From assembly GCA_021792795.1 (NCBI GenBank), contig JAJYUB010000001.1, positions 1 through 64,000 of the forward strand: DNA of 64,000 bases, in the 5' to 3' direction. This document shows positions 1 through 64,000 of the stretch, piece by piece. Each line of letters begins with the position of its first letter. Within the stretch, counting starts at the first letter, position 1. This DNA is from Acidobacteriota bacterium. GTDB taxonomy: Bacteria; Acidobacteriota; Terriglobia; Terriglobales; Acidobacteriaceae. Both the position numbers and the translations under genes were made by a program. The notes under the pieces were generated by a model. That model was not told the origin of the DNA. It saw nothing but the letters and a program-made list of their open reading frames with translations, and searched no databases.

Positions 1-1
1 A

Positions 2-106
2 AATCCTTACCCGCAGATCGTCCGAATAGGCTCGTCCCATCGTCGGCTTCGCGGTCACTTCGCCAGAGAAACCCAGGATTACACGTATGACCGCTCCTGG
101 GTATAG
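2..106 (+). CDS. Possible 3' end of a gene entering from the left
   Basis: One plus-strand frame stays open from the window edge for 34 codons and ends with TAG at 104-106 (last residues DYTYDRSWV). The other two plus frames close sooner or look less protein-like. No family is recognisable from so short a tail, and chance is a real alternative. It would lie just upstream of a hairpin repeat and the GH39 gene on the same strand. Confidence 0.3.
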   Translation, partial: NPYPQIVRIGSSHRRLRGHFARETQDYTYDRSWV

Positions 107-131
107 CTACCTTGATTCTGCTCTAGAAAGA

Positions 132-231
132 GTCATTCTGAACGAAACGCAGTGGAGTGGAGAATCCAGAGAGTGTCGGCTTTGCAATTGACGCGATCGC
201 CGTCTGGATTCTTCGCTGCGCTCAGAATGAC
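132..231. repeat. Intergenic hairpin repeat, GTCATTCTGA family, copy A
   Basis: Begins GTCATTCTGA (132-141) and ends TCAGAATGAC (222-231), a perfect terminal inverted repeat. Inner arms also pair (GAATCCAGA near 162 with TCTGGATTC near 203). Two more copies lie at 56940-57052 and 57129-57240. When translated it gives the spurious peptide HSERSEES. It sits between the window edge and the GH39 gene. Confidence 0.85.
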
Positions 232-272
232 ATTTTCTATTCTCGCTGTCAGCATCTCGGAGTCGATTCGCC

Positions 273-1787
273 ATGCCACGCCGTAAGCCGGGTTTCATCG
301 CCGCATCTTTGATTGGCGCGCTCGTTATCGCGTTCAGCGCGGACGCACCGCAGGCGCGAGCGCAGGAAAAAATCACCATTGACGCGCATGCGCAGGCCAC
401 GCAGTTTCCGCACTTCTGGGAGCAGATGTTCGGCTCCGGACGCGCGAACCTCGCAATGCGGCAGTCCTATCGCGACGATTTGCAGCGCGTCGAGAAGGTC
501 ACAGACTTCCGCTATGTGCGCTTTCACGCGATTTTCGACGATGAAAACGGCGTCTATGACGAGGACGCGCAGGGAAAACCCCTCTACAACTGGTCCTACG
601 TCGATCAGATTTACGATGGCCTGCTGGCCAATGGCATTCGTCCGTATGTGGAGATCAGCTTCATGCCGAAGAAACTGGCGGCACGGCTCGACTACCAGAG
701 CTTCTGGTACAAGCCGATCATTTCTCCGCCGAGCAGCTATGCAAAGTGGGACGCGCTGATGACAGCTTTCGCGCAGCATTTGATCGATCGCTATGGCGTT
801 GAAGAGGTCTCGCAATGGTACTTCGAGGTATGGAACGAGCCAAACATCGGCTTCTGGAGCGGCCAGCCGGCGCAATCGACGTATTTCGAGTTGTACGACC
901 ATACTGCCCGCGCACTCAAGGCGGTCAGCCCGCGCATTCGCGTCGGCGGACCTGCGACGGCGCAAGCTGCCTGGGTTGGAGACATGATTGCGCACGCGAC
1001 AAAGAATAGCGTTCCGCTCGACTTTGTTTCCACCCACGTGTACGGCGACGACACGAGCAAAGATGTCTTCCACGACAACCGGCCTGTAGCGCCACATCAG
1101 ATGGTCTGCCTGGCCGTCGATAAGGTACATCGGGAGATCGCAAGATCGGCGCGGCCGGACATTCCTCTGATCTGGAGCGAGTTCAATGCTACGTACATGA
1201 ATGAGCAGCCAATCACAGATTCGATTTATATGGGTCCATGGCTGGCCGACACCATTCGCAAATGCGACGGCAAGGTCAACATGATGTCGTACTGGACCTT
1301 CTCCGACGTGTTTGAGGAGCAGGGTGTAGTAAAGACGCCATTTTACGGTGGATTTGGATTGGTCGCCGAAGATGGCATCCCTAAACCGGCGTTCGATGCA
1401 TTCGCGCTGCTGCATGAACTTGGCAGCGAACGCCTTTCTGCTTCCAGCGAGGATGCCCTGGTCACGCGCCGCAAGGATGGAACGATCGTGATTGCGGCGT
1501 GGAATTTGGTCGAGCCAGGCGCAAAAGGAACAGATAAATCCGTTACCTTCGACCTGAGAGGCATCACTAAACATGCACACGCGATCGTTCGCCGTGTGGA
1601 TGCTTCGCATGGCGACACGCTGGACGCATGGAAAAAGATGGGCAGCCCGAAATATCCAACGCAGAAGCAGATTGCGGATTTGCGGAAAGCCTCCGAGATT
1701 GGGCCTCCAGAAGTCCACCCACTTCAGAATCGCCAGTTCACTCTGACCTTGCCTGCGATGGGCCTAGCCGTTGTGGAATTGCGTTGA
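273..1787 (+). CDS. Secreted beta-xylosidase-like glycoside hydrolase, GH39 family
   Basis: Predicted retaining glycosidase releasing xylose (or a related sugar) from the non-reducing end of xylo-oligosaccharides outside the cytoplasm. Residues 1-31 form a signal peptide (basic MPRRK, hydrophobic core, cleavage near ARA-QE). The (beta/alpha)8 barrel carries the family acid/base in WNEPN (Glu189) and the nucleophile in WSEFN (Glu303), spacing as expected for GH39. A beta-sandwich-like tail follows from about residue 370. The length of 504 is normal. ATG at 273 is chosen because it gives a complete signal peptide. It stands alone on the plus strand and converges with the Sel1-repeat gene. GH39 also contains alpha-iduronidases, so the exact substrate is inferred, while the fold and catalytic residues are visible. 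Confidence 0.87.
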   Translation: MPRRKPGFIAASLIGALVIAFSADAPQARAQEKITIDAHAQATQFPHFWEQMFGSGRANLAMRQSYRDDLQRVEKVTDFRYVRFHAIFDDENGVYDEDAQGKPLYNWSYVDQIYDGLLANGIRPYVEISFMPKKLAARLDYQSFWYKPIISPPSSYAKWDALMTAFAQHLIDRYGVEEVSQWYFEVWNEPNIGFWSGQPAQSTYFELYDHTARALKAVSPRIRVGGPATAQAAWVGDMIAHATKNSVPLDFVSTHVYGDDTSKDVFHDNRPVAPHQMVCLAVDKVHREIARSARPDIPLIWSEFNATYMNEQPITDSIYMGPWLADTIRKCDGKVNMMSYWTFSDVFEEQGVVKTPFYGGFGLVAEDGIPKPAFDAFALLHELGSERLSASSEDALVTRRKDGTIVIAAWNLVEPGAKGTDKSVTFDLRGITKHAHAIVRRVDASHGDTLDAWKKMGSPKYPTQKQIADLRKASEIGPPEVHPLQNRQFTLTLPAMGLAVVELR

Positions 1788-1892
1788 CCATGAGAAGCCT
1801 CCCGGCGCTTCTCCATGGCATATCTGCATGGGGGGGCAGTTTCCAGGGCAAAAAGGCCTTGGGTTTCCCCTCGCAAAGCCCTGTCCGTTTCG

Positions 1893-3377
1893 TCAGCGCG
1901 TACAGGTAATCACGTTCGAAGCCGTGCAGGTATAAAACCTGTACCACGACGGCAAGCCATCCACAAGCTGAAGAAGGGCACGGGGGCCGACTCGATGGCC
2001 AATCGTAAAGGCGTACGGGGAGATCGGCTCCCCTGGAATATAGCAGTCTACTTGATCGGGTTCGCGCGCATCCAAAGCGAGAACCGGATGTTGGCCGATT
2101 TTGCAGTAGTTACGAGCTATGCGTTCTGCAATCGCGTCGGCAGCCTGTATTTGCGCCGCGGTCCTGCCGCCATTCTCTCGCGCCGTCGCCGACTGCATCT
2201 CATCCAGTTCGAGTGCCGCCTGCTGCACTCCCTGCCGGAGCGCCAGGGTGAACCACTGCTGCGCAGACTTCCAGTCACGCGCGACTCCCACTCCCTTTTC
2301 ATACAACAACCCCAGGTTATACTCGGCCGGCCCGAATCCCGCCGACGCCGCCTTCCCGTACCAGTATGCTGCCTGCTGCGGATTGGCGGTCACTCCATAA
2401 CCGCTTTGATAGTACTGGCCCAGTCTGTTTTCAGCCCGGCGGCTGCCCTGCGCCGCCGCCTTCTGCAGCCAGTAGGCCGCTTTCCCGGGATCTTCTTTCC
2501 CGGCCACGCCCGCCGCATACGCCGTTCCAAGATCGTACTGCGCCGATTTGCTGCCGCCGTTTGCCGCCGCCAGCAACTCGTTCATCCGCGACCCGCTGAT
2601 ATCGTTGGCGATGATCCGCGCCGCGTCCGACTGAATGCCAAACGCCATGTCCCACACCAGATTGTTCGGACCGGAGATGTCCTCGGCCCAGGACAAAAAG
2701 GCGCGATCCAGCTGTCCGGAGAGACCTCGTTTTCTGGCCTCCTCCACCGCATCGGCCAGTGACTTGAAGCTCTCGGGAAGCGCAGTGGTGCCATAGTCGG
2801 GCCGTTCGATCCGCTGCATGCCGGAGCCATTCGCTCCCTGGCTGACCGACAGCCCCCAGCGGGTCGACGGAGAGTAATAGTCGATCACCGTCGAATAATT
2901 GTTCCCACTGCCCATCACGATCACCATGATTGGAATCGCATCCCGCTCCCAGCTCCGTCGCGCCTGCGCCGTCAGAGCGGCGATCGATGCGACGGAGATG
3001 TCCGGCACGGAAGACGGCTGGATCTTCGCAGCCGCCTGGGGCCGCGCATAGCTCGACGCGGGCTGAAGCTGCGCCAGCATCGTCTGCGCCACGCTCTTCA
3101 AAGCGGCGGGTCCGTAGCGCTCCACATTTTCCAGGTCAGTTCTGGCGGCGGCTGTGTTCCCGAGTCCATTTGCGGCCGCGGCGGCGTAAAACCATGCTTC
3201 TCCATCGGTGGGATACTGCTCTGTCGCCTGCTTCGCAAAAGCGGCAAGGCCACGCCAATCGCCTTTGCCTTCCAAGCCGATGGCTTTTGCTTCCATTTGC
3301 GGACTCAACGCAGGTGTCGAGTGACAGCCGAGCGCGATGATGGCAACCGCAGTCAGGCACCGGGAAATCAACCGCAT
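1893..3377 (-). CDS. Sel1-repeat (TPR-like) exported protein
   Basis: No enzymatic motif is seen. The N-terminus (from the ATG at 3377; an ATG six codons upstream at 3395 is possible) is a signal peptide with a cysteine after IIALG, which could be a weak lipoprotein box. Residues ~20-100 resemble a TPR segment. Residues ~275-400 contain three to four Sel1-like repeats with the recurring pattern A-x-x-x-L-G-x-x-Y-x-x-G-x-G-V, followed by an alanine/glutamine-rich helix and a tail ending CYIPGEP...ITCTR. Sel1 proteins usually act as scaffolds, here probably periplasmic or outer-membrane bound. It lies 84-101 nt downstream of the large FG-GAP gene on the same strand, so the two may be co-transcribed. 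No specific partner can be named. Confidence 0.75.
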   Translation of the reverse strand: MRLISRCLTAVAIIALGCHSTPALSPQMEAKAIGLEGKGDWRGLAAFAKQATEQYPTDGEAWFYAAAAANGLGNTAAARTDLENVERYGPAALKSVAQTMLAQLQPASSYARPQAAAKIQPSSVPDISVASIAALTAQARRSWERDAIPIMVIVMGSGNNYSTVIDYYSPSTRWGLSVSQGANGSGMQRIERPDYGTTALPESFKSLADAVEEARKRGLSGQLDRAFLSWAEDISGPNNLVWDMAFGIQSDAARIIANDISGSRMNELLAAANGGSKSAQYDLGTAYAAGVAGKEDPGKAAYWLQKAAAQGSRRAENRLGQYYQSGYGVTANPQQAAYWYGKAASAGFGPAEYNLGLLYEKGVGVARDWKSAQQWFTLALRQGVQQAALELDEMQSATARENGGRTAAQIQAADAIAERIARNYCKIGQHPVLALDAREPDQVDCYIPGEPISPYAFTIGHRVGPRALLQLVDGLPSWYRFYTCTASNVITCTR

Positions 3378-3478
3378 ATTGAAATGATCTACCATACTGG
3401 TGTAGTGTCGTTTTCTGTAAAAACATCACGGGGAACTTTCAGCCGAACCGGAAAATCTCCCGGTCCGGCTGTCGAGTG

Positions 3479-6400
3479 CTATTGCACGGTCAAGGTAAGC
3501 GTGGCGGTCTGCGTGATCGCGCTCGTGCCGGAGCCGGACGTGGCTGTGACCGTCACCGTGCTGTTGCCGGCGGGAGTGCCGGTGTTGCCGGGCGGCTTCG
3601 TGGCCCCTCCGCCACCGCAGCCAACGGCCATGCCGCCGATACCCAGCAGCAGCGCGAGGCAGAGGAACAGCGGCAACCGTTTCTTCTTGCGGAAGAAAAG
3701 CAGGCCAAGCGCCAGGACGGTTCCGCCGCCCGCAAATGGCCACGGGCTGCTGTTTCTGCTGGTCGATGCCGCAGTGGTCGCGATGGTCATCGTGGTGCTG
3801 CTGGCCGCAGTCCCATTCGGCGTCACGGTTGCGGGAGAAAAGCTGCAAGCCGCTTCACTCGGCAGGCCAGAACAGGCGAACGACACCGTCTGGTTGAAGC
3901 CATTGACCGGCGTCACCGACAGGCCCACCGTTCCGCTGCTGCCGGGCATGACAGAAAGGCTGGACGGCTGGGCCGTTAGCGTAAAGGTCGGTGCGGCATT
4001 CACGGTCTCCGTAATGGCCGAGGACACGGACGGGGCGAAGTTCGTGTCGCCGGAATATTGCGCCGTGATCGAGTGTGTCCCCACGCTCAATGTACTGGTG
4101 GAGTAGGTCGCCACACCGGAGCCGTTCAGCGTTCCCGTGCCTAGCGTGGTGGCGCTGTCCATGAAAGTGACGGTCCCCGTCGGCGCGGTTGTGCTGCCGG
4201 AGGGACCCGCGACTGTTGCGGTGAAGGTCACATTTTGCCCGGCGTTTGCCGTGGCCGCGGAAGTAGCCAGCGTGGTGGTTGTGGCCGCGGCGACCGGCTG
4301 CGCATTCACCACCAATGTCACCGCGGACGATGTGCTGCCGGAATAATTGGTGTCTCCGCTGTAAACGGCAGTGATGGGATAACTGCCCGTGGACAGGCTG
4401 GACGTTGTATAGGTCGCGGCCCCGCTGGAGTCCAGCGTGCCGGTGCCAAGTTGCGTGCTCCCATTCATAAAGTTGACCGTCCCGGTAGGGACGGTGGTGC
4501 CGGAGGACGCCGACACCTGCGCGGTGAAGGTCACGGTCTGGCCGGCGACGGCGGGGTTGGGACTGACCGATAGTGCCGTCGTGGTCGCGGGAAGCGTCGA
4601 GATCGTCTTGCCACTGTACTGGTTCACAAAAACATCCAAACTGGCATGGCTGTTCCCCGATGTCAGCAGCAGGTCCGGTCGGCCATCCCCATTCACGTCC
4701 ACTGCGGCCACGGACTGTGAGTTCAGGCCCATTTGGAGACTGTTGCCGGTGGGAAATGTCCCATCGCCTTTGCCATAGAGTATCTGCGTGTAAAAGAATG
4801 GGGGGGTGTTGTCCCCTACAATCACATCCGGGATGCCGTCCTGGTTCATGTCGGCAACAGCCAGGTTGCTATACCCTGAATCATTCAGTGGGGAGCTGGT
4901 CGCGGTCTGGAAGGTCCCGTCTCCATTGCCCAGCAGCACATTCACGGTCCCATGCGGGCCAAACGGATTGGTGGAAGTGACCGTTGCATTGTCTTGGCTG
5001 GCCACTACCAGATCGGGCTTGCCGTCCAAGTTCACGTCCGCAACGGTGATCGGTCCCGGAAACATGTTGGCCGTGTAGCTGACCGGCTTGGCGAACGTGC
5101 CGTTGCCTTGATTCAGGTACACCAGCACCGAGCCCGCTGTATTGTGAACGCCTTGCTGCGAGTTTGTTATGGCAAAGTCCAGCTTGCCGTCGCCATTGAA
5201 GTCGCCAGCCGCAATCCCATACGCTTGCGGCGGTGTGTCCACCTGCACCGGGGCCTGGAGCGTGCCGTCCCCGTTGCCCAGCAGCAAGTAGACAGCACCA
5301 GCGCCGGTACTATAGGGTGTTTCTGTCACGACTACGTCGGGCTTCCCGTCCCCGTTGAAATCGCCGACAACAAAGGCGCCGAAGTTGCCACTTGGCAATG
5401 GGGTGTTCGTTGCCGTCTGGAAAGTTCCGTCGCCATTTCCAAGAGCGACGCCGATGCCATAACTTGAGCTGGCTGTAGAATAGCCATAAAAAACAGCATC
5501 AAGATGCGAATCGCCGTTCATATCTGCTGCCAACAGGGCCAGTGGAGAGTCGCCCTTGATGGTCGGGCCCTGGGTAAAGTTGCCTTGCCCGTCACCAGCC
5601 AGCAGAACCATCCCCTGGATGTTGTTGTTGCTCTCCACGTCGGTAAGGATGTCCGGTTTGCCGTCCCCGTTGAAGTCTCCCACGGCAAACACCGGCGCAA
5701 TGGGATTGAGGCCGCCGTAAGCGACATTCTGATAACCTGGCGCTCCAGCAAAGGTGCCATCGCCACGGCCCATAAGGAATTGGAAGACGCCATTGGTGTT
5801 GCTGCCAGCCGAATACACGCCATTGTCCCCGGAACCCAGAATCAGATCGAGGTTACCGTCTCCGTCGAAGTCCTCCGTGGCTATATGCCCGGAATTGGGG
5901 ATGTTGACATACGATGCCCCGGTGGTGAAGGTGCCGTCTCCATTGCCCAGAAACACCATGACCTCACCCTCAGTGCGTTGGCTTACACTTGTTGATGGAA
6001 GGTTCATGGCAATGTCGAGCTTGCCATCGTGGTTGAAGTCGCCAACAACCGGGATACCGCCGCCACTTGCAGAAAGATTGATTGGCAGGGTGAATACGGA
6101 CGCGGCGAAGGTGCCGTTCCCGTTTCCCAGAAGGATTTCGCCGTCGCTCAGCACCAGGTCTTTTTTCCCGTCCCCGTTGAAGTCCCCTATGGCCAAATTG
6201 CCGTAAGAATAATTGAGTTGGCTGTTGGAGCTGCCAGCATTGATGGCTGTCTTGAAAGTACCGTCGCCATTGCCCAGAAGCACCACGATACTGTTCGATC
6301 CAACACCGGCGTTAAACACAACCAGATCCAGCTTGCCATCGCCATTCACATCGTCAATGGCCACGGCCCCTGGGTGTGCGCCTGCCGCATACTCCACGGG

Positions 6401-7378
6401 ATTGGCAAAAGCCCCGTTCGGCTGACCGAGAAAAACGAAGATTCCAGGCGGGGTAGAGGGGGAATTTGCAGAGAGCTCAACGGCAATCAGGTCGTTGATG
6501 CCATCTCCATTCACGTCCGCAACGTTGAAGGTGAGCGATGCCAGTCCCAGAGTGACCGCCTGCGGCAGCGGCGTGGCGGATATGGTGCCAGACACAGGAT
6601 TTGACAGGTAAACCAAGTAACCAAAGGCTGTGGTGAGTCCTACTCCAATTTGATCGCCTTTGCTGTCCGGCCCCACATACACATTGCTTTGCGATGCAAT
6701 GCCGAGCTGGGGACCTTTGCAGCCAAGCGGAAATTGCACGGTTTGCGCGGGAAGGCCCGCAATGGCGTGCAGATAATTTCCGAAGTTCGGAGATTGCGAA
6801 GTAGTAAACGTGGAGGAGGACTGGCTGGTGGGAGTCGGAGAGCCGCCCAGCGCATTCACGGTGAAGCTACAGTCCGCCTGTCGTTGGATGGCAACTTCTT
6901 GAAGCCCGGTCGGTAACACAGTATTCGGCGTGGCGTAGTCATTGGTGGATGGCACGGTCTGGGAAAAGTTAACTGTCTGAGCAAGGCCCCATAGGGGAGG
7001 AGGAAACGACCGAAAGAATGACGGTATCGATGCGCTTCCTCCACTCGTCGTTGCGCCTGCAACATCGCCCCTAACAAGCGAAAATGGAGACTTTCTGGCC
7101 GCTAAGCTCACCAAATAATTCCCATTGTTTTCAGCGTAACCCTCGGTATAAGCCTTTGGCGGGCTACCAACGAGATCCTCAGGATGGTTATTCGGGAATG
7201 TGCCGATGCAATTGTAGCCGTCTGCTGGGCAACCCGGAGGGTTGGGTGCCAAATAGCAGCCATCCATCAGCGTCATCGCGCTCACGGCTGTTATCAGGAA
7301 AATTGCTGCAAGCAGAATCCTTGACGATACCAACCGGTGTAAAAACCGCTTCACGGACACACGAGAGAAATTTTTCAT
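3479..7378 (-). CDS. Giant secreted FG-GAP/VCBS beta-propeller and Ig-like repeat protein
   Basis: A 1,299-residue surface or secreted protein. A membrane/signal segment (ILLAAIFLITAVSAM) lies near residues 20-35. From about 270 to 930 it has many FG-GAP/VCBS repeats of the form D-x-N-G-D-G-x-x-D-L, calcium-binding loops of an integrin-like propeller. Two near-identical Ig-like (Big_3-type) domains occupy about 937-1030 and 1037-1130, each ending Y-S-G-D-x-N. A further beta domain reaches about 1200. The C-terminus has two hydrophobic stretches separated by RKKKR (about 1220-1260) and a glycine/cysteine-rich tail GCGGGG followed by a TVTVTATSG-type strand. The ATG at 7378 is preferred over GTG 7381 because GGAG lies 6 nt upstream. 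Such proteins bind ligands or mediate adhesion; no catalytic site is visible. Confidence 0.85.
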   Translation of the reverse strand: MKNFSRVSVKRFLHRLVSSRILLAAIFLITAVSAMTLMDGCYLAPNPPGCPADGYNCIGTFPNNHPEDLVGSPPKAYTEGYAENNGNYLVSLAARKSPFSLVRGDVAGATTSGGSASIPSFFRSFPPPLWGLAQTVNFSQTVPSTNDYATPNTVLPTGLQEVAIQRQADCSFTVNALGGSPTPTSQSSSTFTTSQSPNFGNYLHAIAGLPAQTVQFPLGCKGPQLGIASQSNVYVGPDSKGDQIGVGLTTAFGYLVYLSNPVSGTISATPLPQAVTLGLASLTFNVADVNGDGINDLIAVELSANSPSTPPGIFVFLGQPNGAFANPVEYAAGAHPGAVAIDDVNGDGKLDLVVFNAGVGSNSIVVLLGNGDGTFKTAINAGSSNSQLNYSYGNLAIGDFNGDGKKDLVLSDGEILLGNGNGTFAASVFTLPINLSASGGGIPVVGDFNHDGKLDIAMNLPSTSVSQRTEGEVMVFLGNGDGTFTTGASYVNIPNSGHIATEDFDGDGNLDLILGSGDNGVYSAGSNTNGVFQFLMGRGDGTFAGAPGYQNVAYGGLNPIAPVFAVGDFNGDGKPDILTDVESNNNIQGMVLLAGDGQGNFTQGPTIKGDSPLALLAADMNGDSHLDAVFYGYSTASSSYGIGVALGNGDGTFQTATNTPLPSGNFGAFVVGDFNGDGKPDVVVTETPYSTGAGAVYLLLGNGDGTLQAPVQVDTPPQAYGIAAGDFNGDGKLDFAITNSQQGVHNTAGSVLVYLNQGNGTFAKPVSYTANMFPGPITVADVNLDGKPDLVVASQDNATVTSTNPFGPHGTVNVLLGNGDGTFQTATSSPLNDSGYSNLAVADMNQDGIPDVIVGDNTPPFFYTQILYGKGDGTFPTGNSLQMGLNSQSVAAVDVNGDGRPDLLLTSGNSHASLDVFVNQYSGKTISTLPATTTALSVSPNPAVAGQTVTFTAQVSASSGTTVPTGTVNFMNGSTQLGTGTLDSSGAATYTTSSLSTGSYPITAVYSGDTNYSGSTSSAVTLVVNAQPVAAATTTTLATSAATANAGQNVTFTATVAGPSGSTTAPTGTVTFMDSATTLGTGTLNGSGVATYSTSTLSVGTHSITAQYSGDTNFAPSVSSAITETVNAAPTFTLTAQPSSLSVMPGSSGTVGLSVTPVNGFNQTVSFACSGLPSEAACSFSPATVTPNGTAASSTTMTIATTAASTSRNSSPWPFAGGGTVLALGLLFFRKKKRLPLFLCLALLLGIGGMAVGCGGGGATKPPGNTGTPAGNSTVTVTATSGSGTSAITQTATLTLTVQ

Positions 7379-7479
7379 CACAGGCTCCAGACCCAGAAAA
7401 TGCCGTTCTGTAGCTAAGTGATCGAATCCGCAAATCCATCACGCAGATTTTTTATTTATTTTTGGAGTGCGCAGATTGC

Positions 7480-7510
7480 TTCACAGAGTGTGAATAAAAA
7501 TTCACATGTG
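7480..7510. promoter_or_regulatory. Cluster of inverted TGTGAA/TTCACA half-sites
   Basis: TTCACA (7480-7485), TGTGAAT (7489-7495), ATTCACA (7500-7506) and the palindrome CACATGTG (7503-7510) alternate within 31 nt about 100 nt upstream of the FG-GAP start. The 7489-7506 pair is a perfect 7-bp inverted repeat around AAAA. The TGTGA-N8-TCACA spacing differs from the N6 of a classical CRP site. Binding by a dimeric regulator is inferred. Confidence 0.45.
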
Positions 7511-7741
7511 TCCGGGACAAGAGACCGAAGGGGGCTTGCGCGATCTCATAGGTTCAGTTTAGCGAGAGATGCGAACAGAGGACGCGCTCCCCTTGCTGCG
7601 AAGACCTTATGTGTAGTGAAAAGTTTTCCACTCGTCACCAGGAAGGCGTGGCACCAAAGACGGTCACCGTCGAGTACCGTTTCTTTCCTGGCCTGGCCAA
7701 GATGGACGGCAATCGGGCGGCGCTGAAGGCAGCGGGCGACG

Positions 7742-7960
7742 ACAAGGGTATCCGTAGGTCTGGCATGGCATGGTTGCAGCGGACACTTTGTCTTCTACAA
7801 TTCGAAACAAGACCGGAGGGTCGATGTGGGCGACCTGAAAACGCTGACCGGTGAAAACGGTTTGCGCCTGGGGCCGCAATCGAAGATTCACGCCAAGTTT
7901 GGCGACGGCGAGCGCTTTCCAAGCTCTATCTTTTCTATCCACCGCAATAAGGGAGAATGA
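7742..7960 (+). pseudogene. Possible decayed coding fragment of unknown family
   Basis: The frame ending TGA at 7958-7960 reads a protein-like stretch (GHFVFYNSKQDRR..., then DVGDLKTL and GPQSKIHAKFGDGE) without a plausible start or RBS. Near 7915 the sequence seems to continue better in another frame as KLYLFYPPQ followed by a stop, as expected of a frameshifted relic. I do not recognise the family. It could also be chance coding potential in GC-rich DNA. Confidence 0.3.
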
Positions 7961-7967
7961 CAAGACT

Positions 7968-10091
7968 ATGAATCGCAGAGATTTTATGGGTACTGTAGTT
8001 GGGGGGATAGCTGTGGCGAAGCTGGGCGCAGCGGGCCTGGGTGGGTATGGAGCGGGTCCGGCGGCAGCGCAAGCGGCAAGCGCCAGCGCAGGAGCGGGTG
8101 GACAAGGGGCGTGGACCGAAAACGGACTCATCGATGCCGGGGGTTCACACGAGCCCTACATCTACATCGTGCGTCGGGGTGGCCAACGCCTGGACGCAAA
8201 ACAGATCAGCGACTATGAGCAAAGCGAAGGGCTGATTCGTCAACTGAAGGAGCAAGGGGTTGAGGTTTTTCACACCCATTTGTACAAAGGCTTCGGGATG
8301 GCTGCCGAAAAGCCGGATATGGAAGCGACGATACGCACTGCGGCCATTGCGCATCGCCTTGGGATGAAGGTGGACACGTACGTCCAGTGGAACACCATGA
8401 TGTATGAGACCTTTTTCGCGGAGGAACCCAGGGCCACGAACTGGATACAAAGAAACATATCGGGACTGCCGATTCTCCTGACGTACGGATATCAGCAATC
8501 CTTCCGCTATCGACCTTGCTTTTCCAACCAGGAATACATCGATTACCTGAAGAAGGTTGTGCGCTACGCGGTCGTGGACGTAAAAACCGACTTTATCCAT
8601 TTTGACAATTTTGACCTTAATTATGAGCCGGACTCCTGCCACTGTCCGTGGTGTGTCAGTGGGTTTCGGAGATTTCTCAAGACGAAGTACACGAACGACG
8701 AGCGGCGCGAACGTTTCGGATTTGAAAATACGGATTTTGTTAACCCGCCGCAATGGAACATCGACAATCCTCCGGAAAAGATGGAAATCATCTATGATCC
8801 CGCAATTCAGGAGTGGGTTGATTTTCGCTGCCAGTTGATGGCCAATGCGCTGCAACAGATTTCCGGATATGTAAAGTCACTTAACCCAGAAGTGGCGGTG
8901 GAGATCAACCCAGGAGGAATAAACGGAGAGAACCGCACATGGACATCCGGCATCGACCATTCCAGGCTTTTAAAATTTACAGAGTCCTTTTGGAGCGAAG
9001 AAGACGATCCGCCCGCATTTCACGCGGATGGCAGGCTGGTTTCAAAGATTCGCAGCTATAAGCTGGCCAGAATCTACAACAATGTTCTGTTGACATATAC
9101 CGCGCAGGACCCTGTGGGCTTGGCAGAGTGCCTCGCATTCAACCAAACGTTGGGTTACGTTGGAAACAACCCGCTCCCTCCAGAGACGCTGCGCTATATT
9201 TATTTTTATCGCAAGAACAGGGACATGTATTTGCAAAGCGAAGATGTAACTACGGTGGCTGTATTCCGGTCCTATGCTTCGCTAACTTACAACAACTTCG
9301 GCACGCAATTAAGCGCCATCCTTGTCGAACAAGCTCTGATCCAATCGCGGGTCCCATTTGCCCTAATTTTCGATGAACATCTCCACAGGCTGTCCAATTA
9401 CAAGGTACTTGTGCTCCCGAACTCCGAATGCCTCTCCGATGAACAAATTTCTTTAATCCGTCTCTATGTAGAAAAAGGCGGCGGCTTGGTAGTCACGGAG
9501 CAAAGCGGGCTCTATGACAATTGGAGACGAGTGCGTACGAAACCTGGACTAAGTGGATTGGTCGATGGCCAGATTTCTGGAGCCGATTACCAGGAAGATG
9601 TGAAATTTCAACGAAACAACGCAGGTGTTTCAAGCCGAAAGCAGGTCGGTGTCGGAAGGGTAGCGTACCTTCCAGCAGTTCAGTTTGCTGGAGCCTTCCC
9701 CCCTGACAATCCCTACTTTGCGATCGCAAATTCATTGTGGAAGCGCCCACAGAACTGGAAAGATATTTTCGACTCCGTTCATTGGGCTGCTGGAGATCAA
9801 CTCCCACTAATGCTGGATGGTCCTGAGTTTCTGATTGCAAACTGCACCCTTCAGGCAGGGAAGCAGCGGTTCCTTGTTCATCTTGTGAACTACAACGCCA
9901 CGGAAGCCCCCACAATTGCCCGCCAGAAGGTACAAGTGGTGTTACCGCAGAACAAGAAGGCGCGGAAGGTAACACTCTATGCTCCAGACTTAAACGACAC
10001 GCGCACGCTCAAATTCACCAACGATGGTTCAAGCATCGGATTTACCGTACAGGAAATGAAAAAGTATGCATTAGTAGCAATCGACTGGTAG
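7968..10091 (+). CDS. Tat-exported TIM-barrel glycosidase-like protein with beta-galactosidase trimerisation-type domain
   Basis: The product starts MNRRDFMGTVVGG, a twin-arginine signal (an in-frame ATG 39 codons upstream is rejected: GGGAG sits about 12 nt before 7968 and the Tat motif would be buried). Residues ~60-400 look like a (beta/alpha)8 barrel with HTHLYKGFG, a FIHFDNFDLNYEPD strand end and a CHCPWC cluster followed by FRRFLKTKY, a pattern typical of barrel proteins related to GH42-like and alpha-galactosidase-like enzymes. Residues ~420-560 resemble the class-I glutamine-amidotransferase-like trimerisation domain of beta-galactosidases (LPNSECLSDEQ, KGGGLVVTE). The end is beta-rich. 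I infer a periplasmic or secreted sugar hydrolase; the catalytic residues cannot be assigned. It converges with the PL5-type gene downstream. Confidence 0.7.
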   Translation: MNRRDFMGTVVGGIAVAKLGAAGLGGYGAGPAAAQAASASAGAGGQGAWTENGLIDAGGSHEPYIYIVRRGGQRLDAKQISDYEQSEGLIRQLKEQGVEVFHTHLYKGFGMAAEKPDMEATIRTAAIAHRLGMKVDTYVQWNTMMYETFFAEEPRATNWIQRNISGLPILLTYGYQQSFRYRPCFSNQEYIDYLKKVVRYAVVDVKTDFIHFDNFDLNYEPDSCHCPWCVSGFRRFLKTKYTNDERRERFGFENTDFVNPPQWNIDNPPEKMEIIYDPAIQEWVDFRCQLMANALQQISGYVKSLNPEVAVEINPGGINGENRTWTSGIDHSRLLKFTESFWSEEDDPPAFHADGRLVSKIRSYKLARIYNNVLLTYTAQDPVGLAECLAFNQTLGYVGNNPLPPETLRYIYFYRKNRDMYLQSEDVTTVAVFRSYASLTYNNFGTQLSAILVEQALIQSRVPFALIFDEHLHRLSNYKVLVLPNSECLSDEQISLIRLYVEKGGGLVVTEQSGLYDNWRRVRTKPGLSGLVDGQISGADYQEDVKFQRNNAGVSSRKQVGVGRVAYLPAVQFAGAFPPDNPYFAIANSLWKRPQNWKDIFDSVHWAAGDQLPLMLDGPEFLIANCTLQAGKQRFLVHLVNYNATEAPTIARQKVQVVLPQNKKARKVTLYAPDLNDTRTLKFTNDGSSIGFTVQEMKKYALVAIDW

Positions 10092-10134
10092 ATGTGCATA
10101 ACTCAGGCGATATTCTCCGCCGATGAACGCCGAC

Positions 10135-11331
10135 TCAGCGCTCCAACCAGAGCAGCGGCTGACGGATGGGGTGGTTACGGACGATTTCCGGCACGGTTGG
10201 ATCTGGGTCGAGGCGCTGCCACAGAGCAAGATACTCCGGACGGCGATAGGCGAGGCCCGCGAAGAGCAAACTGGGCTGGCGCACGGGCAGATACTGGAAA
10301 TATTCGACATCGTGACGGTAAGGCCACGCTTGCTTGTTTTCAATGTAAGGGGCCATGAAGTGGAAAGCGGCTTCCAGACTGCGGCGGTCGGACATTCGGT
10401 ACGTCCAGAGATCGTCCGCCTGGGTCGACAGGACGCGAGCGCCCATTCCGAGAACGTCCAGATTGAAGAGCGAATAACTGTAGGGTTTTGTGCGCGCCAA
10501 TTCAAGGGGGAAGCTTCCATTGGGTGCGATTTGTTCTGGAAGAAGCACGTTCCGAAGGCGCTCGCGACAGTCGTCGAGAACGCCATTGTTTTGGGAATAA
10601 GCGGCGAATTCCGCGGCCTGGAGCACCCAGCAGGACCCATGGTTGTTCTTCTTGTCGCGCTCCTGACGGCCACGGTCCGAGGTGGTCATCCAGTGGAGAT
10701 ATTCGATGAACCACCGGCGCACACCCTGCCGGTCGACGGGCGCGATAGCTTCAGTGCGTTCGAGAACAAGAGCGGCCTGGGCGACCTCGACGAGGTGGAG
10801 CGTGTCGATAATGCCGATGCTGCGTCCATTGTCGACGCCGTGAATGGCTTGCGCGTACTGGAGGTTGGGATTCATTCGCGCGGCGGGATCGATGAACCAG
10901 GCGCGGAGATGCGCAACCGCGCGATCGGCGAAGATGCGCTTCCTTGTAAGCAGCCATGCCGCCGTGAGAGCGGGCATCTGGATGCTAAACCGGAGGAGCA
11001 GTTCACGATGCGCGACGAAGTTGTTGGGATTTGATTCGCCGTCACGCCGGACGTAGGGGCCGCTGGGGTCCTTGGGATCCGGCCACCAGTAGTCGCCTTC
11101 TGAGAAATAGTCGTGGAGGCCTCCGGCGCTGCGGCTGGCAGGTGCGGAGGTAATGGTATGCGGCTGTTGAGTTAGGTAGGACCGCGCAGCGCGCATCACA
11201 CGGGCGCGCTCGATCTTTGCTACTTCCGCATAGGGATGGTCCCACAGACCCATATCCAAAGAGAGAGCGGAGGGCGGAGCGAGCGCGCTGGAGGCGGCGA
11301 GCCGAAGAAAACAGCGTCGAGTAACGGGCAT
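10135..11331 (-). CDS. Alginate-lyase-family (PL5-like) exported protein
   Basis: Predicted (alpha/alpha)6 polysaccharide lyase acting on uronate polymers outside the cytoplasm. The start at 11331 gives MPVTRRCFLRLAASSALA, a Tat-like signal; the longer frame from 11403 would bury it. Family-typical features are visible: GDYWWPDP near residue 75, NPNLQYAQA and HGVDNGRS (about 155-170), and KNNHGSCW (about 235), which matches the N-N-H-x-x-W motif of alginate lyases, with catalytic Asn/His likely there. Length (398) is normal for the family. Many members of PF05426 act on substrates other than alginate, so specificity is open. It faces the Tat-exported barrel protein tail to tail with a 43-nt gap, and both would serve extracellular polysaccharide use. 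Confidence 0.8.
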   Translation of the reverse strand: MPVTRRCFLRLAASSALAPPSALSLDMGLWDHPYAEVAKIERARVMRAARSYLTQQPHTITSAPASRSAGGLHDYFSEGDYWWPDPKDPSGPYVRRDGESNPNNFVAHRELLLRFSIQMPALTAAWLLTRKRIFADRAVAHLRAWFIDPAARMNPNLQYAQAIHGVDNGRSIGIIDTLHLVEVAQAALVLERTEAIAPVDRQGVRRWFIEYLHWMTTSDRGRQERDKKNNHGSCWVLQAAEFAAYSQNNGVLDDCRERLRNVLLPEQIAPNGSFPLELARTKPYSYSLFNLDVLGMGARVLSTQADDLWTYRMSDRRSLEAAFHFMAPYIENKQAWPYRHDVEYFQYLPVRQPSLLFAGLAYRRPEYLALWQRLDPDPTVPEIVRNHPIRQPLLWLER

Positions 11332-11467
11332 CGGATATCTCCAAAAACCAACATAAACGGAAAGGCGGACGGTGGAAACGGCAAAGCTGATTGATCTTTC
11401 CAACTGATGGTCCGCAGCGCCATTTTTTAGGCTCAGGGCTTTGATGACGAGCTAATCTTTTGAAGTG

Positions 11468-11487
11468 TGATATTGCTTGCGATATCA
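11468..11487. promoter_or_regulatory. Inverted repeat TGATAT-N8-ATATCA before the PIN gene
   Basis: Perfect 6-bp arms at 11468-11473 and 11482-11487 end only 7 nt before the preferred GTG start of the toxin gene. Toxin-antitoxin operons are commonly autorepressed at such palindromes. That this is the operator is inference from position and symmetry. Confidence 0.45.
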
Positions 11488-11494
11488 TCTTGAT

Positions 11495-11932
11495 GTGCGG
11501 CCGGTTCTTGACACTGCGGTGCTTGTAGCAGCGATGCGCAGTGACACAGGCGCATCGCGCCAGCTTGTCCGTGCCGCAATTGAAAATCGTTTTGAATTGT
11601 TACTGTCCGTGCCGCTGGTTCTTGAATATGAGGCTGTCCTGAAACGACCGGAGCATCTCAAAGCATCCGGTGGAACAGCGTCTGATATCGACAAATTACT
11701 GGATGCCCTAATAGCGATGGCCAAGCCTGTACATCGCGCTTTTTTTCGGCGTCCCTTGTTGCGTGACGCCAACGATGACATGGTGGTAGAGGCAGCCATG
11801 AGCGGGCATGCGGATTCCATTGTCACCTTTAATCGACGCGATTTTGAACCTGCCGCATCGCAACTGGGAATTGCCTTTGTGTCGCAGCGGGAAGCCTTGG
11901 AAGAAATTAGGAGGAGAAATGAGAACAAGTAA
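11495..11932 (+). CDS. PIN-domain toxin (COG1569-like) of a toxin-antitoxin pair
   Basis: Predicted Mg-dependent ribonuclease toxin. Conserved acidic residues of the PIN fold are present: the N-terminal Asp in RPVLDTAVLV, Glu in LVLEYEAVL, then RDANDDMVVEAA and a late Asp in ADSIVTFNRRDF. Length about 145 is typical for the family of PIN proteins annotated as putative toxins. Start is ambiguous: GTG at 11495 begins directly before the first beta strand, whereas TTG at 11477 adds six residues and lies in the palindrome. The gene overlaps the following antitoxin by 14 nt, giving the reversed toxin-first order. All key residues appear intact, so the module is likely functional. Confidence 0.85.
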   Translation: MRPVLDTAVLVAAMRSDTGASRQLVRAAIENRFELLLSVPLVLEYEAVLKRPEHLKASGGTASDIDKLLDALIAMAKPVHRAFFRRPLLRDANDDMVVEAAMSGHADSIVTFNRRDFEPAASQLGIAFVSQREALEEIRRRNENK

Positions 11933-12263
11933 TTTTGCACTCAGGTTGCAACCTTCGTTGCTCGATGAAGCGCGCAGGACCGCCGAGGAAGAAGGTGTCG
12001 CATTGAATCAATTGATCAACGTGGCGGTGGCGGAAAAGCTTTCTGCGATACGCACCGAGACTTTCTTCCGCGAGCGTGCTCGCCGAGCGAATGTTCCTGA
12101 AGCAATCGAAATTCTGGGCCGTCTTGGGAAAGGCAATCCACCCATGAAGGGCGATGAACTGGCGGAAAGCGACAGACCTTGTCCTTCAAAAGCCGCCCGG
12201 AAAAACGACTTGAAGATTTCCAGGAAAGCGCACTTGCGGGCGCGCTCGAAGAAATCTTCTTGA
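11919..12263 (+). CDS. Antitoxin, HicB-like/ribbon-helix-helix type
   Basis: Likely DNA-binding antitoxin neutralising the PIN toxin encoded just upstream. Start ATG 11919 is preceded by AGGAGGAG with ideal spacing and lies inside the toxin's last codons, so translation is coupled. The first ~50 residues (FALRLQPSLLDEARRTA, GVALNQLINVAVAEKL) fit a ribbon-helix-helix DNA-binding domain as in HicB-like antitoxins. The middle (FFRERARRANVPEAIEIL) is the usual toxin-contacting segment. Residues after about 75 are lysine/arginine-rich and unusual; most relatives end soon after an MKGDELP-like motif, so the tail may be read-through after a frameshift. Confidence 0.8.
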   Translation: MRTSNFALRLQPSLLDEARRTAEEEGVALNQLINVAVAEKLSAIRTETFFRERARRANVPEAIEILGRLGKGNPPMKGDELAESDRPCPSKAARKNDLKISRKAHLRARSKKSS

Positions 12264-12293
12264 GCGCGTTGCCATTGAACTCGTCTATTTGGG

Positions 12294-12403
12294 CCTATTG
12301 ATCCGGCCCTATAAGAGTGAACCAATTTCCTCCCACCCTGGCCGCAAACAACGCGGCGAGCATGGGGCACCCGAATGCAATGTTTAAGGGCCGGATCTAT
12401 AGG
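12294..12403. mobile_element. 110-bp MITE-like element with 17-bp terminal inverted repeats
   Basis: Left end CCTATTGATCCGGCCCT (12294-12310) and right end AGGGCCGGATCTATAGG (12387-12403) pair at 16 of 17 positions. Inside lies a hairpin GCCGC-AAACAA(C)-GCGGC (about 12341-12357) followed by ATGGGGCACCC (12362-12372), a core shared with 54514-54555. It lies between an antitoxin gene and the 3' end of aceE. No transposase is encoded. It could also act as a transcription barrier between convergent genes. Confidence 0.6.
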
Positions 12404-12408
12404 CTGCG

Positions 12409-15081
12409 TTAGGCGCGGGCTGCTCCTGCACCTTCAGTCGACAGGCCGAGTTCCGCAAACGCCTTTTCAGCAATATCGGGCTTGACGACACCTTCGCGCG
12501 CCAGCTTTGAGAGCGTGGCCGCGACGACGGACTCAGCATCCACCTCGAAGTGACGACGCAGATGCTCGCGATTGTCGGAGCGGCCAAAGCCGTCCGTGCC
12601 CAACGAAATCAGTCGCGAACCAAGCCACGGCGCCAGGTTATCCGGCATCGACTTCATGTAATCGCTGGCGGCAACGATCGGGCCCGCAGCCTTGCCGAGG
12701 GCCGTCACAACGTATGGCACTCGTTCTTTCTCGGCGGGGTGCAGGCGGTTCCAGCGTTCGACCTCCAGTGCATTGCGTCGAAGTTCGTTGTAGCTAGTGA
12801 CGCTCCACACATCCGCCGCGATTTTGTACTTCTCCGCAAGAATCTGCTGGGCTCGAACCGCCTCGTTCAAGATTGCTCCTGAACCGAACAGTTGCGCCTG
12901 CGCTTTGCCGCCTTCGGTGGCTTTGTATTTGTACATGCCGCGCAGGATTCCTTCCTGAATCCCCTCGCCTTGCGGCATCGCTGGCATTGGATAGGCCTCG
13001 TTGTACATGGTGATGTAGTAGAAGCAATCCTCACCCGCCTCATACATGCGACGAATCCCGTCCTGGATAATGACGGCCATTTCGTAGGCGAATGCCGGGT
13101 CGTAGGTAAGGCAGGTGGGAATCGTGCCGGCGAGTACCGGCGAGTGCCCATCCTGGTGCTGCAGGCCTTCGCCGAGCATGGTGGTGCGTCCCGCAGTGCC
13201 TCCCATCATGAAGCCCTTGCCGCGTGAATCGGCAAACGCCCACGCCATGTCTCCAATACGTTGGAAGCCAAACATCGAGTAATACATGTAGAACGGCACC
13301 ATCGGAATGCGGTAGTTGGTGTACGCCGTCCCCGCCGCCGTGAACGATGCCATCGAGCCGGCTTCGGTGATGCCTTCTTCCAGGATTTGGCCGTCGACAT
13401 TTTCCCGATACGACAGCAGCATGTCAGCATCGTGCGGCGTGTACTTCTGGCCTTCGTGCGCATAAATGCCAACCTGCTTGATTGCCGATTCCATGCCGAA
13501 GGTGCGGGCTTCGTCGGGTACGATCGGGACGATGAGGTTGCCAATCTTCGGGTCCTTCATCAGCCCGCGCAGAATTCCAACAAAGCCGCCAGTGGTAGAG
13601 ACGGCGCGACCCTTCGATCCACCGATCCATTCGTTGAAAAACTCCAGCTTCGGCGCCTCGAAGTTTGGCTTCGGGACTTCGCGCTTTGGAATGGAACCCC
13701 CGAGGGCGGCACGACGTGACTGCAGGTACTGCATGGCCGGGTCGCTTGCATCGGGACGATAGAAATCCGCGTGCTTGGCCGCGCCTTCGGGAAGCGGAAT
13801 GTCAAAGTGCTTGACAAACTCCGCCAAACTTTCGTCGGTCAGCTTCTTTTCAGAATGAGTGGCGTTGCGGGCCTGCGCGGAGCCAAGTCCATAGCCCTTG
13901 ACGGTCTTCGCCAGAATGACGGTCGGGCTACCCTTGTGTTCGACGGCGCGCTTGTAGGCGTTATAAATCTTCGCGGGATCGTGACCGCCGCGATGCAGCT
14001 TGAAAATCTGCTTGTCGGTCTTGTCTTCGACCAATTTCAACAATTCGGGATATTTGCCGAAGAAATTCTCGCGCAAATAACGGCCGTTCTTGGCTTTGAA
14101 GGTCTGGTAGTCGCCATCGACGCACTCTTCCATGCGCTTGACCAGCAGTCCCTGGTGGTCGCGTTCGAACAACTCATCCCAGTCCGAACCCCAGATCACT
14201 TTGATGACGTTCCAACCAGCCCCTCGGAACGTCGCCTCCAGTTCATCGATAATGCGCTTGTTGCCACGCACGGGCCCGTCGAGCCGCTGCAGGTTGCAGT
14301 TGACGACGAAAATCAGGTTGTCCAATTTTTCTCTAGAGCCCAGGGAGACGGCGCCCAGGGTATCGACCTCGTCCGTCTCGCCGTCGCCGACAAAGGCCCA
14401 GACTTTGCGATCCGTCTTCTCGATGAGGTTGCGGTTCTCCAGGTACTTCATGAAGCGCGCTTGATAGATGGCGTTCAGCGGGCCGATGCCCATGGAAACC
14501 GTCGGAAACTGCCAGAAGTCCGGCATAAGCCACGGGTGCGGATAACTCGAAAGTCCGGGTTGACCACGCAATTCATGTCGAAAATTGGCGAGACGGGCAT
14601 CGTCGAAACGGCCTTCCAGGTAGGCCCGGGCATACACGCCGGGTGAAGCATGGCCCTGAAAGTAGATCAGGTCCCCGGGCTGGTCGCCGTAGCGGGCTTT
14701 AAAGAAATGATTGAATCCCACTTCCAGCAGCGTCGCCAGGGAGGAATACGTGGAGATGTGGCCGCCAATGCCGGCATCTTCCTTATTCTGGTGGTGGACC
14801 ATCGCCATGGCATTCCAGCGCAGCAGGGCTTCAATGCGCCGCTCCAGGGGACGGTCGCCGGGATAAGGGACTTCATCATGTTTGGGGATGGTGTTCACGT
14901 AGGGCGTCACCACTTCGCCGACGGCAGGCACCCCGGCTTCGCGAGCGCGAGCGCGGAGTGCGGCCAGCAGGGCGGCACCCTGCTCCCAATCCTGCGCAAC
15001 CACCTCGTCAAACGCTTCGATCCATTCTGCGACTTCAGCGGTCAAATCTCTCTGAACGGCCTGGTCCATTTCCGTCGCCAT
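12409..15081 (-). CDS. aceE: Pyruvate dehydrogenase E1 component, homodimeric type
   Basis: ThDP-dependent decarboxylation of pyruvate and reductive acetylation of the E2 lipoyl groups, feeding acetyl-CoA to the citrate cycle. Family hallmarks: the substrate/ThDP region GGHISTYSS, EVGFNHFF and GQPGLSSYPHP; the ThDP motif GDGETDE about residue 230 followed some 30 residues later by NCNLQRLDGPVRGN; and the C-terminal transketolase-like domain with TAGRTTMLGEGLQHQDGHS. Start 15081 (MATEMDQ) is preferred because AAGGGGA lies 5 nt upstream and it gives 890 residues, close to the 887 of E. coli; ATGs at 15123/15120 sit too close to their AAGGAG. No E2/E3 genes adjoin it. It is divergent from an MFS gene across 700 nt. 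Confidence 0.95.
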   Translation of the reverse strand: MATEMDQAVQRDLTAEVAEWIEAFDEVVAQDWEQGAALLAALRARAREAGVPAVGEVVTPYVNTIPKHDEVPYPGDRPLERRIEALLRWNAMAMVHHQNKEDAGIGGHISTYSSLATLLEVGFNHFFKARYGDQPGDLIYFQGHASPGVYARAYLEGRFDDARLANFRHELRGQPGLSSYPHPWLMPDFWQFPTVSMGIGPLNAIYQARFMKYLENRNLIEKTDRKVWAFVGDGETDEVDTLGAVSLGSREKLDNLIFVVNCNLQRLDGPVRGNKRIIDELEATFRGAGWNVIKVIWGSDWDELFERDHQGLLVKRMEECVDGDYQTFKAKNGRYLRENFFGKYPELLKLVEDKTDKQIFKLHRGGHDPAKIYNAYKRAVEHKGSPTVILAKTVKGYGLGSAQARNATHSEKKLTDESLAEFVKHFDIPLPEGAAKHADFYRPDASDPAMQYLQSRRAALGGSIPKREVPKPNFEAPKLEFFNEWIGGSKGRAVSTTGGFVGILRGLMKDPKIGNLIVPIVPDEARTFGMESAIKQVGIYAHEGQKYTPHDADMLLSYRENVDGQILEEGITEAGSMASFTAAGTAYTNYRIPMVPFYMYYSMFGFQRIGDMAWAFADSRGKGFMMGGTAGRTTMLGEGLQHQDGHSPVLAGTIPTCLTYDPAFAYEMAVIIQDGIRRMYEAGEDCFYYITMYNEAYPMPAMPQGEGIQEGILRGMYKYKATEGGKAQAQLFGSGAILNEAVRAQQILAEKYKIAADVWSVTSYNELRRNALEVERWNRLHPAEKERVPYVVTALGKAAGPIVAASDYMKSMPDNLAPWLGSRLISLGTDGFGRSDNREHLRRHFEVDAESVVAATLSKLAREGVVKPDIAEKAFAELGLSTEGAGAARA

Positions 15082-15123
15082 GTCGTTCCCCTTCGCGCTT
15101 GCATCTTCGAGAATCTTCATCAT

Positions 15124-15823
15124 CTCCTTCTACGATAAATGCCGTGACGCCAGAAACGCCAGTTCCAGAAGCAGGTCTGGCGTCGATCCCGTTGATTTAT
15201 AAAGGTTGCGGACTCGCAGGATCTATCCTGATTTGTAGGTCCATCCCATTTTCATGCGCCCAGAACGGTCCAGCGCTGCCATCCAGGCGAATGCGAACCA
15301 CGCACTTGCAGCCAAGGCGAATCGCTGGCAAGGGCTGGCTCGATTTTCAAGTTTGGGTGGTCAGGCAGGAACAGAAGAGCGGGCCTGTGCACGCCACTGG
15401 AATACGGCGCATGGGTCGAAACCAGATGTGCGAACATCGGCGACGAGTTCGCGCCCACGGGGTGGAAAGGTAGCAGGCAGAGTAGCGACTGGCATCGCTA
15501 CCGCTGCCCGCCAAAGAATACAAGCATGTTCGGCCTGCATCGTCGTCGCGCACGCTGAGTCACATAACGGAGGCAGTATCCAACCTGCCGGCACGATTTC
15601 CATGCGATTCCGAGTTGACCTGAATCTTCATGGCTGGCCAGTCCGTACGAACCTGCCGCCAGGTTACCCAGCCGTTGCGGTCCCGTCTGTGACGCTTGTC
15701 ACGTCTGCGGTTGCCCACGGATATTTTCACGCCTCAATGGCCCGCTCCCTTTGATACGCTGAATGCCATGACCCGCGACGACTCGACACGCTCTGCCCAA
15801 GCGTCCGGAAATGTGGCCGGCTG
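15124..15823. other. 700-nt intergenic region between divergent aceE and MFS genes
   Basis: No credible gene is seen. Open frames here (for example plus 15254-15754) have no RBS, no conserved-looking motifs and composition typical of GC-rich non-coding DNA. The region must hold promoters for both neighbours, but I cannot assign -35/-10 boxes with confidence. Confidence 0.5.
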
Positions 15824-17119
15824 ATGCACGAGTTCCTCCAACTCCTCCGCGAAAATCGCAATTATCGCTATACATGGATGGGGCAGATTGTCAGTGAAAT
15901 TGGCGACAATTTCAATAACATTGCCGTTTTTGCCCTGGCCATGGCGCTCACCCATTCCGGTCTGGTTGTCACCGGGGTTTTGTTGGCGCGGGCCATTCCA
16001 GCCATCGCAATGGGACCGGTGGCCGGCGTGCTGCTCGATCGGCTGGACCGCAAGAAAATCATGATTGCCAGCGACCTGGTTCGGGCCCTGGTGGCGCTCG
16101 GCTTTATCTTCGCCGTGACTGCGCATCGCGTGTGGGTCCTGTATTTGTTCAGCACATTGCTGATGGTCGCATCTCCTTTCTTTACTGCGGGACGGTCTTC
16201 TATTCTGCCGACCATCGCCAATGCAAAGGAAATCCACACCGCCAACTCCCTCACCCAGACCACGCAATGGATGACGCTGACGGTTGGCACCTTTCTGGGC
16301 GCCACTGTAATCGCTATCGGCTACAAGTGGGCGTTTATCTTCAACGCCCTTTCGTTCGTCTTTTCCGCCTGGTCCATTTCGCACCTGCGCGCGCCGGATG
16401 CCCACGGCTTTCGCGCCCGGCGCAACGTGCTGGCGGAAGAAGAGATCGTCCGTCCCTGGCACGAGTATCGCGAGGGCCTGCGCTACATGCGCTCTGTCCC
16501 GCTGGTGCTGGCGATCGCATTGCTTTCGGTGGGTTGGGCCATGGGCGGCGGCGCGGCGCAAATTCTGTTCACGTTGTTCGGCGAAGTCGTCTTTAACCGT
16601 GGCGCGTCGGGGATTGGCATCATCTGGGGTTGTGCCGGCCTCGGTCTGCTGCTCGGCGGAGTGTTCGCCAACTGGCTGGGCAGACACCTTTCCTTCGACG
16701 CGTACAAGCTGACTGTCTTCATTGACTACATCGTCCACGGAGCTGCCTACGTGGCGTTCAGTCGCGCCCAGGGTTTCGAAATGGCGCTGCTCTTCATTTT
16801 TGTGTCGCGCGCTGGCATGGCCGTCAACTCGGTCCTGAACTATTCCTATCTTCTGCGCACCGTCGCCAACAATTATCGCGGCCGCGTCTTCGCCACCATC
16901 GAGACGCTGACGTGGACCATGATGATGATCTCCATGATGGGCGCCGGAATTGCTTCCGCGCACTACAACCCGCGCCAGATTGGCACCGTCGCCGGACTGC
17001 TGAGTTCCACCACCGCGATTTTCTGGGGCTGGGCCAACTGGACGGGCCGCCTTCCCCGCCCGCATATCGCCAAAACAGCCGAACCGCGAGCCAAAGTTTA
17101 TCGTGATCGCGCCGTGTAG
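15824..17119 (+). CDS. MFS transporter, MFS_3/EntS-like exporter
   Basis: A 431-residue inner-membrane protein with about 11-12 transmembrane helices, probably an efflux carrier. It starts MHEFLQLLRENRNYRYTWMGQIVSEIGDNFNNIA, the usual beginning of the MFS_3 (enterobactin-exporter-like) group, and has the loop 2-3 signature DRLDRKKIMI (about residues 71-80), a short central loop (about 190-220) and a second six-helix half. The soluble C-terminus is basic. Substrate cannot be read from sequence; relatives are annotated as siderophore or macrolide exporters. It is transcribed away from aceE and 130 nt ahead of the molybdenum hydroxylase genes, without evidence of a shared role. Confidence 0.85.
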   Translation: MHEFLQLLRENRNYRYTWMGQIVSEIGDNFNNIAVFALAMALTHSGLVVTGVLLARAIPAIAMGPVAGVLLDRLDRKKIMIASDLVRALVALGFIFAVTAHRVWVLYLFSTLLMVASPFFTAGRSSILPTIANAKEIHTANSLTQTTQWMTLTVGTFLGATVIAIGYKWAFIFNALSFVFSAWSISHLRAPDAHGFRARRNVLAEEEIVRPWHEYREGLRYMRSVPLVLAIALLSVGWAMGGGAAQILFTLFGEVVFNRGASGIGIIWGCAGLGLLLGGVFANWLGRHLSFDAYKLTVFIDYIVHGAAYVAFSRAQGFEMALLFIFVSRAGMAVNSVLNYSYLLRTVANNYRGRVFATIETLTWTMMMISMMGAGIASAHYNPRQIGTVAGLLSSTTAIFWGWANWTGRLPRPHIAKTAEPRAKVYRDRAV

Positions 17120-17248
17120 CCCCACATGCACAGGATTCGTTTCCGCCGAGCACTCGGGAAGGTTGCCCGGGACCTCAGCCCGCGCCGTATCCAGTGGCGT
17201 ATTCTTGGTGGGTAGCTTCACTCTGCCTGATTGCATTGGGGGTCTGCG

Positions 17249-17728
17249 ATGAGCGATTTCGTTCTCAAAGTCAACGGTGCGCGCCTGCACGTCAGCGCGC
17301 CCGCCGAGGAGAGCCTGCTCTCTGTCTTGCGCGATCGCCTCGACCTCACCGGAACCAAGTATGGTTGCGGCGAAGGCCAGTGCGCCGCCTGCACAGTTTT
17401 GTTGGATGGCAAGCCGGCTCGCTCCTGTTTAACTCCAGTGTCCGTTGCAGCGAAGACGCACATCACAACCATTGAAGGGCTGGAACAGAACGGAAAACTC
17501 AGCCCGGTGCAACAGGCTTTTCTGAACGAAGGCGCCTTCCAGTGCGGCTACTGCACCTCCGGCATGGTCCTCTGCGCCACTGCCTTGCTTCGCGAAATTC
17601 CCCATCCCACGGAACAGCAGATCGTCACCTACATGGATGGGAACATCTGCCGCTGCGGCACGTATCCGCGCATCGTTGCGGCGGTGCAGCGAGCTTCACA
17701 GTCGCCGGCAAAAGTAGGTGCCCAATGA
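17249..17728 (+). CDS. [2Fe-2S] small subunit of a molybdenum hydroxylase (isoquinoline oxidoreductase alpha-like)
   Basis: Electron-transfer subunit carrying two [2Fe-2S] clusters. The plant-type ferredoxin domain has C-x4-C-x2-C...C (YGCGEGQCAAC, then RSC about 20 residues later), and the helical second domain has CGYC and CRC (QCGYCTSGM, ICRCGTY). Length 159 is standard for the IorA/CoxS-like family. ATG 17249 gives MSDFVLKVNG; an upstream ATG adds six unsupported residues. Its TGA stop overlaps the ATG of the large subunit (ATGA at 17725-17728), so the two are co-translated. No FAD subunit is encoded nearby, matching the two-subunit isoquinoline-1-oxidoreductase type that passes electrons to a membrane or periplasmic acceptor. 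Confidence 0.92.
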   Translation: MSDFVLKVNGARLHVSAPAEESLLSVLRDRLDLTGTKYGCGEGQCAACTVLLDGKPARSCLTPVSVAAKTHITTIEGLEQNGKLSPVQQAFLNEGAFQCGYCTSGMVLCATALLREIPHPTEQQIVTYMDGNICRCGTYPRIVAAVQRASQSPAKVGAQ

Positions 17729-19893
17729 CTCGCCGCGACGCCCTGATGGAAGAACTCGCGCAGCACATCATCGACGACAGGCCGTACTGGTTCCGCCTCG
17801 ACCGTCGCGATTTCCTCAAACTTTTTGGCGGAGGGCTGCTGGTTTGTCTCGCTGATTTGCCGGCATGGACGCAAGAGTCGGGCCGCAACTTCGGAAGCCA
17901 TGAATTGCCGAAGGACATCGCGGCCTGGCTCTCCATTGCAGCCGATGGCCGCGTCACAGTCTTCACCGGCAAGGTGGAGGTGGGACAGAACATCCGAACC
18001 TCGCTTGCACAATCCGTGGCCGAGGAACTCCGGGCCCCCTTCGACACCATCACCATGCTCATGGGAGATACAGACCTTGTCCCCTGGGACATGGGAACGT
18101 TTGGCAGCCGTACCACCCCGACCATGGGACGGCAGCTTCGCACCATGGCTGCGGCGGCGCGACAGATGTTAGTAGAGATGGCCGCCACGCGATGGAACGT
18201 TGACCCCACAACCCTGACCGCCGCGGACGCCAAAGTGACGGGCCCGCATCAAGGCCAATCTTTGACGTATGGCGAACTGACACGCGGCGAAAAACTCATG
18301 AAAACGGTGTCGGCCAACGTCGCTCTTACTCCGGCCAGCGATTGGAAAATCGCGGGGACCGCCGTTCCCAAGGTGAATGGCCGCGACTTTGTCACGGGGA
18401 AACACGAGTTTCCATCCGACATCGTTCGACCGGGGATGATGTTCGGAAAGGTGCTGCGGCCGCAGGGATTCAATGCGACGCTTGTCTCGCTGGACACCGG
18501 CGGAGCAGACAAAATACCGGGCGCAAGCGTCGTACACGACGGCAATTTCATCGCAGTTGCAGCCGCCGACCTATCGACCGCGGAACGCGCTCTCTCCGCG
18601 TTGCACGCCACCTGGAACGTGCCTCCGCAGCCCTCGAATCAAGACCTGTTCGCGTCCTTCAAACAGACTTCCAAAACACAGCAGGAAGACGATGGCCCCG
18701 AGCGCGTCAGCGGTTCCGTTCCGCAAGCGATGGCGAGCGCCGCGATCGAACTGCATCGGCAATACACGGTGCAGTACATTGCCCATGCGCCGCTGGAGCC
18801 GCGCGCGGCGGTAGCGGAGTGGGTGAACGGCAAGCTGACCGTCTGGACGGGCACGCAACGCCCGTTTGGCGTTCGCGACGAGCTGCTGGCCGCATTTCAC
18901 CTACCGGCGGAACAAGTCCGTGTTATCCAACCCGACATGGGCAGCGGTTACGGCGGCAAACATACCGGCGACGCAGCCATCGAAGCCGCGCGTCTCGCGA
19001 AAGCAACCGGCAAGCCCGTTAAAATTGTCTGGACCCGCGAAGAAGAGTTCACCTGGGCCTACTTTCGTCCGGCTGGGCTCATCGAGATCGGCAGCGGCGC
19101 CAACCACGATGGCACGCTCGTCGCCTGGGAGCATCACAACTACAACTCCGGACCTGCGGCCATCGCCACCCCCTACAACGTTGCCAACCAACTCAGTCAA
19201 TTTCATCCGGCAAATTCGCCGTTGCGCCAGGGCTCCTATCGCGCTCTCGCGGCCACCGCCAACAATTTCGCGCGCGAGTCGCACATGGATGAAATGGCCT
19301 ACGCGGTGAAGATGGACCCGCTGGAATTTCGCTTGAAAAATCTGACTGATCCCAGGCTGCGCGCTGTCTTCCAGGCGGCTGCGGAAAAGTTCAACTGGGG
19401 TCAAGCGAAGTCCACTCCCCAGCGCGGTTTTGGCATCGCCGGCGGAGCAGACAAAGGCGGCTACGTGGCCACCTGCGTCGAAGCGGAAATCAATCCCACG
19501 GACAAGAAAATCACGATTCACCGCGTCGTTCAAGCCTGGGAATCGGGGGCCATCGTCAATCCCGACGGCTTGCGCAACCAGGTTGCGGGGGCCATCGTTC
19601 AAGGAATTGGAGGCGCGATGTTCGAGTCCATCCAATTCGCCAACGGACGCATTCTCAACCCGCACTTCGCCCAATATCGCGTTCCCCGATTCAGCGATAC
19701 GCCGCGGATTGAGATCGTCCTGATCGACCGCAAGGACCTGCCGTCCGCCGGCGCGGGAGAAAGCGGCATCATCGGCCTGGCGCCGGCCGTGGGCAACGCC
19801 ATTTTCGCAGCCACTGGAGTGCGTCTTCGCAACCTGCCGATGACTCCGGCCAGTGGAGCATCGGGAGAAACGGTCTCCGTGTTCCATGCGTGA
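17725..19893 (+). CDS. Molybdopterin large subunit with Tat signal (isoquinoline oxidoreductase beta-like / aldehyde oxidase)
   Basis: Catalytic subunit that hydroxylates an aldehyde or N-heterocycle with water at a Mo-cytosine-dinucleotide centre. The start at 17725 is fixed by the ATGA overlap. About residue 26 the sequence RRDFLKLFGGGLLV resembles a Tat signal, preceded by an unusually long N-region, so the heterodimer is probably exported already folded. Mo-cofactor motifs visible include GKVEVGQN, GTFGSRTTP, GSGYGGKHTGDA and, near the end, GAGESG with the catalytic Glu (about residue 680). Length 722 is typical for the two-subunit family. Substrate is unknown. A cytochrome c partner, common elsewhere, is absent here. 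Confidence 0.9.
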   Translation: MTRRDALMEELAQHIIDDRPYWFRLDRRDFLKLFGGGLLVCLADLPAWTQESGRNFGSHELPKDIAAWLSIAADGRVTVFTGKVEVGQNIRTSLAQSVAEELRAPFDTITMLMGDTDLVPWDMGTFGSRTTPTMGRQLRTMAAAARQMLVEMAATRWNVDPTTLTAADAKVTGPHQGQSLTYGELTRGEKLMKTVSANVALTPASDWKIAGTAVPKVNGRDFVTGKHEFPSDIVRPGMMFGKVLRPQGFNATLVSLDTGGADKIPGASVVHDGNFIAVAAADLSTAERALSALHATWNVPPQPSNQDLFASFKQTSKTQQEDDGPERVSGSVPQAMASAAIELHRQYTVQYIAHAPLEPRAAVAEWVNGKLTVWTGTQRPFGVRDELLAAFHLPAEQVRVIQPDMGSGYGGKHTGDAAIEAARLAKATGKPVKIVWTREEEFTWAYFRPAGLIEIGSGANHDGTLVAWEHHNYNSGPAAIATPYNVANQLSQFHPANSPLRQGSYRALAATANNFARESHMDEMAYAVKMDPLEFRLKNLTDPRLRAVFQAAAEKFNWGQAKSTPQRGFGIAGGADKGGYVATCVEAEINPTDKKITIHRVVQAWESGAIVNPDGLRNQVAGAIVQGIGGAMFESIQFANGRILNPHFAQYRVPRFSDTPRIEIVLIDRKDLPSAGAGESGIIGLAPAVGNAIFAATGVRLRNLPMTPASGASGETVSVFHA

Positions 19894-19981
19894 GCGCGAA
19901 GATGGCGTAAGATTTTCGTGCTGATGGTTATGGACGACACGTAAAATCCAACGCGGAATTTGATGGACAACGAGAGGCACC

Positions 19982-20380
19982 GTGATCGGCGAACCCCTTG
20001 AAGTAGTCAAAAAGCAGACAACGATCCTCCTCTTGTCCTCCGACTCGAACATCCGCCTGGTCCTTCAGGAGGTCTTGGAAGCCAAAGGGTATGTGGTCTT
20101 GCCCGCCGGCGATCTATCGCGGGCAGTGGATTGGTTAGGCCGATGCGGGCCCGACCTGTTGATCGTCCGCCCCTACCTCAGCGGAATCTCCGGATATGAA
20201 GCGGCCCTCTATTTGCGAACGAAATGTCATGGACTTCGCATCCTGATGGTGGGCGGCTTTCTCGACGATGAGCGAATCCAGTACCGGGCGTCTCTGAAGG
20301 CAATTGAGGTGTTCCCCAAGCCGTTCACCGCCGGCGAATTCCTCCAGAAAGTATCGGCCGTGTTGGCCACGACCCAATGA
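19982..20380 (+). CDS. Receiver-like domain protein lacking the phospho-acceptor Asp
   Basis: A stand-alone 132-residue CheY-like fold. Visible landmarks: first strand ILLLSSDSN, the segment PDLLIVRPYLSGISGYE where the acceptor Asp of a normal receiver (consensus D-L-x-x-x-D) is Arg63, and the conserved lysine region VFPKPFTAGEF. The Thr/Ser switch position is glycine (MVGGF). It therefore probably does not accept phosphate in the usual way and may act as a pseudo-receiver. GTG start at 19982 follows a GAGG-like stretch. No histidine kinase adjoins it. It lies between the Mo-hydroxylase genes and a toxin-antitoxin relic. Confidence 0.75.
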   Translation: MIGEPLEVVKKQTTILLLSSDSNIRLVLQEVLEAKGYVVLPAGDLSRAVDWLGRCGPDLLIVRPYLSGISGYEAALYLRTKCHGLRILMVGGFLDDERIQYRASLKAIEVFPKPFTAGEFLQKVSAVLATTQ

Positions 20381-20492
20381 AATCTGTGTAGGATGCGCCG
20401 CGCGCCGAATCGCGCAAATTCTAACGCCAATCATCGATGGCCGTGTATCGCCTAGTCAGATAGTCAGATTGATTTTTGGAGCGAAAATTGCC

Positions 20493-20834
20493 ATGCCTGC
20501 CCCTTTGAGAAAGCGCACGAAGCGAATGGGCAAGCAGCCCCAGGTCGTCGCAGAACTGGAGCGATGGAAACTGGAAGACGCCAAAGCCCGGTTCAGTGAA
20601 GTCGTGCGGCTGGCTGGAACCAAAGGCCCGCAACTGGTGACGATTCGCGGCAAAGAGGCCGCCGTCATACTCGCGCCTGAGGAGTATGAGCAACTCCTGC
20701 CGAAGCCGAAGGGACGCCAGCCGTTGGCCCGCTTTTTGCAGGGCCTCGACCTTCACAAAATCGAGATCAAGCGAGAGAAAGACGCTGGACGGGCAATCTC
20801 CCTGTGGACGGCTAGCTGCTGGACCCAAACGTGA
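20493..20834 (+). CDS. Phd/YefM-type antitoxin (orphaned)
   Basis: Type II antitoxin fold: WKLEDAKARFSEVVRLA (DNA-binding helix region), GPQLVTIRGKEAAVILAPEEYEQLL (core sheet) and a C-terminal toxin-binding tail (ARFLQGLDLHKIEI). Start ATG 20493 gives a slightly long, basic N-terminus; a start at Met12 is also possible. Normally a VapC toxin follows directly, and its remnant does (20816-21254), but in broken frames. The last residues (LWTASCWTQT) are read from what used to be the toxin start, so the antitoxin C-terminus is itself altered by the decay. Confidence 0.82.
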   Translation: MPAPLRKRTKRMGKQPQVVAELERWKLEDAKARFSEVVRLAGTKGPQLVTIRGKEAAVILAPEEYEQLLPKPKGRQPLARFLQGLDLHKIEIKREKDAGRAISLWTASCWTQT

Positions 20835-21254
20835 TTTCCGAAGTCAGCGGCGCCAAACCAGACCGCCGTGTGGAGCAGTGAATCTGTTCCCTGCCGGAGC
20901 ACGCTGTTCCTGAGTATGTTGACCCTTGCGGAATACCAGAAAGGCATTCAGCACTTATCCCCTGGCGAAAAGCTGCGTCCGCGCCAGCAACAGGCGGTCA
21001 TCGCACTGGAGGCACGATTCTCTGGGCGCATTCTATCTGTTTCCGACCCGATAGTTCTTCGATGGGGAACGATCAGCGGAGAGCTGAAACGTCTCACCGG
21101 CCACTCACCATCCGCGATCGATACGCTGCTCGCGTCTACGGCGATCGAACATAGCCTCTATCTCGCAACTCGGAATGTGTCCGATGTGTCCAGAAGCGGT
21201 GCCGCTGTCTTCAATCCCTGGAAGGATGACCCGGCGCGCTTTCCTCTGAAGTAG
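20816..21254 (+). pseudogene. Decayed VapC-type PIN toxin gene
   Basis: The N-terminal part LLDPNVISEVSGAKPDRRVEQ is read in one frame from 20816 to a TGA at 20879-20881, directly after an in-frame TAG and with no start codon. The rest continues in another frame to 21254 (ESVPCRSTLFLSMLTLAEY, then GRILSVSDPIVLRW, IDTLLASTAIEH, LATRNVSD, FNPW), in full agreement with VapC domain order. Normal VapC reads M-W-L-L-D-T-N-V-I-S-E, so there is damage at the start and a shift near 20867-20880. The catalytic Asp of LLD and later acidic residues are still recognisable, which suggests recent inactivation. Confidence 0.85.
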
Positions 21255-21305
21255 GCCGCCAACGCCCTGGATTGAGCTATTCTTGCCGCTACCATCGAAA
21301 AATAT

Positions 21306-21382
21306 TGGTCGGGGCGGAGGGATTCGAACCCCCGACCCTCTGCTCCCAAAGCAGATGCGCTACCAGACTGCGCTACGCCCCG
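21306..21382 (-). tRNA. tRNA-Pro (anticodon TGG)
   Basis: On the minus strand the sequence folds into a 77-nt cloverleaf: acceptor CGGGGCG/CGCCCCG, D arm with AGCGCAGTCTGGTAGCGC, anticodon stem CTGCT/AGCAG with loop TTTGGGA (TGG), T arm with GGTTCGAATCC, discriminator A and an encoded CCA (21306-21308). Confidence 0.97.
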
Positions 21383-21441
21383 ACTCCTGTTGATTGTATC
21401 GCACGCCTTCGCAGCTTCCGCGCTCCGCGCGCTGCCAACAA

Positions 21442-21987
21442 CTAGCTCCCTGCGTGTGAACGCAACAGCACGACCAGCAACCATGCCAGCACGATCAACG
21501 GCAGGGCAAACACAGTAAGAATCGCGGCCGCCAGCGTCGTCAGAAATGCCCAGTCTTTCCAGGTGTGGACGCGCGGCTGCTCCACATGGCGGGTGAGAAG
21601 TTTGAAGTTCCGCCGGTTGGCCTTCCATGCGACATCGAACGCGTCTCCCAGCAGCGGAACAGAACCCACCAGCACCTCAATGCCAATGTTGACCGACATT
21701 CGTATCAACGTGACGTAGGGGACGCCGCGAAACCACGCCGCCACCAGCAGGATGCAGGACGCCAGTCCTCCCAGCACATCGCCAATGCCGGGCACCAGGC
21801 CAACGATAGCATCCAGACCAAAGCGAATCGAAGTTCCGGGAATGCGCAGCCAGTCGTCCAGAACATGCGAAAGCATGTCGAGATTTTTATCGTTGAAGAC
21901 ACGGCTGCTGCGACCGCCGCGCGGCGGCAAAATCCGCGGAGGATGGCGCGGATCGATGCGTGACGGCAATGTGCGACTCCCATCCAC
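21442..21987 (-). CDS. DUF4112 membrane protein
   Basis: Small membrane protein of unknown function. The family core is clear: LDDWLRIPGTSIRFGLDAIVGLVPGIGDVLGG (about residues 43-75), a transmembrane helix, then IEVLVGSVPLLGDAFDVAWKANRRN (about 103-127), the second P-x-x-G-D motif that defines DUF4112. A C-terminal hydrophobic helix (about 148-172) follows. GTG at 21987 gives a 37-residue proline/arginine-rich lead; ATG at 21876 directly before the domain is an alternative start. It lies between tRNA-Pro (same strand, downstream) and tRNA-His (opposite strand). Confidence 0.85.
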   Translation of the reverse strand: MDGSRTLPSRIDPRHPPRILPPRGGRSSRVFNDKNLDMLSHVLDDWLRIPGTSIRFGLDAIVGLVPGIGDVLGGLASCILLVAAWFRGVPYVTLIRMSVNIGIEVLVGSVPLLGDAFDVAWKANRRNFKLLTRHVEQPRVHTWKDWAFLTTLAAAILTVFALPLIVLAWLLVVLLRSHAGS

Positions 21988-22033
21988 AGCATCGGGAACA
22001 GGCGCTGCGAATGCTACAATTCTATTTGTTCAT

Positions 22034-22109
22034 GGCGGCTATAGTTCAGTGGCAGAACGCCGGTCTGTGGCACCGGATGTCGTGGGTTCGACCCCCACTA
22101 GCCGCCCCA
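22034..22109 (+). tRNA. tRNA-His (anticodon GTG)
   Basis: A 76-nt cloverleaf with encoded G-1 (22034) opposite discriminator C, acceptor GCGGCTA/TAGCCGC, anticodon stem CCGGT/ACCGG with loop CTGTGGC (GTG), T loop GTTCGAC and encoded CCA. A TACAAT hexamer at 22014-22019 is a plausible -10 box. Confidence 0.97.
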
Positions 22110-22174
22110 AAGGAACGCCAAAGGATTTCAATTCTTCCCGAGATTCCATTCCTCCCCGCAGCCGCCGTTTCCTT

Positions 22175-23260
22175 ATGATGCGTTCCGCGAACGACGCTCA
22201 ATTTTCCAGTCTTCCATCGGACCGAACAATCGAGCGCGCAAACGCTCCGGCATGGCTGACAGAATTTCAACCCCGCCGCGGGGTGCGCAACGGCGATTTG
22301 CAAACTCTGTTCGCGAATTTTTTGCCGCGCCGAATACAACTTCCCGCGCCAGAAAGTACCCTCGTTGAAGTCGATGCACCTACGCAGAGCCGCGTGCTCT
22401 GCCACTGCAACTGGCAATCGGAGCCGATTAGCGGCGCCTGCATGACACTGCTGCTGCTGCATGGATTGGAAGGCTCCTCGCAGTCGCAATACATGCTGGG
22501 AAACGCCCACAAAGCGTGGCGCTCCGGATGGAACGTGGTCCGCATGAACATGCGCAACTGCGGCGGCACGGAAATGCTGGCGCCGACTCTGTACCATTCC
22601 GGACTCTCCGGGGATGTACGTGCGGTAGCGGAGTTCTTCGCGGGACGTTTCAACCTGGACCAAATGGCGTGGGTCGGCTACTCGATGGGCGGCAACATGG
22701 TGTTGAAGGCCGCAGGCGAATACGGCGCGGCACCGCCGAAATGGCTGCGCGCGGTCATAGGAGTCTCGCCTGTCGTGGACATGCAGCCCTCCGCCGATGC
22801 ACTGCACGATCCTCGCAATCGACTCTACGAATGGAATTTTCTGCGTAATATGCTCGCGCGGTATCGTCGCAAAGCGGAGTTGTTTCCGGATCGCTTTTCC
22901 CTCGCGAATTGCAAGCGGATCCGTAGTATCCGCACCTACGACGAATACATCGTCGCGCCCAACTGCGGCTTTCTCGGGGCGGACGACTACTACGACCGCG
23001 CAGCCGCGGCACGCGTCCTCGAACGGATCGCCTTGCCTGCGCTGATTCTCCACGCCCTCGACGATCCATTCATTCGCATCTTGCCGGAGACGCGCGCAAA
23101 GATTTCCGCCAACCGGAATATCGCGTTCGTCGAGACAAAGCACGGAGGTCACTGCGGGTTTCTCGCGCGCGCCACCGAACACGACGACGGTTATTGGGCC
23201 GAATCCACGTTGCACCGCTTTGTCCTCTCCGCCGTCGCATCCGCAACGGAGAGGGACTAG
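22175..23260 (+). CDS. YheT-like alpha/beta hydrolase (UPF0017 family)
   Basis: Cytoplasmic serine hydrolase, probably an esterase. It shows the family pattern: LHGLEGSSQSQY (oxyanion-hole side), MNMRNCGGTE, the nucleophile elbow GYSMGGN, the late LHALDDPF with the catalytic Asp, and KHGGHCGF with the catalytic His. Length 361 is slightly longer than E. coli YheT (about 340). The open frame extends upstream through tRNA-His, which excludes the longer product; tandem ATG codons at 22175 and 22178 are the first sensible starts. The next gene begins directly after its stop, so the two form an operon. Physiological substrate is unknown. Confidence 0.87.
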   Translation: MMRSANDAQFSSLPSDRTIERANAPAWLTEFQPRRGVRNGDLQTLFANFLPRRIQLPAPESTLVEVDAPTQSRVLCHCNWQSEPISGACMTLLLLHGLEGSSQSQYMLGNAHKAWRSGWNVVRMNMRNCGGTEMLAPTLYHSGLSGDVRAVAEFFAGRFNLDQMAWVGYSMGGNMVLKAAGEYGAAPPKWLRAVIGVSPVVDMQPSADALHDPRNRLYEWNFLRNMLARYRRKAELFPDRFSLANCKRIRSIRTYDEYIVAPNCGFLGADDYYDRAAAARVLERIALPALILHALDDPFIRILPETRAKISANRNIAFVETKHGGHCGFLARATEHDDGYWAESTLHRFVLSAVASATERD

Positions 23261-23860
23261 ATGCAATCCGATTGGACGGTCGCCTGTGCCGCCGATGATC
23301 CGGAGGTTGTTGTCCCGTGGGCCGGGAAAGATCCATCGCTGCGATATTTCGATCTGCGACGAACACCGGAGGCCATCCAGCAGATTCCCGAAGCCGCCGA
23401 GTATCGCTGCGTCGCTGCCGCGCTGCGTCGCTGGAACCAGCCAGATACCTTACTCTTCACCGCGAAGTGCGACGTTTGGAGCTATCCCGCGAAGCTCTTC
23501 GATGCCGAGGACCTGCCTGGCTTTGCCTACGCCCATGGCAGCTACATCGATCTGCTGCCGGTCAAAGCGGAAATATCTTCCAGCTTCGCGGCCTGCGAAC
23601 GGCAACTGCGCGCGTGGACAGAGATCGCCCGGTCCATCGAACTACCGGCTTGCCGGTGCGAGTTCACCCTGCGTCCGGCGCGTGTGTTTCCTGCTGCCTC
23701 TGCACCCGCGAACGCAACACCAAACACTCCCTGCCAGAACGGATTTGCAACCACGCTGTATGTCTGGGGATATGGAGCGTCGCCGGAGTCGGCGGCATCG
23801 GCCTGGGCCGCCGCGTTGCAAGCGCTGATCGAGCCCGTCCTGCTGTCGGGCCGCAAATAA
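23261..23860 (+). CDS. Conserved-looking hypothetical protein
   Basis: I do not recognise the family. The 199-residue product is soluble, without signal or membrane segment, and has the compact composition of a real protein: aromatic clusters (FAYAHGSYIDLLP, TTLYVWGYG), five or six cysteines including CRCEF, and an alanine-rich C-terminal helix (SPESAASAWAAALQAL). Its ATG follows the TAG of the YheT-like hydrolase without a gap, and it lies 147 nt before tRNA-Arg, so it is presumably co-expressed with the hydrolase. Possible roles, such as an accessory to the esterase, are only suggested by context. Confidence 0.7.
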   Translation: MQSDWTVACAADDPEVVVPWAGKDPSLRYFDLRRTPEAIQQIPEAAEYRCVAAALRRWNQPDTLLFTAKCDVWSYPAKLFDAEDLPGFAYAHGSYIDLLPVKAEISSSFAACERQLRAWTEIARSIELPACRCEFTLRPARVFPAASAPANATPNTPCQNGFATTLYVWGYGASPESAASAWAAALQALIEPVLLSGRK

Positions 23861-24007
23861 TTCTGCGTGAGATTTCTCCGGGCGAAGCCGCTTTCTTTGC
23901 CGATACAGACGTGGTCAAAGAACGAAGCGCAGGCGATTTGGCATATCTGGAACTCCGCGCGGAACGCTACAATAAAGCGACGTCATCGTTGCGACGAACG
24001 CGCGTTC

Positions 24008-24084
24008 GGGCGAGTAGCTCAATCGGATAGAGCACCGGCCTTCTAAGCCGGGGGTTGTGGGTTCAAATCCCGCCTCGCCCACCA
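24008..24084 (+). tRNA. tRNA-Arg (anticodon TCT)
   Basis: A 77-nt cloverleaf: acceptor GGGCGAG/CTCGCCC, D arm AGCTCAATCGGATAGAGC, anticodon stem CCGGC/GCCGG with loop CTTCTAA (TCT), T loop GTTCAAATC, discriminator A and encoded CCA. TACAAT at about 23970 could be its -10 box. Confidence 0.97.
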
Positions 24085-24621
24085 GTAAATCGATAAGTCA
24101 ATTTATTTCATGGACTTAATTCTTTATTGAATGTCTCCGTTTTGGCCTTCAATCCCCGGCCGATTTTCGTGGAAAATTCGTGAAGCGGTTGTTGAGACCA
24201 ATGTCCGCTGACTTTCGCCGCTGCTGGGAATCCTGCTGCTTCCGGCAAAGCGGTGGAAGCAAACAAAGTCACAAAGCGTTTCGCCTACTGCGGCGCTACA
24301 TGGAGAAGACGACCGGGCTTGGGCCGGGCGAAGGCCAGTCGGCTGATTGGCCGCAATGTGGCAGCCGGACGGGTACAGGCCAGTGTCTAGTCAAAATGGA
24401 GTGACCGGCCCAATGCGCTGGTCGTGGGTTAGGTATTTCTCCTGATGTTGTCGAGTGGCGGAGATGGTTTCGTGCAACCTTTCTTTAAGGGAAGGCTGCG
24501 TGGAGCTTCTTTTTCCATGCTATACACCTTCAGGAGAAATGCTTTATGGGCGGCACCACATATGGGGCACCCAAAGGTGGGCATTGGCGGGAGAAGAGGG
24601 GCTGGAGTTTTTTCTTGATTG
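24085..24621. other. 537-nt gene-free region with one REP-type repeat
   Basis: Short open frames are present but none has an RBS or recognisable motifs. A copy of ATGGGGCACCC occurs at 24562-24572, next to AAAGGTGGGCA. Inverted segments such as CCGGGCTTGGGCCGGG could form hairpins. Nothing else is recognised. Confidence 0.5.
24562..24572 (+). repeat. ATGGGGCACCC repeat core, copy 2
   Basis: Identical 11-mer to those at 12362-12372 and 54545-54555, again in an intergenic region near a 3' gene end (of the ROK gene). The flanking hairpin arm seen in the other copies is not clear here. Confidence 0.55.
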
Positions 24622-25704
24622 CTACTCCGCTGGCGTGAGGCGTGAATGCGCCTCGGCGGTATCGAGCGCGAGACGAAGGGCCCCCATGAGTTGTGCGTCC
24701 GGTCCAAGCTCGCTGGGGATCAATTGGGGTCGTCCCCGGAGGGCCCATTGTTGCAGCATGCCACGGGTGGCAGCGCAAAGGGCCGGATGCAGGCCGACGC
24801 CGCCGCCCAGCACAAACAACGGGCAGTTCAACACCAGCGACATGTTATAGATGGCGTGGGACAACATGCGCGCCGACTGCTGCAGAATGGTCTGCGCCAG
24901 CGGATCGCCGGCTAGCGCAGCGTCGAATATCTCGGACGCTACGATCTCCCTCGGAAGCGTGGTGTTGTCCGCCGTCCAGAGCTTTTGCCATTCTGCCCGA
25001 ATACCTTCGCCGCCAATCATGCTTTCCAGAGCTCCCGGTTCGTCGCGCTTCCGGGGAGCGTTTGGCGTGCCGGGCACCAGCATATACCCGATTTCTCCGG
25101 CGGCCCAACCCGCCCCGTGGAATAATGAGTGGTTCATCACGATGCCTGCGCCGATGCCCGTGCCAATCGCGACAAATATAAAGTCGCGCGCGCCTTTGGT
25201 GGCCCCCGCCCAGCTTTCGCCCACAGCCGCCAGGTTCACATCGTTGTCCACCGCCGACGGAATGTTCAGCGCCGCTTCGAGCATTGCGGCCAGGGGAACG
25301 TCGCGCCATCCGAGCAGATAGGAGGTGGCGATCACGCGGCCTTCCTCGACGTCGGTGACGCCGGGTACGCCAACGGCGATGGCTTTGAGGGAGCTGCGCG
25401 GAACGGAGGTCTGCTGCAGCAGGCGTTCGACGCCGTCGCAGATGAGGCCGACAACTGCGACGGCGCCGCGCACACCGGTGGTGGACGACGACCATTTAGC
25501 GACGATGGCGCCGGACCGATCGGCAAGCGCAAGGCGCAGGTTGGTTCCGCCAATATCGACTCCGACGACATAACCGGGGTGAGGGGACAGCCCATTGTCT
25601 GTTTGCGTCGATGCAGTGTTGCCGCGCTGTTGCCGGGTGCTTTCCAAGGTTTCACGTTTCGGTGAATTGGGCATGGTTCGGCTCTCTCCTGGTATTTCAT
25701 TCAT
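24622..25704 (-). CDS. ROK-family sugar kinase
   Basis: Probable ATP-dependent hexose or amino-sugar kinase, cytosolic. Motifs: phosphate loop VDIGGTNLRLAL (about 49-60), the DND catalytic region with Asp155 (AVDNDVNLAA), a second glycine-rich loop IGTGIGAGIV (about 180-189) and the C-terminal FVLGGGVG adenosine motif. The ROK zinc site is missing: the usual E-I-G-H is E204-I-G-Y207 and no C-x-C-G-x-x-G-C follows. The start is the ATG overlapping the porter stop (ATGA, 25701-25704); Met11 is an alternative. Last gene of a SIS-porter-ROK operon, so it would phosphorylate the imported sugar. A regulatory role is less likely because it lacks the helix-turn-helix of its neighbour. Confidence 0.85.
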   Translation of the reverse strand: MNEIPGESRTMPNSPKRETLESTRQQRGNTASTQTDNGLSPHPGYVVGVDIGGTNLRLALADRSGAIVAKWSSSTTGVRGAVAVVGLICDGVERLLQQTSVPRSSLKAIAVGVPGVTDVEEGRVIATSYLLGWRDVPLAAMLEAALNIPSAVDNDVNLAAVGESWAGATKGARDFIFVAIGTGIGAGIVMNHSLFHGAGWAAGEIGYMLVPGTPNAPRKRDEPGALESMIGGEGIRAEWQKLWTADNTTLPREIVASEIFDAALAGDPLAQTILQQSARMLSHAIYNMSLVLNCPLFVLGGGVGLHPALCAATRGMLQQWALRGRPQLIPSELGPDAQLMGALRLALDTAEAHSRLTPAE

Positions 25705-27107
25705 TGGGCAATCGCATTTGCCTCAGTACTAATGCTTTCCAGCTCGCGCCCTTTTGTTTCCGGGACAACGAAGCGGACAAAAATTATCGTGAGGACACAA
25801 AACCCCGCGTAAATGAGGAATGTGGTTGAACTTCCCGCCGCTTTGACGAGGGACAGGAACGTAAGCGAGACAACAAAGTTGGCTGCGCCAGAGGCCAGGG
25901 ACGCCACGGCGACACCGCGGCCGCGCACTTGCAGCGGGAAGACCTCCGATACAAGGATCCACGCGATGGGCCCCATGCTGAAGGCGAAGCAGGTGATGTA
26001 GACCATAAGGCAGACGGTCGCGACAATGCCCGGAGCGGCCCCAAAGGAAGATTGATTGCGGAAGGAATACGCGAGCATCAGCAGGGACGCCGTCATGCCG
26101 CCGACACCGGCGTAGAGCAACGGTTTGCGTCCTACGCGGTCGACCAGCACCAACGCGATGACGGTTGCAAGCACGTTGGTGACGGCGACCAGTAACGTGG
26201 CGAAGATTGCGTTTTTGTTGGAGGCGATGCCGGCAAGGGAAAAGATCCGCGGTCCGTAATAGAGGATGGCGTTGATGCCCGTGACCTGTTGCAGAATGAG
26301 GAAGCCGGCGGCGATAAACAGAGACATGCGCACGGCTGGACCCCAGAGCGCTCTCCAACGGCGCTCCATTTCAATTTGCAGCGCAGCGTGAATGTCGGCG
26401 AGCAGAAGGCGCGCGCCGGCTGCATCGGTGTAGGTCAGGAGCACGGATTCAGCCTCAGCGGTCCGGTCCTGCGCAAACAGCCAGCGCGGACTTTCCGGCA
26501 GCGGGAGGAGCAGCAGGACGAAGAGGGCGGCGGGTATCGCGCCCATGCCAAACATGAGGCGCCAGGCGTGTTGGCTGGCCAGCCAGTAACCCACCAGGTC
26601 TGCCAGCGCGATCCCGATGGTAAGAGCGAACTGATAGAGCCCGATTAACATGCCGCGCGATTGCGGCGGCGCCAGCTCCGAGACATAGACCGGCGCGGTG
26701 ACGGAGGTGAAACCGACGGCCACGCCCAGCAGCAAGCGGGCGACGATGAGTGTAGCCACGTTTGGCGACGCGGGGGCCAGCAGCGAACCTGCCAGGAAGA
26801 TGGCGCCACCCCAGAGCAGCGTGGCGCGGCGGCCAATGCGATCTGTGATGCCGCCGCCGGCGAGCGCGCCGGACATGACGCCGATCAACACCACGCTGAC
26901 GACGACTTCTTCCATGCGCGTGGAAAGCATGAAAGTCTTGCGCACGAAGACCAGCGCGGCGGCGATGACCCCCATGTCATAGCCGTAGAGGATGCCGCCG
27001 AGTCCCGCGATGACGGAGACTCGCCAGATAAAGCTGCGGCGAACGTGTGTCTGCGGCGCGAGCGCGGGGGTGGGCACGGTTTCCTCTCGGTTCAAAAAGA
27101 CGGACAT
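25701..27107 (-). CDS. MFS sugar porter (XylE/GalP-like sugar:H+ symporter)
   Basis: A 468-residue, 12-helix inner-membrane carrier for a monosaccharide. Family signatures: GYDMGVI in helix 1, DRIGRRATLL in loop 2-3 (about 85), the cytosolic PESPRWLFAQ before the central loop (about 218), QQVTGINAILYYGP in helix 7 (about 285), DRVGRKPLL in loop 8-9, and the C-terminal PETKGRELE. The order and spacing match sugar porters closely. ATG 27107 lies 1 nt after the SIS gene's TAG and its own stop overlaps the kinase start, so the three genes form a tightly coupled operon. The sugar is not identifiable, though XylE/GalP relatives carry xylose, galactose, glucose or arabinose. Confidence 0.92.
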   Translation of the reverse strand: MSVFLNREETVPTPALAPQTHVRRSFIWRVSVIAGLGGILYGYDMGVIAAALVFVRKTFMLSTRMEEVVVSVVLIGVMSGALAGGGITDRIGRRATLLWGGAIFLAGSLLAPASPNVATLIVARLLLGVAVGFTSVTAPVYVSELAPPQSRGMLIGLYQFALTIGIALADLVGYWLASQHAWRLMFGMGAIPAALFVLLLLPLPESPRWLFAQDRTAEAESVLLTYTDAAGARLLLADIHAALQIEMERRWRALWGPAVRMSLFIAAGFLILQQVTGINAILYYGPRIFSLAGIASNKNAIFATLLVAVTNVLATVIALVLVDRVGRKPLLYAGVGGMTASLLMLAYSFRNQSSFGAAPGIVATVCLMVYITCFAFSMGPIAWILVSEVFPLQVRGRGVAVASLASGAANFVVSLTFLSLVKAAGSSTTFLIYAGFCVLTIIFVRFVVPETKGRELESISTEANAIAQ

Positions 27108-27108
27108 A

Positions 27109-28212
27109 CTATTGCGCCATTACGTCGTATTGAAACCTGGGCGGCAGCCGGCAGCCTGTTCGTTCCACCATGCCAAGCGTGAGCGCCTGGGCCACCAGCA
27201 GGCACGTAATCGCCTCCCACGGTTCCGGGACGGCATCAATGCGGACAGGAAAAAGTTTGTCGGTGGCCGGACGATCATCGGCAGAGATGAGCACGACTTT
27301 CCCGCCACGGCGATTGCATTCCTGGGCAAGTTTGATTCCGAGTTCGGCCACACGGCCAAGAGCGAAAATGATTGCCACATGGGAGCGGTCGACATCGAGG
27401 TTCGGGCCGTGTTTGAAGCCTGCGCCTGTATGCGCCGCGGCGCGGTGGCCGGTCATTTCGCGGATACAAAGCGCGCTCATCATGGCTGCGCCATAGGCTG
27501 CGCCTCGGCCGATGATTTCCGTGTTGCGGGCGCCACTGCAGAAGGCTTCGAGGGCGCTGCGTTGCGCGAAGATGGGAGCGAGATGGCTGGCAAAGATTTC
27601 TGCCGCTCGCTCGGCGTCGTCTTCCCACGGACGTTCTAGAGTTTCAGACGCCAGGATGATGGCGGCGGCGGCGGAATTGGTGTAGGTTTTTGTCGCGTTG
27701 CCGTACTCTGGGCCGGCCAGGATGGGGAGTTTGTTTTTTGCCAAGTTCCAGCAAGTGCTGGCGGGGTTATTGCAGATCAGCCCGAGGGCGCGGTCTGCTC
27801 CGGCCTTCATCAGTTCAACCAGTTCGGCGCTTTCACCTGACGTGGTGAGTAGCACGGAAAGGGCCGCATCGTTCCAAACCGGCTGGGCATAGTGCAGCCA
27901 TTCGCCGGCGTCGGCTGAAAACGACGGCCTGCCGTGCATCTGCAGCAGGACAGATCCGCCAAAGGAGGCGCAATAGGATGCGCCCATGCCGAGAAACAAG
28001 ACCGGGCCGGGGTCCCTGGAAAGCTGGCGAAATTTCTTGAGTGCAACGCGCATCTCCCGATCGCTACGATAGGCATGAATCAAATCGAGAAGCCGCTGCG
28101 GCTGCTCGCGACATTCGATCTCGAAGACCTGCGTGCCGCTGGCATGCAGCAGATGCGGCGGCGGTTCGACCCCGCTAATCCAGCGAGGCGCTCTTACGTT
28201 CGCGTCTCCCAC
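27109..28212 (-). CDS. Double-SIS-domain sugar-phosphate isomerase/deaminase (GlmS/AgaS-like)
   Basis: Predicted aldose-ketose isomerase or amino-sugar-phosphate deaminase built of two SIS domains. The first (residues ~60-190) has FLGMGASYCASFGG and LTTSGESAELVELM, the phosphosugar-binding loops; the second (~215-350) has EIIGRGAAYGAAMMSALCIREMTG and a GFKHGPN motif typical of GlmS/AgaS isomerase domains. The glutaminase domain of full GlmS is absent. GTG at 28212 is preferred because GAGGAAAG lies about 5 nt upstream; the longer frame uses TTG at 28242. First gene of the operon with the porter and ROK kinase, which suggests conversion of an imported, phosphorylated amino sugar to a glycolytic intermediate. 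The substrate is inferred. Confidence 0.85.
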   Translation of the reverse strand: MGDANVRAPRWISGVEPPPHLLHASGTQVFEIECREQPQRLLDLIHAYRSDREMRVALKKFRQLSRDPGPVLFLGMGASYCASFGGSVLLQMHGRPSFSADAGEWLHYAQPVWNDAALSVLLTTSGESAELVELMKAGADRALGLICNNPASTCWNLAKNKLPILAGPEYGNATKTYTNSAAAAIILASETLERPWEDDAERAAEIFASHLAPIFAQRSALEAFCSGARNTEIIGRGAAYGAAMMSALCIREMTGHRAAAHTGAGFKHGPNLDVDRSHVAIIFALGRVAELGIKLAQECNRRGGKVVLISADDRPATDKLFPVRIDAVPEPWEAITCLLVAQALTLGMVERTGCRLPPRFQYDVMAQ

Positions 28213-28242
28213 GATACTTTCCTCGATATTGAGAATCCGCAA

Positions 28243-28581
28243 ACAGCCACGATCTCGCGCTGCAGGCGACGTTGGGCCCGTCGACCAGTCTGCGCAACCG
28301 AATGGGCCCGAAACACGCCCAGATTCGCGTTACAAAAAGCAACAAAACGGTTTTAAAAGCAAGAGTAAAACAAACCGTGAGCACTAACGCGCTAAAGCGC
28401 CAATTGGTAGACCAGGAACTTCTTAATGTTTATTTAGTATCTACGTTGAGCGGCTGGAATGCAAGAGGTCCTTTTTGTAAGGAAGGTTTGCAAAGTTGCC
28501 GTCCCGGGTACATTCGGTGATGACGACCTGCCAGAAAATGGCATATAGTAACCGTCAGGTTCTTGGCTTTTCTGGAACGAA
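28243..28581. promoter_or_regulatory. Divergent promoter region between the SIS operon and the ROK repressor
   Basis: This 339-nt gene-free stretch is AT-richer than its flanks around 28330-28440. It contains the palindrome GCGCTAAAGCGC (28389-28400), a candidate operator. Promoters for both transcription units should lie here; boxes are not assigned. Confidence 0.55.
28389..28400. promoter_or_regulatory. Palindrome GCGCT-AA-AGCGC, candidate operator
   Basis: Perfect 5-bp arms around AA, central in the region between the divergent operon and the ROK-type repressor gene. ROK or LacI-type dimers bind such symmetric sites; assignment to this repressor is inference. Confidence 0.4.
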
Positions 28582-29796
28582 ATGAAGAGAAAAAATATCC
28601 CAATGGGCCGGCCGTCGGTTCTGCGGCATACGAATGCCCACAACATTCTGAAGCTTTTGCGCGATTTCGGTTCGTGTTCACGGGCGGACTTGGTCCGTGC
28701 TTCCGGTCTCAGCGCTCCCACAGTCACCAACGTCGTAAAAGACCTGCTGCTGAAAGACCTCATAGAACCGCTCGGCGAAGGAGAGTCGAGTGGGGGACGC
28801 CCGCCGGACATAATCCGCTTCAAAGCGGAACGGGGCTGTCTGCTCGCGGTGGAAATTTCCGCAGGGAGTGTTTCTTTCCTCCTGACCGACCTGAATGGAA
28901 TCGAGATGGAGACGCGCAGAATCTCGTTGGCGAAGCGCAATACCACGCCCGATGGGATCTGCGGCGAAATCGGGAAAGAGTTGAAAAAGCTGCTGCGGAA
29001 AAGGAAGAAAACTCTGGACCATCTGCTGGCCATGGTTGTCGGAGTGCCTGGGATCGCGAATGTGGAAGAGGGAAGCGTCCTATCCATTAGCAGGCTGGAA
29101 GGCTGGCGGTCTGTGCCGCTTCGCGCCATGCTTAGCAGGATCGTCAACTGCACAGTCATCGTGGAAAACGATATGAACCTGGCCGCGCAGGGGGAGCAAT
29201 TTTGCGGCGCCGCGCAGTCCGTGAAGGATTTCATCTTGATCGAGATCGGGACAAATGTCGGCGCCGGAATCTTTTTAGACGGAAAAATTCATCACGGCTC
29301 GCAATGGTGTGCGGGAGAAATCGGCTATCTTCGCGTGCCTTCCACCTCGCGCAGACAGCCGACCATTCACGAGTTCGGCGAGTTGGAAAATGTGCTGACG
29401 AGTTCTGGAATACTGAAGAGTTGGCGCGAAGAAAGCGAGAAGCGCGCCAAGGGCGCAAAGCATGCCGACCGGGAAGTGGATGCGGTGGCAATCCTGGACA
29501 TGGCGCAGGCTGGAGACGCGCGCGCGAAAAAAATTGTCCGCAAGCGAGCCGAAATTGTTGCCGATATCATTATCGATTTGTCTCTTATTCTGAACCCGAG
29601 CTTGGTTCTTTTGGGCGGAGAAGTCGGCAGCCATCCAGTGCTGATCGAGTTCGTTCGGCAGCAGTTGGTGGGAAGCGAATTTGCAGTAACACGAATCGGC
29701 TCCGGCACGCCTGGCAACCGCGCCTTGCTTTGGGGCGGGATCTCGCTGGCTCTGGAGGCGATTCCGTCGGTCCTGTTACCGCAACCGCCCATGTAA
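28582..29796 (+). CDS. ROK-family transcriptional repressor (NagC/Mlc/XylR-like)
   Basis: Likely sugar-responsive repressor. Residues ~15-80 form a winged helix: NAHNILKLLRDFGSCSRADLVRASGLSAPTVTNVVKDLL then a G-G-R-P wing. The ROK domain follows, with VPGIANVEEG, ENDMNLAAQGEQ, EIGTNVGAGI, CAGEIGY (Tyr249 where His normally binds zinc), and LLGGEVG near the end. As in the kinase of the divergent operon, the C-x-C-G-x-x-G-C zinc loop is absent. ATG 28582 starts MKRKNIPMGRPSVLR; Met8 is an alternative. Length 404 suits the family. Position suggests control of the SIS-porter-kinase operon and itself. Confidence 0.88.
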   Translation: MKRKNIPMGRPSVLRHTNAHNILKLLRDFGSCSRADLVRASGLSAPTVTNVVKDLLLKDLIEPLGEGESSGGRPPDIIRFKAERGCLLAVEISAGSVSFLLTDLNGIEMETRRISLAKRNTTPDGICGEIGKELKKLLRKRKKTLDHLLAMVVGVPGIANVEEGSVLSISRLEGWRSVPLRAMLSRIVNCTVIVENDMNLAAQGEQFCGAAQSVKDFILIEIGTNVGAGIFLDGKIHHGSQWCAGEIGYLRVPSTSRRQPTIHEFGELENVLTSSGILKSWREESEKRAKGAKHADREVDAVAILDMAQAGDARAKKIVRKRAEIVADIIIDLSLILNPSLVLLGGEVGSHPVLIEFVRQQLVGSEFAVTRIGSGTPGNRALLWGGISLALEAIPSVLLPQPPM

Positions 29797-30033
29797 CTGC
29801 GATCGAGCGCCGCGGCAACGCAGGCAGACGTGCGGCCGATTGCCTGGATGCGACCCATCCCGCGATTCTTGACACGCCAATTTTCCATGTGCTTCACTTG
29901 CACCTATGCTAACTTTATTTTAGAAAGTTAGAAACAGGCAAAAGCTCCACATAGAAAGCCTTCGCATCGATCCACATCCGCTTCGGTCCAAGGGAACGCC
30001 GAAAATTAAGGTCTTATAGGAGCGATACGCTGC

Positions 30034-30837
30034 GTGACGACACGACGGAATTTTGTGAAGATGGCCGGCGCTTCAGGGCTAATCGGCATCGCTGCTCCCC
30101 TTCACGCCCAGCATCGGCTCAATATAGGCATCGGTACATTCAGTTATCGCAATCTCTCGATCGACGATATGATTCTGCAGTTGAATGCGCTTCGTATTCG
30201 CGAAATTGAAATGTCTCGCGGTGAGTTCATGCTGTTGAGTCATCCGCACGACGATTTGTTTCGCAGCGCGCGGGCGAAACTGGATCGCGCAGGTATTCGT
30301 TGTGTTTCATATTATGCCGCTACCATCAAGGACGATGGCGACGTCGAGGACGCGGTGCGTTTCGCGAAGCTGCTGGGAAGCGGCAACATCACCGGCGATG
30401 GGACCGAAAGCGTTTTGAAGCGGATTGATCGGCGGCTGACACAAGAAGGGCTGACCTTCGGGTTGCACAACCATTTCTTCCCGAATGCGACTTTCGCATA
30501 CCAGGGCCCCGACGAAGTCCTGCAGGCGATCCACGGCCTTTCAAGGACGATGGGAGCGACCGCCGATACCGGCCAATTTGCATCGTGCGGATACGACCCA
30601 GTGGATGCCGTTCGCAAGCTGGCGCCGCGGCTTCGCATGGTCCATCTGAAAGATGTGAAAGCGAAGGGTAGCGATCTGAACGTACTGCTGGGGGCGGGGA
30701 TTGCGAGGATTCCCGCAGTCATGCAGGAACTGCGCCGGCAAAACTTTGCCGGCCTGGTGGCCGTCGAGTATGAAAAAGAAGGCGACGTGGACCGGGACAT
30801 GGCGAAGGAAATTGCATTTGCGAGAAAGCTAGCGTAA
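30034..30837 (+). CDS. Tat-exported sugar phosphate isomerase/epimerase-like TIM barrel
   Basis: Member of the xylose-isomerase-like (AP endonuclease 2) fold. The start is GTG 30034, giving a Tat-type signal TTRRNFVKMAGASGLIGIAAPLHA. Barrel motifs include IGIGTFSYRNLS, the metal-ligand-like IREIEMSRGEF, LTFGLHNHFF, GATADTGQFASCGYDP, RMVHLKDVKA and VAVEYEKEG, so the usual Glu/His/Asp/Glu metal ligands look present. Length 267 is normal. Exported relatives are frequent in acidobacteria and planctomycetes and are thought to modify sugars in the periplasm; the reaction is not known. It starts a plus-strand run leading into the thioredoxin-fold and GH18 genes. Confidence 0.82.
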   Translation: MTTRRNFVKMAGASGLIGIAAPLHAQHRLNIGIGTFSYRNLSIDDMILQLNALRIREIEMSRGEFMLLSHPHDDLFRSARAKLDRAGIRCVSYYAATIKDDGDVEDAVRFAKLLGSGNITGDGTESVLKRIDRRLTQEGLTFGLHNHFFPNATFAYQGPDEVLQAIHGLSRTMGATADTGQFASCGYDPVDAVRKLAPRLRMVHLKDVKAKGSDLNVLLGAGIARIPAVMQELRRQNFAGLVAVEYEKEGDVDRDMAKEIAFARKLA

Positions 30838-30872
30838 TCACGTCGCGGTTCGGGCCGCTGGAGGAGACCAAC

Positions 30873-32009
30873 ATGCGAAGACTATTTTTGCTGGCGCTGG
30901 CCGGGATGATGTCGCTGACGGCCTACGGTCAGCAGTCGCATCCGATCCTGACCCTGGGATCTACCGCGCCGAACTTTGCGCTGCCGGGCGTGGATGGCAA
31001 AATTCATAAGCTGAACGACTATGCTGCGAGCAAAGTTCTGGTTGTAGTTTTCACGTGCGATCATTGCCCAATTGCGCAGATGTATGAGCGCCGCATCGAG
31101 CAGCTCTACGAGGATTATGGGAAGCGCGGCGTGGCCGTGGTTGCGATCCAGGGCAACGATCCAAACGCGACTGCGATCGATGAGCTGGATTCCTCCGATA
31201 TTGGCGACACACTGGAGGACATGAAGATTCGCGTGCAGTACAAACATCTGGCTTATCCCTACTTATATGACGGCGCGACCCAGTCTGTGGCTGAGGCTTA
31301 CGGTCCGCAGGCCACGCCGCATGTCTTCATCTTCGATAAGCAGCGCCGTCTTCGCTATGAGGGCCGAATGGACAACAGCTATCGAATCGAGAAGGTGAAC
31401 ACCCAGGATGCGCGCAATGCGATTGACGCACTATTGGCGAACAAGCCCGTGCCGGTGACGCATACGGGAGTCTTCGGATGCTCAACGAAGTGGAAGGAAA
31501 AGGAGGCGCTGCGCGTGGCATACGAGCAAAAGCTGAACGCACAACCCGTCAGCGTGGACCCGGTTGATGCAGCCGGGTTGAAAAAACTGCGCGCCAATGC
31601 AGGCGATAACTATACCCTGGTCAGTTTTTGGACGACCTGGTGCGGCTCTTGCATCGCGGAGTTTTCCGATCTGCAGGACACATTTCGTATGTACGACGAT
31701 CGCGGCTTTCAACTGGTGACGGTTTCGGCGAACATGCCGGATGAGAAGGCCGGCGTACTTCGATTCCTGCAGCGGAAACATGCAACCAGCCGCAATCTGT
31801 TGTTTGCGTCCGACAATACCGCGGCGCTGCAGGCGGCCTTCGATCCGAAGTGGCAGTCGGCTGTGCCCTATACAGTACTGCTGGCCCCAGGCGGCAAGGT
31901 CCTGTATAGCTCTGTCGGTTCAGTCGACATATTGCAATTGCGCCGCAAGATTTTAGCTGAGATGCCGTCGGACTATATCGGGTTCAACAAATACTGGATG
32001 GGGAAATGA
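30873..32009 (+). CDS. Exported protein with two thioredoxin-fold domains (redoxin plus TlpA-like)
   Basis: A signal peptide (MRRLFLLALAGMMSLTAYG) is followed by an AhpC/TSA-like redoxin domain (residues ~28-190) with Cys62-D-H-Cys65, and then by a TlpA/ResA-like domain (~230-370) with WCGSC (Cys257/Cys260). A tandem fusion of two different thioredoxin-fold modules is not the common single-domain layout. The first domain shows FTCDHCPIAQMYERRI and the cis-Pro region TPHVFIF; the second TWCGSCIAEF and VPYTVLL. It probably acts as a periplasmic disulfide or peroxide handler. The gene is 35 nt after the isomerase-like gene, preceded by GGAGGAG, which indicates an operon. Confidence 0.87.
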   Translation: MRRLFLLALAGMMSLTAYGQQSHPILTLGSTAPNFALPGVDGKIHKLNDYAASKVLVVVFTCDHCPIAQMYERRIEQLYEDYGKRGVAVVAIQGNDPNATAIDELDSSDIGDTLEDMKIRVQYKHLAYPYLYDGATQSVAEAYGPQATPHVFIFDKQRRLRYEGRMDNSYRIEKVNTQDARNAIDALLANKPVPVTHTGVFGCSTKWKEKEALRVAYEQKLNAQPVSVDPVDAAGLKKLRANAGDNYTLVSFWTTWCGSCIAEFSDLQDTFRMYDDRGFQLVTVSANMPDEKAGVLRFLQRKHATSRNLLFASDNTAALQAAFDPKWQSAVPYTVLLAPGGKVLYSSVGSVDILQLRRKILAEMPSDYIGFNKYWMGK

Positions 32010-32074
32010 TTCCGGCCATCGAACCAGCATGAAGTATAGAAGGTCAACCCAATCTCCATTCTGGAGAGCGTGTG

Positions 32075-33211
32075 ATGTTTATGGATCGTTCTACGTTTGG
32101 CCAACCGCTATATCAGCGAAGGAATTTGCTTTCCATTGCAACGATTGCGGCGCTTGCGATGGGAACCAGCGGTTGCAGAGTGCGAAAGAATGCTGCGGCT
32201 GTCCCGCCCACTCCAGCCGCCGCCGCGCCCACGTTGCAGCCGGTGACGAAACCGACGTGCCCGCCTTCGGCAACCCAGGCTGCGGCCCTGAATCCAACGC
32301 CGTTGCTGGTCGAGTATTTTTTGCGGACAAGGGGAAACACTATGCGGACTATGCGAAGCAAATCGATTTTACGAAGATGACGCACTTGAATCTGGCGTTT
32401 GGAGTGCCGCCGAAATGCGATGGCATATGTACCGCGAGCAGCGACATGGTGTTTTCAATTCAGGGCCAGAGCGATGCCGACATTGCGGCGATTGTGGCAG
32501 CCGCGCATGCTGCCGGTGTAAAGGCGGTCCTCTCCATTGGAGGCGGAGGCGGCGATCAAAGAATTATTCAGTTTTACAACGCAGAATTGTCGGCGGAGTT
32601 GGTGAAATCCCTGGACAAGTTCGTTGCGGCCCATGGGTTCGACGGGGTTGATCTAGACATAGAGGACCCAAGCAACATGGGCGCTCCGTTCGGCGCATTT
32701 GTGAATGCGCTGGCAGCGACGTTTCACCCAGAAGGGAAAATTGTCACCGCAGCGGTGGCGAAGTATTTGCAGAGTTCCATGCCGGATGCCGCGCTGCACC
32801 AATTCGACTTTATCAATGTGATGATTTACTCGTCGTATGAATCGGCGGTGAGTGCGTTACGGTTTTATTCAATCGACGAGAAAGTGCCTAGAGACAAGAT
32901 TGTGCTGGGGGCGCCGTTTTTCGTGTCTACTCCGGACGACTCCAAGGAAGAGAGTTATCAAACAATTCTGGCGGCCTATCCCAATGCGTGGAAGGTCGAT
33001 TTGGCAGGGGGGTGGTCCGCTCGACGATGGTCAGGCGTTCAGCTATATAGGTGAGGCGACGATGGCGCGCGAGATGCTGCTGGGAGAGCAATACGGCGGG
33101 GTCATGATCTGGTCGATCCTGGGAGATGCGCCTGCGCCGCATTCGTTGTTGAAAGTGATCCAAAACAACCTGACGACGAACCGTGGTCCGGGCGCGCCGG
33201 CAAATCCATAA
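32075..33211 (+). pseudogene. GH18 chitinase-like lipoprotein gene, broken by two homopolymer frame shifts
   Basis: The reading frame must be joined from three pieces. Frame 1 from ATG 32075 (GGAG 9 nt upstream) encodes a signal with a lipobox-like TSGC and a proline/alanine-rich linker up to about 32316. At a run of six T (32317-32322), losing one T gives VEYFADKGKHYADYAKQ and the GH18 barrel, including LSIGGGGG and DGVDLDIED, the family D-x-x-D-x-D-x-E with the acid Glu at codon 32662-32664. At a run of six G (33007-33012), losing one G restores GGGPLDDGQAFSYIGEATM through the end at 33211. Each break is one extra base in a homopolymer, so sequencing or assembly error, true decay, or phase variation are all possible. 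Confidence 0.85.
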
Positions 33212-33261
33212 GTAACGTTGGCGCGTCGCGTGAATATCTGCGGTGCGGTCCACGAGTGGTG

Positions 33262-34017
33262 TTATTTCGAACGTCCGCCGAGCCACAGCAGGGCATTTTC
33301 AAAGAAGACATTCTGAATCGGGCTGGTGAGGATTTTGTTGCCGTGGCCCATGTTGGTATAGATCATTTTGTACTTCGTGTTGGTCCACGTTACGGGGATG
33401 TCGCCGCCGGCAAGCGTGTCTTTAAATCCGATCGGATAGTTGGAAGGCGCGAGCGTCATCAGCACCTTGATATCAGGATTGCTGCGTGGATCGGGTTTCC
33501 AGCTATACCATTCATTGGCGGGCGACAGATAGCTTTGCGGCAGCCCCTTCATGATGGGGTTGGTCGGATCGTCGATGGTGAGGGTGGCAGGCAACGGAGG
33601 CCAGCTGTTGCCGTAGAACATGGCCCCCAGAAAGTCGGCAAACCAGGGCCAGACTTGACGGTTGTCCATCCAGCCGGCGATATGAAAGCCAAGCCATGCG
33701 CCTCCGTGCTCCATATAGTTCTGGAAGGCGATACGTTGTGCTGGCGTTGAGGGCGCGTCGTCCAGCCAGAGAACCACCTGATACTGTTTCAGGGTGCTCG
33801 GATTCAGGTCGTTCCAGTTCGATGTCGCTTTGAAGTCGAAACGATCGCGCCCGGCCATCGCCTGGAAAAATGGGATCGCCTGCATGGCGAAATCCACGTG
33901 GTCCTGTTCAACGTTGGCGGAGTAGAACGCGAGAACATGAAAGGGCCGGTCCTGGCCGGAGGCTGCGGCAAGACCAATCCATCCGGCTAGGCAGAGCAAA
34001 CAAAAACGGCGAATCAT
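33262..34017 (-). CDS. Exported ThuA-like (class-I amidotransferase fold) protein
   Basis: Signal peptide (MIRRFCLLCLAGWIGLAAASG) then a ThuA domain: FHVLAFYSANVEQDH, DLNPSTLKQYQVVLWLDDAP, HGGAWLGFHIAGW, NPIMKGLPQSY and PVTWTNTKYKMIYTNMGHG followed by FFENALLWLGG, in the order usual for this trehalose-utilisation-associated family. The nucleophile Cys of amidotransferases is not apparent (Ala/Gly at the elbow), as in most ThuA members. Length 251 is normal. Function of the family is poorly known; sugar-related roles are suggested by context. It is divergent from the YVTN propeller gene and convergent with the GH18 locus. Confidence 0.8.
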   Translation of the reverse strand: MIRRFCLLCLAGWIGLAAASGQDRPFHVLAFYSANVEQDHVDFAMQAIPFFQAMAGRDRFDFKATSNWNDLNPSTLKQYQVVLWLDDAPSTPAQRIAFQNYMEHGGAWLGFHIAGWMDNRQVWPWFADFLGAMFYGNSWPPLPATLTIDDPTNPIMKGLPQSYLSPANEWYSWKPDPRSNPDIKVLMTLAPSNYPIGFKDTLAGGDIPVTWTNTKYKMIYTNMGHGNKILTSPIQNVFFENALLWLGGRSK

Positions 34018-34115
34018 GGATGGACCTTTCCTGAGCAGGGCGAATGTTTTGAGCGGTTCGATAATGGACTTTCTAATGATTGATAATCTAGTTCACAACG
34101 AGGTTGTATCACAAT

Positions 34116-35258
34116 ATGAACCGTCTTGGACGCGGGTATTTTCTGCTTGCCGATATCTATTGCATTCGACGCGTTGCTTGCATCTGCACGGCTGTCGCCG
34201 GCATGGCGCTTGTGACGGTGGCGTCCGGCGCCCAGGCAGAAAGCGACGTGATGCAGGGCCGGATGATCACGAGTCTTGCTGTCGCGGTGGACCCCGTGAC
34301 TCATAAGGTGTATGCGGTGAATGAGGATGCGGACACCGTATCCGTGACGAACGAGCGCACAGGGTCCACCAAGGCAGTGAAAGTGGGCAGCAAGCCTATT
34401 GCGATTGCGATCAATCGAAAGACGAATAAAATCTATGTGGCGAACACGGGCGACAATTCGATCAGCGTGATCGACGGCAAGCTGGATGCGGCGATTGCAG
34501 TCGTCCAATGTCTGGCGGAACCGTATGTGCTGGCGGTGAACGAAGCCACGAACACCGTGTATGTGACGAACACGACGACGAATGCCTACAGCGATATTCT
34601 GACGGTGATCGACGGTGCGACGAATACGATGCACACATTGACGGCGGGAGCCGCCGACGGGATCGTCATCGATCCGCGCAGCAATACTGTGTTTCTGATG
34701 AGCTACGAAGACGCAAATCTGCGGATTCTCGATGGCGCGACAGGGGCCGTTCGCAAGGTTGCGATTGGGCCGCACCTGTGGGGAATGACTCTGGATCGCG
34801 CAACGAACACGCTGTACCTGGCCCATACCGGGACCGCCGACCTGGTCGCGATGAACGAAAAGACCCACGCAGTCCGCGCCATTCCGGTTGGCTCTATTCC
34901 TTGTGCGATTGCGGTGAATCCAGCGGCCCACCGTATTTACGTCGTGAATTACGGAGATGAGACGGTGAGCGTCATTGATGCTGCGAAAGGGAAGGCGATT
35001 GCCACGCTTCCGGTGGGGCAACATCCGCAGGCGATCGCGGTCGATTCGAAGCACAACCGAATTTATGTAGCGAACGTACACAGCGACAGCGTGACTGTGG
35101 TGGACGGGGCAACAAATACCGTGGTCGGCAACTACCATGCGGGGAGGGACCCGTATGCTCTCGCGGTCGACCCGACGGCGAACCACATCTATGCCGCCAA
35201 CTATGGCGAACCGTCTGTGACTGCTATCGACGTATCGCGCGCGGCGGTCTCAAAATAG
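34116..35258 (+). CDS. Exported YVTN-repeat beta-propeller protein (YncE-like)
   Basis: A signal or membrane-anchor segment (RVACICTAVAGMALVTVASGAQA) leads into about seven 40-45-residue blades, each with a repeat such as N-K-I-Y-V-A-N-x-G-D-N-S-I-S-V-I-D-G and P-x-A-I-A-V-N. The starting ATG 34116 is preferred to TTG 34104 upstream. Length ~380 is typical. Such propellers bind partners or act as adhesion/surface proteins; no enzymatic motif is present. Adjacent ThuA-like and GH9 genes suggest membership in the polysaccharide region, with the 3' end 19 nt from the convergent GH9 gene. Confidence 0.85.
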   Translation: MNRLGRGYFLLADIYCIRRVACICTAVAGMALVTVASGAQAESDVMQGRMITSLAVAVDPVTHKVYAVNEDADTVSVTNERTGSTKAVKVGSKPIAIAINRKTNKIYVANTGDNSISVIDGKLDAAIAVVQCLAEPYVLAVNEATNTVYVTNTTTNAYSDILTVIDGATNTMHTLTAGAADGIVIDPRSNTVFLMSYEDANLRILDGATGAVRKVAIGPHLWGMTLDRATNTLYLAHTGTADLVAMNEKTHAVRAIPVGSIPCAIAVNPAAHRIYVVNYGDETVSVIDAAKGKAIATLPVGQHPQAIAVDSKHNRIYVANVHSDSVTVVDGATNTVVGNYHAGRDPYALAVDPTANHIYAANYGEPSVTAIDVSRAAVSK

Positions 35259-35277
35259 GCCTAGCATCGACGATTCT

Positions 35278-38205
35278 TCATTCTTTGCCGGCGATGCCCG
35301 TCAGTTCCTGATGCCGATTGAGCTTGCCGTCAGGCAGCAGGACTGCGACCCACGGCGATGCTGGATCGACGACGCGCGCGCGCCATCTGATTTCTCGCTT
35401 GCCGTGCCGGCCGAAGTCGACCAGCTTGGTGTTGGGCCCAAGCAGTTCCAAATTGTCGACCCTTGCGGTAAAGGCGTGTGTCCCCGCGCCTTCGGCAGAG
35501 AGATGCAATTGGACTTCATGCGAAGGGAGTTCCTTCGAACTGGCTGTGAAATCCACGGCCTTACTTTGGCGGAGATCGAGTTGATACGATCCCGCCGAGA
35601 GTGCCGTGAGGGAAGTGCGCACTGTGCCTTGTTCGACCGTGTATTGCCCTTGTGGAATGGCTGCGCGAAAGGTCCCGTCGGCCCGGTCGACGGTTGCGAT
35701 GGTGGTCTTACCCGTCTTTTGTTCGATGAACCGTACCGGCTCGCTCGCAGGCGTGTCAAGCACTCCTCGCACGACTGCGGGACCGCTCAAATCCCGCATG
35801 AGCCAGATCCATTCGCCGACAGGCTGCGTCCAGACTTCTTTGTAGGTCCAGCAGATCTGGTTCGGCCAGTAAGGCGCATCGGCGGTGCCCTTTGTCTGAA
35901 TGCCGACGGGAATTGCGCCGACCATTTGTCCGGAGCGGACGCTGTAGAGAGGGGTCCAATCGTAGCCTTCGCCGTACATGATACTGGCGGAGAAAGGATT
36001 TCTTCCGACGATCCACTGCGCCTGCTGCTGCGCTAGATTTTCGGCATCGATGTTGTCGCGCAACTGGGCCGCGGTGGAAAGAGCCTTGGCCTCGGAAAGC
36101 AGAACACTGGAGTTGCCACGGAAATCAAACCAGACTGGGAAGCGGCGCAGATAGTAGCCGCCGCCAAGAGGCACGCCGCGGCGGACCTCATCCAGATAGG
36201 TCGTTCGGTCGGCGGTCCGCAGGGGGGTCCACGTCTTCGAGTGCGGAAGTAAATCGGCTTCGCCCTCGCGGTAAACCGCGGCGGGCAGCATGTTGTACGG
36301 TGCATCGACGGACGCAACCGCTTGCTGATAATACTTCGAGTGCAACACAATGGCGGAATACCACTTCATCCAGTTTGGATTCTGCGGAAGGGCTTCGCAG
36401 AGCTGGGCGAGTGCGACGATGGGCTGTTCTTCTTCCCCCATGTGGAAGCGATGAAAAAGAGCTTTGCGGTCTGGGCCGGTGTAGAAGTAGCCGGTCACTG
36501 GAATGCTCCACGGCTGCAATGTTCTTTCCTGCGAGGCGAGGATCCGATTGCCGAGCGTAACGGCTTCGTCGGCGTATTGCCGGTCGCCAGTTGCTCGGAA
36601 CAAATCGATCGATGCGATCGCGCCGAAGGAAATTCTCTCCAGGTCATCTTTCTGGCCGTAGATTTCCGGCAGTGGTGGCGCTGCTTTGAGACCGGTGACG
36701 GCGAACTGCCAATCCTCTTTCGCGGTGGCAAGACTGCGATTGGCCAGCTCTGGATCGCTGTCTTTCAAAACGCGTGCAGCGAGTGCCTCGACTGCGGCAA
36801 CTCTGAAATTCCATTCAGGATCATTCACCGCCGGCCCGAAGCGGTCGTCGGCGTCGCCCATGATTCCGTCGGTCCAGTAACTGATCAACTGACCGGTGGT
36901 GCGGTAGCCGTTGCCAAAGCGCGTCTTCAGCACCCAGTTCAGGCCCCACTTGGCTTCGAGGACCAAGCGGTTGTAGAGAACAGGGTCTTCACCTTGCTGC
37001 TTGAGGCGCTCTGCCAGCTCAAAGAGGCCATACGACATTGCCGGCGTGTTGCCGGTGGCGCTCAAGTCGCCGGCATCGTGATAGCCGCCGTTGACGAGGA
37101 TGCGTTTGTCGCCGTGGAAGCTGTAGTCGTCCTGATGGCAGATTCCATGAATGCCAGGAACGACTGTGCCGCAGCGCTCGCTATACATGAAGTTGACGGC
37201 CTTGACGATGCTGTCGCGCCAAGCGTCGTCGCCGATTCGAAAGGAGCGGGTGCTCGTGTCGCCCGAGCGAAGAAAATAATTTCCAGGTTGCTGGACCGTG
37301 GAAAAATCGAGCACCTGATACTCGCCCAGGCCGGTCTTCTTCCGCTCGACGGGCTTTGTCAGGACGACCTTAGCGGTATCGGCGTTGATGACCGAGAAAT
37401 CTTGCGCTGTCAGGCTGCTGGCGATGGCTGTCTTGGATGCGCCGGATTCATAGCCGGCGTGGCTGAACGCAATCTTGCCGTCGGCAACATCCCATCCCTC
37501 GACGTGGTCCGGATTGACGGTCTGCAGCTCCAACCGATCGATGTAGAGGACAGTTTTGTCACCAGGTTCGGGAAACATCTTCGGCAGACTGTAGGCGACG
37601 TCGAGGGCGGTGACACGGTCCCGAGAGAGCGGCGTAATCTCCCACACAACATGGTTCCATTGGCGGTCCTTGAGCGGGATGGATTCGTCGCGCCCTTCAT
37701 TCGTATTGTCCGGCAAGATGTGGGCGCCCTCGTTGTGCAGGACCAGTGAAACGGTGATCGCGGGCGCTCCGTCAATATCTGGATACACCCAGATGGAGAT
37801 GCGGTTGTAGCGACTCCAATCCTCCGAAGGGAAGCTGCGGGTGGCGACAAGGTCCTCCCAATCCCCGCTGCCGTCGACGCGCGCGATGTTGTCTGTGGAG
37901 TCGATGCGGATGGAGTGTTGGCCGTCCTTGACTTCCGACGTGGAGAGGGCCATCGTGCCGTCTCCCTTGAATTTCCAGTGCGACAGATCTTCCATCCCGT
38001 CCAGCAGGCGAGAATCAAGGACCTTCTTATGCAACCAGCGGTATTCCGCGCCATCTTGGACGACTGGCTGCATCGGCTGTTCTGGAGATCCCAGTTGCGC
38101 TTGCAGAGGGAGGACTGCGGGAAGGCAAAAAATTGCGATGCAGAGCAGAAGACGGGAGATGCGATGCAAGGAAGGTGGGCACTGCAGCAGTTCCATTCCG
38201 GCCAT
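35278..38205 (-). CDS. Secreted GH9 family endoglucanase/glucanase with N-terminal carbohydrate-binding domain
   Basis: Inverting beta-glucanase acting on cellulose or mixed-linkage glucans. A signal peptide (ISRLLLCIAIFCLPAVLPLQAQ) is followed by a beta-sandwich carbohydrate-binding-like region (~60-240), an Ig-like cellulase N-domain (~245-340, with KVVLTKPV...YFLRSG) and an (alpha/alpha)6 barrel (~340-800). The catalytic GH9 motif GGYHDAGDL is visible with Asp377/Asp380 as base residues. A possible acid Glu lies in TYKEVW downstream. The final ~150 residues look like beta-rich appended domains. Length 975 is large but usual for multi-domain GH9 proteins. It lies next to the TonB receptor region, so it may feed products to that uptake system. 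Confidence 0.87.
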   Translation of the reverse strand: MAGMELLQCPPSLHRISRLLLCIAIFCLPAVLPLQAQLGSPEQPMQPVVQDGAEYRWLHKKVLDSRLLDGMEDLSHWKFKGDGTMALSTSEVKDGQHSIRIDSTDNIARVDGSGDWEDLVATRSFPSEDWSRYNRISIWVYPDIDGAPAITVSLVLHNEGAHILPDNTNEGRDESIPLKDRQWNHVVWEITPLSRDRVTALDVAYSLPKMFPEPGDKTVLYIDRLELQTVNPDHVEGWDVADGKIAFSHAGYESGASKTAIASSLTAQDFSVINADTAKVVLTKPVERKKTGLGEYQVLDFSTVQQPGNYFLRSGDTSTRSFRIGDDAWRDSIVKAVNFMYSERCGTVVPGIHGICHQDDYSFHGDKRILVNGGYHDAGDLSATGNTPAMSYGLFELAERLKQQGEDPVLYNRLVLEAKWGLNWVLKTRFGNGYRTTGQLISYWTDGIMGDADDRFGPAVNDPEWNFRVAAVEALAARVLKDSDPELANRSLATAKEDWQFAVTGLKAAPPLPEIYGQKDDLERISFGAIASIDLFRATGDRQYADEAVTLGNRILASQERTLQPWSIPVTGYFYTGPDRKALFHRFHMGEEEQPIVALAQLCEALPQNPNWMKWYSAIVLHSKYYQQAVASVDAPYNMLPAAVYREGEADLLPHSKTWTPLRTADRTTYLDEVRRGVPLGGGYYLRRFPVWFDFRGNSSVLLSEAKALSTAAQLRDNIDAENLAQQQAQWIVGRNPFSASIMYGEGYDWTPLYSVRSGQMVGAIPVGIQTKGTADAPYWPNQICWTYKEVWTQPVGEWIWLMRDLSGPAVVRGVLDTPASEPVRFIEQKTGKTTIATVDRADGTFRAAIPQGQYTVEQGTVRTSLTALSAGSYQLDLRQSKAVDFTASSKELPSHEVQLHLSAEGAGTHAFTARVDNLELLGPNTKLVDFGRHGKREIRWRARVVDPASPWVAVLLPDGKLNRHQELTGIAGKE

Positions 38206-38502
38206 GTGGGGAGCGCTCCTTCAAGAAAAATCTACCGATGATTTTTGTCGATTGCCCAGCGAGGTTGACTTTCGTCGACGATGCGCGCGGGCCGTTTGTC
38301 CGGCAATCGGGGGGAACTGGCTGGTCGATCCGTAGGAAAAGAAACGCTGCAGTACATGAATCCTGCTGCAGCGCAGGGTGGAGACAAATTTATGTGCCGA
38401 GCAGCGTAGGTACAGATTCGGATAGCGATGAAGCAAAAATATGAAGAGTCCAACGCCGGAGAGATTGCCATCGTACCAATCACTTCGACGGTTGGAGCCT
38501 GA
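38206..38502. other. Short gap upstream of the GH9 gene
   Basis: It presumably contains the GH9 promoter on the minus strand. No gene or clear repeat is seen. A remnant of a TonB receptor follows at 38503-38802. Confidence 0.45.
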
Positions 38503-38802
38503 TTAGTACACGTACTTCAGTGAGAGTTGCAGCGAGCGAGGATTGCTGGCAACGCCCGTAATATGACCGAAGTTGATGTCTGTTACACCGGCGTCTGGCG
38601 GTGCATAGCAGGCGATGTTAAACAGGTTGAAGGCATCTACCCGGAAATCAAGTTGATTTTGAAGCCAAATATTGAAAGTCTTGGCGACTGCCATATCGAT
38701 AGTCTGGAAGCTGGGGCCAGGAAGCGTGCTCGGGTGAACGTCGCCAAAGTGACTTCCCGATTGTGCGGCGAAGACGCAGGCATGGCCCAGCGGATTTATC
38801 AC
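38503..38802 (-). pseudogene. C-terminal remnant of an Oar-like TonB-dependent receptor
   Basis: About 99 codons read as the end of an Oar-type receptor: SGSHFGDVHPSTLPGPSFQT, FRVDAFNLFNI, then NPRSLQLSLKYVY as the terminal beta strand with the aromatic last residue needed for outer-membrane assembly. Upstream in the same frame the sequence loses similarity and meets a stop about 75 nt away. No start with RBS is seen (GTG at 38800-38802 is merely the first available). It lies upstream of the GH9 gene and just downstream of a full receptor gene, as after partial duplication and deletion. Confidence 0.8.
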
Positions 38803-39106
38803 AGCATCTGAAGCGCATCGCCACTGTGTGGTTACTGCGCGGTCGTCTGCTCATCGGCTCTCCTCTTTCAGGCCATCTTACGGCCAGATGAGACGAGACC
38901 AGCCACCTATCCCTGTGTTCAGTTTTCCCCGGCCACATCTGAATAAGGCAACCGACAAAACAGAAAAAACGCAAACCGTTTATATATGGCTACAAATTTC
39001 ATCCAATCCACCTTCAAAACATCCCCGATCAAAAACCAGCAAAAAAGCTGATGCAGGCACAAGCAATCTGCGCCTGCATCAGCGGTTCTACGTGGTGTTT
39101 GGTATG
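38803..39106. other. Intergenic region with terminator downstream of the TonB receptor
   Basis: AT-rich for this window around 38945-39045. It holds the minus-strand terminator at 39041-39083. Degraded receptor-like codons (e.g. TTQWRCASDAVINPLG) at 38800-38840 extend the remnant. No other gene is seen. Confidence 0.5.
39041..39083 (-). terminator. Rho-independent terminator after the TonB receptor gene
   Basis: On the minus strand a 12-bp perfect stem GCTGATGCAGGC/GCCTGCATCAGC with a 13-nt loop is followed by TTTTTTGCTGG. It lies 24 nt after the receptor stop. Confidence 0.85.
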
Positions 39107-42100
39107 TCAATAGTAGATCTTCAAGGCCAACTGAATGTTCCTTGGAGATTGAGCGCTGGTAATTTGTCCCATTGTCGGTCCAAGGCCCATGTTCGGACCA
39201 TTGTATTGAACATGATTGAAAGCGTTGATGAAGTCGGTCCGGAACTGCACTCGGAAGCGTTGAGTGACCTGGAAGTTCTTATGTACGCTCGCATCCATGT
39301 CTGTGTAACGCGCCGACCGCAGACCTGCGAGCTGCGGTGCACAGTTTCCAAAGGTTCCAACCCCCGGTTGAACGAAATTGTTATTGTTGACGAACCACTG
39401 ACGGCCTATCAGTGGTATCGCTGTGTTGGTGATGGGCGGCAAGGAGAGGCAGTCCGCCCTGGCCCCACGAGAGAAGGTACCGGAGTTGTCCGACGCCCCA
39501 TAAACGGGCATTGGCCAGCCAGTATGCCATGAGACGATAGGACTCACTTCCCATCCTCCGATCGCCTCATCGACAGCCTTGCCGCTATTGCCGGCGAATC
39601 GCTTACCGCGCCCAAAGGGCAGGTCGTATACTGCATATGCGGCTATTATGTGCGTGGCATCGTAGTAACAAGGCGCCCACTCTGCCCTGGAATCATAGAC
39701 GTTCTGCCAATATGCCGACGCAGCTTCGGCGCTGGTATAGTTTCCGTAATATCCGATGCTGTTGGACATGCATTTCGAGTACGTATAGGCGATTTGCCCC
39801 TGAAATCCCTGGGTCATCTGCTGCTGCAGGACCGCTTGCAAGGAGTTGTACCACATGTTTCCATTTGATTTCGTGCCCGAGACGTATGCTCCTTCATTAC
39901 CGTAGGAGAGGCCAGAGTCGGGCGGCAGAGTCGAATTGCCCGTGCCCAGTACGCCATAGAGGGTTAGGTTCCTGGCAAAGTACGGGCTGGGTAATGTGCA
40001 GGGCGGAGTACCGCAGGACGAATTGGACTGTAACAGCCTCTGGGCGAAGTCGTACGGCACCATCTGGTGATCGCCCTCTTGTCCCACATATCCAATCTGA
40101 GCGGATAGGGAATGTGGAAATTGGTGCTGAACGGTCAAGCTAACATCATTGGCGATCGCCGGCTGCACATCCGGGTCCCAGATGCGCAGGAACGCTCCTG
40201 CATAACAAGCATACGTCGGAGCAGCACATGACTGGTTAGGGCCCTGACCTACAATGCCCTGGCTTGTGTCCGTTAGAGGCAAAGGAAGGTTGTTGTACGA
40301 CGCATTGATTTCTGCCGGAGTGAACGGCGGATTCAAAGGAAGGCGGAGGTTCGTGCCCGTTCCTTCAAGAAAGGAGGACCTTGAGTATGCTCCCCGGATT
40401 ACAGTGTTGCCGCCGAGCATTGCCGGGGTCCATGCGAAACCGAGGCGCGGCTGGAAGTCTCTCCCTCCATAGAACCCCCTATAGAGTGCCCTGCTGGCTC
40501 CGTTAAAGCCGGCTATATCGATGTTCCCAGTGGAGAAATTGTAGTTGGCTTGTCTGTTGTTGGCTTCAACCCACGGCGAGTGCGCGTCGTAGCGGAGGCC
40601 AAGGTTGAAGGTGAGGTTATTCGTTGCCCGCCATGCGTCTTCGACATAAATACCGATCATACTGCTCGATTGCTGCCACGTCGTACCCGTGCTGACCCCA
40701 CGACCATACGCCTGCGGGAGGCCAAGCACAAAATCCGCTCCCCCGTCTCCCGTCCCGGTCCCCGTAGACGCGGAATTGAGTGCGGTGAACTGTCCATTGA
40801 AATCCATATATCCCAGCTCACCGTTATTGCCGGCATAGAATGTCTTGATGGTCTGAAGCCAGTATTGACCTCCAAATCCGATCGTGTGTCGTCCACGGGT
40901 CCAGGTCAACCCATCTTCGACCTCCCAAACGGTGTCGTCAAAACTCTGGGTTGACTCTCCTGACCCAAGATTCCCCACATCGGTGTTGGAAAAGTTCAGG
41001 GCCAGCAGGCCGGGCACTCCTGACGGATTGCCATTCCCGATTCCCAAGGTGTTGCCGAGGTTGCCTACGTTCGAAGCAAAGGTATTCCCGGAATTGAGGG
41101 TAATGTGGCTAAAGCCAAGACGAGCGTCATTCAAAAGATTGTCGGTCAGCGTTCTGGTCCAGTCGCCTACTGTGTTGAGAATCGGCGCAGTTGAATAGGA
41201 GTTGGAGAGCAATGCGAATGAGTTCGTGGTTGGATTGTTCTGATACGCCCTGGTGTAGCGGTACATAAGGTTGTCTTTCGATGTGGGGCGATAGTCGATC
41301 TTCAAATCGCCCTGGTCCAGGTCGAAAGCGGAGACTTGGGTATACACCGTATTGTTTTGCAGGTTATTGTTGATCGTCGCAGGGTACAGGCTCGAAGAGT
41401 ACAGTGCCGACGCGACCGGGCTGAGCATGACAGTAGGAATCACATTGAAAGGAAAAGGCTGCCGCGGCGAGGCAGGGGGCGAGGAAGGAGTGCATGGAGC
41501 CGTGAAAGAGGCGCAGGGGTTGTACAACTGACCTTGTCCCTGGCAAATTCCGGCGCTGTTAAAGCCAGCGGTGCAAAGCGCACCGAAGTTACCAGTGCGC
41601 TCCGCATCTGTGGCAACTGAATAAAAAAGCTGGGAGGTTGGTATATCGAAGCGTTGCCCTTGATAATCCGCAAAGAAGAAGAGCTTGTCTTTCAGGATCG
41701 GGCCACCGACAGTAAAGCCGAACATATTCCAGCGGACTGCGTTTCTCGGAAGAACACTGGCAGGATTCAACTTGTTCTGCCAATAGTTCGCATTTAAAAC
41801 ATTGTTGCGAAAATATTCCCAGACATCGCCATGGTAGCTGTTGGTTCCAGACTTAATGGTGGCGCTTATGGTGCCGCCCTCAAAATTGCCGAACTCTGCC
41901 GGAGCGTTGCTTGTGAGCATGTTGAATTCCTGGATCGCATCGGGCGCCGGCGTGTAGCCCAGCAGGTTATCCGAAACCTGGTTATTGTCCATGCCGTCCA
42001 GAATGAAGTTATTGTCCTGCTCGCGGTTGCCGTTGATCATCGGCCGACCGCCTGAAGCGGTGTTGCTGCCGGTTTTGAAGCTGTCGGGATTGACCGCGAC

Positions 42101-42604
42101 AGAACCTGGCGCAAGCAGCGTGAGTTCTACATAATCGCGCGTGGCGAGCGGAAGCTCGTCGTTGGTTTTGGCGTCGATGATCGTGCTGACCTGCGTGGAT
42201 TGGGTCTGCAAAAGCGGAGCCGTGCCGGTCACTTTTACCGTTTGACTTGTTTGTCCGATCTTGAGTGCGAGGTCGATGCGGGCGACCTCATTCATGGTGA
42301 GGACAAACGCTTCGCGCGTAACCGTAGCAAATCCGGTTTTGTCCACCGTGAGAGTGTAATTGCCGACCGGAACCGATGGAATCCGATAGAGGCCGTCTCT
42401 TTCCGATACTGCGCTATATGTGGTGCCGCGCTCTACCGAGGTGGCTGTGACTGTCGCTCCGGAAACGGCTGCGCCAGCCGGATCGGTGATGGTACCGACG
42501 ATGGCTGCTGTCACGGTCTGGCTCCAGGCCGAATGAGTCATAACTGAAAAAACAAGCAGTACCGAGCCGAGTACCGCCGCCGACAGAACGTTCTTTTTGC
42601 GCAT
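39107..42604 (-). CDS. TonB-dependent outer-membrane receptor with N-terminal carboxypeptidase-regulatory domain (Oar-like)
   Basis: Large acidobacterial Oar-type transporter of 1,165 residues. A signal peptide (residues 1-28) precedes a carboxypeptidase-regulatory-like beta-sandwich (~30-115: GTITDPAGAAVSGATVTAT, YRIPSVPVGNYTLTV), a plug domain (~120-260: LPLATRDYVELTLLAPG, GGRPMINGNREQDNNFILDG, IKSGTNSYHG) and a 22-stranded barrel ending in the aromatic-terminal RNIQLALKIYY. ATG 42604 has GGAGG 7-8 nt upstream. It likely imports oligosaccharides or peptides across the outer membrane; its neighbours (GH9 glucanase, remnant receptor) suggest sugar. Substrate is not readable from sequence. A well-formed terminator follows, and phased CAAACT boxes precede. 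Confidence 0.93.
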   Translation of the reverse strand: MRKKNVLSAAVLGSVLLVFSVMTHSAWSQTVTAAIVGTITDPAGAAVSGATVTATSVERGTTYSAVSERDGLYRIPSVPVGNYTLTVDKTGFATVTREAFVLTMNEVARIDLALKIGQTSQTVKVTGTAPLLQTQSTQVSTIIDAKTNDELPLATRDYVELTLLAPGSVAVNPDSFKTGSNTASGGRPMINGNREQDNNFILDGMDNNQVSDNLLGYTPAPDAIQEFNMLTSNAPAEFGNFEGGTISATIKSGTNSYHGDVWEYFRNNVLNANYWQNKLNPASVLPRNAVRWNMFGFTVGGPILKDKLFFFADYQGQRFDIPTSQLFYSVATDAERTGNFGALCTAGFNSAGICQGQGQLYNPCASFTAPCTPSSPPASPRQPFPFNVIPTVMLSPVASALYSSSLYPATINNNLQNNTVYTQVSAFDLDQGDLKIDYRPTSKDNLMYRYTRAYQNNPTTNSFALLSNSYSTAPILNTVGDWTRTLTDNLLNDARLGFSHITLNSGNTFASNVGNLGNTLGIGNGNPSGVPGLLALNFSNTDVGNLGSGESTQSFDDTVWEVEDGLTWTRGRHTIGFGGQYWLQTIKTFYAGNNGELGYMDFNGQFTALNSASTGTGTGDGGADFVLGLPQAYGRGVSTGTTWQQSSSMIGIYVEDAWRATNNLTFNLGLRYDAHSPWVEANNRQANYNFSTGNIDIAGFNGASRALYRGFYGGRDFQPRLGFAWTPAMLGGNTVIRGAYSRSSFLEGTGTNLRLPLNPPFTPAEINASYNNLPLPLTDTSQGIVGQGPNQSCAAPTYACYAGAFLRIWDPDVQPAIANDVSLTVQHQFPHSLSAQIGYVGQEGDHQMVPYDFAQRLLQSNSSCGTPPCTLPSPYFARNLTLYGVLGTGNSTLPPDSGLSYGNEGAYVSGTKSNGNMWYNSLQAVLQQQMTQGFQGQIAYTYSKCMSNSIGYYGNYTSAEAASAYWQNVYDSRAEWAPCYYDATHIIAAYAVYDLPFGRGKRFAGNSGKAVDEAIGGWEVSPIVSWHTGWPMPVYGASDNSGTFSRGARADCLSLPPITNTAIPLIGRQWFVNNNNFVQPGVGTFGNCAPQLAGLRSARYTDMDASVHKNFQVTQRFRVQFRTDFINAFNHVQYNGPNMGLGPTMGQITSAQSPRNIQLALKIYY

Positions 42605-43060
42605 TTCAGAACCTCCAAAAGTGTAATTTCTACGCAGGCGATCTTTGTTAGCAAACTTTACAAACTATCTGCAAACTCTTCACCTCTTGAACGGAATGCT
42701 AATTTCCACCTTATGTGTTGTCAACAAAAAAACACCAAAAATCCTGAGCAAAAAGTCTATCAATTCAGAGAAGCATTTTATAGCGGCATATTGCGAAAGC
42801 AGATGTCTTGATATCGATAATTCAATGAATGGATGAGAAAGTACCATGCGCACCCCGTCATTGGCAAGAACATTATTTAGGAACATTAGCAACTAACAAA
42901 ACCAGACATTTATCGGGGGCCCTAAGGAAGGCAGTGCTTTGTATGGCGGGACAGGAAAGGGCGGGAGTGCGCAAAGTTGTGGGCTGGTCATGCTGAGAGA
43001 GCCAGTTGGGTATGGTCGGCGACAGGCCGGAAGCCTTTGTGTCAATGAAGGAATGCGCTT
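42605..43060. other. 456-nt AT-rich upstream region of the TonB receptor
   Basis: Markedly richer in A/T than the window average. It has three phased CAAACT motifs (42652, 42661, 42672) just before the receptor gene and a direct repeat GAACATTA at 42868-42875 and 42881-42888. No gene with an RBS is seen; short frames lack motifs. Confidence 0.55.
42652..42677. promoter_or_regulatory. Three CAAACT hexamers at ~10-bp spacing upstream of the TonB receptor
   Basis: CAAACT begins at 42652, 42661 and 42672 (9 and 11 nt apart, about one helical turn), 48-73 nt upstream of the receptor start and in its 5' region. On the transcribed strand they read AGTTTG. Same-face phasing fits cooperative binding by a regulator; this is inference. 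Confidence 0.35.
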
Positions 43061-43600
43061 TCAAAAAGTGGCGTTGAGTACATGAGCGCGAACGTCGAGA
43101 AACCTTTGGACGGCATACCGGTTCCATCGCGTCTGCTGTCTCTTCACTATCCGTTTCGCGACAATTTCATTGACCGCCGACTCGACAAACCCGGTTGAGG
43201 CCCATTGTCCGGCGCGGTAACGCTTCCCGCAATCGGGCATGGAATCGGCGTTCAAATCCAGATAGCGAATCGTCTCCAACAGCGTGTGCGCCAGTTTCTT
43301 CAAGGAGGGGATGGGCTCGAAACACGGTGCCTGCGCCCATTGTCCAAGATGCGCCAAACCCACAGTCCCTCGCTCGGTGAGGCCATTCCAAAGGCGCCGC
43401 TTCGCGCGGTCGATCTCAGCCGGCGCATAGCCGCGAACCCCACCCTCCACAACAGCGTTTATGCCCTTCGCGAGCCAACGCCTTGTCGGCAACGGCCTCG
43501 AAGTTTCGCTCCGGTCGCTGGTGTCGATTTCTTATGTATCCACCATCGTTAAGGCCTACCTGCGGGGACACCTCAGGTCAATCCAACCACTCACCGACCG
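43061..43600 (-). pseudogene. Frameshifted C-terminal fragment of a transposase
   Basis: Minus-strand coding pieces match the C-terminal half of a transposase. From about 43547 one frame reads DGGYIRNRHQRPERNFEAVADKAL; after a shift near 43490 a second frame continues to 43061 (AKRRLWNGLTERG, YLDLNADSMPDCGKRYRAG, then GFVESAVNEIVAKRIVKRQQ and NRYAVQRFLDVRAHVLN). The final VES...KRQQ pattern is typical of IS transposases whose catalytic Glu precedes it. The N-terminal half and terminal inverted repeats are missing. IS family is uncertain; ISKra4/ISL3-like is a guess. Confidence 0.72.
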
Positions 43601-43653
43601 CTGCCCTGCTGAAGACATCGGGCCGGTGGTTTTGCAGGACATTGTGGGGGGCG

Positions 43654-43977
43654 TTACCTCTTGGCGGCTTTATGTCCCGCCTTCTGTGCATCGGCCTTGG
43701 ACATGAATTGGCCGTGTTTGGCTTTGCCGCAATACCTGCCTCCGCTGTGATACACCTTCGATTCCGTGTTGACCCACGCCAGGCCCTTGGCTTTTGCATT
43801 TGCAATCTCACTGGCGCTGGCCCTGGAGCTGGCTGCGGTCTGCGTTTTGGTAGATGGCTTTTCGCTCGATGCCTTGCTCGCATCCTTCGCCTGCATCGGC
43901 GTGGCGCTTGTGTCCTTGATGCTGGGGGAGGCAGCGGCGGAACCAACCAGCGCGGAGTCGGCGAGGATTGAAGTCAA
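43654..43977 (-). CDS. Small exported protein of unknown function with conserved WVNTESKVYH domain
   Basis: The C-terminal ~45 residues (GLAWVNTESKVYHSGGRYCGK, then HGQFMSKADAQKAGHKAA) form a conserved small domain I recognise as recurrent in soil bacteria but not functionally characterised. A hydrophobic, alanine/serine-rich segment (FLTSILADSALVGSAAA) and a low-complexity S/T/K linker precede it. Start is unsettled: no ATG lies in frame near the hydrophobic segment; TTG at 43977 is offered. The open frame extends further upstream without conserved character, which hints at a lost or frameshifted N-terminal signal peptide. It lies next to a transposase relic and 280 nt from thiG. Confidence 0.65.
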   Translation of the reverse strand: MTSILADSALVGSAAASPSIKDTSATPMQAKDASKASSEKPSTKTQTAASSRASASEIANAKAKGLAWVNTESKVYHSGGRYCGKAKHGQFMSKADAQKAGHKAAKR

Positions 43978-44263
43978 AAAGTAGAGAAGTGGCCTTGGCC
44001 GATCGATCGGGGTGTCCTCGTGTACGCGATGGGCGATCCATTTACCAGTAAGCCCATTGTGGCGCGCTGTCAACAGACGAATGCCTCCGCGGGCAAGGAA
44101 GCATCGAGGCGCATCTCGCGACGACGCACGCGGCGAGTTTTTTGCGCGGTGGCGAAAGTGCGGGTCCAGGCGCGCGGCTCCGTCATTACTGCAATGAATG
44201 TGAAGTTGCACGGCGATTTTCTTGCCGAGATGCCTATCGGCCGCCTGGCACTACAATAGGGCT

Positions 44264-45034
44264 ATGGACACACTTGTCATTGCTGGAAAGGCCTTCCAGT
44301 CGCGGCTGATTGTCGGTACCGGAAAATATAAGGACGGAGCTGAAACACAACGGGCCATCGAGGCCTCAGGGGCGGAAATGGTCACCGTGGCCGTGCGCCG
44401 CGTCAACCTCGATCGCAGCAAGGAAAGCCTCCTGGACTTCATCGATCCGCGGCGCTATTTCCTGCTGCCGAATACCGCCGGGTGCTACACCGCGGAAGAG
44501 GCCATCCGGGCGGCCCGCCTGGGCAGGGAAGTCGGTCTCTCCGAGTGGGTGAAAATCGAGGTCATCGGCGATCAAGCCACCCTGTATCCTGACGTCCTGG
44601 CGACCATTGAAGCCACCCGCGTGCTGGTAAAGGAAGGCTTTACTGTTTTGCCGTATACATCGGACGACATTGTAGTTGCTAGACGTCTCATTGACGCCGG
44701 AGCGGCTGCCGTGATGCCCTTGGCGGCCCCGATTGGAAGCGGCCTCGGAATCCAGAACGCGACCACCCTGCGTATCCTGCGCGAGCGGATCACGGAAGTC
44801 CCGTTGATCGTGGACGCGGGCGTTGGGACCGCATCGGATGCAGCCCTCGCCATGGAGTTGGGGGCCGATGCGGTCCTGATGAACTCCGGCATCGCCGCCG
44901 CCGACAATCCGGTATTGATGGCGGAAGCCATGCAACACGCCGTCATTGCGGGTAGGCAGGCGTATTTGGCGGGCCGCATGCCCCGCAAACTTTATGCGAC
45001 GGCCTCCTCTCCGTTGGAAGGCATCTCTCGCTAG
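44264..45034 (+). CDS. thiG: Thiazole synthase
   Basis: Forms the thiazole phosphate of thiamine from deoxyxylulose-5-phosphate, dehydroglycine and ThiS thiocarboxylate. The (beta/alpha)8 protein begins [22 protein letters not shown]; the Schiff-base lysine is Lys97 in WVKIEVIGD, with further family motifs PNTAGC (about 73), [19 protein letters not shown] and [26 protein letters not shown]. Length 256 is normal. Start ATG 44264 is preferred over an upstream in-frame ATG at 44222. The companion thi genes and a TPP riboswitch are not seen here; ruvC follows after 30 nt, so the two may share a transcript. Confidence 0.95.
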
Positions 45035-45064
45035 TTGCGCTGACGCTGGATCGGAAAGCAAACC

Positions 45065-45595
45065 ATGCGGGTCCTGGGAATCGATTGCGGCACGGAGTGG
45101 ACGGGTTATGGGATCGTCGAGACTGATCGCGCGGGCGAGCTGCGCTCGGTGCTGCATGGGGCAATTCATCTTTCCAGACGCGACAGCCTGCCGCATCGCC
45201 TGACCATCGTGTTTAGCCGCCTGTTGGAATTGATTGCGGAACATCAGCCGGAGGTGGTTGCGGTGGAAGAGGTCTTTCACGCCGTCAACTCGCAAACCGC
45301 GCTGAAACTGGGCCAGGTTCGGGGCGTCGCTCTATTGGCCGCGGCAACCTGTAAAGTGGCCATTGCGGAGTACTCTCCTCTGTCGGTCAAATCCTCCGTC
45401 TGCGGGTATGGCAGGGCAGACAAGGAGCAGGTGCAGTTCATGGTGACCAGGCTGTTGCGTCTTGCAGAGTCGCCGGAACCGACAGACGCTTCCGACGCCT
45501 TGGCCGTCGCTATTTGTCACATTCACCATGCCGAGACGGAATTGGCCCAGGGGGCCTCCGCAGACCCGAGTTTCATTTCTCGCAAAAGGACGTAG
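45065..45595 (+). CDS. ruvC: Holliday junction resolvase RuvC
   Basis: Endonuclease that cuts four-way junctions after RuvAB branch migration. The catalytic acidic residues are present: Asp7 in MRVLGIDCG, Glu68 in VAVEEVF, and Asp141/Asp144 in TDASDALAVAICH, with the conserved Gly-rich CGYGRADKEQV before them. Length 176 matches E. coli (173). The C-terminal tail is short. No ruvA or ruvB lies beside it; instead thiG precedes (30 nt) and a FecR-type gene follows. Confidence 0.95.
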   Translation: MRVLGIDCGTEWTGYGIVETDRAGELRSVLHGAIHLSRRDSLPHRLTIVFSRLLELIAEHQPEVVAVEEVFHAVNSQTALKLGQVRGVALLAAATCKVAIAEYSPLSVKSSVCGYGRADKEQVQFMVTRLLRLAESPEPTDASDALAVAICHIHHAETELAQGASADPSFISRKRT

Positions 45596-45655
45596 AAACG
45601 CCACAACCAAAACCGGAAACTCGTGTCTAATATAGTGTGGGGTAAGGAGTACGCC

Positions 45656-47674
45656 ATGCGAAACTCGCAAGCAAAGCCCGTTCATTCATCCGCCATCTCG
45701 GTTATAGAAACCAGCCCGTCGCTGCAGCGGTGGACACGTTTTGCAAGAGTGACACTGCTGTCCATGGCGGTGAGTTTGTTGTTCCTCGCCTGTAGATGCC
45801 ACGCGCTTGCGACGACTGTCGATACCAGCGCGCATCCTGCCGCGATCCAGGCGCCCAGCCAACCCGCAGGCGCCGCCAACTCCGGAGCGATGACTGCAAC
45901 CGCCAATGCTCGCGTCGTTCGTTTAAGCGATGTCGAAGGCGCGGTGCAGGTCGTGTTAGGCAACGGGACGCAGTTTTCAAACGCTGTGATGAACATGCCT
46001 CTCACCCAGGGTTCGCGCATCGAAACGGGTGCGGACGGCCGGGCGGAGGTTGAGTTTGAGGATGGCAGCGTCAGCCGAATCACGCCGAACAGCTCGCTGG
46101 ATCTTGCCAAGTTGAGCACTTCGTCAACGGGCGCCCTCGATACGACCCTGGAGCAACCGTCGGGCCTGGTCTATTACGAGCTGCGCAACGATGCCCAAAC
46201 TTCCTATACAGTTGCGTTTGGCCAACGCACAGTCATGCCGACGGTCAATAGCACATTTCGCGTGAACCTTGGGGACACGCCGCCTGACCTGGCGGTGATA
46301 GACGGGGGCGTCCAGGTTCATGGCGCGTCCAATGGCTACCTGGCGGAAGTACGGCAAAATCAGACGATCCAGTTCAAACCTTCGAATGGCGCAAATTACA
46401 CAATCGCGCAGGGGATTGTTCCCAACGGATTTGACGATTGGAACGATCAACGAGACCAGGAAGCCGCGAAGGAAGCTGCAAACCTGACACCGGCCCGCGC
46501 ACAGCAAGGCGGAGGCAGCATGATGGAGGCCGGTTGGGGTATGGGCTGGGGCGGCCTGGACAACTACGGCGGGTGGTATCCATTGCCCGGTTATGGCAAC
46601 GTTTGGCAGCCGTACGGAGCTGGAGCTGGCTTTGATCCCTACGGTTTTGGCGATTGGGCTGACATGGGCGGCGGAATGGGTATGTCATTCATTTCGGGCT
46701 ATCCATGGGGCTGGTTGCCATTTCATTACGGCATGTGGTCCTACATCGGCGGCTTCGGCTGGGGGTGGATGCCTGGGGCATACGGCATGGGTATGGGTAT
46801 GGGCATGGGTCTGGGCGGCTACGGATATGGCGGCTACGGATACGGCGGCTTCGGCGGATATTACGGCGGAGGCCGTGCCAATGTGTATGGAGGTCCTGCG
46901 GGGTACCATACGCCGGCCCCGCCAGCCGCCGGGGTGCAGGGCGGTCGAGTTGGAGGAAATCTGTTCCATGTTGGCCCTGCGTCGATCGCGAACACCGCCC
47001 TGGGCAACCGCGGAGGCGCAGCAAATCAAGCGCGTACGATCAATTTCAATGGGACCAAAATCGCTCCGCTGCACGCGATCGGGACAGCCGGTGCTGTTCC
47101 AATTCGAAACGCGGCGCTCTACAGAAGCGCTCCGGCGCGCGATTTTCAAGGCGGCATACATAGCGGGTTGCGCACCGGGTCTGTGGGGCGCAATCAATCG
47201 TTGGCGGGTCGAGGTGGAAGTGGTCAGCGCGGCGCCAACGGAGTGCGGGGCGCTAACGGAGTGCGGGGTGCCAACAGTCTGCGCAGCGCCAACGGAGTGC
47301 GCGGCGGCAACGGACTGCGCGGCGGCAACGGACTGCGCGGCTCCAGCGGGCTGGGCGGCACTTCAAACATAATGCGTATGAACTCGTTCAATAGCATGCG
47401 CGCTTCGAATGTGGCCTCGTTTGAAAACCGCGGCTCGTTCGGGCAGCGCGCTGTATTTGGCTCTCACGGAAGTTTCCACGGGACAGGTGCCGCTTTCAGT
47501 AGGGGCGGAGGATTCCGCGGCGGCTCATTCGGGGGTGGTGCGCGCGGCTTCGGTGGAGGTGGCGGCGGTGGATTCCACGGTGGTGGAGGTGGCGGAGGCT
47601 TCCATGGAGGTGGCGGCGGCGGCCATGGTGGTGGAGGCGGCGGCGGTGGTCATGGTGGTGGTGGTGCTCATTAG
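45656..47674 (+). CDS. FecR-domain protein with long glycine-rich, repetitive C-terminus
   Basis: A membrane-associated or secreted protein of 672 residues. An N-terminal hydrophobic segment (LSMAVSLLFLACRCHALA) follows a ~45-residue polar lead. A FecR-type sensor/beta-helix domain lies about residues 80-235 (VVRLSDVEGAVQVV, GSRIETGADGRAEVEFEDGS, FRVNLGDTPPDLAVIDGGVQVHG). From about 285 the sequence becomes G/Y/W-rich (GYGYGGYGYGG), then 18-nt tandem repeats encode G-A-N-G-V-R units, and the end is almost pure glycine with histidines (HGGGGGG). ATG 45656 follows AAGGAG by about 7 nt. FecR proteins elsewhere are anti-sigma regulators, but no sigma gene adjoins and the tail suggests a surface/adhesive role. 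Confidence 0.75.
   Translation: MRNSQAKPVHSSAISVIETSPSLQRWTRFARVTLLSMAVSLLFLACRCHALATTVDTSAHPAAIQAPSQPAGAANSGAMTATANARVVRLSDVEGAVQVVLGNGTQFSNAVMNMPLTQGSRIETGADGRAEVEFEDGSVSRITPNSSLDLAKLSTSSTGALDTTLEQPSGLVYYELRNDAQTSYTVAFGQRTVMPTVNSTFRVNLGDTPPDLAVIDGGVQVHGASNGYLAEVRQNQTIQFKPSNGANYTIAQGIVPNGFDDWNDQRDQEAAKEAANLTPARAQQGGGSMMEAGWGMGWGGLDNYGGWYPLPGYGNVWQPYGAGAGFDPYGFGDWADMGGGMGMSFISGYPWGWLPFHYGMWSYIGGFGWGWMPGAYGMGMGMGMGLGGYGYGGYGYGGFGGYYGGGRANVYGGPAGYHTPAPPAAGVQGGRVGGNLFHVGPASIANTALGNRGGAANQARTINFNGTKIAPLHAIGTAGAVPIRNAALYRSAPARDFQGGIHSGLRTGSVGRNQSLAGRGGSGQRGANGVRGANGVRGANSLRSANGVRGGNGLRGGNGLRGSSGLGGTSNIMRMNSFNSMRASNVASFENRGSFGQRAVFGSHGSFHGTGAAFSRGGGFRGGSFGGGARGFGGGGGGGFHGGGGGGGFHGGGGGGHGGGGGGGGHGGGGAH
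47231..47356 (+). repeat. Seven in-frame 18-nt tandem repeats (GANGVR-type)
   Basis: Units decode as GANGVR, GANGVR, GANSLR, SANGVR, GGNGLR, GGNGLR, GSSGLG. Two adjacent pairs are nearly identical in DNA, so copy number may vary by slippage. The repeats end the unstructured part of the FecR-domain protein. Confidence 0.8.
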
Positions 47675-47710
47675 AGGAAGCTTAGAATTGAATCAACCGT
47701 TAGAATTGAA

Positions 47711-48562
47711 TCAACCGGCGAGTGAATCGCCGGTTTTTTCATGCTTACCGCAGTTGGAATAAAGCCGCCGATAGATCGCCGCCATCGACTCCAGCGAGAC
47801 CGCTTCCGCGCGAACTGCCGCGCTGAGGCCCGTCTCTTCGATCGCTGCGAGGACATCAACGGTTTCGGCGACTCCCGCGCTCTTTAAATTGTTGACGAGT
47901 GTCTTTCGCTTCTGCCGAAAGCACATCTGCAAGAATCGCAAAAACGCAATTCGCTCGACGCGCAACTCCTCGAAGCGAGGATGCATGTCCAGTCGCACCA
48001 CCGCCGAAGACACGCTGGGCGCCGGCGAGAACGCCTCCGGCGGCAGCGCAAATAGCTTCTCCACGCGCCCGTGCATTTGCGCGGTGGCTGAAAGCAGTCC
48101 ATAGGCGCTGGTACCCCAGGTCGCCGCCAGCCTGTCGGCAACTTCTTCCTGCACCATGACGACTGCCCGCGAAATGGACGCAGTCTGCGCGAAGAGACGC
48201 AGCAAAATGTCGGAGGTAATGTAGTAGGGCAGGTTCCCGACCACGACCAGCGGAGCGTCGCCTCCGATTCCAGTCACCGCCCGCACGGTGGCCAGATCCA
48301 ACTCCAGAATGTCCGCCTGCAGGATGGCGACATGGCCGGAGGATTTCCATATCTCGGTGAGCCGCGGAGCCAGCGCGCGATCCAGTTCGACGGCGATCAG
48401 GTCCTGCGCGCGGGCGGCGAGCAGATCGGTCAATGCGCCTCGTCCTGGGCCGATCTCCAGCACCGTGCTCGACGAAATATCGCCGAGCGCTTCCACGATG
48501 CGTCGTCGCGCACTGGGATCGGTGAGAAAATTCTGGCCGAGCTTAGGTTTTTTCTGGGACAT
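47711..48562 (-). CDS. rsmA: 16S rRNA (adenine1518/1519-N6) dimethyltransferase
   Basis: Dimethylates two adjacent adenosines in the 3' hairpin of 16S rRNA during 30S maturation. Motifs: KPKLGQNFLTDP at the start, the SAM-binding EIGPGRGALTDLL (about 36), the NLPYY catalytic motif (NPPY-type; residue ~110), and PSVSSAVVRL followed by FRQKRKTLVNNL near the end. Length 283 is typical. The start ATG 48562 gives MSQKKPKLG. It is divergent from glgA and shares its 3' end with the FecR gene terminator. Confidence 0.96.
   Translation of the reverse strand: MSQKKPKLGQNFLTDPSARRRIVEALGDISSSTVLEIGPGRGALTDLLAARAQDLIAVELDRALAPRLTEIWKSSGHVAILQADILELDLATVRAVTGIGGDAPLVVVGNLPYYITSDILLRLFAQTASISRAVVMVQEEVADRLAATWGTSAYGLLSATAQMHGRVEKLFALPPEAFSPAPSVSSAVVRLDMHPRFEELRVERIAFLRFLQMCFRQKRKTLVNNLKSAGVAETVDVLAAIEETGLSAAVRAEAVSLESMAAIYRRLYSNCGKHEKTGDSLAG
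47713..47739 (+). terminator. Rho-independent terminator after the FecR-type gene
   Basis: Stem AACCGGCGA/TCGCCGGTT with a 5-nt loop is followed by T6. A tandem TTAGAATTGAATCAACCG precedes it. The stem overlaps the last codons of the convergent rsmA gene. Confidence 0.85.
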
Positions 48563-48715
48563 GCAGTAGAGAGGTCCGCGTGATTGTTGGCGCGATACCA
48601 GGTACCATCGAACTGCTTTAGAATAACCCTTCCTGCCGCCGGTTCATGGACGCGCCAAACCAAAAGGCGCGGAATCGAGAGCATCGAAGCTTTGGAAGAT
48701 ATCGGGAGAATTGAA

Positions 48716-49993
48716 TTGCGAGTAGGTCTGATGACGCGCGAATATCCGCCCAACGTCTACGGCGGCGCTGGAGTGCATGTCGAGTATCTGAGCCGCGAGC
48801 TGGCAAAAAAAATTGAAGTCGAGGTGCATTGCTGGGGCGATCAACGGCTCGACGAAGGCAACCTGCATGTGCGTGGCGCGGGGCCGTGGGAAGAACTCGC
48901 CCAAGGTACGCAGGAAAAATTCAATACCGCGCTGGAGGCGTTCAGCCTGAACCTGCGGCAGATGAAGACGCTGGCGGCGATCGATGTGGTGCATACGCAT
49001 ACCTGGTATGTGTCGATGGCGGGCTTTCTGGCGAAGAAGCTTTTCAATATTCCGTTCGTCCTGACGACGCATAGTCTGGAACCGCTGCGCGCGTGGAAGG
49101 CGGAGCAACTCGGTAGCGGCTATGCGATGAGTTCGTGGATGGAACGCACCGCCATCCTCGACGCCGATGCGGTGATTGCGGTATCGAACGGCGCCAAGGC
49201 GGACATTTTGCGGGTGTATCCGGAGCTGCAGCCGGAGAAAATTCACGTCATTTACAACGGCATCGACCTGGCTGAATATGACAAAACGAGCGACAGTGCC
49301 GCGCTGAAAAAATATGGAGTCGATGCAGCGCTGCCCTATGTTTTATTTGTTGGCCGCATTACGCGGCAGAAGGGCGTGACACATCTGGTGGAAGCGATTC
49401 GCTACTTGCCGCGCGATACCCAGGTGGTGTTGTGCGCCGGTGCGCCCGACACGCCCGAAATCGCCGCCGAGATGCGGCAGAAAGTTGCGGAGGCGCAGGC
49501 CTCGCATTCGCATGTAGTGTGGATTGAAAAGATGGTGACCAAGCCGGAAGCGATCCAACTGTACAGCCATGCGCGTGTCTTCTGCTGCCCCTCTGTCTAC
49601 GAGCCGTTCGGCATCATCAATCTGGAAGCGATGGCCTGTCATGCTCCGGTAGTCGCCAGCGCCACTGGAGGAATTTTGGAAGTCGTGGTCGATGGCGAGA
49701 CAGGATATTTAGTGCCATTCGAGCCAGACCCGGCGACAGGCTTCCCCTCGAACCCAGGCCAATTCGCGCGCGATCTGGCTGCGAAGATATCCGACCTCTT
49801 CGCCGATCCGAAAAAATGCAATCAGTTTGGCGAAGCAGGCCGCAGGCGCGTGGAAGAAAAGTTTGCGTGGCCCGCCATTGCCGATCAAACGATTGAGCTA
49901 TATCGGGAATTGATCGAAGCGCGACTCGGCAAGAAAAGGCGGGATGGAGCAGATATCGACGAATATGTGCGCGAGCTTCGCAAAGACTGGTAA
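48716..49993 (+). CDS. glgA: Glycogen synthase (GT4, ADP-glucose type)
   Basis: Extends alpha-1,4-glucan from a nucleotide sugar. The product starts MRVGLMTREYPPNVYGGAGVHVEYLS, matching the actinobacterial-type GlgA beginning, from a TTG at 48716 with GGGAG 7 nt upstream; the longer frame back to 48584 lacks support. GT-B fold motifs: VDVVHTHTW-type region, SLEPLRAWKAEQLG, IYNGIDLAEY, the donor-binding VLFVGRITRQKGV, and the E-x7-E motif YEPFGIINLEAM. Length 425 is normal. It is divergent from rsmA. No branching or ADP-glucose pyrophosphorylase gene lies nearby. Confidence 0.93.
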   Translation: MRVGLMTREYPPNVYGGAGVHVEYLSRELAKKIEVEVHCWGDQRLDEGNLHVRGAGPWEELAQGTQEKFNTALEAFSLNLRQMKTLAAIDVVHTHTWYVSMAGFLAKKLFNIPFVLTTHSLEPLRAWKAEQLGSGYAMSSWMERTAILDADAVIAVSNGAKADILRVYPELQPEKIHVIYNGIDLAEYDKTSDSAALKKYGVDAALPYVLFVGRITRQKGVTHLVEAIRYLPRDTQVVLCAGAPDTPEIAAEMRQKVAEAQASHSHVVWIEKMVTKPEAIQLYSHARVFCCPSVYEPFGIINLEAMACHAPVVASATGGILEVVVDGETGYLVPFEPDPATGFPSNPGQFARDLAAKISDLFADPKKCNQFGEAGRRRVEEKFAWPAIADQTIELYRELIEARLGKKRRDGADIDEYVRELRKDW

Positions 49994-50082
49994 TGCGATC
50001 TGCTTATAAGCGACGACGAACGCCCCAGCAAGAAGATCGTCCCTGGTATTCACTTCATCTCATCGCTGGACCGGGCATTCAT

Positions 50083-51492
50083 CTAAACTCCTGTCGCGTT
50101 GCTCCGTCGATGTCGCATCCACAGGTACATGGGCAGGCCAAGCGCAATCACCAGCAGACCGCCGATTGAATTCTTTAAATTGCTGCGTAGAATATACCCA
50201 ATCACCAGCACGGCTGCGGCAACAAATACCGCAGGCAGCGCCGGATACCAAGGTACGCGATAGGGCCGCTCGCGTTCCGGTTCGCGTCGTCGAAAGACGA
50301 ATACTGTCGTCGCCGTCAGCATATAGAACAGCCACTCCCCCAGCAGGGCCAGCTCGAACAACGCCTGAAACCGTCCCACCATCAGCAGCAGCACCGTCGA
50401 CATGGCCGCCTGCACCCCGAGCGATACCGAAGGGCTTTCAAATTTCGGATGAACGTAGGCCATGGAACGAAAAAACATTCCATCCCGGGCCGCCGCAAAG
50501 GGAATGCGCGCGCCGGAAAGTACCGTCCCGTTCAGCGAGGCAAGAATGCTGATGGCCATGCCGATTGACACCAGCGCTGCGCCCCACGCGCCAACCGCGA
50601 GAAGCATGGCGTCCGCTGTCGGGCGCGGAGAGTTTGCGATCGCAGTCGCGGGCAACAGATACCCGGTAGCGGCGGTTGTCAGCATATAGAGAAGGGCCAC
50701 CAGCAGGACTCCGGCCACCAGGGCCAGCGGAATCGAACGTCCGGGCCGCTTGATCTCGCCGGCCACCATGTTCAGATCGTTCCATCCGTCATAGGCCCAC
50801 AGCGCCGCGATCATCGCCACCGTAAATCCGGCCACGCCGCCATGCGCTGCTGCAAAGACAGTTGCGAAATTACTGCGATGTCCAAGCGGACTGCTGAAGC
50901 AGAAAAAAACGATTCCCACGATCAGCGCGACCTTCAACAGTGTGAAGACCAACTGAAACTCTCCCGCTCGACGAAGTCCCAGGTAGTTCAGGCCGGTGAT
51001 CAGCCAGACCACGCCGATGCCGACAATCTGCCCCCACTCCAATCGAAAAGGATGCAGCAGCAGCGGCTGGCTCAACCATATCAGCGGAGAAAAAATGCCC
51101 AGCACGCGAACCAGGCCGATGGCGCTGCTGGCGATGGACGCGGGCTTCGCCAGGGAAAACCACGTCCACATATATAAGAAGGATGGCAGCTCGCCGTAGG
51201 CATCGCGAAGATAGACATACTCTCCGCCGGCGAAGGGGCGCATCGCCGCCAGTTCGGCATAGGTCATCGCGCCGAACAGAGAAAGAATTCCGGCGGCAAT
51301 CCACGCCGCGTACACAAGGTTGGACGAGCCCGCGGCCCGCATCATTTCCCGCGGAACAAGAAAGATGCCGCTGCCGATGATGGTGCCCGCAACGATGGCC
51401 GTCGCCTGCCATGGACCCAGCACGCGCGGCAGGGTATGCACAGGGTCAGAGTTTCCATCGCGGGAACTATCATGCGTTTCGACTGTGCGCAT
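50083..51492 (-). CDS. APC-family amino acid permease
   Basis: Inner-membrane amino-acid/polyamine transporter with about 12 helices. Hallmarks: GTIIGSGIFLVPREM in helix 1, AELAAMRPFAGGEYVYLRDAYGELPSFLYMW and FAYDGW-like ALWAYDGWNDLNMVAGEIKRPGRSIP, which resembles LAT-type amino-acid exchangers. Length is about 469 from the ATG at 51492; ATGs at 51513 and GTG/ATG up to 51612 are possible but weakly supported, since the first 40 residues in the longer form are polar and non-conserved. Transported amino acid not assignable. It overlaps nothing; the next hydrolase gene begins further right on the same strand, its end overlapping the upstream ATG choices. Confidence 0.87.
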   Translation of the reverse strand: MRTVETHDSSRDGNSDPVHTLPRVLGPWQATAIVAGTIIGSGIFLVPREMMRAAGSSNLVYAAWIAAGILSLFGAMTYAELAAMRPFAGGEYVYLRDAYGELPSFLYMWTWFSLAKPASIASSAIGLVRVLGIFSPLIWLSQPLLLHPFRLEWGQIVGIGVVWLITGLNYLGLRRAGEFQLVFTLLKVALIVGIVFFCFSSPLGHRSNFATVFAAAHGGVAGFTVAMIAALWAYDGWNDLNMVAGEIKRPGRSIPLALVAGVLLVALLYMLTTAATGYLLPATAIANSPRPTADAMLLAVGAWGAALVSIGMAISILASLNGTVLSGARIPFAAARDGMFFRSMAYVHPKFESPSVSLGVQAAMSTVLLLMVGRFQALFELALLGEWLFYMLTATTVFVFRRREPERERPYRVPWYPALPAVFVAAAVLVIGYILRSNLKNSIGGLLVIALGLPMYLWMRHRRSNATGV

Positions 51493-51595
51493 GCTGGTTA
51501 CTGTACCTCGCATTGAGACTGCATCGTGTGTCCAGACATTTGCAGAGGCAAAGCTTTCTACATTAGCGGGTGAGAGAATTTTTTTGAATTTCGCA

Positions 51596-52768
51596 CTATG
51601 GATGCTCGGCACGTTCCATCACTTTCGCCAACAAGTGAAGCAGTTGCCATTCATCCCAAATGCCAGGCTTGGATGTATTTGTGCTGACGTGCGCAATCAG
51701 CGGGCTGACCAGCAGTTCCTTCACAGTTCTGTGCGGCAGGTCCTGGGCCAGCCATTCCGCCTCCGCAAAGGGAATCAGCGTATCGCCTCGGCCATGCAGC
51801 AAATACACCGGCACATGCAGCCCGGCCAGGTGGCCATCCGGAGACACGGCAGCCATTTCCGCGGCATGTTTTTTGTTGGACGCGAACAGGGCGATGTCCT
51901 GATGCAAAGTGTCGATGATTCGTGCATACTCGGCCTTCTGTGCGTTCGTCAGCTTGGCGAGCAATTCCTTTTCCAGCGCTGAATTTTCATACAGGCGCGC
52001 GCGTAAGACGGGCCGAATCGCCGCCACGTCGGCATCCGGCACAAAATCCTCAAGGTGCTCATACTCCAGGACCCATGGCCCGTAGTCGTTGGGCTTGGCG
52101 CGCTCCACGTCTCCATTGGGAAGGGGGTCCGCGTCCATTACATAAAAGCTGGCCACCCGATAGAGATCGTCATGCGCTCCTACGGACAAAACAAAAGAGA
52201 CATCGTTGGAGTACGGCGTCTGGGCGGCAGCCATCAGGGCAAGCCCGCCGGAAAAACTGAGCCCCATCAGCCCGACCGGGCGCCCCGTGGCGTTCTGCAG
52301 CCATTGCACGGAGTCGCCAATCGCCTGCACGTCGGAGGGCTGAATGCGATAGTCGCGGCTGTCCGGCAACTCCGGCGTCAGCACCCGCAGTCCGCACGAT
52401 GCCATGGAACGAGCGAAGGCCACTAGACGCGGCTCATCCATCCCCAGATAATGAATGCCGGGGATGAGCACCAGGCCCGGAGCATTCGCGGATTGGATGG
52501 GAGTGTAAAGTCGCGCTTCAACCATTCCAGCGGAAGACGGGATCGCCAGTATTTTCGTCGCCAGTGGCATTGCGGCGATCGGCCGCAGCAGACTCGGCGC
52601 CGGTCTGCCGTTCAACTGGTCGAGAATGGCTGCGGCTTGCAGAAAAGCGCGTGTCTTCGGCCAGAAGAGAACCGGCAACAGCAGGAGAAAAATCGGACAT
52701 GCTGCAAGAAAATAGATCGACCGCCGAAGTCTTCTAGAGGCGCGTGTGGGCTGAGGCGAAGCGTTCAC
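51596..52768 (-). CDS. Membrane-anchored alpha/beta hydrolase (dienelactone-hydrolase-like)
   Basis: An N-terminal transmembrane anchor (RRSIYFLAACPIFLLLLPVLF, about 16-36) precedes an alpha/beta hydrolase domain. The nucleophile Ser is in GLSFSGG (about residue 172), the acid in LLHGRGDTLIP (about 330) and a likely His in LIAHVS (about 357), consistent with a complete triad. GTG 52768 start with a GAAAGAG upstream gives MNASPQPTRASRR. Length 390 is large for esterases because of a central insertion (~205-310). It is probably periplasmic-facing. Substrate unknown. It ends before the permease gene on the same strand; if the permease used its farthest start (51612), the two genes would overlap slightly. 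Confidence 0.83.
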   Translation of the reverse strand: MNASPQPTRASRRLRRSIYFLAACPIFLLLLPVLFWPKTRAFLQAAAILDQLNGRPAPSLLRPIAAMPLATKILAIPSSAGMVEARLYTPIQSANAPGLVLIPGIHYLGMDEPRLVAFARSMASCGLRVLTPELPDSRDYRIQPSDVQAIGDSVQWLQNATGRPVGLMGLSFSGGLALMAAAQTPYSNDVSFVLSVGAHDDLYRVASFYVMDADPLPNGDVERAKPNDYGPWVLEYEHLEDFVPDADVAAIRPVLRARLYENSALEKELLAKLTNAQKAEYARIIDTLHQDIALFASNKKHAAEMAAVSPDGHLAGLHVPVYLLHGRGDTLIPFAEAEWLAQDLPHRTVKELLVSPLIAHVSTNTSKPGIWDEWQLLHLLAKVMERAEHP

Positions 52769-52804
52769 TCTTTCAGTTGTATCAAAGGCGCGAAACGCCC
52801 GGCC

Positions 52805-54466
52805 TTAGATCTCCAGAATTACCGGCATGATGAGCGGGCGGCGGCTGGTATTTTTCTGGATATAGCGCTTCAGGTCCTGGCGGATTTTTTCCTTGATGAC
52901 GCCGTAGTCGGCCTTCTCTTCCGCGCTGGACGCATCGAGAGTTGCTCCGACCACCTGCCGTGCCTGCTCAATCAGCGCTTCTTCGCCGGCGGCAAAGCCG
53001 CGCGTTACAATCTCCGGCATACTTTCGACGCGCCCTGTCGTCTGGTTGATGGCGAGAATCGGCAGCACGATGCCGCCTTCGCTCAAGTGGCGCCGATCGC
53101 GCATCACAACGTCTTCCACCACGCCGGCCGTGGAACCGGCATCGATGCAGACCCTGCCAACCGCTACCTTGCCGTGCTTCCGCGCGGAGTCTTTGGTCAA
53201 CTCCAGCACATCGCCGTTTTCCAGCAGCATGATTTTTTCCACCACCCCCAGCTCCGCCGCCATCTCCGCGTGCAGCTTCAGGTGGCGATAATCGCCGTGC
53301 AGGGGGACAAAATATTTCGGCTTCAGCAGATGCAGCAGCAGCCGCAACTCATCCTGGCTGGCGTGTCCGCTGACGTGGATCAGTCCGTTGGTGCCGTCGT
53401 CGTAGATGACGTGCGCGTCGCGGCGATACAAATGGTCGATCATGCGAAAAATGCTTTTCTCGTTGCCGGGAATCACGCGCGAACTCAGGACCACGGTATC
53501 GCCGGGCTCAATCTTTACCTGGCGGTGGTTATCGACCGCGGCGCGGGTCAGCGCGGACATGGGCTCGCCCTGGGTACCGCTGATGAAAACGCAAACTTTT
53601 TCCGGCGCGTAATCCTTGACCTGCCCGGCGGCAATCAACTGCGAATCCGATATGTCCAGATAATTGAAGTCCTGCGCGATCTCAACGGAGTTCTGCATCG
53701 ACCGGCCGACAATTGCGATTTTGCGGCCGTGCGCCATGGCCAGGTCCGTGGCAATGCGCAGGCGATGGATCGAAGACGAAAAGCAGCTAAAGAAAAGTCG
53801 CTGCTTCGTTCGCGCAAACACTTCATCCAGCGCGGGACGAACGGCGCGCTCGCTGGGGGTGTGGCCGTGTCGATCGACATTGGTGGAATCTTGCAGCAAG
53901 GCCAGCACGCCGCGTTTTCCATATTCGGCAAAGGCATGCAGATCGAATGGCCTGCCGTCGGGCGGGGTCAGGTCGATTTTGAAATCGCCCGAGTGGATGA
54001 CCACCCCGGCAGGCGTCTCGACCGCCAGCGCGACGCAATCTACCAGGCTATGGGTGACGCGGATCGGCGTGATCTTGAAGATGCCGAGCGAAAACGGCTC
54101 GCCCGGAATCATCTCAATCATTTCGACATCGTCGAGCAGGCCGTGCTCTTCCAGCTTGCCCTCAACGTACGCCAGCGTGAACTCCGTTCCGTAGACGGGC
54201 ACGCGCAACTCGGACAAAATCCATGGCAGGCCGCCGATGTGGTCCTCATGCCCATGCGTCAGCACGATGCCGCGCACGCGCTCGCGGTTCTCCACCAGAT
54301 AGGTGATGTCGGGCACGACAACGTCGACACCGAGCAGTTCTTCGTCGGGAAACATCAGGCCGGCATCGATGACAAAAATGTCGTCTTGCCAGCGAATCGC
54401 CATGCAATTTTTGCCGAATTCGCCAAGGCCGCCAAGGGGAATGATCTGTAACTTGCCGTCAACCAT
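52805..54466 (-). CDS. rnj: Ribonuclease J
   Basis: 5'-3' exo- and endoribonuclease with metallo-beta-lactamase/beta-CASP fold, central to RNA decay and maturation. Zinc-binding THGHEDHIGG (about residue 77), the later GDFKIDLTPPDG, the beta-CASP region with FFSCFSSSIHRLRI, VFISGTQGEPMSAL and HVSGHASQDELRLLLHLLKPKYFVPLHGDYRHL are all in order. ATG 54466 gives MVDGKLQIIPLGGLGEFGKN, the standard N-terminus; the longer frame to 54598 runs through the REP-like repeat. Length 553 is normal. It is divergent from the SpoIIE gene. Confidence 0.96.
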   Translation of the reverse strand: MVDGKLQIIPLGGLGEFGKNCMAIRWQDDIFVIDAGLMFPDEELLGVDVVVPDITYLVENRERVRGIVLTHGHEDHIGGLPWILSELRVPVYGTEFTLAYVEGKLEEHGLLDDVEMIEMIPGEPFSLGIFKITPIRVTHSLVDCVALAVETPAGVVIHSGDFKIDLTPPDGRPFDLHAFAEYGKRGVLALLQDSTNVDRHGHTPSERAVRPALDEVFARTKQRLFFSCFSSSIHRLRIATDLAMAHGRKIAIVGRSMQNSVEIAQDFNYLDISDSQLIAAGQVKDYAPEKVCVFISGTQGEPMSALTRAAVDNHRQVKIEPGDTVVLSSRVIPGNEKSIFRMIDHLYRRDAHVIYDDGTNGLIHVSGHASQDELRLLLHLLKPKYFVPLHGDYRHLKLHAEMAAELGVVEKIMLLENGDVLELTKDSARKHGKVAVGRVCIDAGSTAGVVEDVVMRDRRHLSEGGIVLPILAINQTTGRVESMPEIVTRGFAAGEEALIEQARQVVGATLDASSAEEKADYGVIKEKIRQDLKRYIQKNTSRRPLIMPVILEI

Positions 54467-54513
54467 AGGAAATTCGATGCTAGCACGTTCTGATGCTGGA
54501 TTTCTGGTTGCAG

Positions 54514-54598
54514 TCCCATATGAGCCGCAAAGGACGCGGCGCATATGGGGCACCCAGGTCATGTGCGAAAATCCGGACATGGTTGCGGGGTGCCCCAT
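54514..54598. repeat. REP-like element with ATGGGGCACCC core, copy 3, plus inverted copy
   Basis: The segment TCCCATATGAGCCGCAAAGGACGCGGCG (54514-54541) with its GCCGC/GCGGC hairpin precedes ATGGGGCACCC (54545-54555), and an inverted GGGTGCCCCAT follows at 54588-54598. Shared with 12331-12372. It lies between divergent rnj and the SpoIIE gene. Confidence 0.7.
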
Positions 54599-54713
54599 TC
54601 AAGCCGTCCTGTGGCTTGAGTGGGGATGGAACAATCCCGCATCCAGCCGCATATTCCTTGTGATATAAAGCGCCCAGCACACGATTGAAGTTTCATAGGC
54701 GGCCAAACTAGCC

Positions 54714-56825
54714 ATGCGCGGACTTCGGTACTTTTTCCCTGTACTTTTTCTCTCGGTTTTGTTCCCATTCATCGCGCCGCAGGCCCGTGCGCAGCAGCAG
54801 GTCACGCTGGGCAACGCGAGCGCCCCACTGACCGGGCCGTGGAAGTTCCACACCGGCGATTCGCCACAGGCGAAGGGCGCAAGCGCCCCGGCGTGGGCGC
54901 AGCCGGGCTTCGACGACTCAGGTTGGGCCACGATGGACCTGACGCCACCGCCCGCATCGTACGATCCAATACTCGGCAGCAGCGGTTTCGTTCCCGGATG
55001 GACGGCGCGCGGTTATCCGGGATACTCGGGCTATGCCTGGTACCGTCTGCGTGTCAACATACAAAACAGCATTCAAGACCCATCGCGCGGCTCGACGGCT
55101 CGACTCGCGATCAAAATGCCGGACAACTACGATGATGCCTACCAGGTGTTCGTCAACGGCAACATGATCGGGCAATTCGGACAGTTCACTGCCCATGGCG
55201 TCACCGCGTACGAGGCACTGCCGCGCGCCTTTTCTCTGCCCGCGGATGTCGGTGGTGGCCCGGTGACCATCGCGATCCGCATGTGGATGGCGCCGTTTAC
55301 TCCGCTGGTTGATCCCGATGCGGGGGGGCTGCACGGGCCGCCCGTGCTCGGTCAAGCCGCGGCCGTGGATGAACTGCTGAAACTGGATTGGGATGCCGAA
55401 GATCGTGCGAGCTACCTGACCTTTTTTGGAGTTGCGGCTCTGCCGCTGGCCCTGCTGGTGGCCTTCGGCCTCTTCTGGCTGGACCGCCAAGAGCCGGCTT
55501 TTCTGTGGCTGGGCATCACTTGTGCTTTTCTCCTGTTAGAAAGACTGGTACCGCTGGTGGCGAATTATATTCCCATGAACGGTGTCGCCCTGTTTCTTAT
55601 TTCGGATGCGATCCTGAGACCGGGAATCATTGGCTTGTGGGTGGTCTTTTGGGCCTACTGGTTCCGGCTCGATCGAATGTTCCAGATCCATCGCATGGCC
55701 TGGAGCCTGGCGGTGCTGCTGGGTTTGGGGATGGCCATGTCGCGGGCACCCCTGTATGGCAGCGTGGTTCCGGTCCACGCCATCGTCTGGCTCTCGCCGC
55801 TCACCCTGACGCTCAAGCTCCTGCTCGGCGTGCTCCTGGTCTGGGTGGTGTATCGCGGCATTTACAAGGAAAAGGCGGAGGGTTGGCTGGCATTGCCGGC
55901 CGTGGTCCTGGTGGGAATCTCGATCTATCAGGAAGAACTGATCGTCCTCCACATACCGGCGCAATTCTTCCCATTTGGGGTTGCAGTCAGCATCAATCAG
56001 GTCGCACTCATCGTCTCGCTCACCATCATCTCGGTGCTACTGGTCCGCCGCTTTCTACATTCGGAGCGAGAAAGGGAACAGTGGAGACTGGAGATGGAGC
56101 AGGCCCGGCAGGTGCAGCAGATGCTGATTCCGGAGGCGCTGCCGGTCCTCCCCGGCTTTACGCTCGAAAGCGAATACCGCCCGGCAAGGCAGGTGGGCGG
56201 CGATTTCTTCCAGATCCTCCAGCAGGAAGACGGCAGCATCCTGATCGTCGTCGGCGATGTCAGCGGCAAGGGGCTCAAGGCCGCCATGCTGGTCTCGCTG
56301 ATCGTGGGCACGATCCGCACCCTGGCCAAATTCACCCGCGACCCGATGGAAGTTCTGCGCGGCCTGAATGAACGCCTCTGCGGACGCATGCAGGGCCACT
56401 TCGCCACCTGCATGGTGGCGCATATCGCGCCGGATGGCTCAGTTGCGCTGGCGAATGCGGGACATCTGCCGCCTTATCTGAACGGAAACGAGGTCGTCGT
56501 CGCAGGCAGTCTGCCGCTCGGTATGATTGAGGCCGCCGAGTTCTCGCAAATAGATTTCCAGCTATGCGAAAATGACCGTCTCACATTGATGACCGACGGC
56601 GTGCTGGAAGCGCAGAACGCGGACAAGGAACTCTTCGGCTTCGCCCGCACCCAGCAGATCAGCAATCAACCCGCCGCCGTGGTCGCCGAAGCTGCCCAGA
56701 AGTTCGGCCAGGAAGACGACATCACGGTGATCAGCGTCGTGCGCAGCCCTGCGACCCTGGGTGCCCCAGAGCCTGCCCTGAGCGAGGTCGCCGTGGTGAC
56801 CGAGTCGAACGGGTCTCGATTCTGA
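54714..56825 (+). CDS. Membrane-anchored SpoIIE-type PP2C protein phosphatase with periplasmic sensor
   Basis: Serine/threonine phosphatase likely acting on an anti-sigma-factor antagonist or other partner. A signal peptide (RYFFPVLFLSVLFPFIAPQARA) leads to a periplasmic jelly-roll-like domain (~28-215: GPWKFHTGDSP, WYRLRVNI, YQVFVNGNMIGQFG), then about seven transmembrane helices (~225-445), a coiled-coil link (REREQWRLEMEQARQVQQMLIPEALP) and the phosphatase core (~475-685). Metal-site motifs are present: QVGGDFF, GDVSGKG, TDGVLEAQN and EDDITVI. Length 703. Its partner switch genes are not adjacent. An extracellular ligand such as a sugar or peptidoglycan product is only a guess. Confidence 0.88.
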   Translation: MRGLRYFFPVLFLSVLFPFIAPQARAQQQVTLGNASAPLTGPWKFHTGDSPQAKGASAPAWAQPGFDDSGWATMDLTPPPASYDPILGSSGFVPGWTARGYPGYSGYAWYRLRVNIQNSIQDPSRGSTARLAIKMPDNYDDAYQVFVNGNMIGQFGQFTAHGVTAYEALPRAFSLPADVGGGPVTIAIRMWMAPFTPLVDPDAGGLHGPPVLGQAAAVDELLKLDWDAEDRASYLTFFGVAALPLALLVAFGLFWLDRQEPAFLWLGITCAFLLLERLVPLVANYIPMNGVALFLISDAILRPGIIGLWVVFWAYWFRLDRMFQIHRMAWSLAVLLGLGMAMSRAPLYGSVVPVHAIVWLSPLTLTLKLLLGVLLVWVVYRGIYKEKAEGWLALPAVVLVGISIYQEELIVLHIPAQFFPFGVAVSINQVALIVSLTIISVLLVRRFLHSEREREQWRLEMEQARQVQQMLIPEALPVLPGFTLESEYRPARQVGGDFFQILQQEDGSILIVVGDVSGKGLKAAMLVSLIVGTIRTLAKFTRDPMEVLRGLNERLCGRMQGHFATCMVAHIAPDGSVALANAGHLPPYLNGNEVVVAGSLPLGMIEAAEFSQIDFQLCENDRLTLMTDGVLEAQNADKELFGFARTQQISNQPAAVVAEAAQKFGQEDDITVISVVRSPATLGAPEPALSEVAVVTESNGSRF

Positions 56826-56939
56826 GACCTGGGTTTCTGCATAGCGGTCTGTGCCTCACGGATGATCAGTGATCCTGCATGGATTCATCCCATCCTTACG
56901 GCAGGATCGGTTTTACGGACACTGTGATGGAAATGGGAG

Positions 56940-57052
56940 GAGTCATTCTGAGCGTAGCGAAGAATCCAGGGAGCAATGGCAGAGATTACAACGCTTATAT
57001 TGTCTGGATTCTTCACTCCGGTCGACGCGGCGACATCCGTTCAGAATGACTC
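56940..57052. repeat. Intergenic hairpin repeat, GTCATTCTGA family, copy B
   Basis: Ends GAGTCATTCTGA/TCAGAATGACTC form a perfect 12-bp inverted repeat; inner GAATCCAGG and CTGGATTC arms also pair. Its first ~70 nt match copy C almost exactly. Confidence 0.9.
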
Positions 57053-57128
57053 ATTTTCTCAATGAGCATTCCGAAATGCAGGATGCAGGCGTGGCCAATG
57101 ACTGGGAATGCCGCCCATCCCCTTCAAC

Positions 57129-57240
57129 GAGTCATTCTGAGCGTAGCGAAGAATCCAGGGAGCAATGGCAGAGATTACAACGCCTATATCGTCTGGATTC
57201 TTCACTTCGGTCGCTGGGCGACCTCTGTTCAGAATGACTC
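57129..57240. repeat. Intergenic hairpin repeat, GTCATTCTGA family, copy C
   Basis: Same 12-bp ends as copy B and near-identical left half, starting 189 nt downstream of it in the same orientation. It lies 34 nt past the dapD stop codon on the convergent side. Confidence 0.9.
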
Positions 57241-57274
57241 TACATCAAACAGTTACGCTGACTGTGAATCCGCC

Positions 57275-58120
57275 CTACCGCAGCAGGTCTTCCAGTTCCA
57301 GCGAGAGATCCGTCTTTTCGTCGCGATACTTTACGATCACCGGAGTGTAAAGGCTCAGCCCCCATTCGGCAGCTTTCCCCCGAGAGATGGCGCGCGCGCC
57401 TGCGACGACGACTGCATCCTCCGGAATCACAAGAGGGCTGTTCTGTGTGGCGCGAAGAATTTCGCCGCGCACAATGTCATACACTGGCGTGGCACGCGTC
57501 AGAATGACGCCAGCGCCCAGCACGGCCCTCTTCCGTACCAGAGTGCCTTCATACACGCCGCAGTTTCCGCCGACCAACACGTCGTCTTCCAGGATCGCAG
57601 GGCTGGCATTTACCGGCTCCAGCACGCCGCCAATCTGCGCCGCCGCGCTCAGATGGACATTGCGCCCGATCTGCGCGCAGGAGCCGACCAGCGCGTGCGA
57701 ATCGATCATTGTGCCTTCATCCACATACGCGCCCACGTTGACATACATTGGCGGCATGCAAACAACGCCTGGCGCAAGGTACGCGCCACTGCGGACTGTG
57801 GACCCGCCAGGAACGACGCGGACCTTTTCATCCACGGTAAAGCGCTGCACGGGATACGTGTGCTTATCGACGAAGGAGAAATCTTCGCCGGACTCTACCA
57901 GATGTCCAATGCGAAATCCCAGCAGGATGCCGCGCTTCACCCATGCATTTACTCGCCAGCCGTGGAGTTGGGTCGGATCGGGCTCGGCGGCGCGAATCGC
58001 TCCGCTCGTCAGTGCATCGCGCAGCTCAAAAAATACCGACTCGCTTTCGCTGGCGCCAGCCGCCTGCGCGCCATGCTGAAAGGCCGATTCGATGCGCGAT
58101 GCAAGCGAGGCTTGAGACAC
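57275..58120 (-). CDS. dapD: 2,3,4,5-tetrahydropyridine-2,6-dicarboxylate N-succinyltransferase
   Basis: Succinylates tetrahydrodipicolinate in the lysine/diaminopimelate pathway. After an alpha-helical N-domain (~1-100) comes a left-handed beta-helix with hexapeptide repeats ([32 protein letters not shown], then the [20 protein letters not shown] core) and a short C-terminal strand region. Length 281 matches E. coli (274). Start is GTG 58120 with no strong RBS; a nearby ATG is not available. Last of five minus-strand genes; succinylase-type pathway is indicated. Confidence 0.95.
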
Positions 58121-58175
58121 AGGTCTACGTTCTCCGATTCACTTACTCTGAACGGGCGATTGCCAGCGACAGGAT

Positions 58176-59114
58176 TTAGTTCCGGTGGCTGGTCGCCGTG
58201 TTGTCCATCGGCTGATTTCCCGCGGACACAGCCTCCAGCAGTCCGAGTTCGTGGACCAGCTTTTCCAGGTGCGCGCGTGTTTTCGGCACCACCGGCATCA
58301 TAGGCAGGCGGTATTGCTCCTGAATGCGCCCCATCAGGGCCAGAACGCACTTGACCGGCTGCGGGTTCGGTTCAATGAAGTTCCCGGTGATCAGCGGATA
58401 ATACTTGCGATACAGTTTTCGCGCCAGCGTCCAGTCGTTTGCCAGCGCTGCGTCTGTCATCCGCGTCATTTGCGCCGGAATCGCATTTGCCGCTACCGAA
58501 ATGACGCCCGCTCCTCCGACAGAAAGAATCGGCAGCGCCAGATTGTCGTCGCCCGCGAACACTTTAAAACGGTCCGGCACCGAATGGACGACTTCCGTGA
58601 TCTGTTGCAGATTGCCGCTGGATTCCTTGATCCCGACCACGTTGGGGATCTCTGCCAGGCGGGCCGTCGTCTCCGGCAACAGGTTGATGCCGGTGCGGCT
58701 GGGGATGTTGTAGATCAGCACTTGCAGGTGTGTATTTTCCGCAATGGCGCGGAAGTGCTGGTACTGGCCCTCCTGCGTCGGCTTGGTGTAATACGGATTG
58801 GCTGTCAGCACGCCATCGACGCCAGGGATGGCCTGCAGTTTCTTGACCCGCGCGATCGCCTGCTGGGACGTGTTATGGCTGCAACCGACGAAAATGGGCA
58901 CGCGACCCTCCGCCGCCTCAACCACCAGTCGCACCAGTCGCAGCCATTCCTCTTCCAGCAGGGCGCAGGCCTCCCCCGTGGAACCGGTGGGGACAAGAAA
59001 ATGGATGCCATTTTCAATTTGCCAGCGGACCAGGCTTTGCAGTGCATGCCAATCCACATCGCCGTTTGCAAGAAACGGCGTTACCAGCGCGGTACCGCAT
59101 CCAGATAGCTCCAT
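58176..59114 (-). CDS. dapA: 4-hydroxy-tetrahydrodipicolinate synthase
   Basis: Condenses pyruvate with aspartate semialdehyde. The TIM-barrel protein shows the family motifs: GTALVTPF at the start, the GSTGE motif (LVPTGSTGEA), YNIPSRTG (catalytic Tyr, residue ~135) and the Schiff-base lysine in VVGIKESSGN (about 163). Length 312 is a little above the E. coli 292, mostly from the C-terminal tail. Part of the asd-lysC-dapB-dapA-dapD cluster, 55 nt before dapD and 105 nt after dapB. Confidence 0.95.
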   Translation of the reverse strand: MELSGCGTALVTPFLANGDVDWHALQSLVRWQIENGIHFLVPTGSTGEACALLEEEWLRLVRLVVEAAEGRVPIFVGCSHNTSQQAIARVKKLQAIPGVDGVLTANPYYTKPTQEGQYQHFRAIAENTHLQVLIYNIPSRTGINLLPETTARLAEIPNVVGIKESSGNLQQITEVVHSVPDRFKVFAGDDNLALPILSVGGAGVISVAANAIPAQMTRMTDAALANDWTLARKLYRKYYPLITGNFIEPNPQPVKCVLALMGRIQEQYRLPMMPVVPKTRAHLEKLVHELGLLEAVSAGNQPMDNTATSHRN

Positions 59115-59219
59115 ATCTTCGCAGTCTACAACGAAGATGGAAGCAGATACATGGTCCAGAGAAAATCGCTGTGAATAACTGGGACGTTGCTCGCTGCGTG
59201 GGCTGAACGGAGGCAGCCG

Positions 59220-59906
59220 CTAGGCGAGAATTTGCGGGAAGACATCCTGAAAGTCGTAGCAACCGGCGCGCGTGGCCAGCCATTCCGCTCCGCGGACCGC
59301 CCCGTAGGCGAAGCTGCGCCGCGAGAGGGCCTGATGTTCCACGACAACGCGCTCATTCTCGGATCTGACTTCCAGCCGGTGGGTGCCGATGGCGTCTTGC
59401 ACTCGATGCGCGTCGACGGTGGCCGAGGCCCCATAGGGCGTGGTTGAAAGAACTTGCTGCAGTGTCAATGCGGTGCCGGAAGGGGAGTCCAATTTCGTGA
59501 TGTGGTGGGTCTCATCGATCTTGAACTGGTAGCCGCCCGCCTGATTGCCCAGCAGTTTTGCTATTTGATACAGCAACTGCACGCCGAATGAAAAATTCGT
59601 CGAGTACAGCAGCCCGGCATCTTTGTGCGCGGCAAGAGCGCGCATGTCGTCCAGGTGCTGGTACCAGCCGGTCGTGCCGACAACTACCTTGGCGCCGTTC
59701 ACCAGGCAGGCGCGCAGGTTCTGGACGACAGCCTCCGGGGTGGTGAAATCAACGACCACGTCAAACGAAGCCAGACTGGGAGCGGTCAACCAGCCGGCGT
59801 CCTTGTTTTCTTTTTCTTCCAGCGTCTGCACGCTGTGTCCGCGTTCTCGCGCAATCTCCGTCACCACGCGTCCCGTTTTTCCCTGACCAACGATCAGCAT
59901 GCGCAT
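59220..59906 (-). CDS. dapB: 4-hydroxy-tetrahydrodipicolinate reductase (short form)
   Basis: Reduces the DapA product with NAD(P)H. Motifs: N-terminal Rossmann MRMLIVGQGKTGRVV, DVVVDFTTPEAV, VVGTTGW, and the catalytic region ETHHITKLDSPSGTA (E-x-H-H-x-x-K-x-D-x-P-S-G-T-A, about 130-145). At 228 residues it is shorter than E. coli DapB (273), lacking part of the N-terminal dinucleotide-loop segment, as is common in this short subgroup. ATG 59906 has AAGGAG about 10 nt upstream. It begins 6 nt after lysC, so the genes are coupled. Confidence 0.93.
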   Translation of the reverse strand: MRMLIVGQGKTGRVVTEIARERGHSVQTLEEKENKDAGWLTAPSLASFDVVVDFTTPEAVVQNLRACLVNGAKVVVGTTGWYQHLDDMRALAAHKDAGLLYSTNFSFGVQLLYQIAKLLGNQAGGYQFKIDETHHITKLDSPSGTALTLQQVLSTTPYGASATVDAHRVQDAIGTHRLEVRSENERVVVEHQALSRRSFAYGAVRGAEWLATRAGCYDFQDVFPQILA

Positions 59907-59912
59907 GACGGG

Positions 59913-61373
59913 CTAACTCCTTTTCGCGGCAACGGGAGCTTCCGCGGAAACATCCGCCAAAGGTCCCCTCGCTTCCACGTCGAATATCTCCGGATCGGGG
60001 TCCTGGAAAAAATGCTTATGGAGCGATCGGACCGCCTCTTCCACGTCGTCTTCCTCGATCATAAAACTCATGTTGATCTCCGACGCGCCTTGCGAGATCA
60101 TGCGCACGTTGACGTGGCGGATGGCGGAAAACACCTGCGCGGCAATCCCACGCTGGCCGCGAATGTTCTCGCCGACCATGCAGATCAGGGCCTTGCGGCC
60201 TTCATATTTCACGTCCGCCAACTGGCTCAAGTCCGCCGCAATGGCAGGCAGTCGATCGTTCGAGTCCACAGTGAGCGACACGCTCACCTCGGAGGTCGAG
60301 ACCATATCGACCGCGCATTTATGTTTGTCGAATACATCGAAGATCGCCTTCAGATAGCCGTGCGTCATCAACATGCGACTGGCCACCACGTCGATGATGG
60401 TGAGCTTGCGCTTGATCGCGATCGATTTAAACGGCGTTCGCGAGTGCCTGGCGATCGCCGTGATCTGCGTGCCTTGATTGCTGGGGTCCCTGGAATTCAA
60501 TACCCACACGGGAATATTTTTTTGCACCGCGGGAAGGATCGTCGCCGGGTGCAGCACCTTCGCCCCAAAATAGGCGAGTTCGGAAGCTTCTTCAAAACTG
60601 ATGGTCTTCACTCGAAGCGCGTCGGAGCACACCCGCGGATCGGCGGTCATAATGCCATTCACGTCCGTCCAGATTTCAATCGAGTGCGCGTTCAGTCCGC
60701 GTCCGATCAACGCGCCGGTAAAGTCCGAGCCTCCTCGACCCAGCGTCGTCGTCACGCCCTTTTCTGTCGCGCCAATGAATCCGCCGAGCACGGGAACGTG
60801 GCCCTTTTCGAGCAACGGTAGAACGTGCTGCCGCAGTTGCTGCTCAATCTTTTCTTCCAGCGGCGTCGCCTTGCCGTGGTCGCTGTTCGTCAGGATGCAG
60901 GCGCGCGCGTCGACGTGGATTCCATTCAGGCAGGACTGCGCGTACAGTTCGCCGATCATGCGGCTCGATAACCGCTCGCCGTAGGATGCGACCAGGTCGG
61001 TGGTGCGCGGCGTCAGCTCCTGCACCGCAGCCAGTCCACGCAACAGGTCGTCGAGTGCCTCGAATTGCTCCTCCATCCATCTATGCGTGGAGGCGATGGC
61101 AGTTCCTGTCAACAGCGCCGACACGGCATCGAGATGGCGATTGCGCAGGCGGGAACTGATGGCGAGCGCGCCGGTACGGTCGCCGCGCTCGGCTGCGGAA
61201 GCGGCGGCCAGCAATTGGTCTGTGACCTTGGCCATGGCGCTGACCACGACCACGGGAGTCAGTCCGCGGGCGCGACGGCCCTCGACAATTTCGGCGGTGC
61301 GCGCAATCGCTGCCGCGTTCTCCACCGACGTGCCGCCGAACTTCATCACCACGATTTTCATCGCGCCGCTCAT
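59913..61373 (-). CDS. lysC: Aspartate kinase
   Basis: Phosphorylates aspartate, first step to lysine, threonine and methionine. Motifs: [19 protein letters not shown] at the N-terminus and [30 protein letters not shown] in the kinase domain; the C-terminal half has two ACT domains (~320-470), so allosteric feedback is expected. The start is set at 61373 because its ATG overlaps the asd stop (ATGA); ATG 61382 or 61361 are possible alternatives. Length 487. Lies between asd and dapB with almost no gaps. Confidence 0.94.
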
Positions 61374-62476
61374 GGCTTCCATCCAGACGGCAACAGTTTG
61401 CCCTGGGACGCCAGCAATTCCGCATTCAGCAGCGCCGCGCCTGCCGCCCCGCGAATCGTGTTGTGCGACAGCACCGTAAATTTCCAGTCCAGCAGCGAAC
61501 AGGGCCGCAACCTGCCGACCGTGGCTGCCATTCCGCGACCGCGCATACGGTCCAGCCGAGGCTGCGGACGATCTTCCGCCGGGTTATATTCCACCGGTTG
61601 CTCCGGCGCCGTGGGAAGGTTCTGTCCCTTGAGCGGTTGAAATTCTCTCCAGGCTGCGAGGATATCCTCCCGGCTTGGCTTGCCGTCCAGTTCGATGCTG
61701 ACGCTTTCCGTGTGGCCATCTTCGACGGCGACACGATTGCAGTGCGCGCTCACCCTCGCATTGAGAGGCGTGACTTGGGTGCTTTTCCCAGCTACGTCCA
61801 GCTTGCCCAGTAGCCGCCGCGTCTCCGCTTCCAGTTTCTCTTCTTCATTCTTGATGAAGGGAACCACGTTGCCCAAAATATCGAGCGAAGGCACGCCAGG
61901 ATATCCGGCGCCGCTGATTGCCTGCATGGTGCTTACAAACACGGAACGCAGACCGAATCGTTCTGCCAGCGGCTTCAGCGCCAGTACCAGCCCGATCGCG
62001 GAACAGTTGGGATTGGTCACAATGTAACCGCGCTTTCCGCCGCTTGTTTGCGAACCATTCCAGTTTTGCTGCGGAATCAGTGCCAGATGATCGGCATTCA
62101 CTTCCGGAATGACCAGCGGAACGTCCGCTTGCATGCGGAATGCGCTGGAGTTTGAAATGACGGCGCATCCCGCCGCCGCAAACTTCGGCTCCAGCTCGCG
62201 CGCAATGTCGGTGTCGAGCGCGGCAAAAATAATCTCCGGAACGCCGTCCGGATCCCGTTCCGGCGTCGCAGGCGAGAGCGGAAGTTTTGCAACTGAAGGC
62301 GGAATGGGCGTGTCCAGCTTCCAGCGCACGGCGTCCGCGTACCGCTTGCCGCTGGAGCGATCGCTGGCCGCCACCCACGCCACCTGAAACCATGGATGGT
62401 CCTCCAGTAGCTGGATGAAACGTTGGCCGACCATCCCGGTCGCGCCCAGAATGCCTATCTTGTATGGTCTCTGCAT
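61370..62476 (-). CDS. asd: Aspartate-semialdehyde dehydrogenase
   Basis: Reduces aspartyl phosphate to the semialdehyde with NADPH. Motifs: NAD-binding [15 protein letters not shown], the catalytic cysteine in TNPNCSAIG (about residue 148), and a later histidine-containing RVSAHCNRV. Its sequence resembles the archaeal/fungal type rather than the classical E. coli type (longer, about 368). It precedes lysC with a 4-nt overlap; the 150-nt gap upstream separates it from the isocitrate dehydrogenase gene and could hold a promoter. Confidence 0.94.
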
Positions 62477-62626
62477 TGGGGATAATTATTTCACTTATAG
62501 CAGCCCTGTGCGCGTCGATGCATCGGGCGCTGAAAGGAAAATTCGCGACCGGCGTCGCATGGCTTTGCGCCGTGATCGATTGCGACTGTGTTCCAGCTTC
62601 TCCTGTACCGCGACTCCCACCGCAAA

Positions 62627-63652
62627 TCATCTTGCCAGCGCCGCAATCACTGCATCGCCAAATTCGTTCGTTCCGGCTGTGCCTCCCACATCGCGCGTCA
62701 ACGATTGCTTGGCCTCATAGACCTTCTCAATCGCATGGTGCAAGCGGTCCGCAGCGTCTTCTTCGGCGATATGGCGCAGCATCAGCACTGCCGATTGCAG
62801 TAGTGCGGTGGGGTTGGCGATGTTCTTGCCTGCAATGTCCGGCGCGGAACCGTGGACGGCCTCGAAAATCGCGCAATCCGCTCCCAGGTTCGCTCCTGGA
62901 ACCAAGCCCAGGCCGCCGACAAAGGCCGCGCACAGATCGCTAATGATGTCTCCATAAAGGTTTTCCAGCAGCAGCATGTCGTATTGAAACGGGTTGGTCA
63001 CCAGTTGCATGCAGGTGTTATCGACCAGATGTTCCCCATAGATCACGTCCGGATATTTCTTCGCCACGTCGCGCGCGCAGCGAAGAAACAGGCCGTCGGA
63101 CATCTTCATGATGTTGGCCTTATGCACGGCGTGAATTTTCTTGCGGCGATGCTTGCGAGCGTACGCGAAGGCAAATTCCGAAATCCGCGTTGAGGCTTTC
63201 TCCGTAATGATCTTGATCGATTCCACCACGCCGGGCACCACTTCGTATTCAATGCCGGCATAGCCGCCTTCGGTATTTTCACGGAGAATGATCAGATCGA
63301 CACCGGGGTAATGTGTCGGCAGGCCGGGAAGGTTCTGGATGGGACGGAAATTTGCATAGAGTTCAAAGTGCTTGCGCAGAATCACGTTGATCGACGTAAA
63401 ACCGCCGCCGATCGGCGTCGTCACCGGCCCCTTCAAGGCAACACGATTGCGTTCGATCGACTGATACAGTTCGTTCGGAATGTACTCCCGGTATCGCTCG
63501 TACGCCTCCGCCCCCGCCAAATGCTCTTCCCAGACGAATTTCAGCCCGGTCGCTTCCAGAATCCTGACCACGACGCGAGTGATCTCCGGTCCAATGCCAT
63601 CGCCGGGAATCAGCGTAATCTTGTGCTCGGTTGCGTTCGACTGTGCCTTCAT
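62627..63652 (-). CDS. NAD-dependent isocitrate/isopropylmalate-type dehydrogenase
   Basis: Oxidative decarboxylase of the beta-decarboxylating dehydrogenase family. It shows ITLIPGDGIGPEI at the start, LKGPVTTPIGGGFTSINVILRK (substrate loop), LRENTEGGYAGIEYEV, the KANIMKMSDGLFL and DNTCMQLVTNP metal-binding strand, and GSAPDIAGKNIANPTALLQSAVLMLRH. Length 341 and the SINVILRKHFELYANFRP pattern best fit mitochondrial-like NAD isocitrate dehydrogenase; homoisocitrate or isopropylmalate activity is possible but unlikely given the DAP route next door. ATG 63652 follows GGAG. It lies 56 nt after nrdR and 150 nt before asd. Confidence 0.88.
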   Translation of the reverse strand: MKAQSNATEHKITLIPGDGIGPEITRVVVRILEATGLKFVWEEHLAGAEAYERYREYIPNELYQSIERNRVALKGPVTTPIGGGFTSINVILRKHFELYANFRPIQNLPGLPTHYPGVDLIILRENTEGGYAGIEYEVVPGVVESIKIITEKASTRISEFAFAYARKHRRKKIHAVHKANIMKMSDGLFLRCARDVAKKYPDVIYGEHLVDNTCMQLVTNPFQYDMLLLENLYGDIISDLCAAFVGGLGLVPGANLGADCAIFEAVHGSAPDIAGKNIANPTALLQSAVLMLRHIAEEDAADRLHHAIEKVYEAKQSLTRDVGGTAGTNEFGDAVIAALAR

Positions 63653-63708
63653 GCGGAGTATCTCCCAATTATTCGGGTACTGGCGTTTTTATATCGGTGC
63701 AGATCCGC

Positions 63709-64000
63709 TCAGAGCGATTCCAGCTCGGACTTGAATTCATTCACATCTTTAAAGTCCCGGTGGACGGAGGCATATCGGATGTACGCGACCGTATCGAGCG
63801 ACTTCAGCTCGCGCATGATCAGCTCGCCCACTTCGACCGTGCTGCGCTCGCGTTCGGCGGAATCCATGACGTAACTCTCTACCTGGTTGACGATGGATTC
63901 CAACTGCGCCGCCGGCACGGGACGTTTTTCGCAGGCGCGCAGCAGGCCGCTGAGTACTTTCTGCCGCTCGAATTTTTCGCGGCGGCCGTCTTTCTTGACG
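63709..64000 (-). CDS. nrdR: Transcriptional repressor NrdR, C-terminal part
   Basis: Zinc-finger/ATP-cone repressor of ribonucleotide reductase genes. The visible part runs off the right end and encodes most of the ATP-cone: VKKDGRREKFERQKVLSGLLRAC, then QLESIVNQVESYVMDSAERE and the usual terminal VGELIMRELKSLDTVAYIRYASVHRDFKDVNEF. The zinc ribbon must lie beyond 64000. It ends 56 nt before the isocitrate dehydrogenase start. No NrdR box can be checked here. Confidence 0.93.
   Translation of the reverse strand, partial: VKKDGRREKFERQKVLSGLLRACEKRPVPAAQLESIVNQVESYVMDSAERERSTVEVGELIMRELKSLDTVAYIRYASVHRDFKDVNEFKSELESL

Follow-up and report, generated by a model that had tools for sequence, protein, structure and literature searches.

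Two zinc-less ROK proteins in a sugar-porter operon of Terriglobia: a putative kinase and repressor of probable common winged-helix descent

The E. coli repressors NagC and Mlc combine a winged helix with a ROK domain whose first ATP motif has been lost, and they carry a zinc site made up of EIGH and CxCGxxGC. The locus analysed here encodes a ROK protein of the same build (REP) and a ROK kinase (KIN), but the zinc site is absent from both, and NagC and Mlc lie on a separate branch from the zinc-less clade that contains them. The winged helices of Mlc and NagC still match an HMM made from those of this clade, at 35.5 and 37.8 bits, respectively.

Among ROK kinases, the best solved relative of KIN is the glucokinase 2qm1 (1.1e-39; rank 1 in Foldseek), which carries the zinc motif and whose aligned chain does not include a winged helix. 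The Listeria beta-glucoside kinase 4htl, named LmNanK in PMC5458393, has a tyrosine at the position of the zinc histidine and a loop free of cysteines, like KIN, so that an ExGY motif has a precedent (PMC5458393). The fold match between the two shows 25% identity, and 4htl has Asn172 where KIN seems to have Glu227. The Fusobacterium NanK 5nck, an N-acetylmannosamine kinase according to its paper, also lacks the zinc cysteines but retains the histidine of ExGH, where KIN has tyrosine. As for the SIS protein of the locus, its fold is shared with the isomerase domain of GlmS and with SIS-type glucosamine-6-phosphate deaminases.

Layout and conservation of the locus

The window, that is the whole 64-kb stretch of DNA under analysis, from a soil acidobacterium, contains three tightly packed minus-strand genes (SIS, sugar porter and ROK kinase) and, divergent from them, a winged-helix ROK repressor. 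ORF analysis places these genes where the original prediction of a SIS-porter-ROK operon had put them; a candidate operator and a TIM-barrel gene are listed along with them:

24622..25704, minus strand, ROK kinase (KIN), 360 aa
25701..27107, minus strand, sugar porter (MFS; TIGR00879, Sugar_tr), 468 aa
27109..28212, minus strand, SIS protein with a GlmS isomerase-domain fold (Pfam SIS, fold match)
28415..28444, no strand assigned, candidate operator between SIS and REP, an imperfect palindrome that is conserved and has its core at 28418-28440
28582..29796, plus strand, winged-helix ROK repressor (REP; ROK + HTH_24), 404 aa
30034..30837, plus strand, TIM-barrel protein (PF01261, from Pfam), downstream of REP

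A single nucleotide separates SIS from the porter, and a 4-nt overlap (ATGA) joins the porter to KIN. Only the 5′ end of the SIS gene calls for a reservation: counted from its first possible start, a TTG, the frame covers 27109-28242, whereas the predicted start at 28212 is an internal GTG, at about which most aligned orthologs begin. Both ROK proteins pass the PF00480 gathering cut-off of 22.9 with 174.6 (KIN) and 132.5 bits (REP), with Pfam E-values of 4.3e-51 and 2.9e-38, and the winged helix of REP is recognized as HTH_24 (1.2e-5). The porter matches Sugar_tr at 1.6e-110 and exceeds the TIGR00879 subfamily cut-off (370.5 bits versus 237.8), while the SIS protein matches Pfam SIS at 1.5e-18.

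The operon genes are found together repeatedly in Terriglobia, and since the unit recurs in other genomes it is more than a chance arrangement. We collected 80 loci with the patterns W[ACS]AGEIGY and PG[IV][TA][DN]V[EQ][EA]G, a choice that biases motif counts within this set. The kinase is present in 22 of them, accompanied by the porter in every case, by REP in 18 and by SIS in 17, which bears out the expectation that the genes are co-conserved. A tblastn search adds a SIS gene at L085, and a longer stretch reveals another adjoining L125; of the 22 loci with a kinase, 8 have an ortholog of the TIM-barrel gene. In a whole-sequence search, free of any motif pattern, a kinase ortholog at E<=1e-98 was found in 27 of 300 genomes of the family, and at least 20 of these 27 have a repressor-type match within about 11 kb, among the matches listed. 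The idea of a self-contained sugar unit is thus upheld as far as its compactness and co-conservation go. The notion of a close co-evolved pair has to be toned down: kinase and repressor are inherited together, but their distance correlation (0.877 over 19 loci) is no stronger than that of the other five gene pairs (0.861-0.912, over 15 or 19 loci). As the correlation is alike for all six pairs, a special kinase-repressor co-evolution is rejected, and what had been called a co-evolved pair is plain co-inheritance.

Motifs and ancestry of the two ROK proteins

The replacement of the zinc-site histidine by tyrosine, as originally predicted, is found in both proteins, with E-I-G-Y at residues 204-207 of KIN and 246-249 of REP, so that neither conforms to ExGH; many ortholog repressors have EIAY instead. 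Neither protein contains CxCGxxGC or any match to C-x-C-x(2-4)-C. The loop itself had been thought absent; it is nearly full length in the alignment with glucokinase 2qm1, and it is the cysteines that have been replaced. The lack of CxCGxxGC is not decisive for membership of the ROK family, because 14 of 29 ROK proteins from five other genomes are also without it: ROK proteins devoid of zinc ligands are common, not unusual. We also considered E-I-G-Y as a marker of kinship and rejected it, as E-I-G-Y ROK proteins of Bacilli and the E-F-G-Y kinase L191 fall outside the clade.

The catalytic motifs set the two proteins apart. KIN has an intact D-x-G-G-T nucleotide motif (DIGGT, residues 50-54) and the catalytic Asp after Asn (N154-D155, in NDV). 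REP keeps the N-D pair (NDM), with E-I-S-A-G in place of DxGxT; this loss is no bar to its being a ROK repressor, since E. coli Mlc and NagC have a changed motif as well. No winged helix is found in the KIN of the window, whose residues 1-40 are modelled with low confidence. Several curated cut-offs were missed, namely those of the ROK glucokinase subfamily TIGR00744 (160.5 of 260.35) and of the NCBIfam equivalogs NagC (128.4 of 650), Mlc (131.5 of 530) and the beta-glucoside kinase BglK (102.8 bits of 550).

The phylogeny was built on successive alignments. The first kept 162 of 190 rows at under 95% identity, rows under 90 bits and L134 having been excluded beforehand; the next held 134 rows (80% identity), the truncated row L164 being removed; the tree rooted on L232 used 82 of 100 rows, and among the 18 left out were L014 and L189, both long branches, as well as some zinc ROK proteins. 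Both proteins of the window belong to a single zinc-less clade, separate from the zinc glucokinases and from Mlc/NagC, with a support of 99/97 (62 in-group and 13 chosen outgroup rows) that becomes 100/99 once L232 serves as outgroup in the 82-row tree. The trees therefore agree with the proposal that kinase and repressor share a zinc-less variant, neither being closer to zinc-containing families. In the 82-row tree the kinases form one group (99/95) and the repressor branch one clade (100/100). Kinases nested among particular intact winged-helix ROK proteins, a hint of FastTree, are absent from the careful trees (p=0.32, not rejected), and we have dropped this arrangement.

Winged helices were first called by the length of sequence before the ROK domain and then verified with the HMM. 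All 43 sampled non-kinase members possess one (at least 86.8 bits; 11 lie outside the HMM training set); L232, which serves as outgroup, scores 86.8 bits. Among the 27 operon-type kinases one, L081, has a winged helix (67.2 bits), the other 26 rows scoring 2.1 bits or less; in L125 a stretch suggestive of a remnant scores at noise level. All kinases (27 of 27) and all other winged-helix ROK proteins (26 of 26) have an intact ATP motif, and none of the repressor branch does (0 of 17). The best reading of these trees and motifs is that both would go back to one zinc-less ROK protein in which a winged helix and all of the kinase motif were combined; the helix would then have been shed in the kinase line, and the ATP motif in that of the repressor, a course opposite to the one in print (PMC12696579).

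Two other histories have to be set against this complementary loss. In an ordinary course of ROK evolution, the kinase branch would never have been winged, L081 would be a late fusion, and the E-I-G-Y of both proteins a simple shared loss of zinc. The 26 wingless kinase rows are consistent with it, as is the published direction, in which kinases gain a DNA-binding domain to become ROK repressors (PMC12696579); searches of an open-access library did not turn up the winged-helix-to-kinase direction. The direction of change depends on L232 as the single near outgroup and on a weak root branch (92/62 in the 82-row tree). The best tree shows the kinases as sister group to the rest of the clade except L232; once L232 is left out, kinases and winged-helix ROK proteins are simple sisters (87/90). 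Yet L232 itself carries a winged helix, and an AU test, picked like the others below after the tree had been seen, rejects winged-helix members grouped without the kinases (p=0.0006). Moreover, the helix of L081 is closest to that of L105 (51%) and not to that of its own repressor, which disfavours a recent local fusion, and grouping the L081 kinase with the winged-helix members is rejected (p=0.004). The count of changes would favour a later fusion at L081, which implies a loss and a regain, two changes, where retention implies three losses. Taken together, we consider an ordinary course unlikely. A direct duplication within the operon is more improbable still. It would account for the adjacency of kinase and repressor in L081, and a clade that joins kinases and repressors directly survives the AU test (p=0.10), but the best tree joins the intact winged-helix ROK proteins to the repressor branch (93/90) and places this branch beside an Edaphobacter-type intact group (99/98). 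KIN and REP are thus probably not each other's closest relatives.

Putative substrate and regulation

On balance we slightly favour a catabolic operon under local control that serves an aldose taken up from outside, the likeliest being glucosamine or another amino sugar of this kind, and whose two ROK proteins go back to the zinc-less ancestor proposed above. The porter would import the sugar, the kinase would phosphorylate it using ATP, and the SIS enzyme may then isomerise or deaminate the phosphorylated sugar in the direction of fructose 6-phosphate. Between the divergent genes, the repressor would occupy the palindrome until the sugar, or the phosphate formed from it, is bound in its ROK pocket.

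The closest folds of the SIS model are the GlmS/GFAT isomerase domains (TM 0.73-0.78) and, lower down, glucosamine-6-phosphate deaminases. At about 20% identity to GlmS, the protein keeps E252 and H268, aligned with GlmS E488 and H504, which we take to be functional residues of GlmS-type SIS enzymes; both are invariant in 17 aligned proteins. GlmS K603 and E481 are not kept, the K603 position being Tyr362, also invariant in the 17. The protein misses the curated scores of every SIS family matched (NCBIfam GlmS 94.5 of 418.05, NagB-II 40.2 of 430, AgaS 24.6 of 529.2). Genes for GH9, GH18, GH20, GH116 and ThuA lie close to some loci, the GH genes varying between loci, and a nagA-type gene is present elsewhere in the genome. 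The varying GH genes fit beta-glucans too.

An operon for a non-amino hexose or a beta-glucoside, with a Listeria-like beta-glucoside kinase and a SIS protein acting as aldose-ketose isomerase or FrlB-type deglycase, is possible though doubtful. The tyrosine and the cysteine-free loop of 4htl speak for it, as do the BglK match, the endoglucanases that rank first among solved relatives of the GH9 protein in the window, the GH116 gene in L118, and the Glu-His pair, which also aligns with FrlB and AgaS while the GlmS lysine is gone. However, the BglK score is far below its cut-off, KIN keeps E227 at the position that seems, by an inferred correspondence, to be Asn172 of 4htl, and GH18 and GH20 adjoining some loci point to chitin sugars, in line with the amino-sugar reading.

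With a matrix built without the window, the palindrome between SIS and the repressor scores 35.4, against 13.8 for the runner-up in the 64 kb, and it is an operator candidate. In L079, L083, L121, L130 and L234 no site reaches a matrix score of 11, and those in L082, L114 and L117 are all weak or misplaced. L121 is without a match although its repressor is the nearest to that of the window (95%). In its own genome, a pattern fitted to the window site matches nothing but the site itself when up to 3 mismatches are allowed, and the reversed control also has one match. A consensus pattern gives one match each in six of nine relatives and none in three, the controls giving none; four of the six matches precede the repressor (G483, G543, G556, G591), and those in G435 and G485 lie some kilobases off. 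A large regulon, with these single matches in its own genome and at most one in each relative, is not seen.

Beyond the original prediction, our analysis adds the putative winged-helix ancestry of the kinase, the complementary loss of motifs and the operator candidate. More tentatively, a dual repressor-kinase ancestor may have divided its jobs, its descendants, one for DNA binding and sensing and the other for the kinase reaction, serving one operon; the intact winged-helix members and the L081 kinase would then be dual-function proteins in which catalysis could set DNA binding. If the winged-helix ancestry of the kinase holds, ROK domains would be able to pass from regulator to enzyme as well as the reverse, and this clade, with its proteins bearing both motifs, its transitional kinase and its two specialised forms, would allow direct tests of the passage between kinase and transcription factor.

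The operon and its predicted substrate

The four genes have the coordinates and orientations that the original prediction had assigned to them:

24622-25704, minus strand: ROK kinase (Pfam and NCBIfam: ROK)
25701-27107, minus strand: sugar porter (Pfam and NCBIfam: Sugar_tr / sugar porter)
27109-28212, minus strand: SIS gene (Pfam and NCBIfam: SIS)
28582-29796, plus strand: ROK repressor (Pfam and NCBIfam: ROK; winged helix at residues 20-62)

Porter and kinase indeed overlap by ATGA (25701-25704), a single base separates the SIS gene from the porter, and E-I-G-Y is found in both ROKs, at residues 204-207 of the kinase and 246-249 of the repressor. The zinc loop had also been described as absent. 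Neither protein matches C-x-C-x(2-4)-C, but the loop itself is present: in the alignment it is about as long as that of the solved glucokinase 2qm1, with the cysteines replaced.

The AlphaFold2 model of the SIS protein (pLDDT 86.3) has GlmS and GFAT isomerase domains as its top 41 solved folds, and glucosamine-6-phosphate deaminases come 45th and 48th. E252 and H268 align with GlmS E488 and H504 and are invariant in 17 aligned proteins, and GlmS E481, K485 and K603 are not retained; the comparison at these GlmS positions is one of residue letters. Since E. coli AgaS and FrlB also have Glu and His at the same places, the pair does not separate isomerase, deaminase and deglycase. For the kinase model (pLDDT 84.2; below 50 in residues 1-40), the top Foldseek match was glucokinase 2qm1; human ManNAc kinase came third, Lmo0178, a winged-helix ROK, fifth and 4htl 23rd.

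We take the operon to be a dedicated import-phosphorylation-isomerisation unit, predicted to be under a local ROK repressor. An amino sugar is the leading guess for its substrate, because of the SIS relatives, the neighbouring GH18 and GH20 genes and the presence of a nagA-type gene at another place in the genome, the profile of which matches all 14 control genomes as well (above cut-off in 7). Glucans are a possible alternative, as the GH9 enzyme of the window is closest to endoglucanases.

Three tRNA genes (Pro, His, Arg; 21306-24084) lie just downstream of the kinase end, beside this patchily distributed operon. Downstream of the repressor are a GH9 gene with a CelD_N domain (35278-38205) and a ThuA gene (33262-34017). 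At 32029-33211 a GH18-like gene is apparently broken up, with its signal-peptide-like start, its catalytic stretch and its C-terminus in three different frames; it is a pseudogene or else reflects an assembly error.

Distribution, gene order and a candidate operator

A contig scan whose query alignment combined two kinases with three winged-helix ROKs left 80 loci (L numbers), 22 of them with a kinase ortholog. By script-called ORFs, these hold the porter in 22/22 cases, the repressor in 18/22 and the SIS gene in 17/22; tblastn adds the SIS gene of L085, in the genome of L125 (G604) it adjoins the porter beyond the locus end, and L068 ends at a contig end. At the score threshold, four loci have a repressor ortholog without the kinase (L113, L123, L130 and L121, a 3.8-kb contig). 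Carriers include Granulicella, Silvibacterium, Terracidiphilus, Edaphobacter, Sulfotelmatobacter, Bryobacterales and other Acidobacteria. A whole-sequence search recovered the kinase (E<=1e-98) in 27 of 300 family genomes and, among the matches listed, a repressor-type ROK no more than about 11 kb from it in at least 20 of the 27. Of the remaining seven genomes, G007, G508 and G666 have the kinase on 5-7 kb contigs; among the matches listed, the repressor-type ROK is 560 kb away in G523, on another contig in G565 and absent in G458 and G586. Across the phylum, 3 of 396 genomes have a SIS ortholog (E<=1e-30), and 61 near relatives gave no SIS match above 77.5 bits except the genome's own. The expected co-conservation holds insofar as the unit recurs; its distribution is patchy.

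Gene order differs between loci. Of the 18 loci that have both kinase and repressor, 10 share the window's arrangement, in which the repressor diverges from SIS-porter-kinase (L069-L074, L076, L077, L084, L085); kinase and then repressor stand tail to tail in L082, L114 and L117, and kinase and porter face each other in L081, L118, L119 and L125. A copper amine oxidase gene precedes SIS in L071 and L080 (Pfam) and, judged by a similar sequence start, in L076, L078 and L079; those at L071:3471-5435, between repressor and SIS, and L080:3077-5176 have signal-peptide-like starts. Other Pfam neighbours include GH20 (L073), GH116 (L118), ThuA (window, L071, L077, L118), GH18 (window, L130) and GH9, which recurs near repressor orthologs (window, L082, L113, L130).

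A 30-column matrix from seven ortholog sites, the window being left out, has the consensus core ATACTTCCTAATGATTATTTAGTAT, a dyad. It points to 28415-28444 as a candidate operator in the window, with a score of 35.4 against 13.8 for the next best in 64 kb; five mononucleotide shuffles gave 2.2 sites of >=11 per 64 kb. Non-training loci scored 43.9 (L072), 39.4 (L085), 36.1 (L076) and 28.3 (L118 and L119); L238 has one site of 30.5 at the repressor and a second, of 30.1, elsewhere, L113 has 31.5 ahead of a ThuA-like gene, and L078, a locus without the repressor, has 37.2 ahead of the amine oxidase. Sites are weak (16-20) in L075, L080, L081 and L125, weak or misplaced in L082, L114 and L117, and the matrix scan found none of >=11 in L079, L083, L121, L130 and L234. 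As L121 holds the repressor nearest to that of the window (95% identity), its lack of a site counts against a fixed operator. In the window's own genome the operator pattern had 1 match at <=3 mismatches, and so did the control.

Zinc-site loss and the ancestry of the kinase

Loss of the zinc motif is by itself unremarkable. In five genomes (three Bacilli, two alphaproteobacterial) the Pfam profile picked out 29 ROK proteins; CxCGxxGC is present in 15 of them, and the fourth position of ExGH is His in 18 and Tyr in 4; one of the three other scorable ROKs of the window's genome has CxCGxxGC. According to a published account, the zinc cysteines are missing from Fusobacterium NanK, and in the Listeria enzyme 4htl Tyr replaces His and there are no cysteines (PMC5458393). 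The motif W-A-A-G-E-I-G-Y probably has more than one origin, since winged-helix ROKs of Fictibacillus and Tepidibacillus (L122, L127, L129, L131, L132) carry it and group apart from the acidobacterial clade.

The shared zinc-less descent proposed for kinase and repressor agrees with the phylogeny, which sets both in one clade apart from zinc glucokinases, Mlc and NagC. In a 75-row IQ-TREE analysis this group (62 rows, branch support 99/97) divides into 27 kinases (100/95) versus 35 winged-helix ROKs (87/90). A larger tree took in further members as well as L232, which is a winged-helix ROK from a different acidobacterial family. It gave 100/99 for the group minus L232, 99/95 for kinases, 93/90 for winged-helix ROKs and 100/100 for the branch of window-type repressors; the root branch, which separates them from zinc glucokinases, Mlc, NagC and Bacilli E-I-G-Y ROKs, has 92/62. 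Of its 70 in-group rows, 69 have Tyr and one has Ser as the last residue of ExGx, some rows having been collected by a pattern containing this motif; CxCGxxGC occurs in none of the 70. AU tests on this tree, of groupings picked after it was seen, gave p=0.0006 for all winged-helix members including L232 without kinases and p=0.004 when the L081 kinase was grouped with the winged-helix members to the exclusion of other kinases; kinases with the repressor branch were not rejected (p=0.10). In a separate test, kinases nested with five intact winged-helix ROKs were not rejected either (p=0.32).

The L081 kinase (7788-9005, Candidatus Sulfotelmatobacter MAG), which adjoins repressor, porter and SIS, has 95 residues N-terminal of its ROK domain. 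An HMM built from 53 winged helices of the zinc-less clade gives them 67.2 bits (E 7e-21), with 35.5 for Mlc and 37.8 for NagC, and no other operon kinase above 2.1 bits; in the tree set, too, L081 is the one kinase of 27 above this score. All 43 non-kinase members of that set reach >=86.8 bits, 11 of them, L232 among these, outside the training set. L090, which was scored along with the operon kinases and is a winged-helix ROK whose start was called late, has 83.1. Pfam HTH_24 scores 17.3 bits on the L081 kinase, under its cut-off of 21.9. The winged helices closest to that of the L081 kinase are those of L105 (51%) and L103 (47.5%); the first 25 matches do not include its own repressor. Winged-helix ROKs with a complete kinase motif, most of them also with E-I-G-Y, make up a large group in the Acidobacteriota (L086-L107, L116, L128, L216-L226, L255-L270).

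All 27 kinases have an intact D-x-G-x-[ST], as do all 26 winged-helix ROKs that do not belong to the repressor branch, against 0/17 members of that branch, the aligned rows of which keep Asn-Asp with the sole exception of L124 (NS). This pattern would fit an ancestor having both winged helix and kinase motif, with one type of loss in each line. The main interest of the pair is the ancestry of the kinase and not the absence of zinc.
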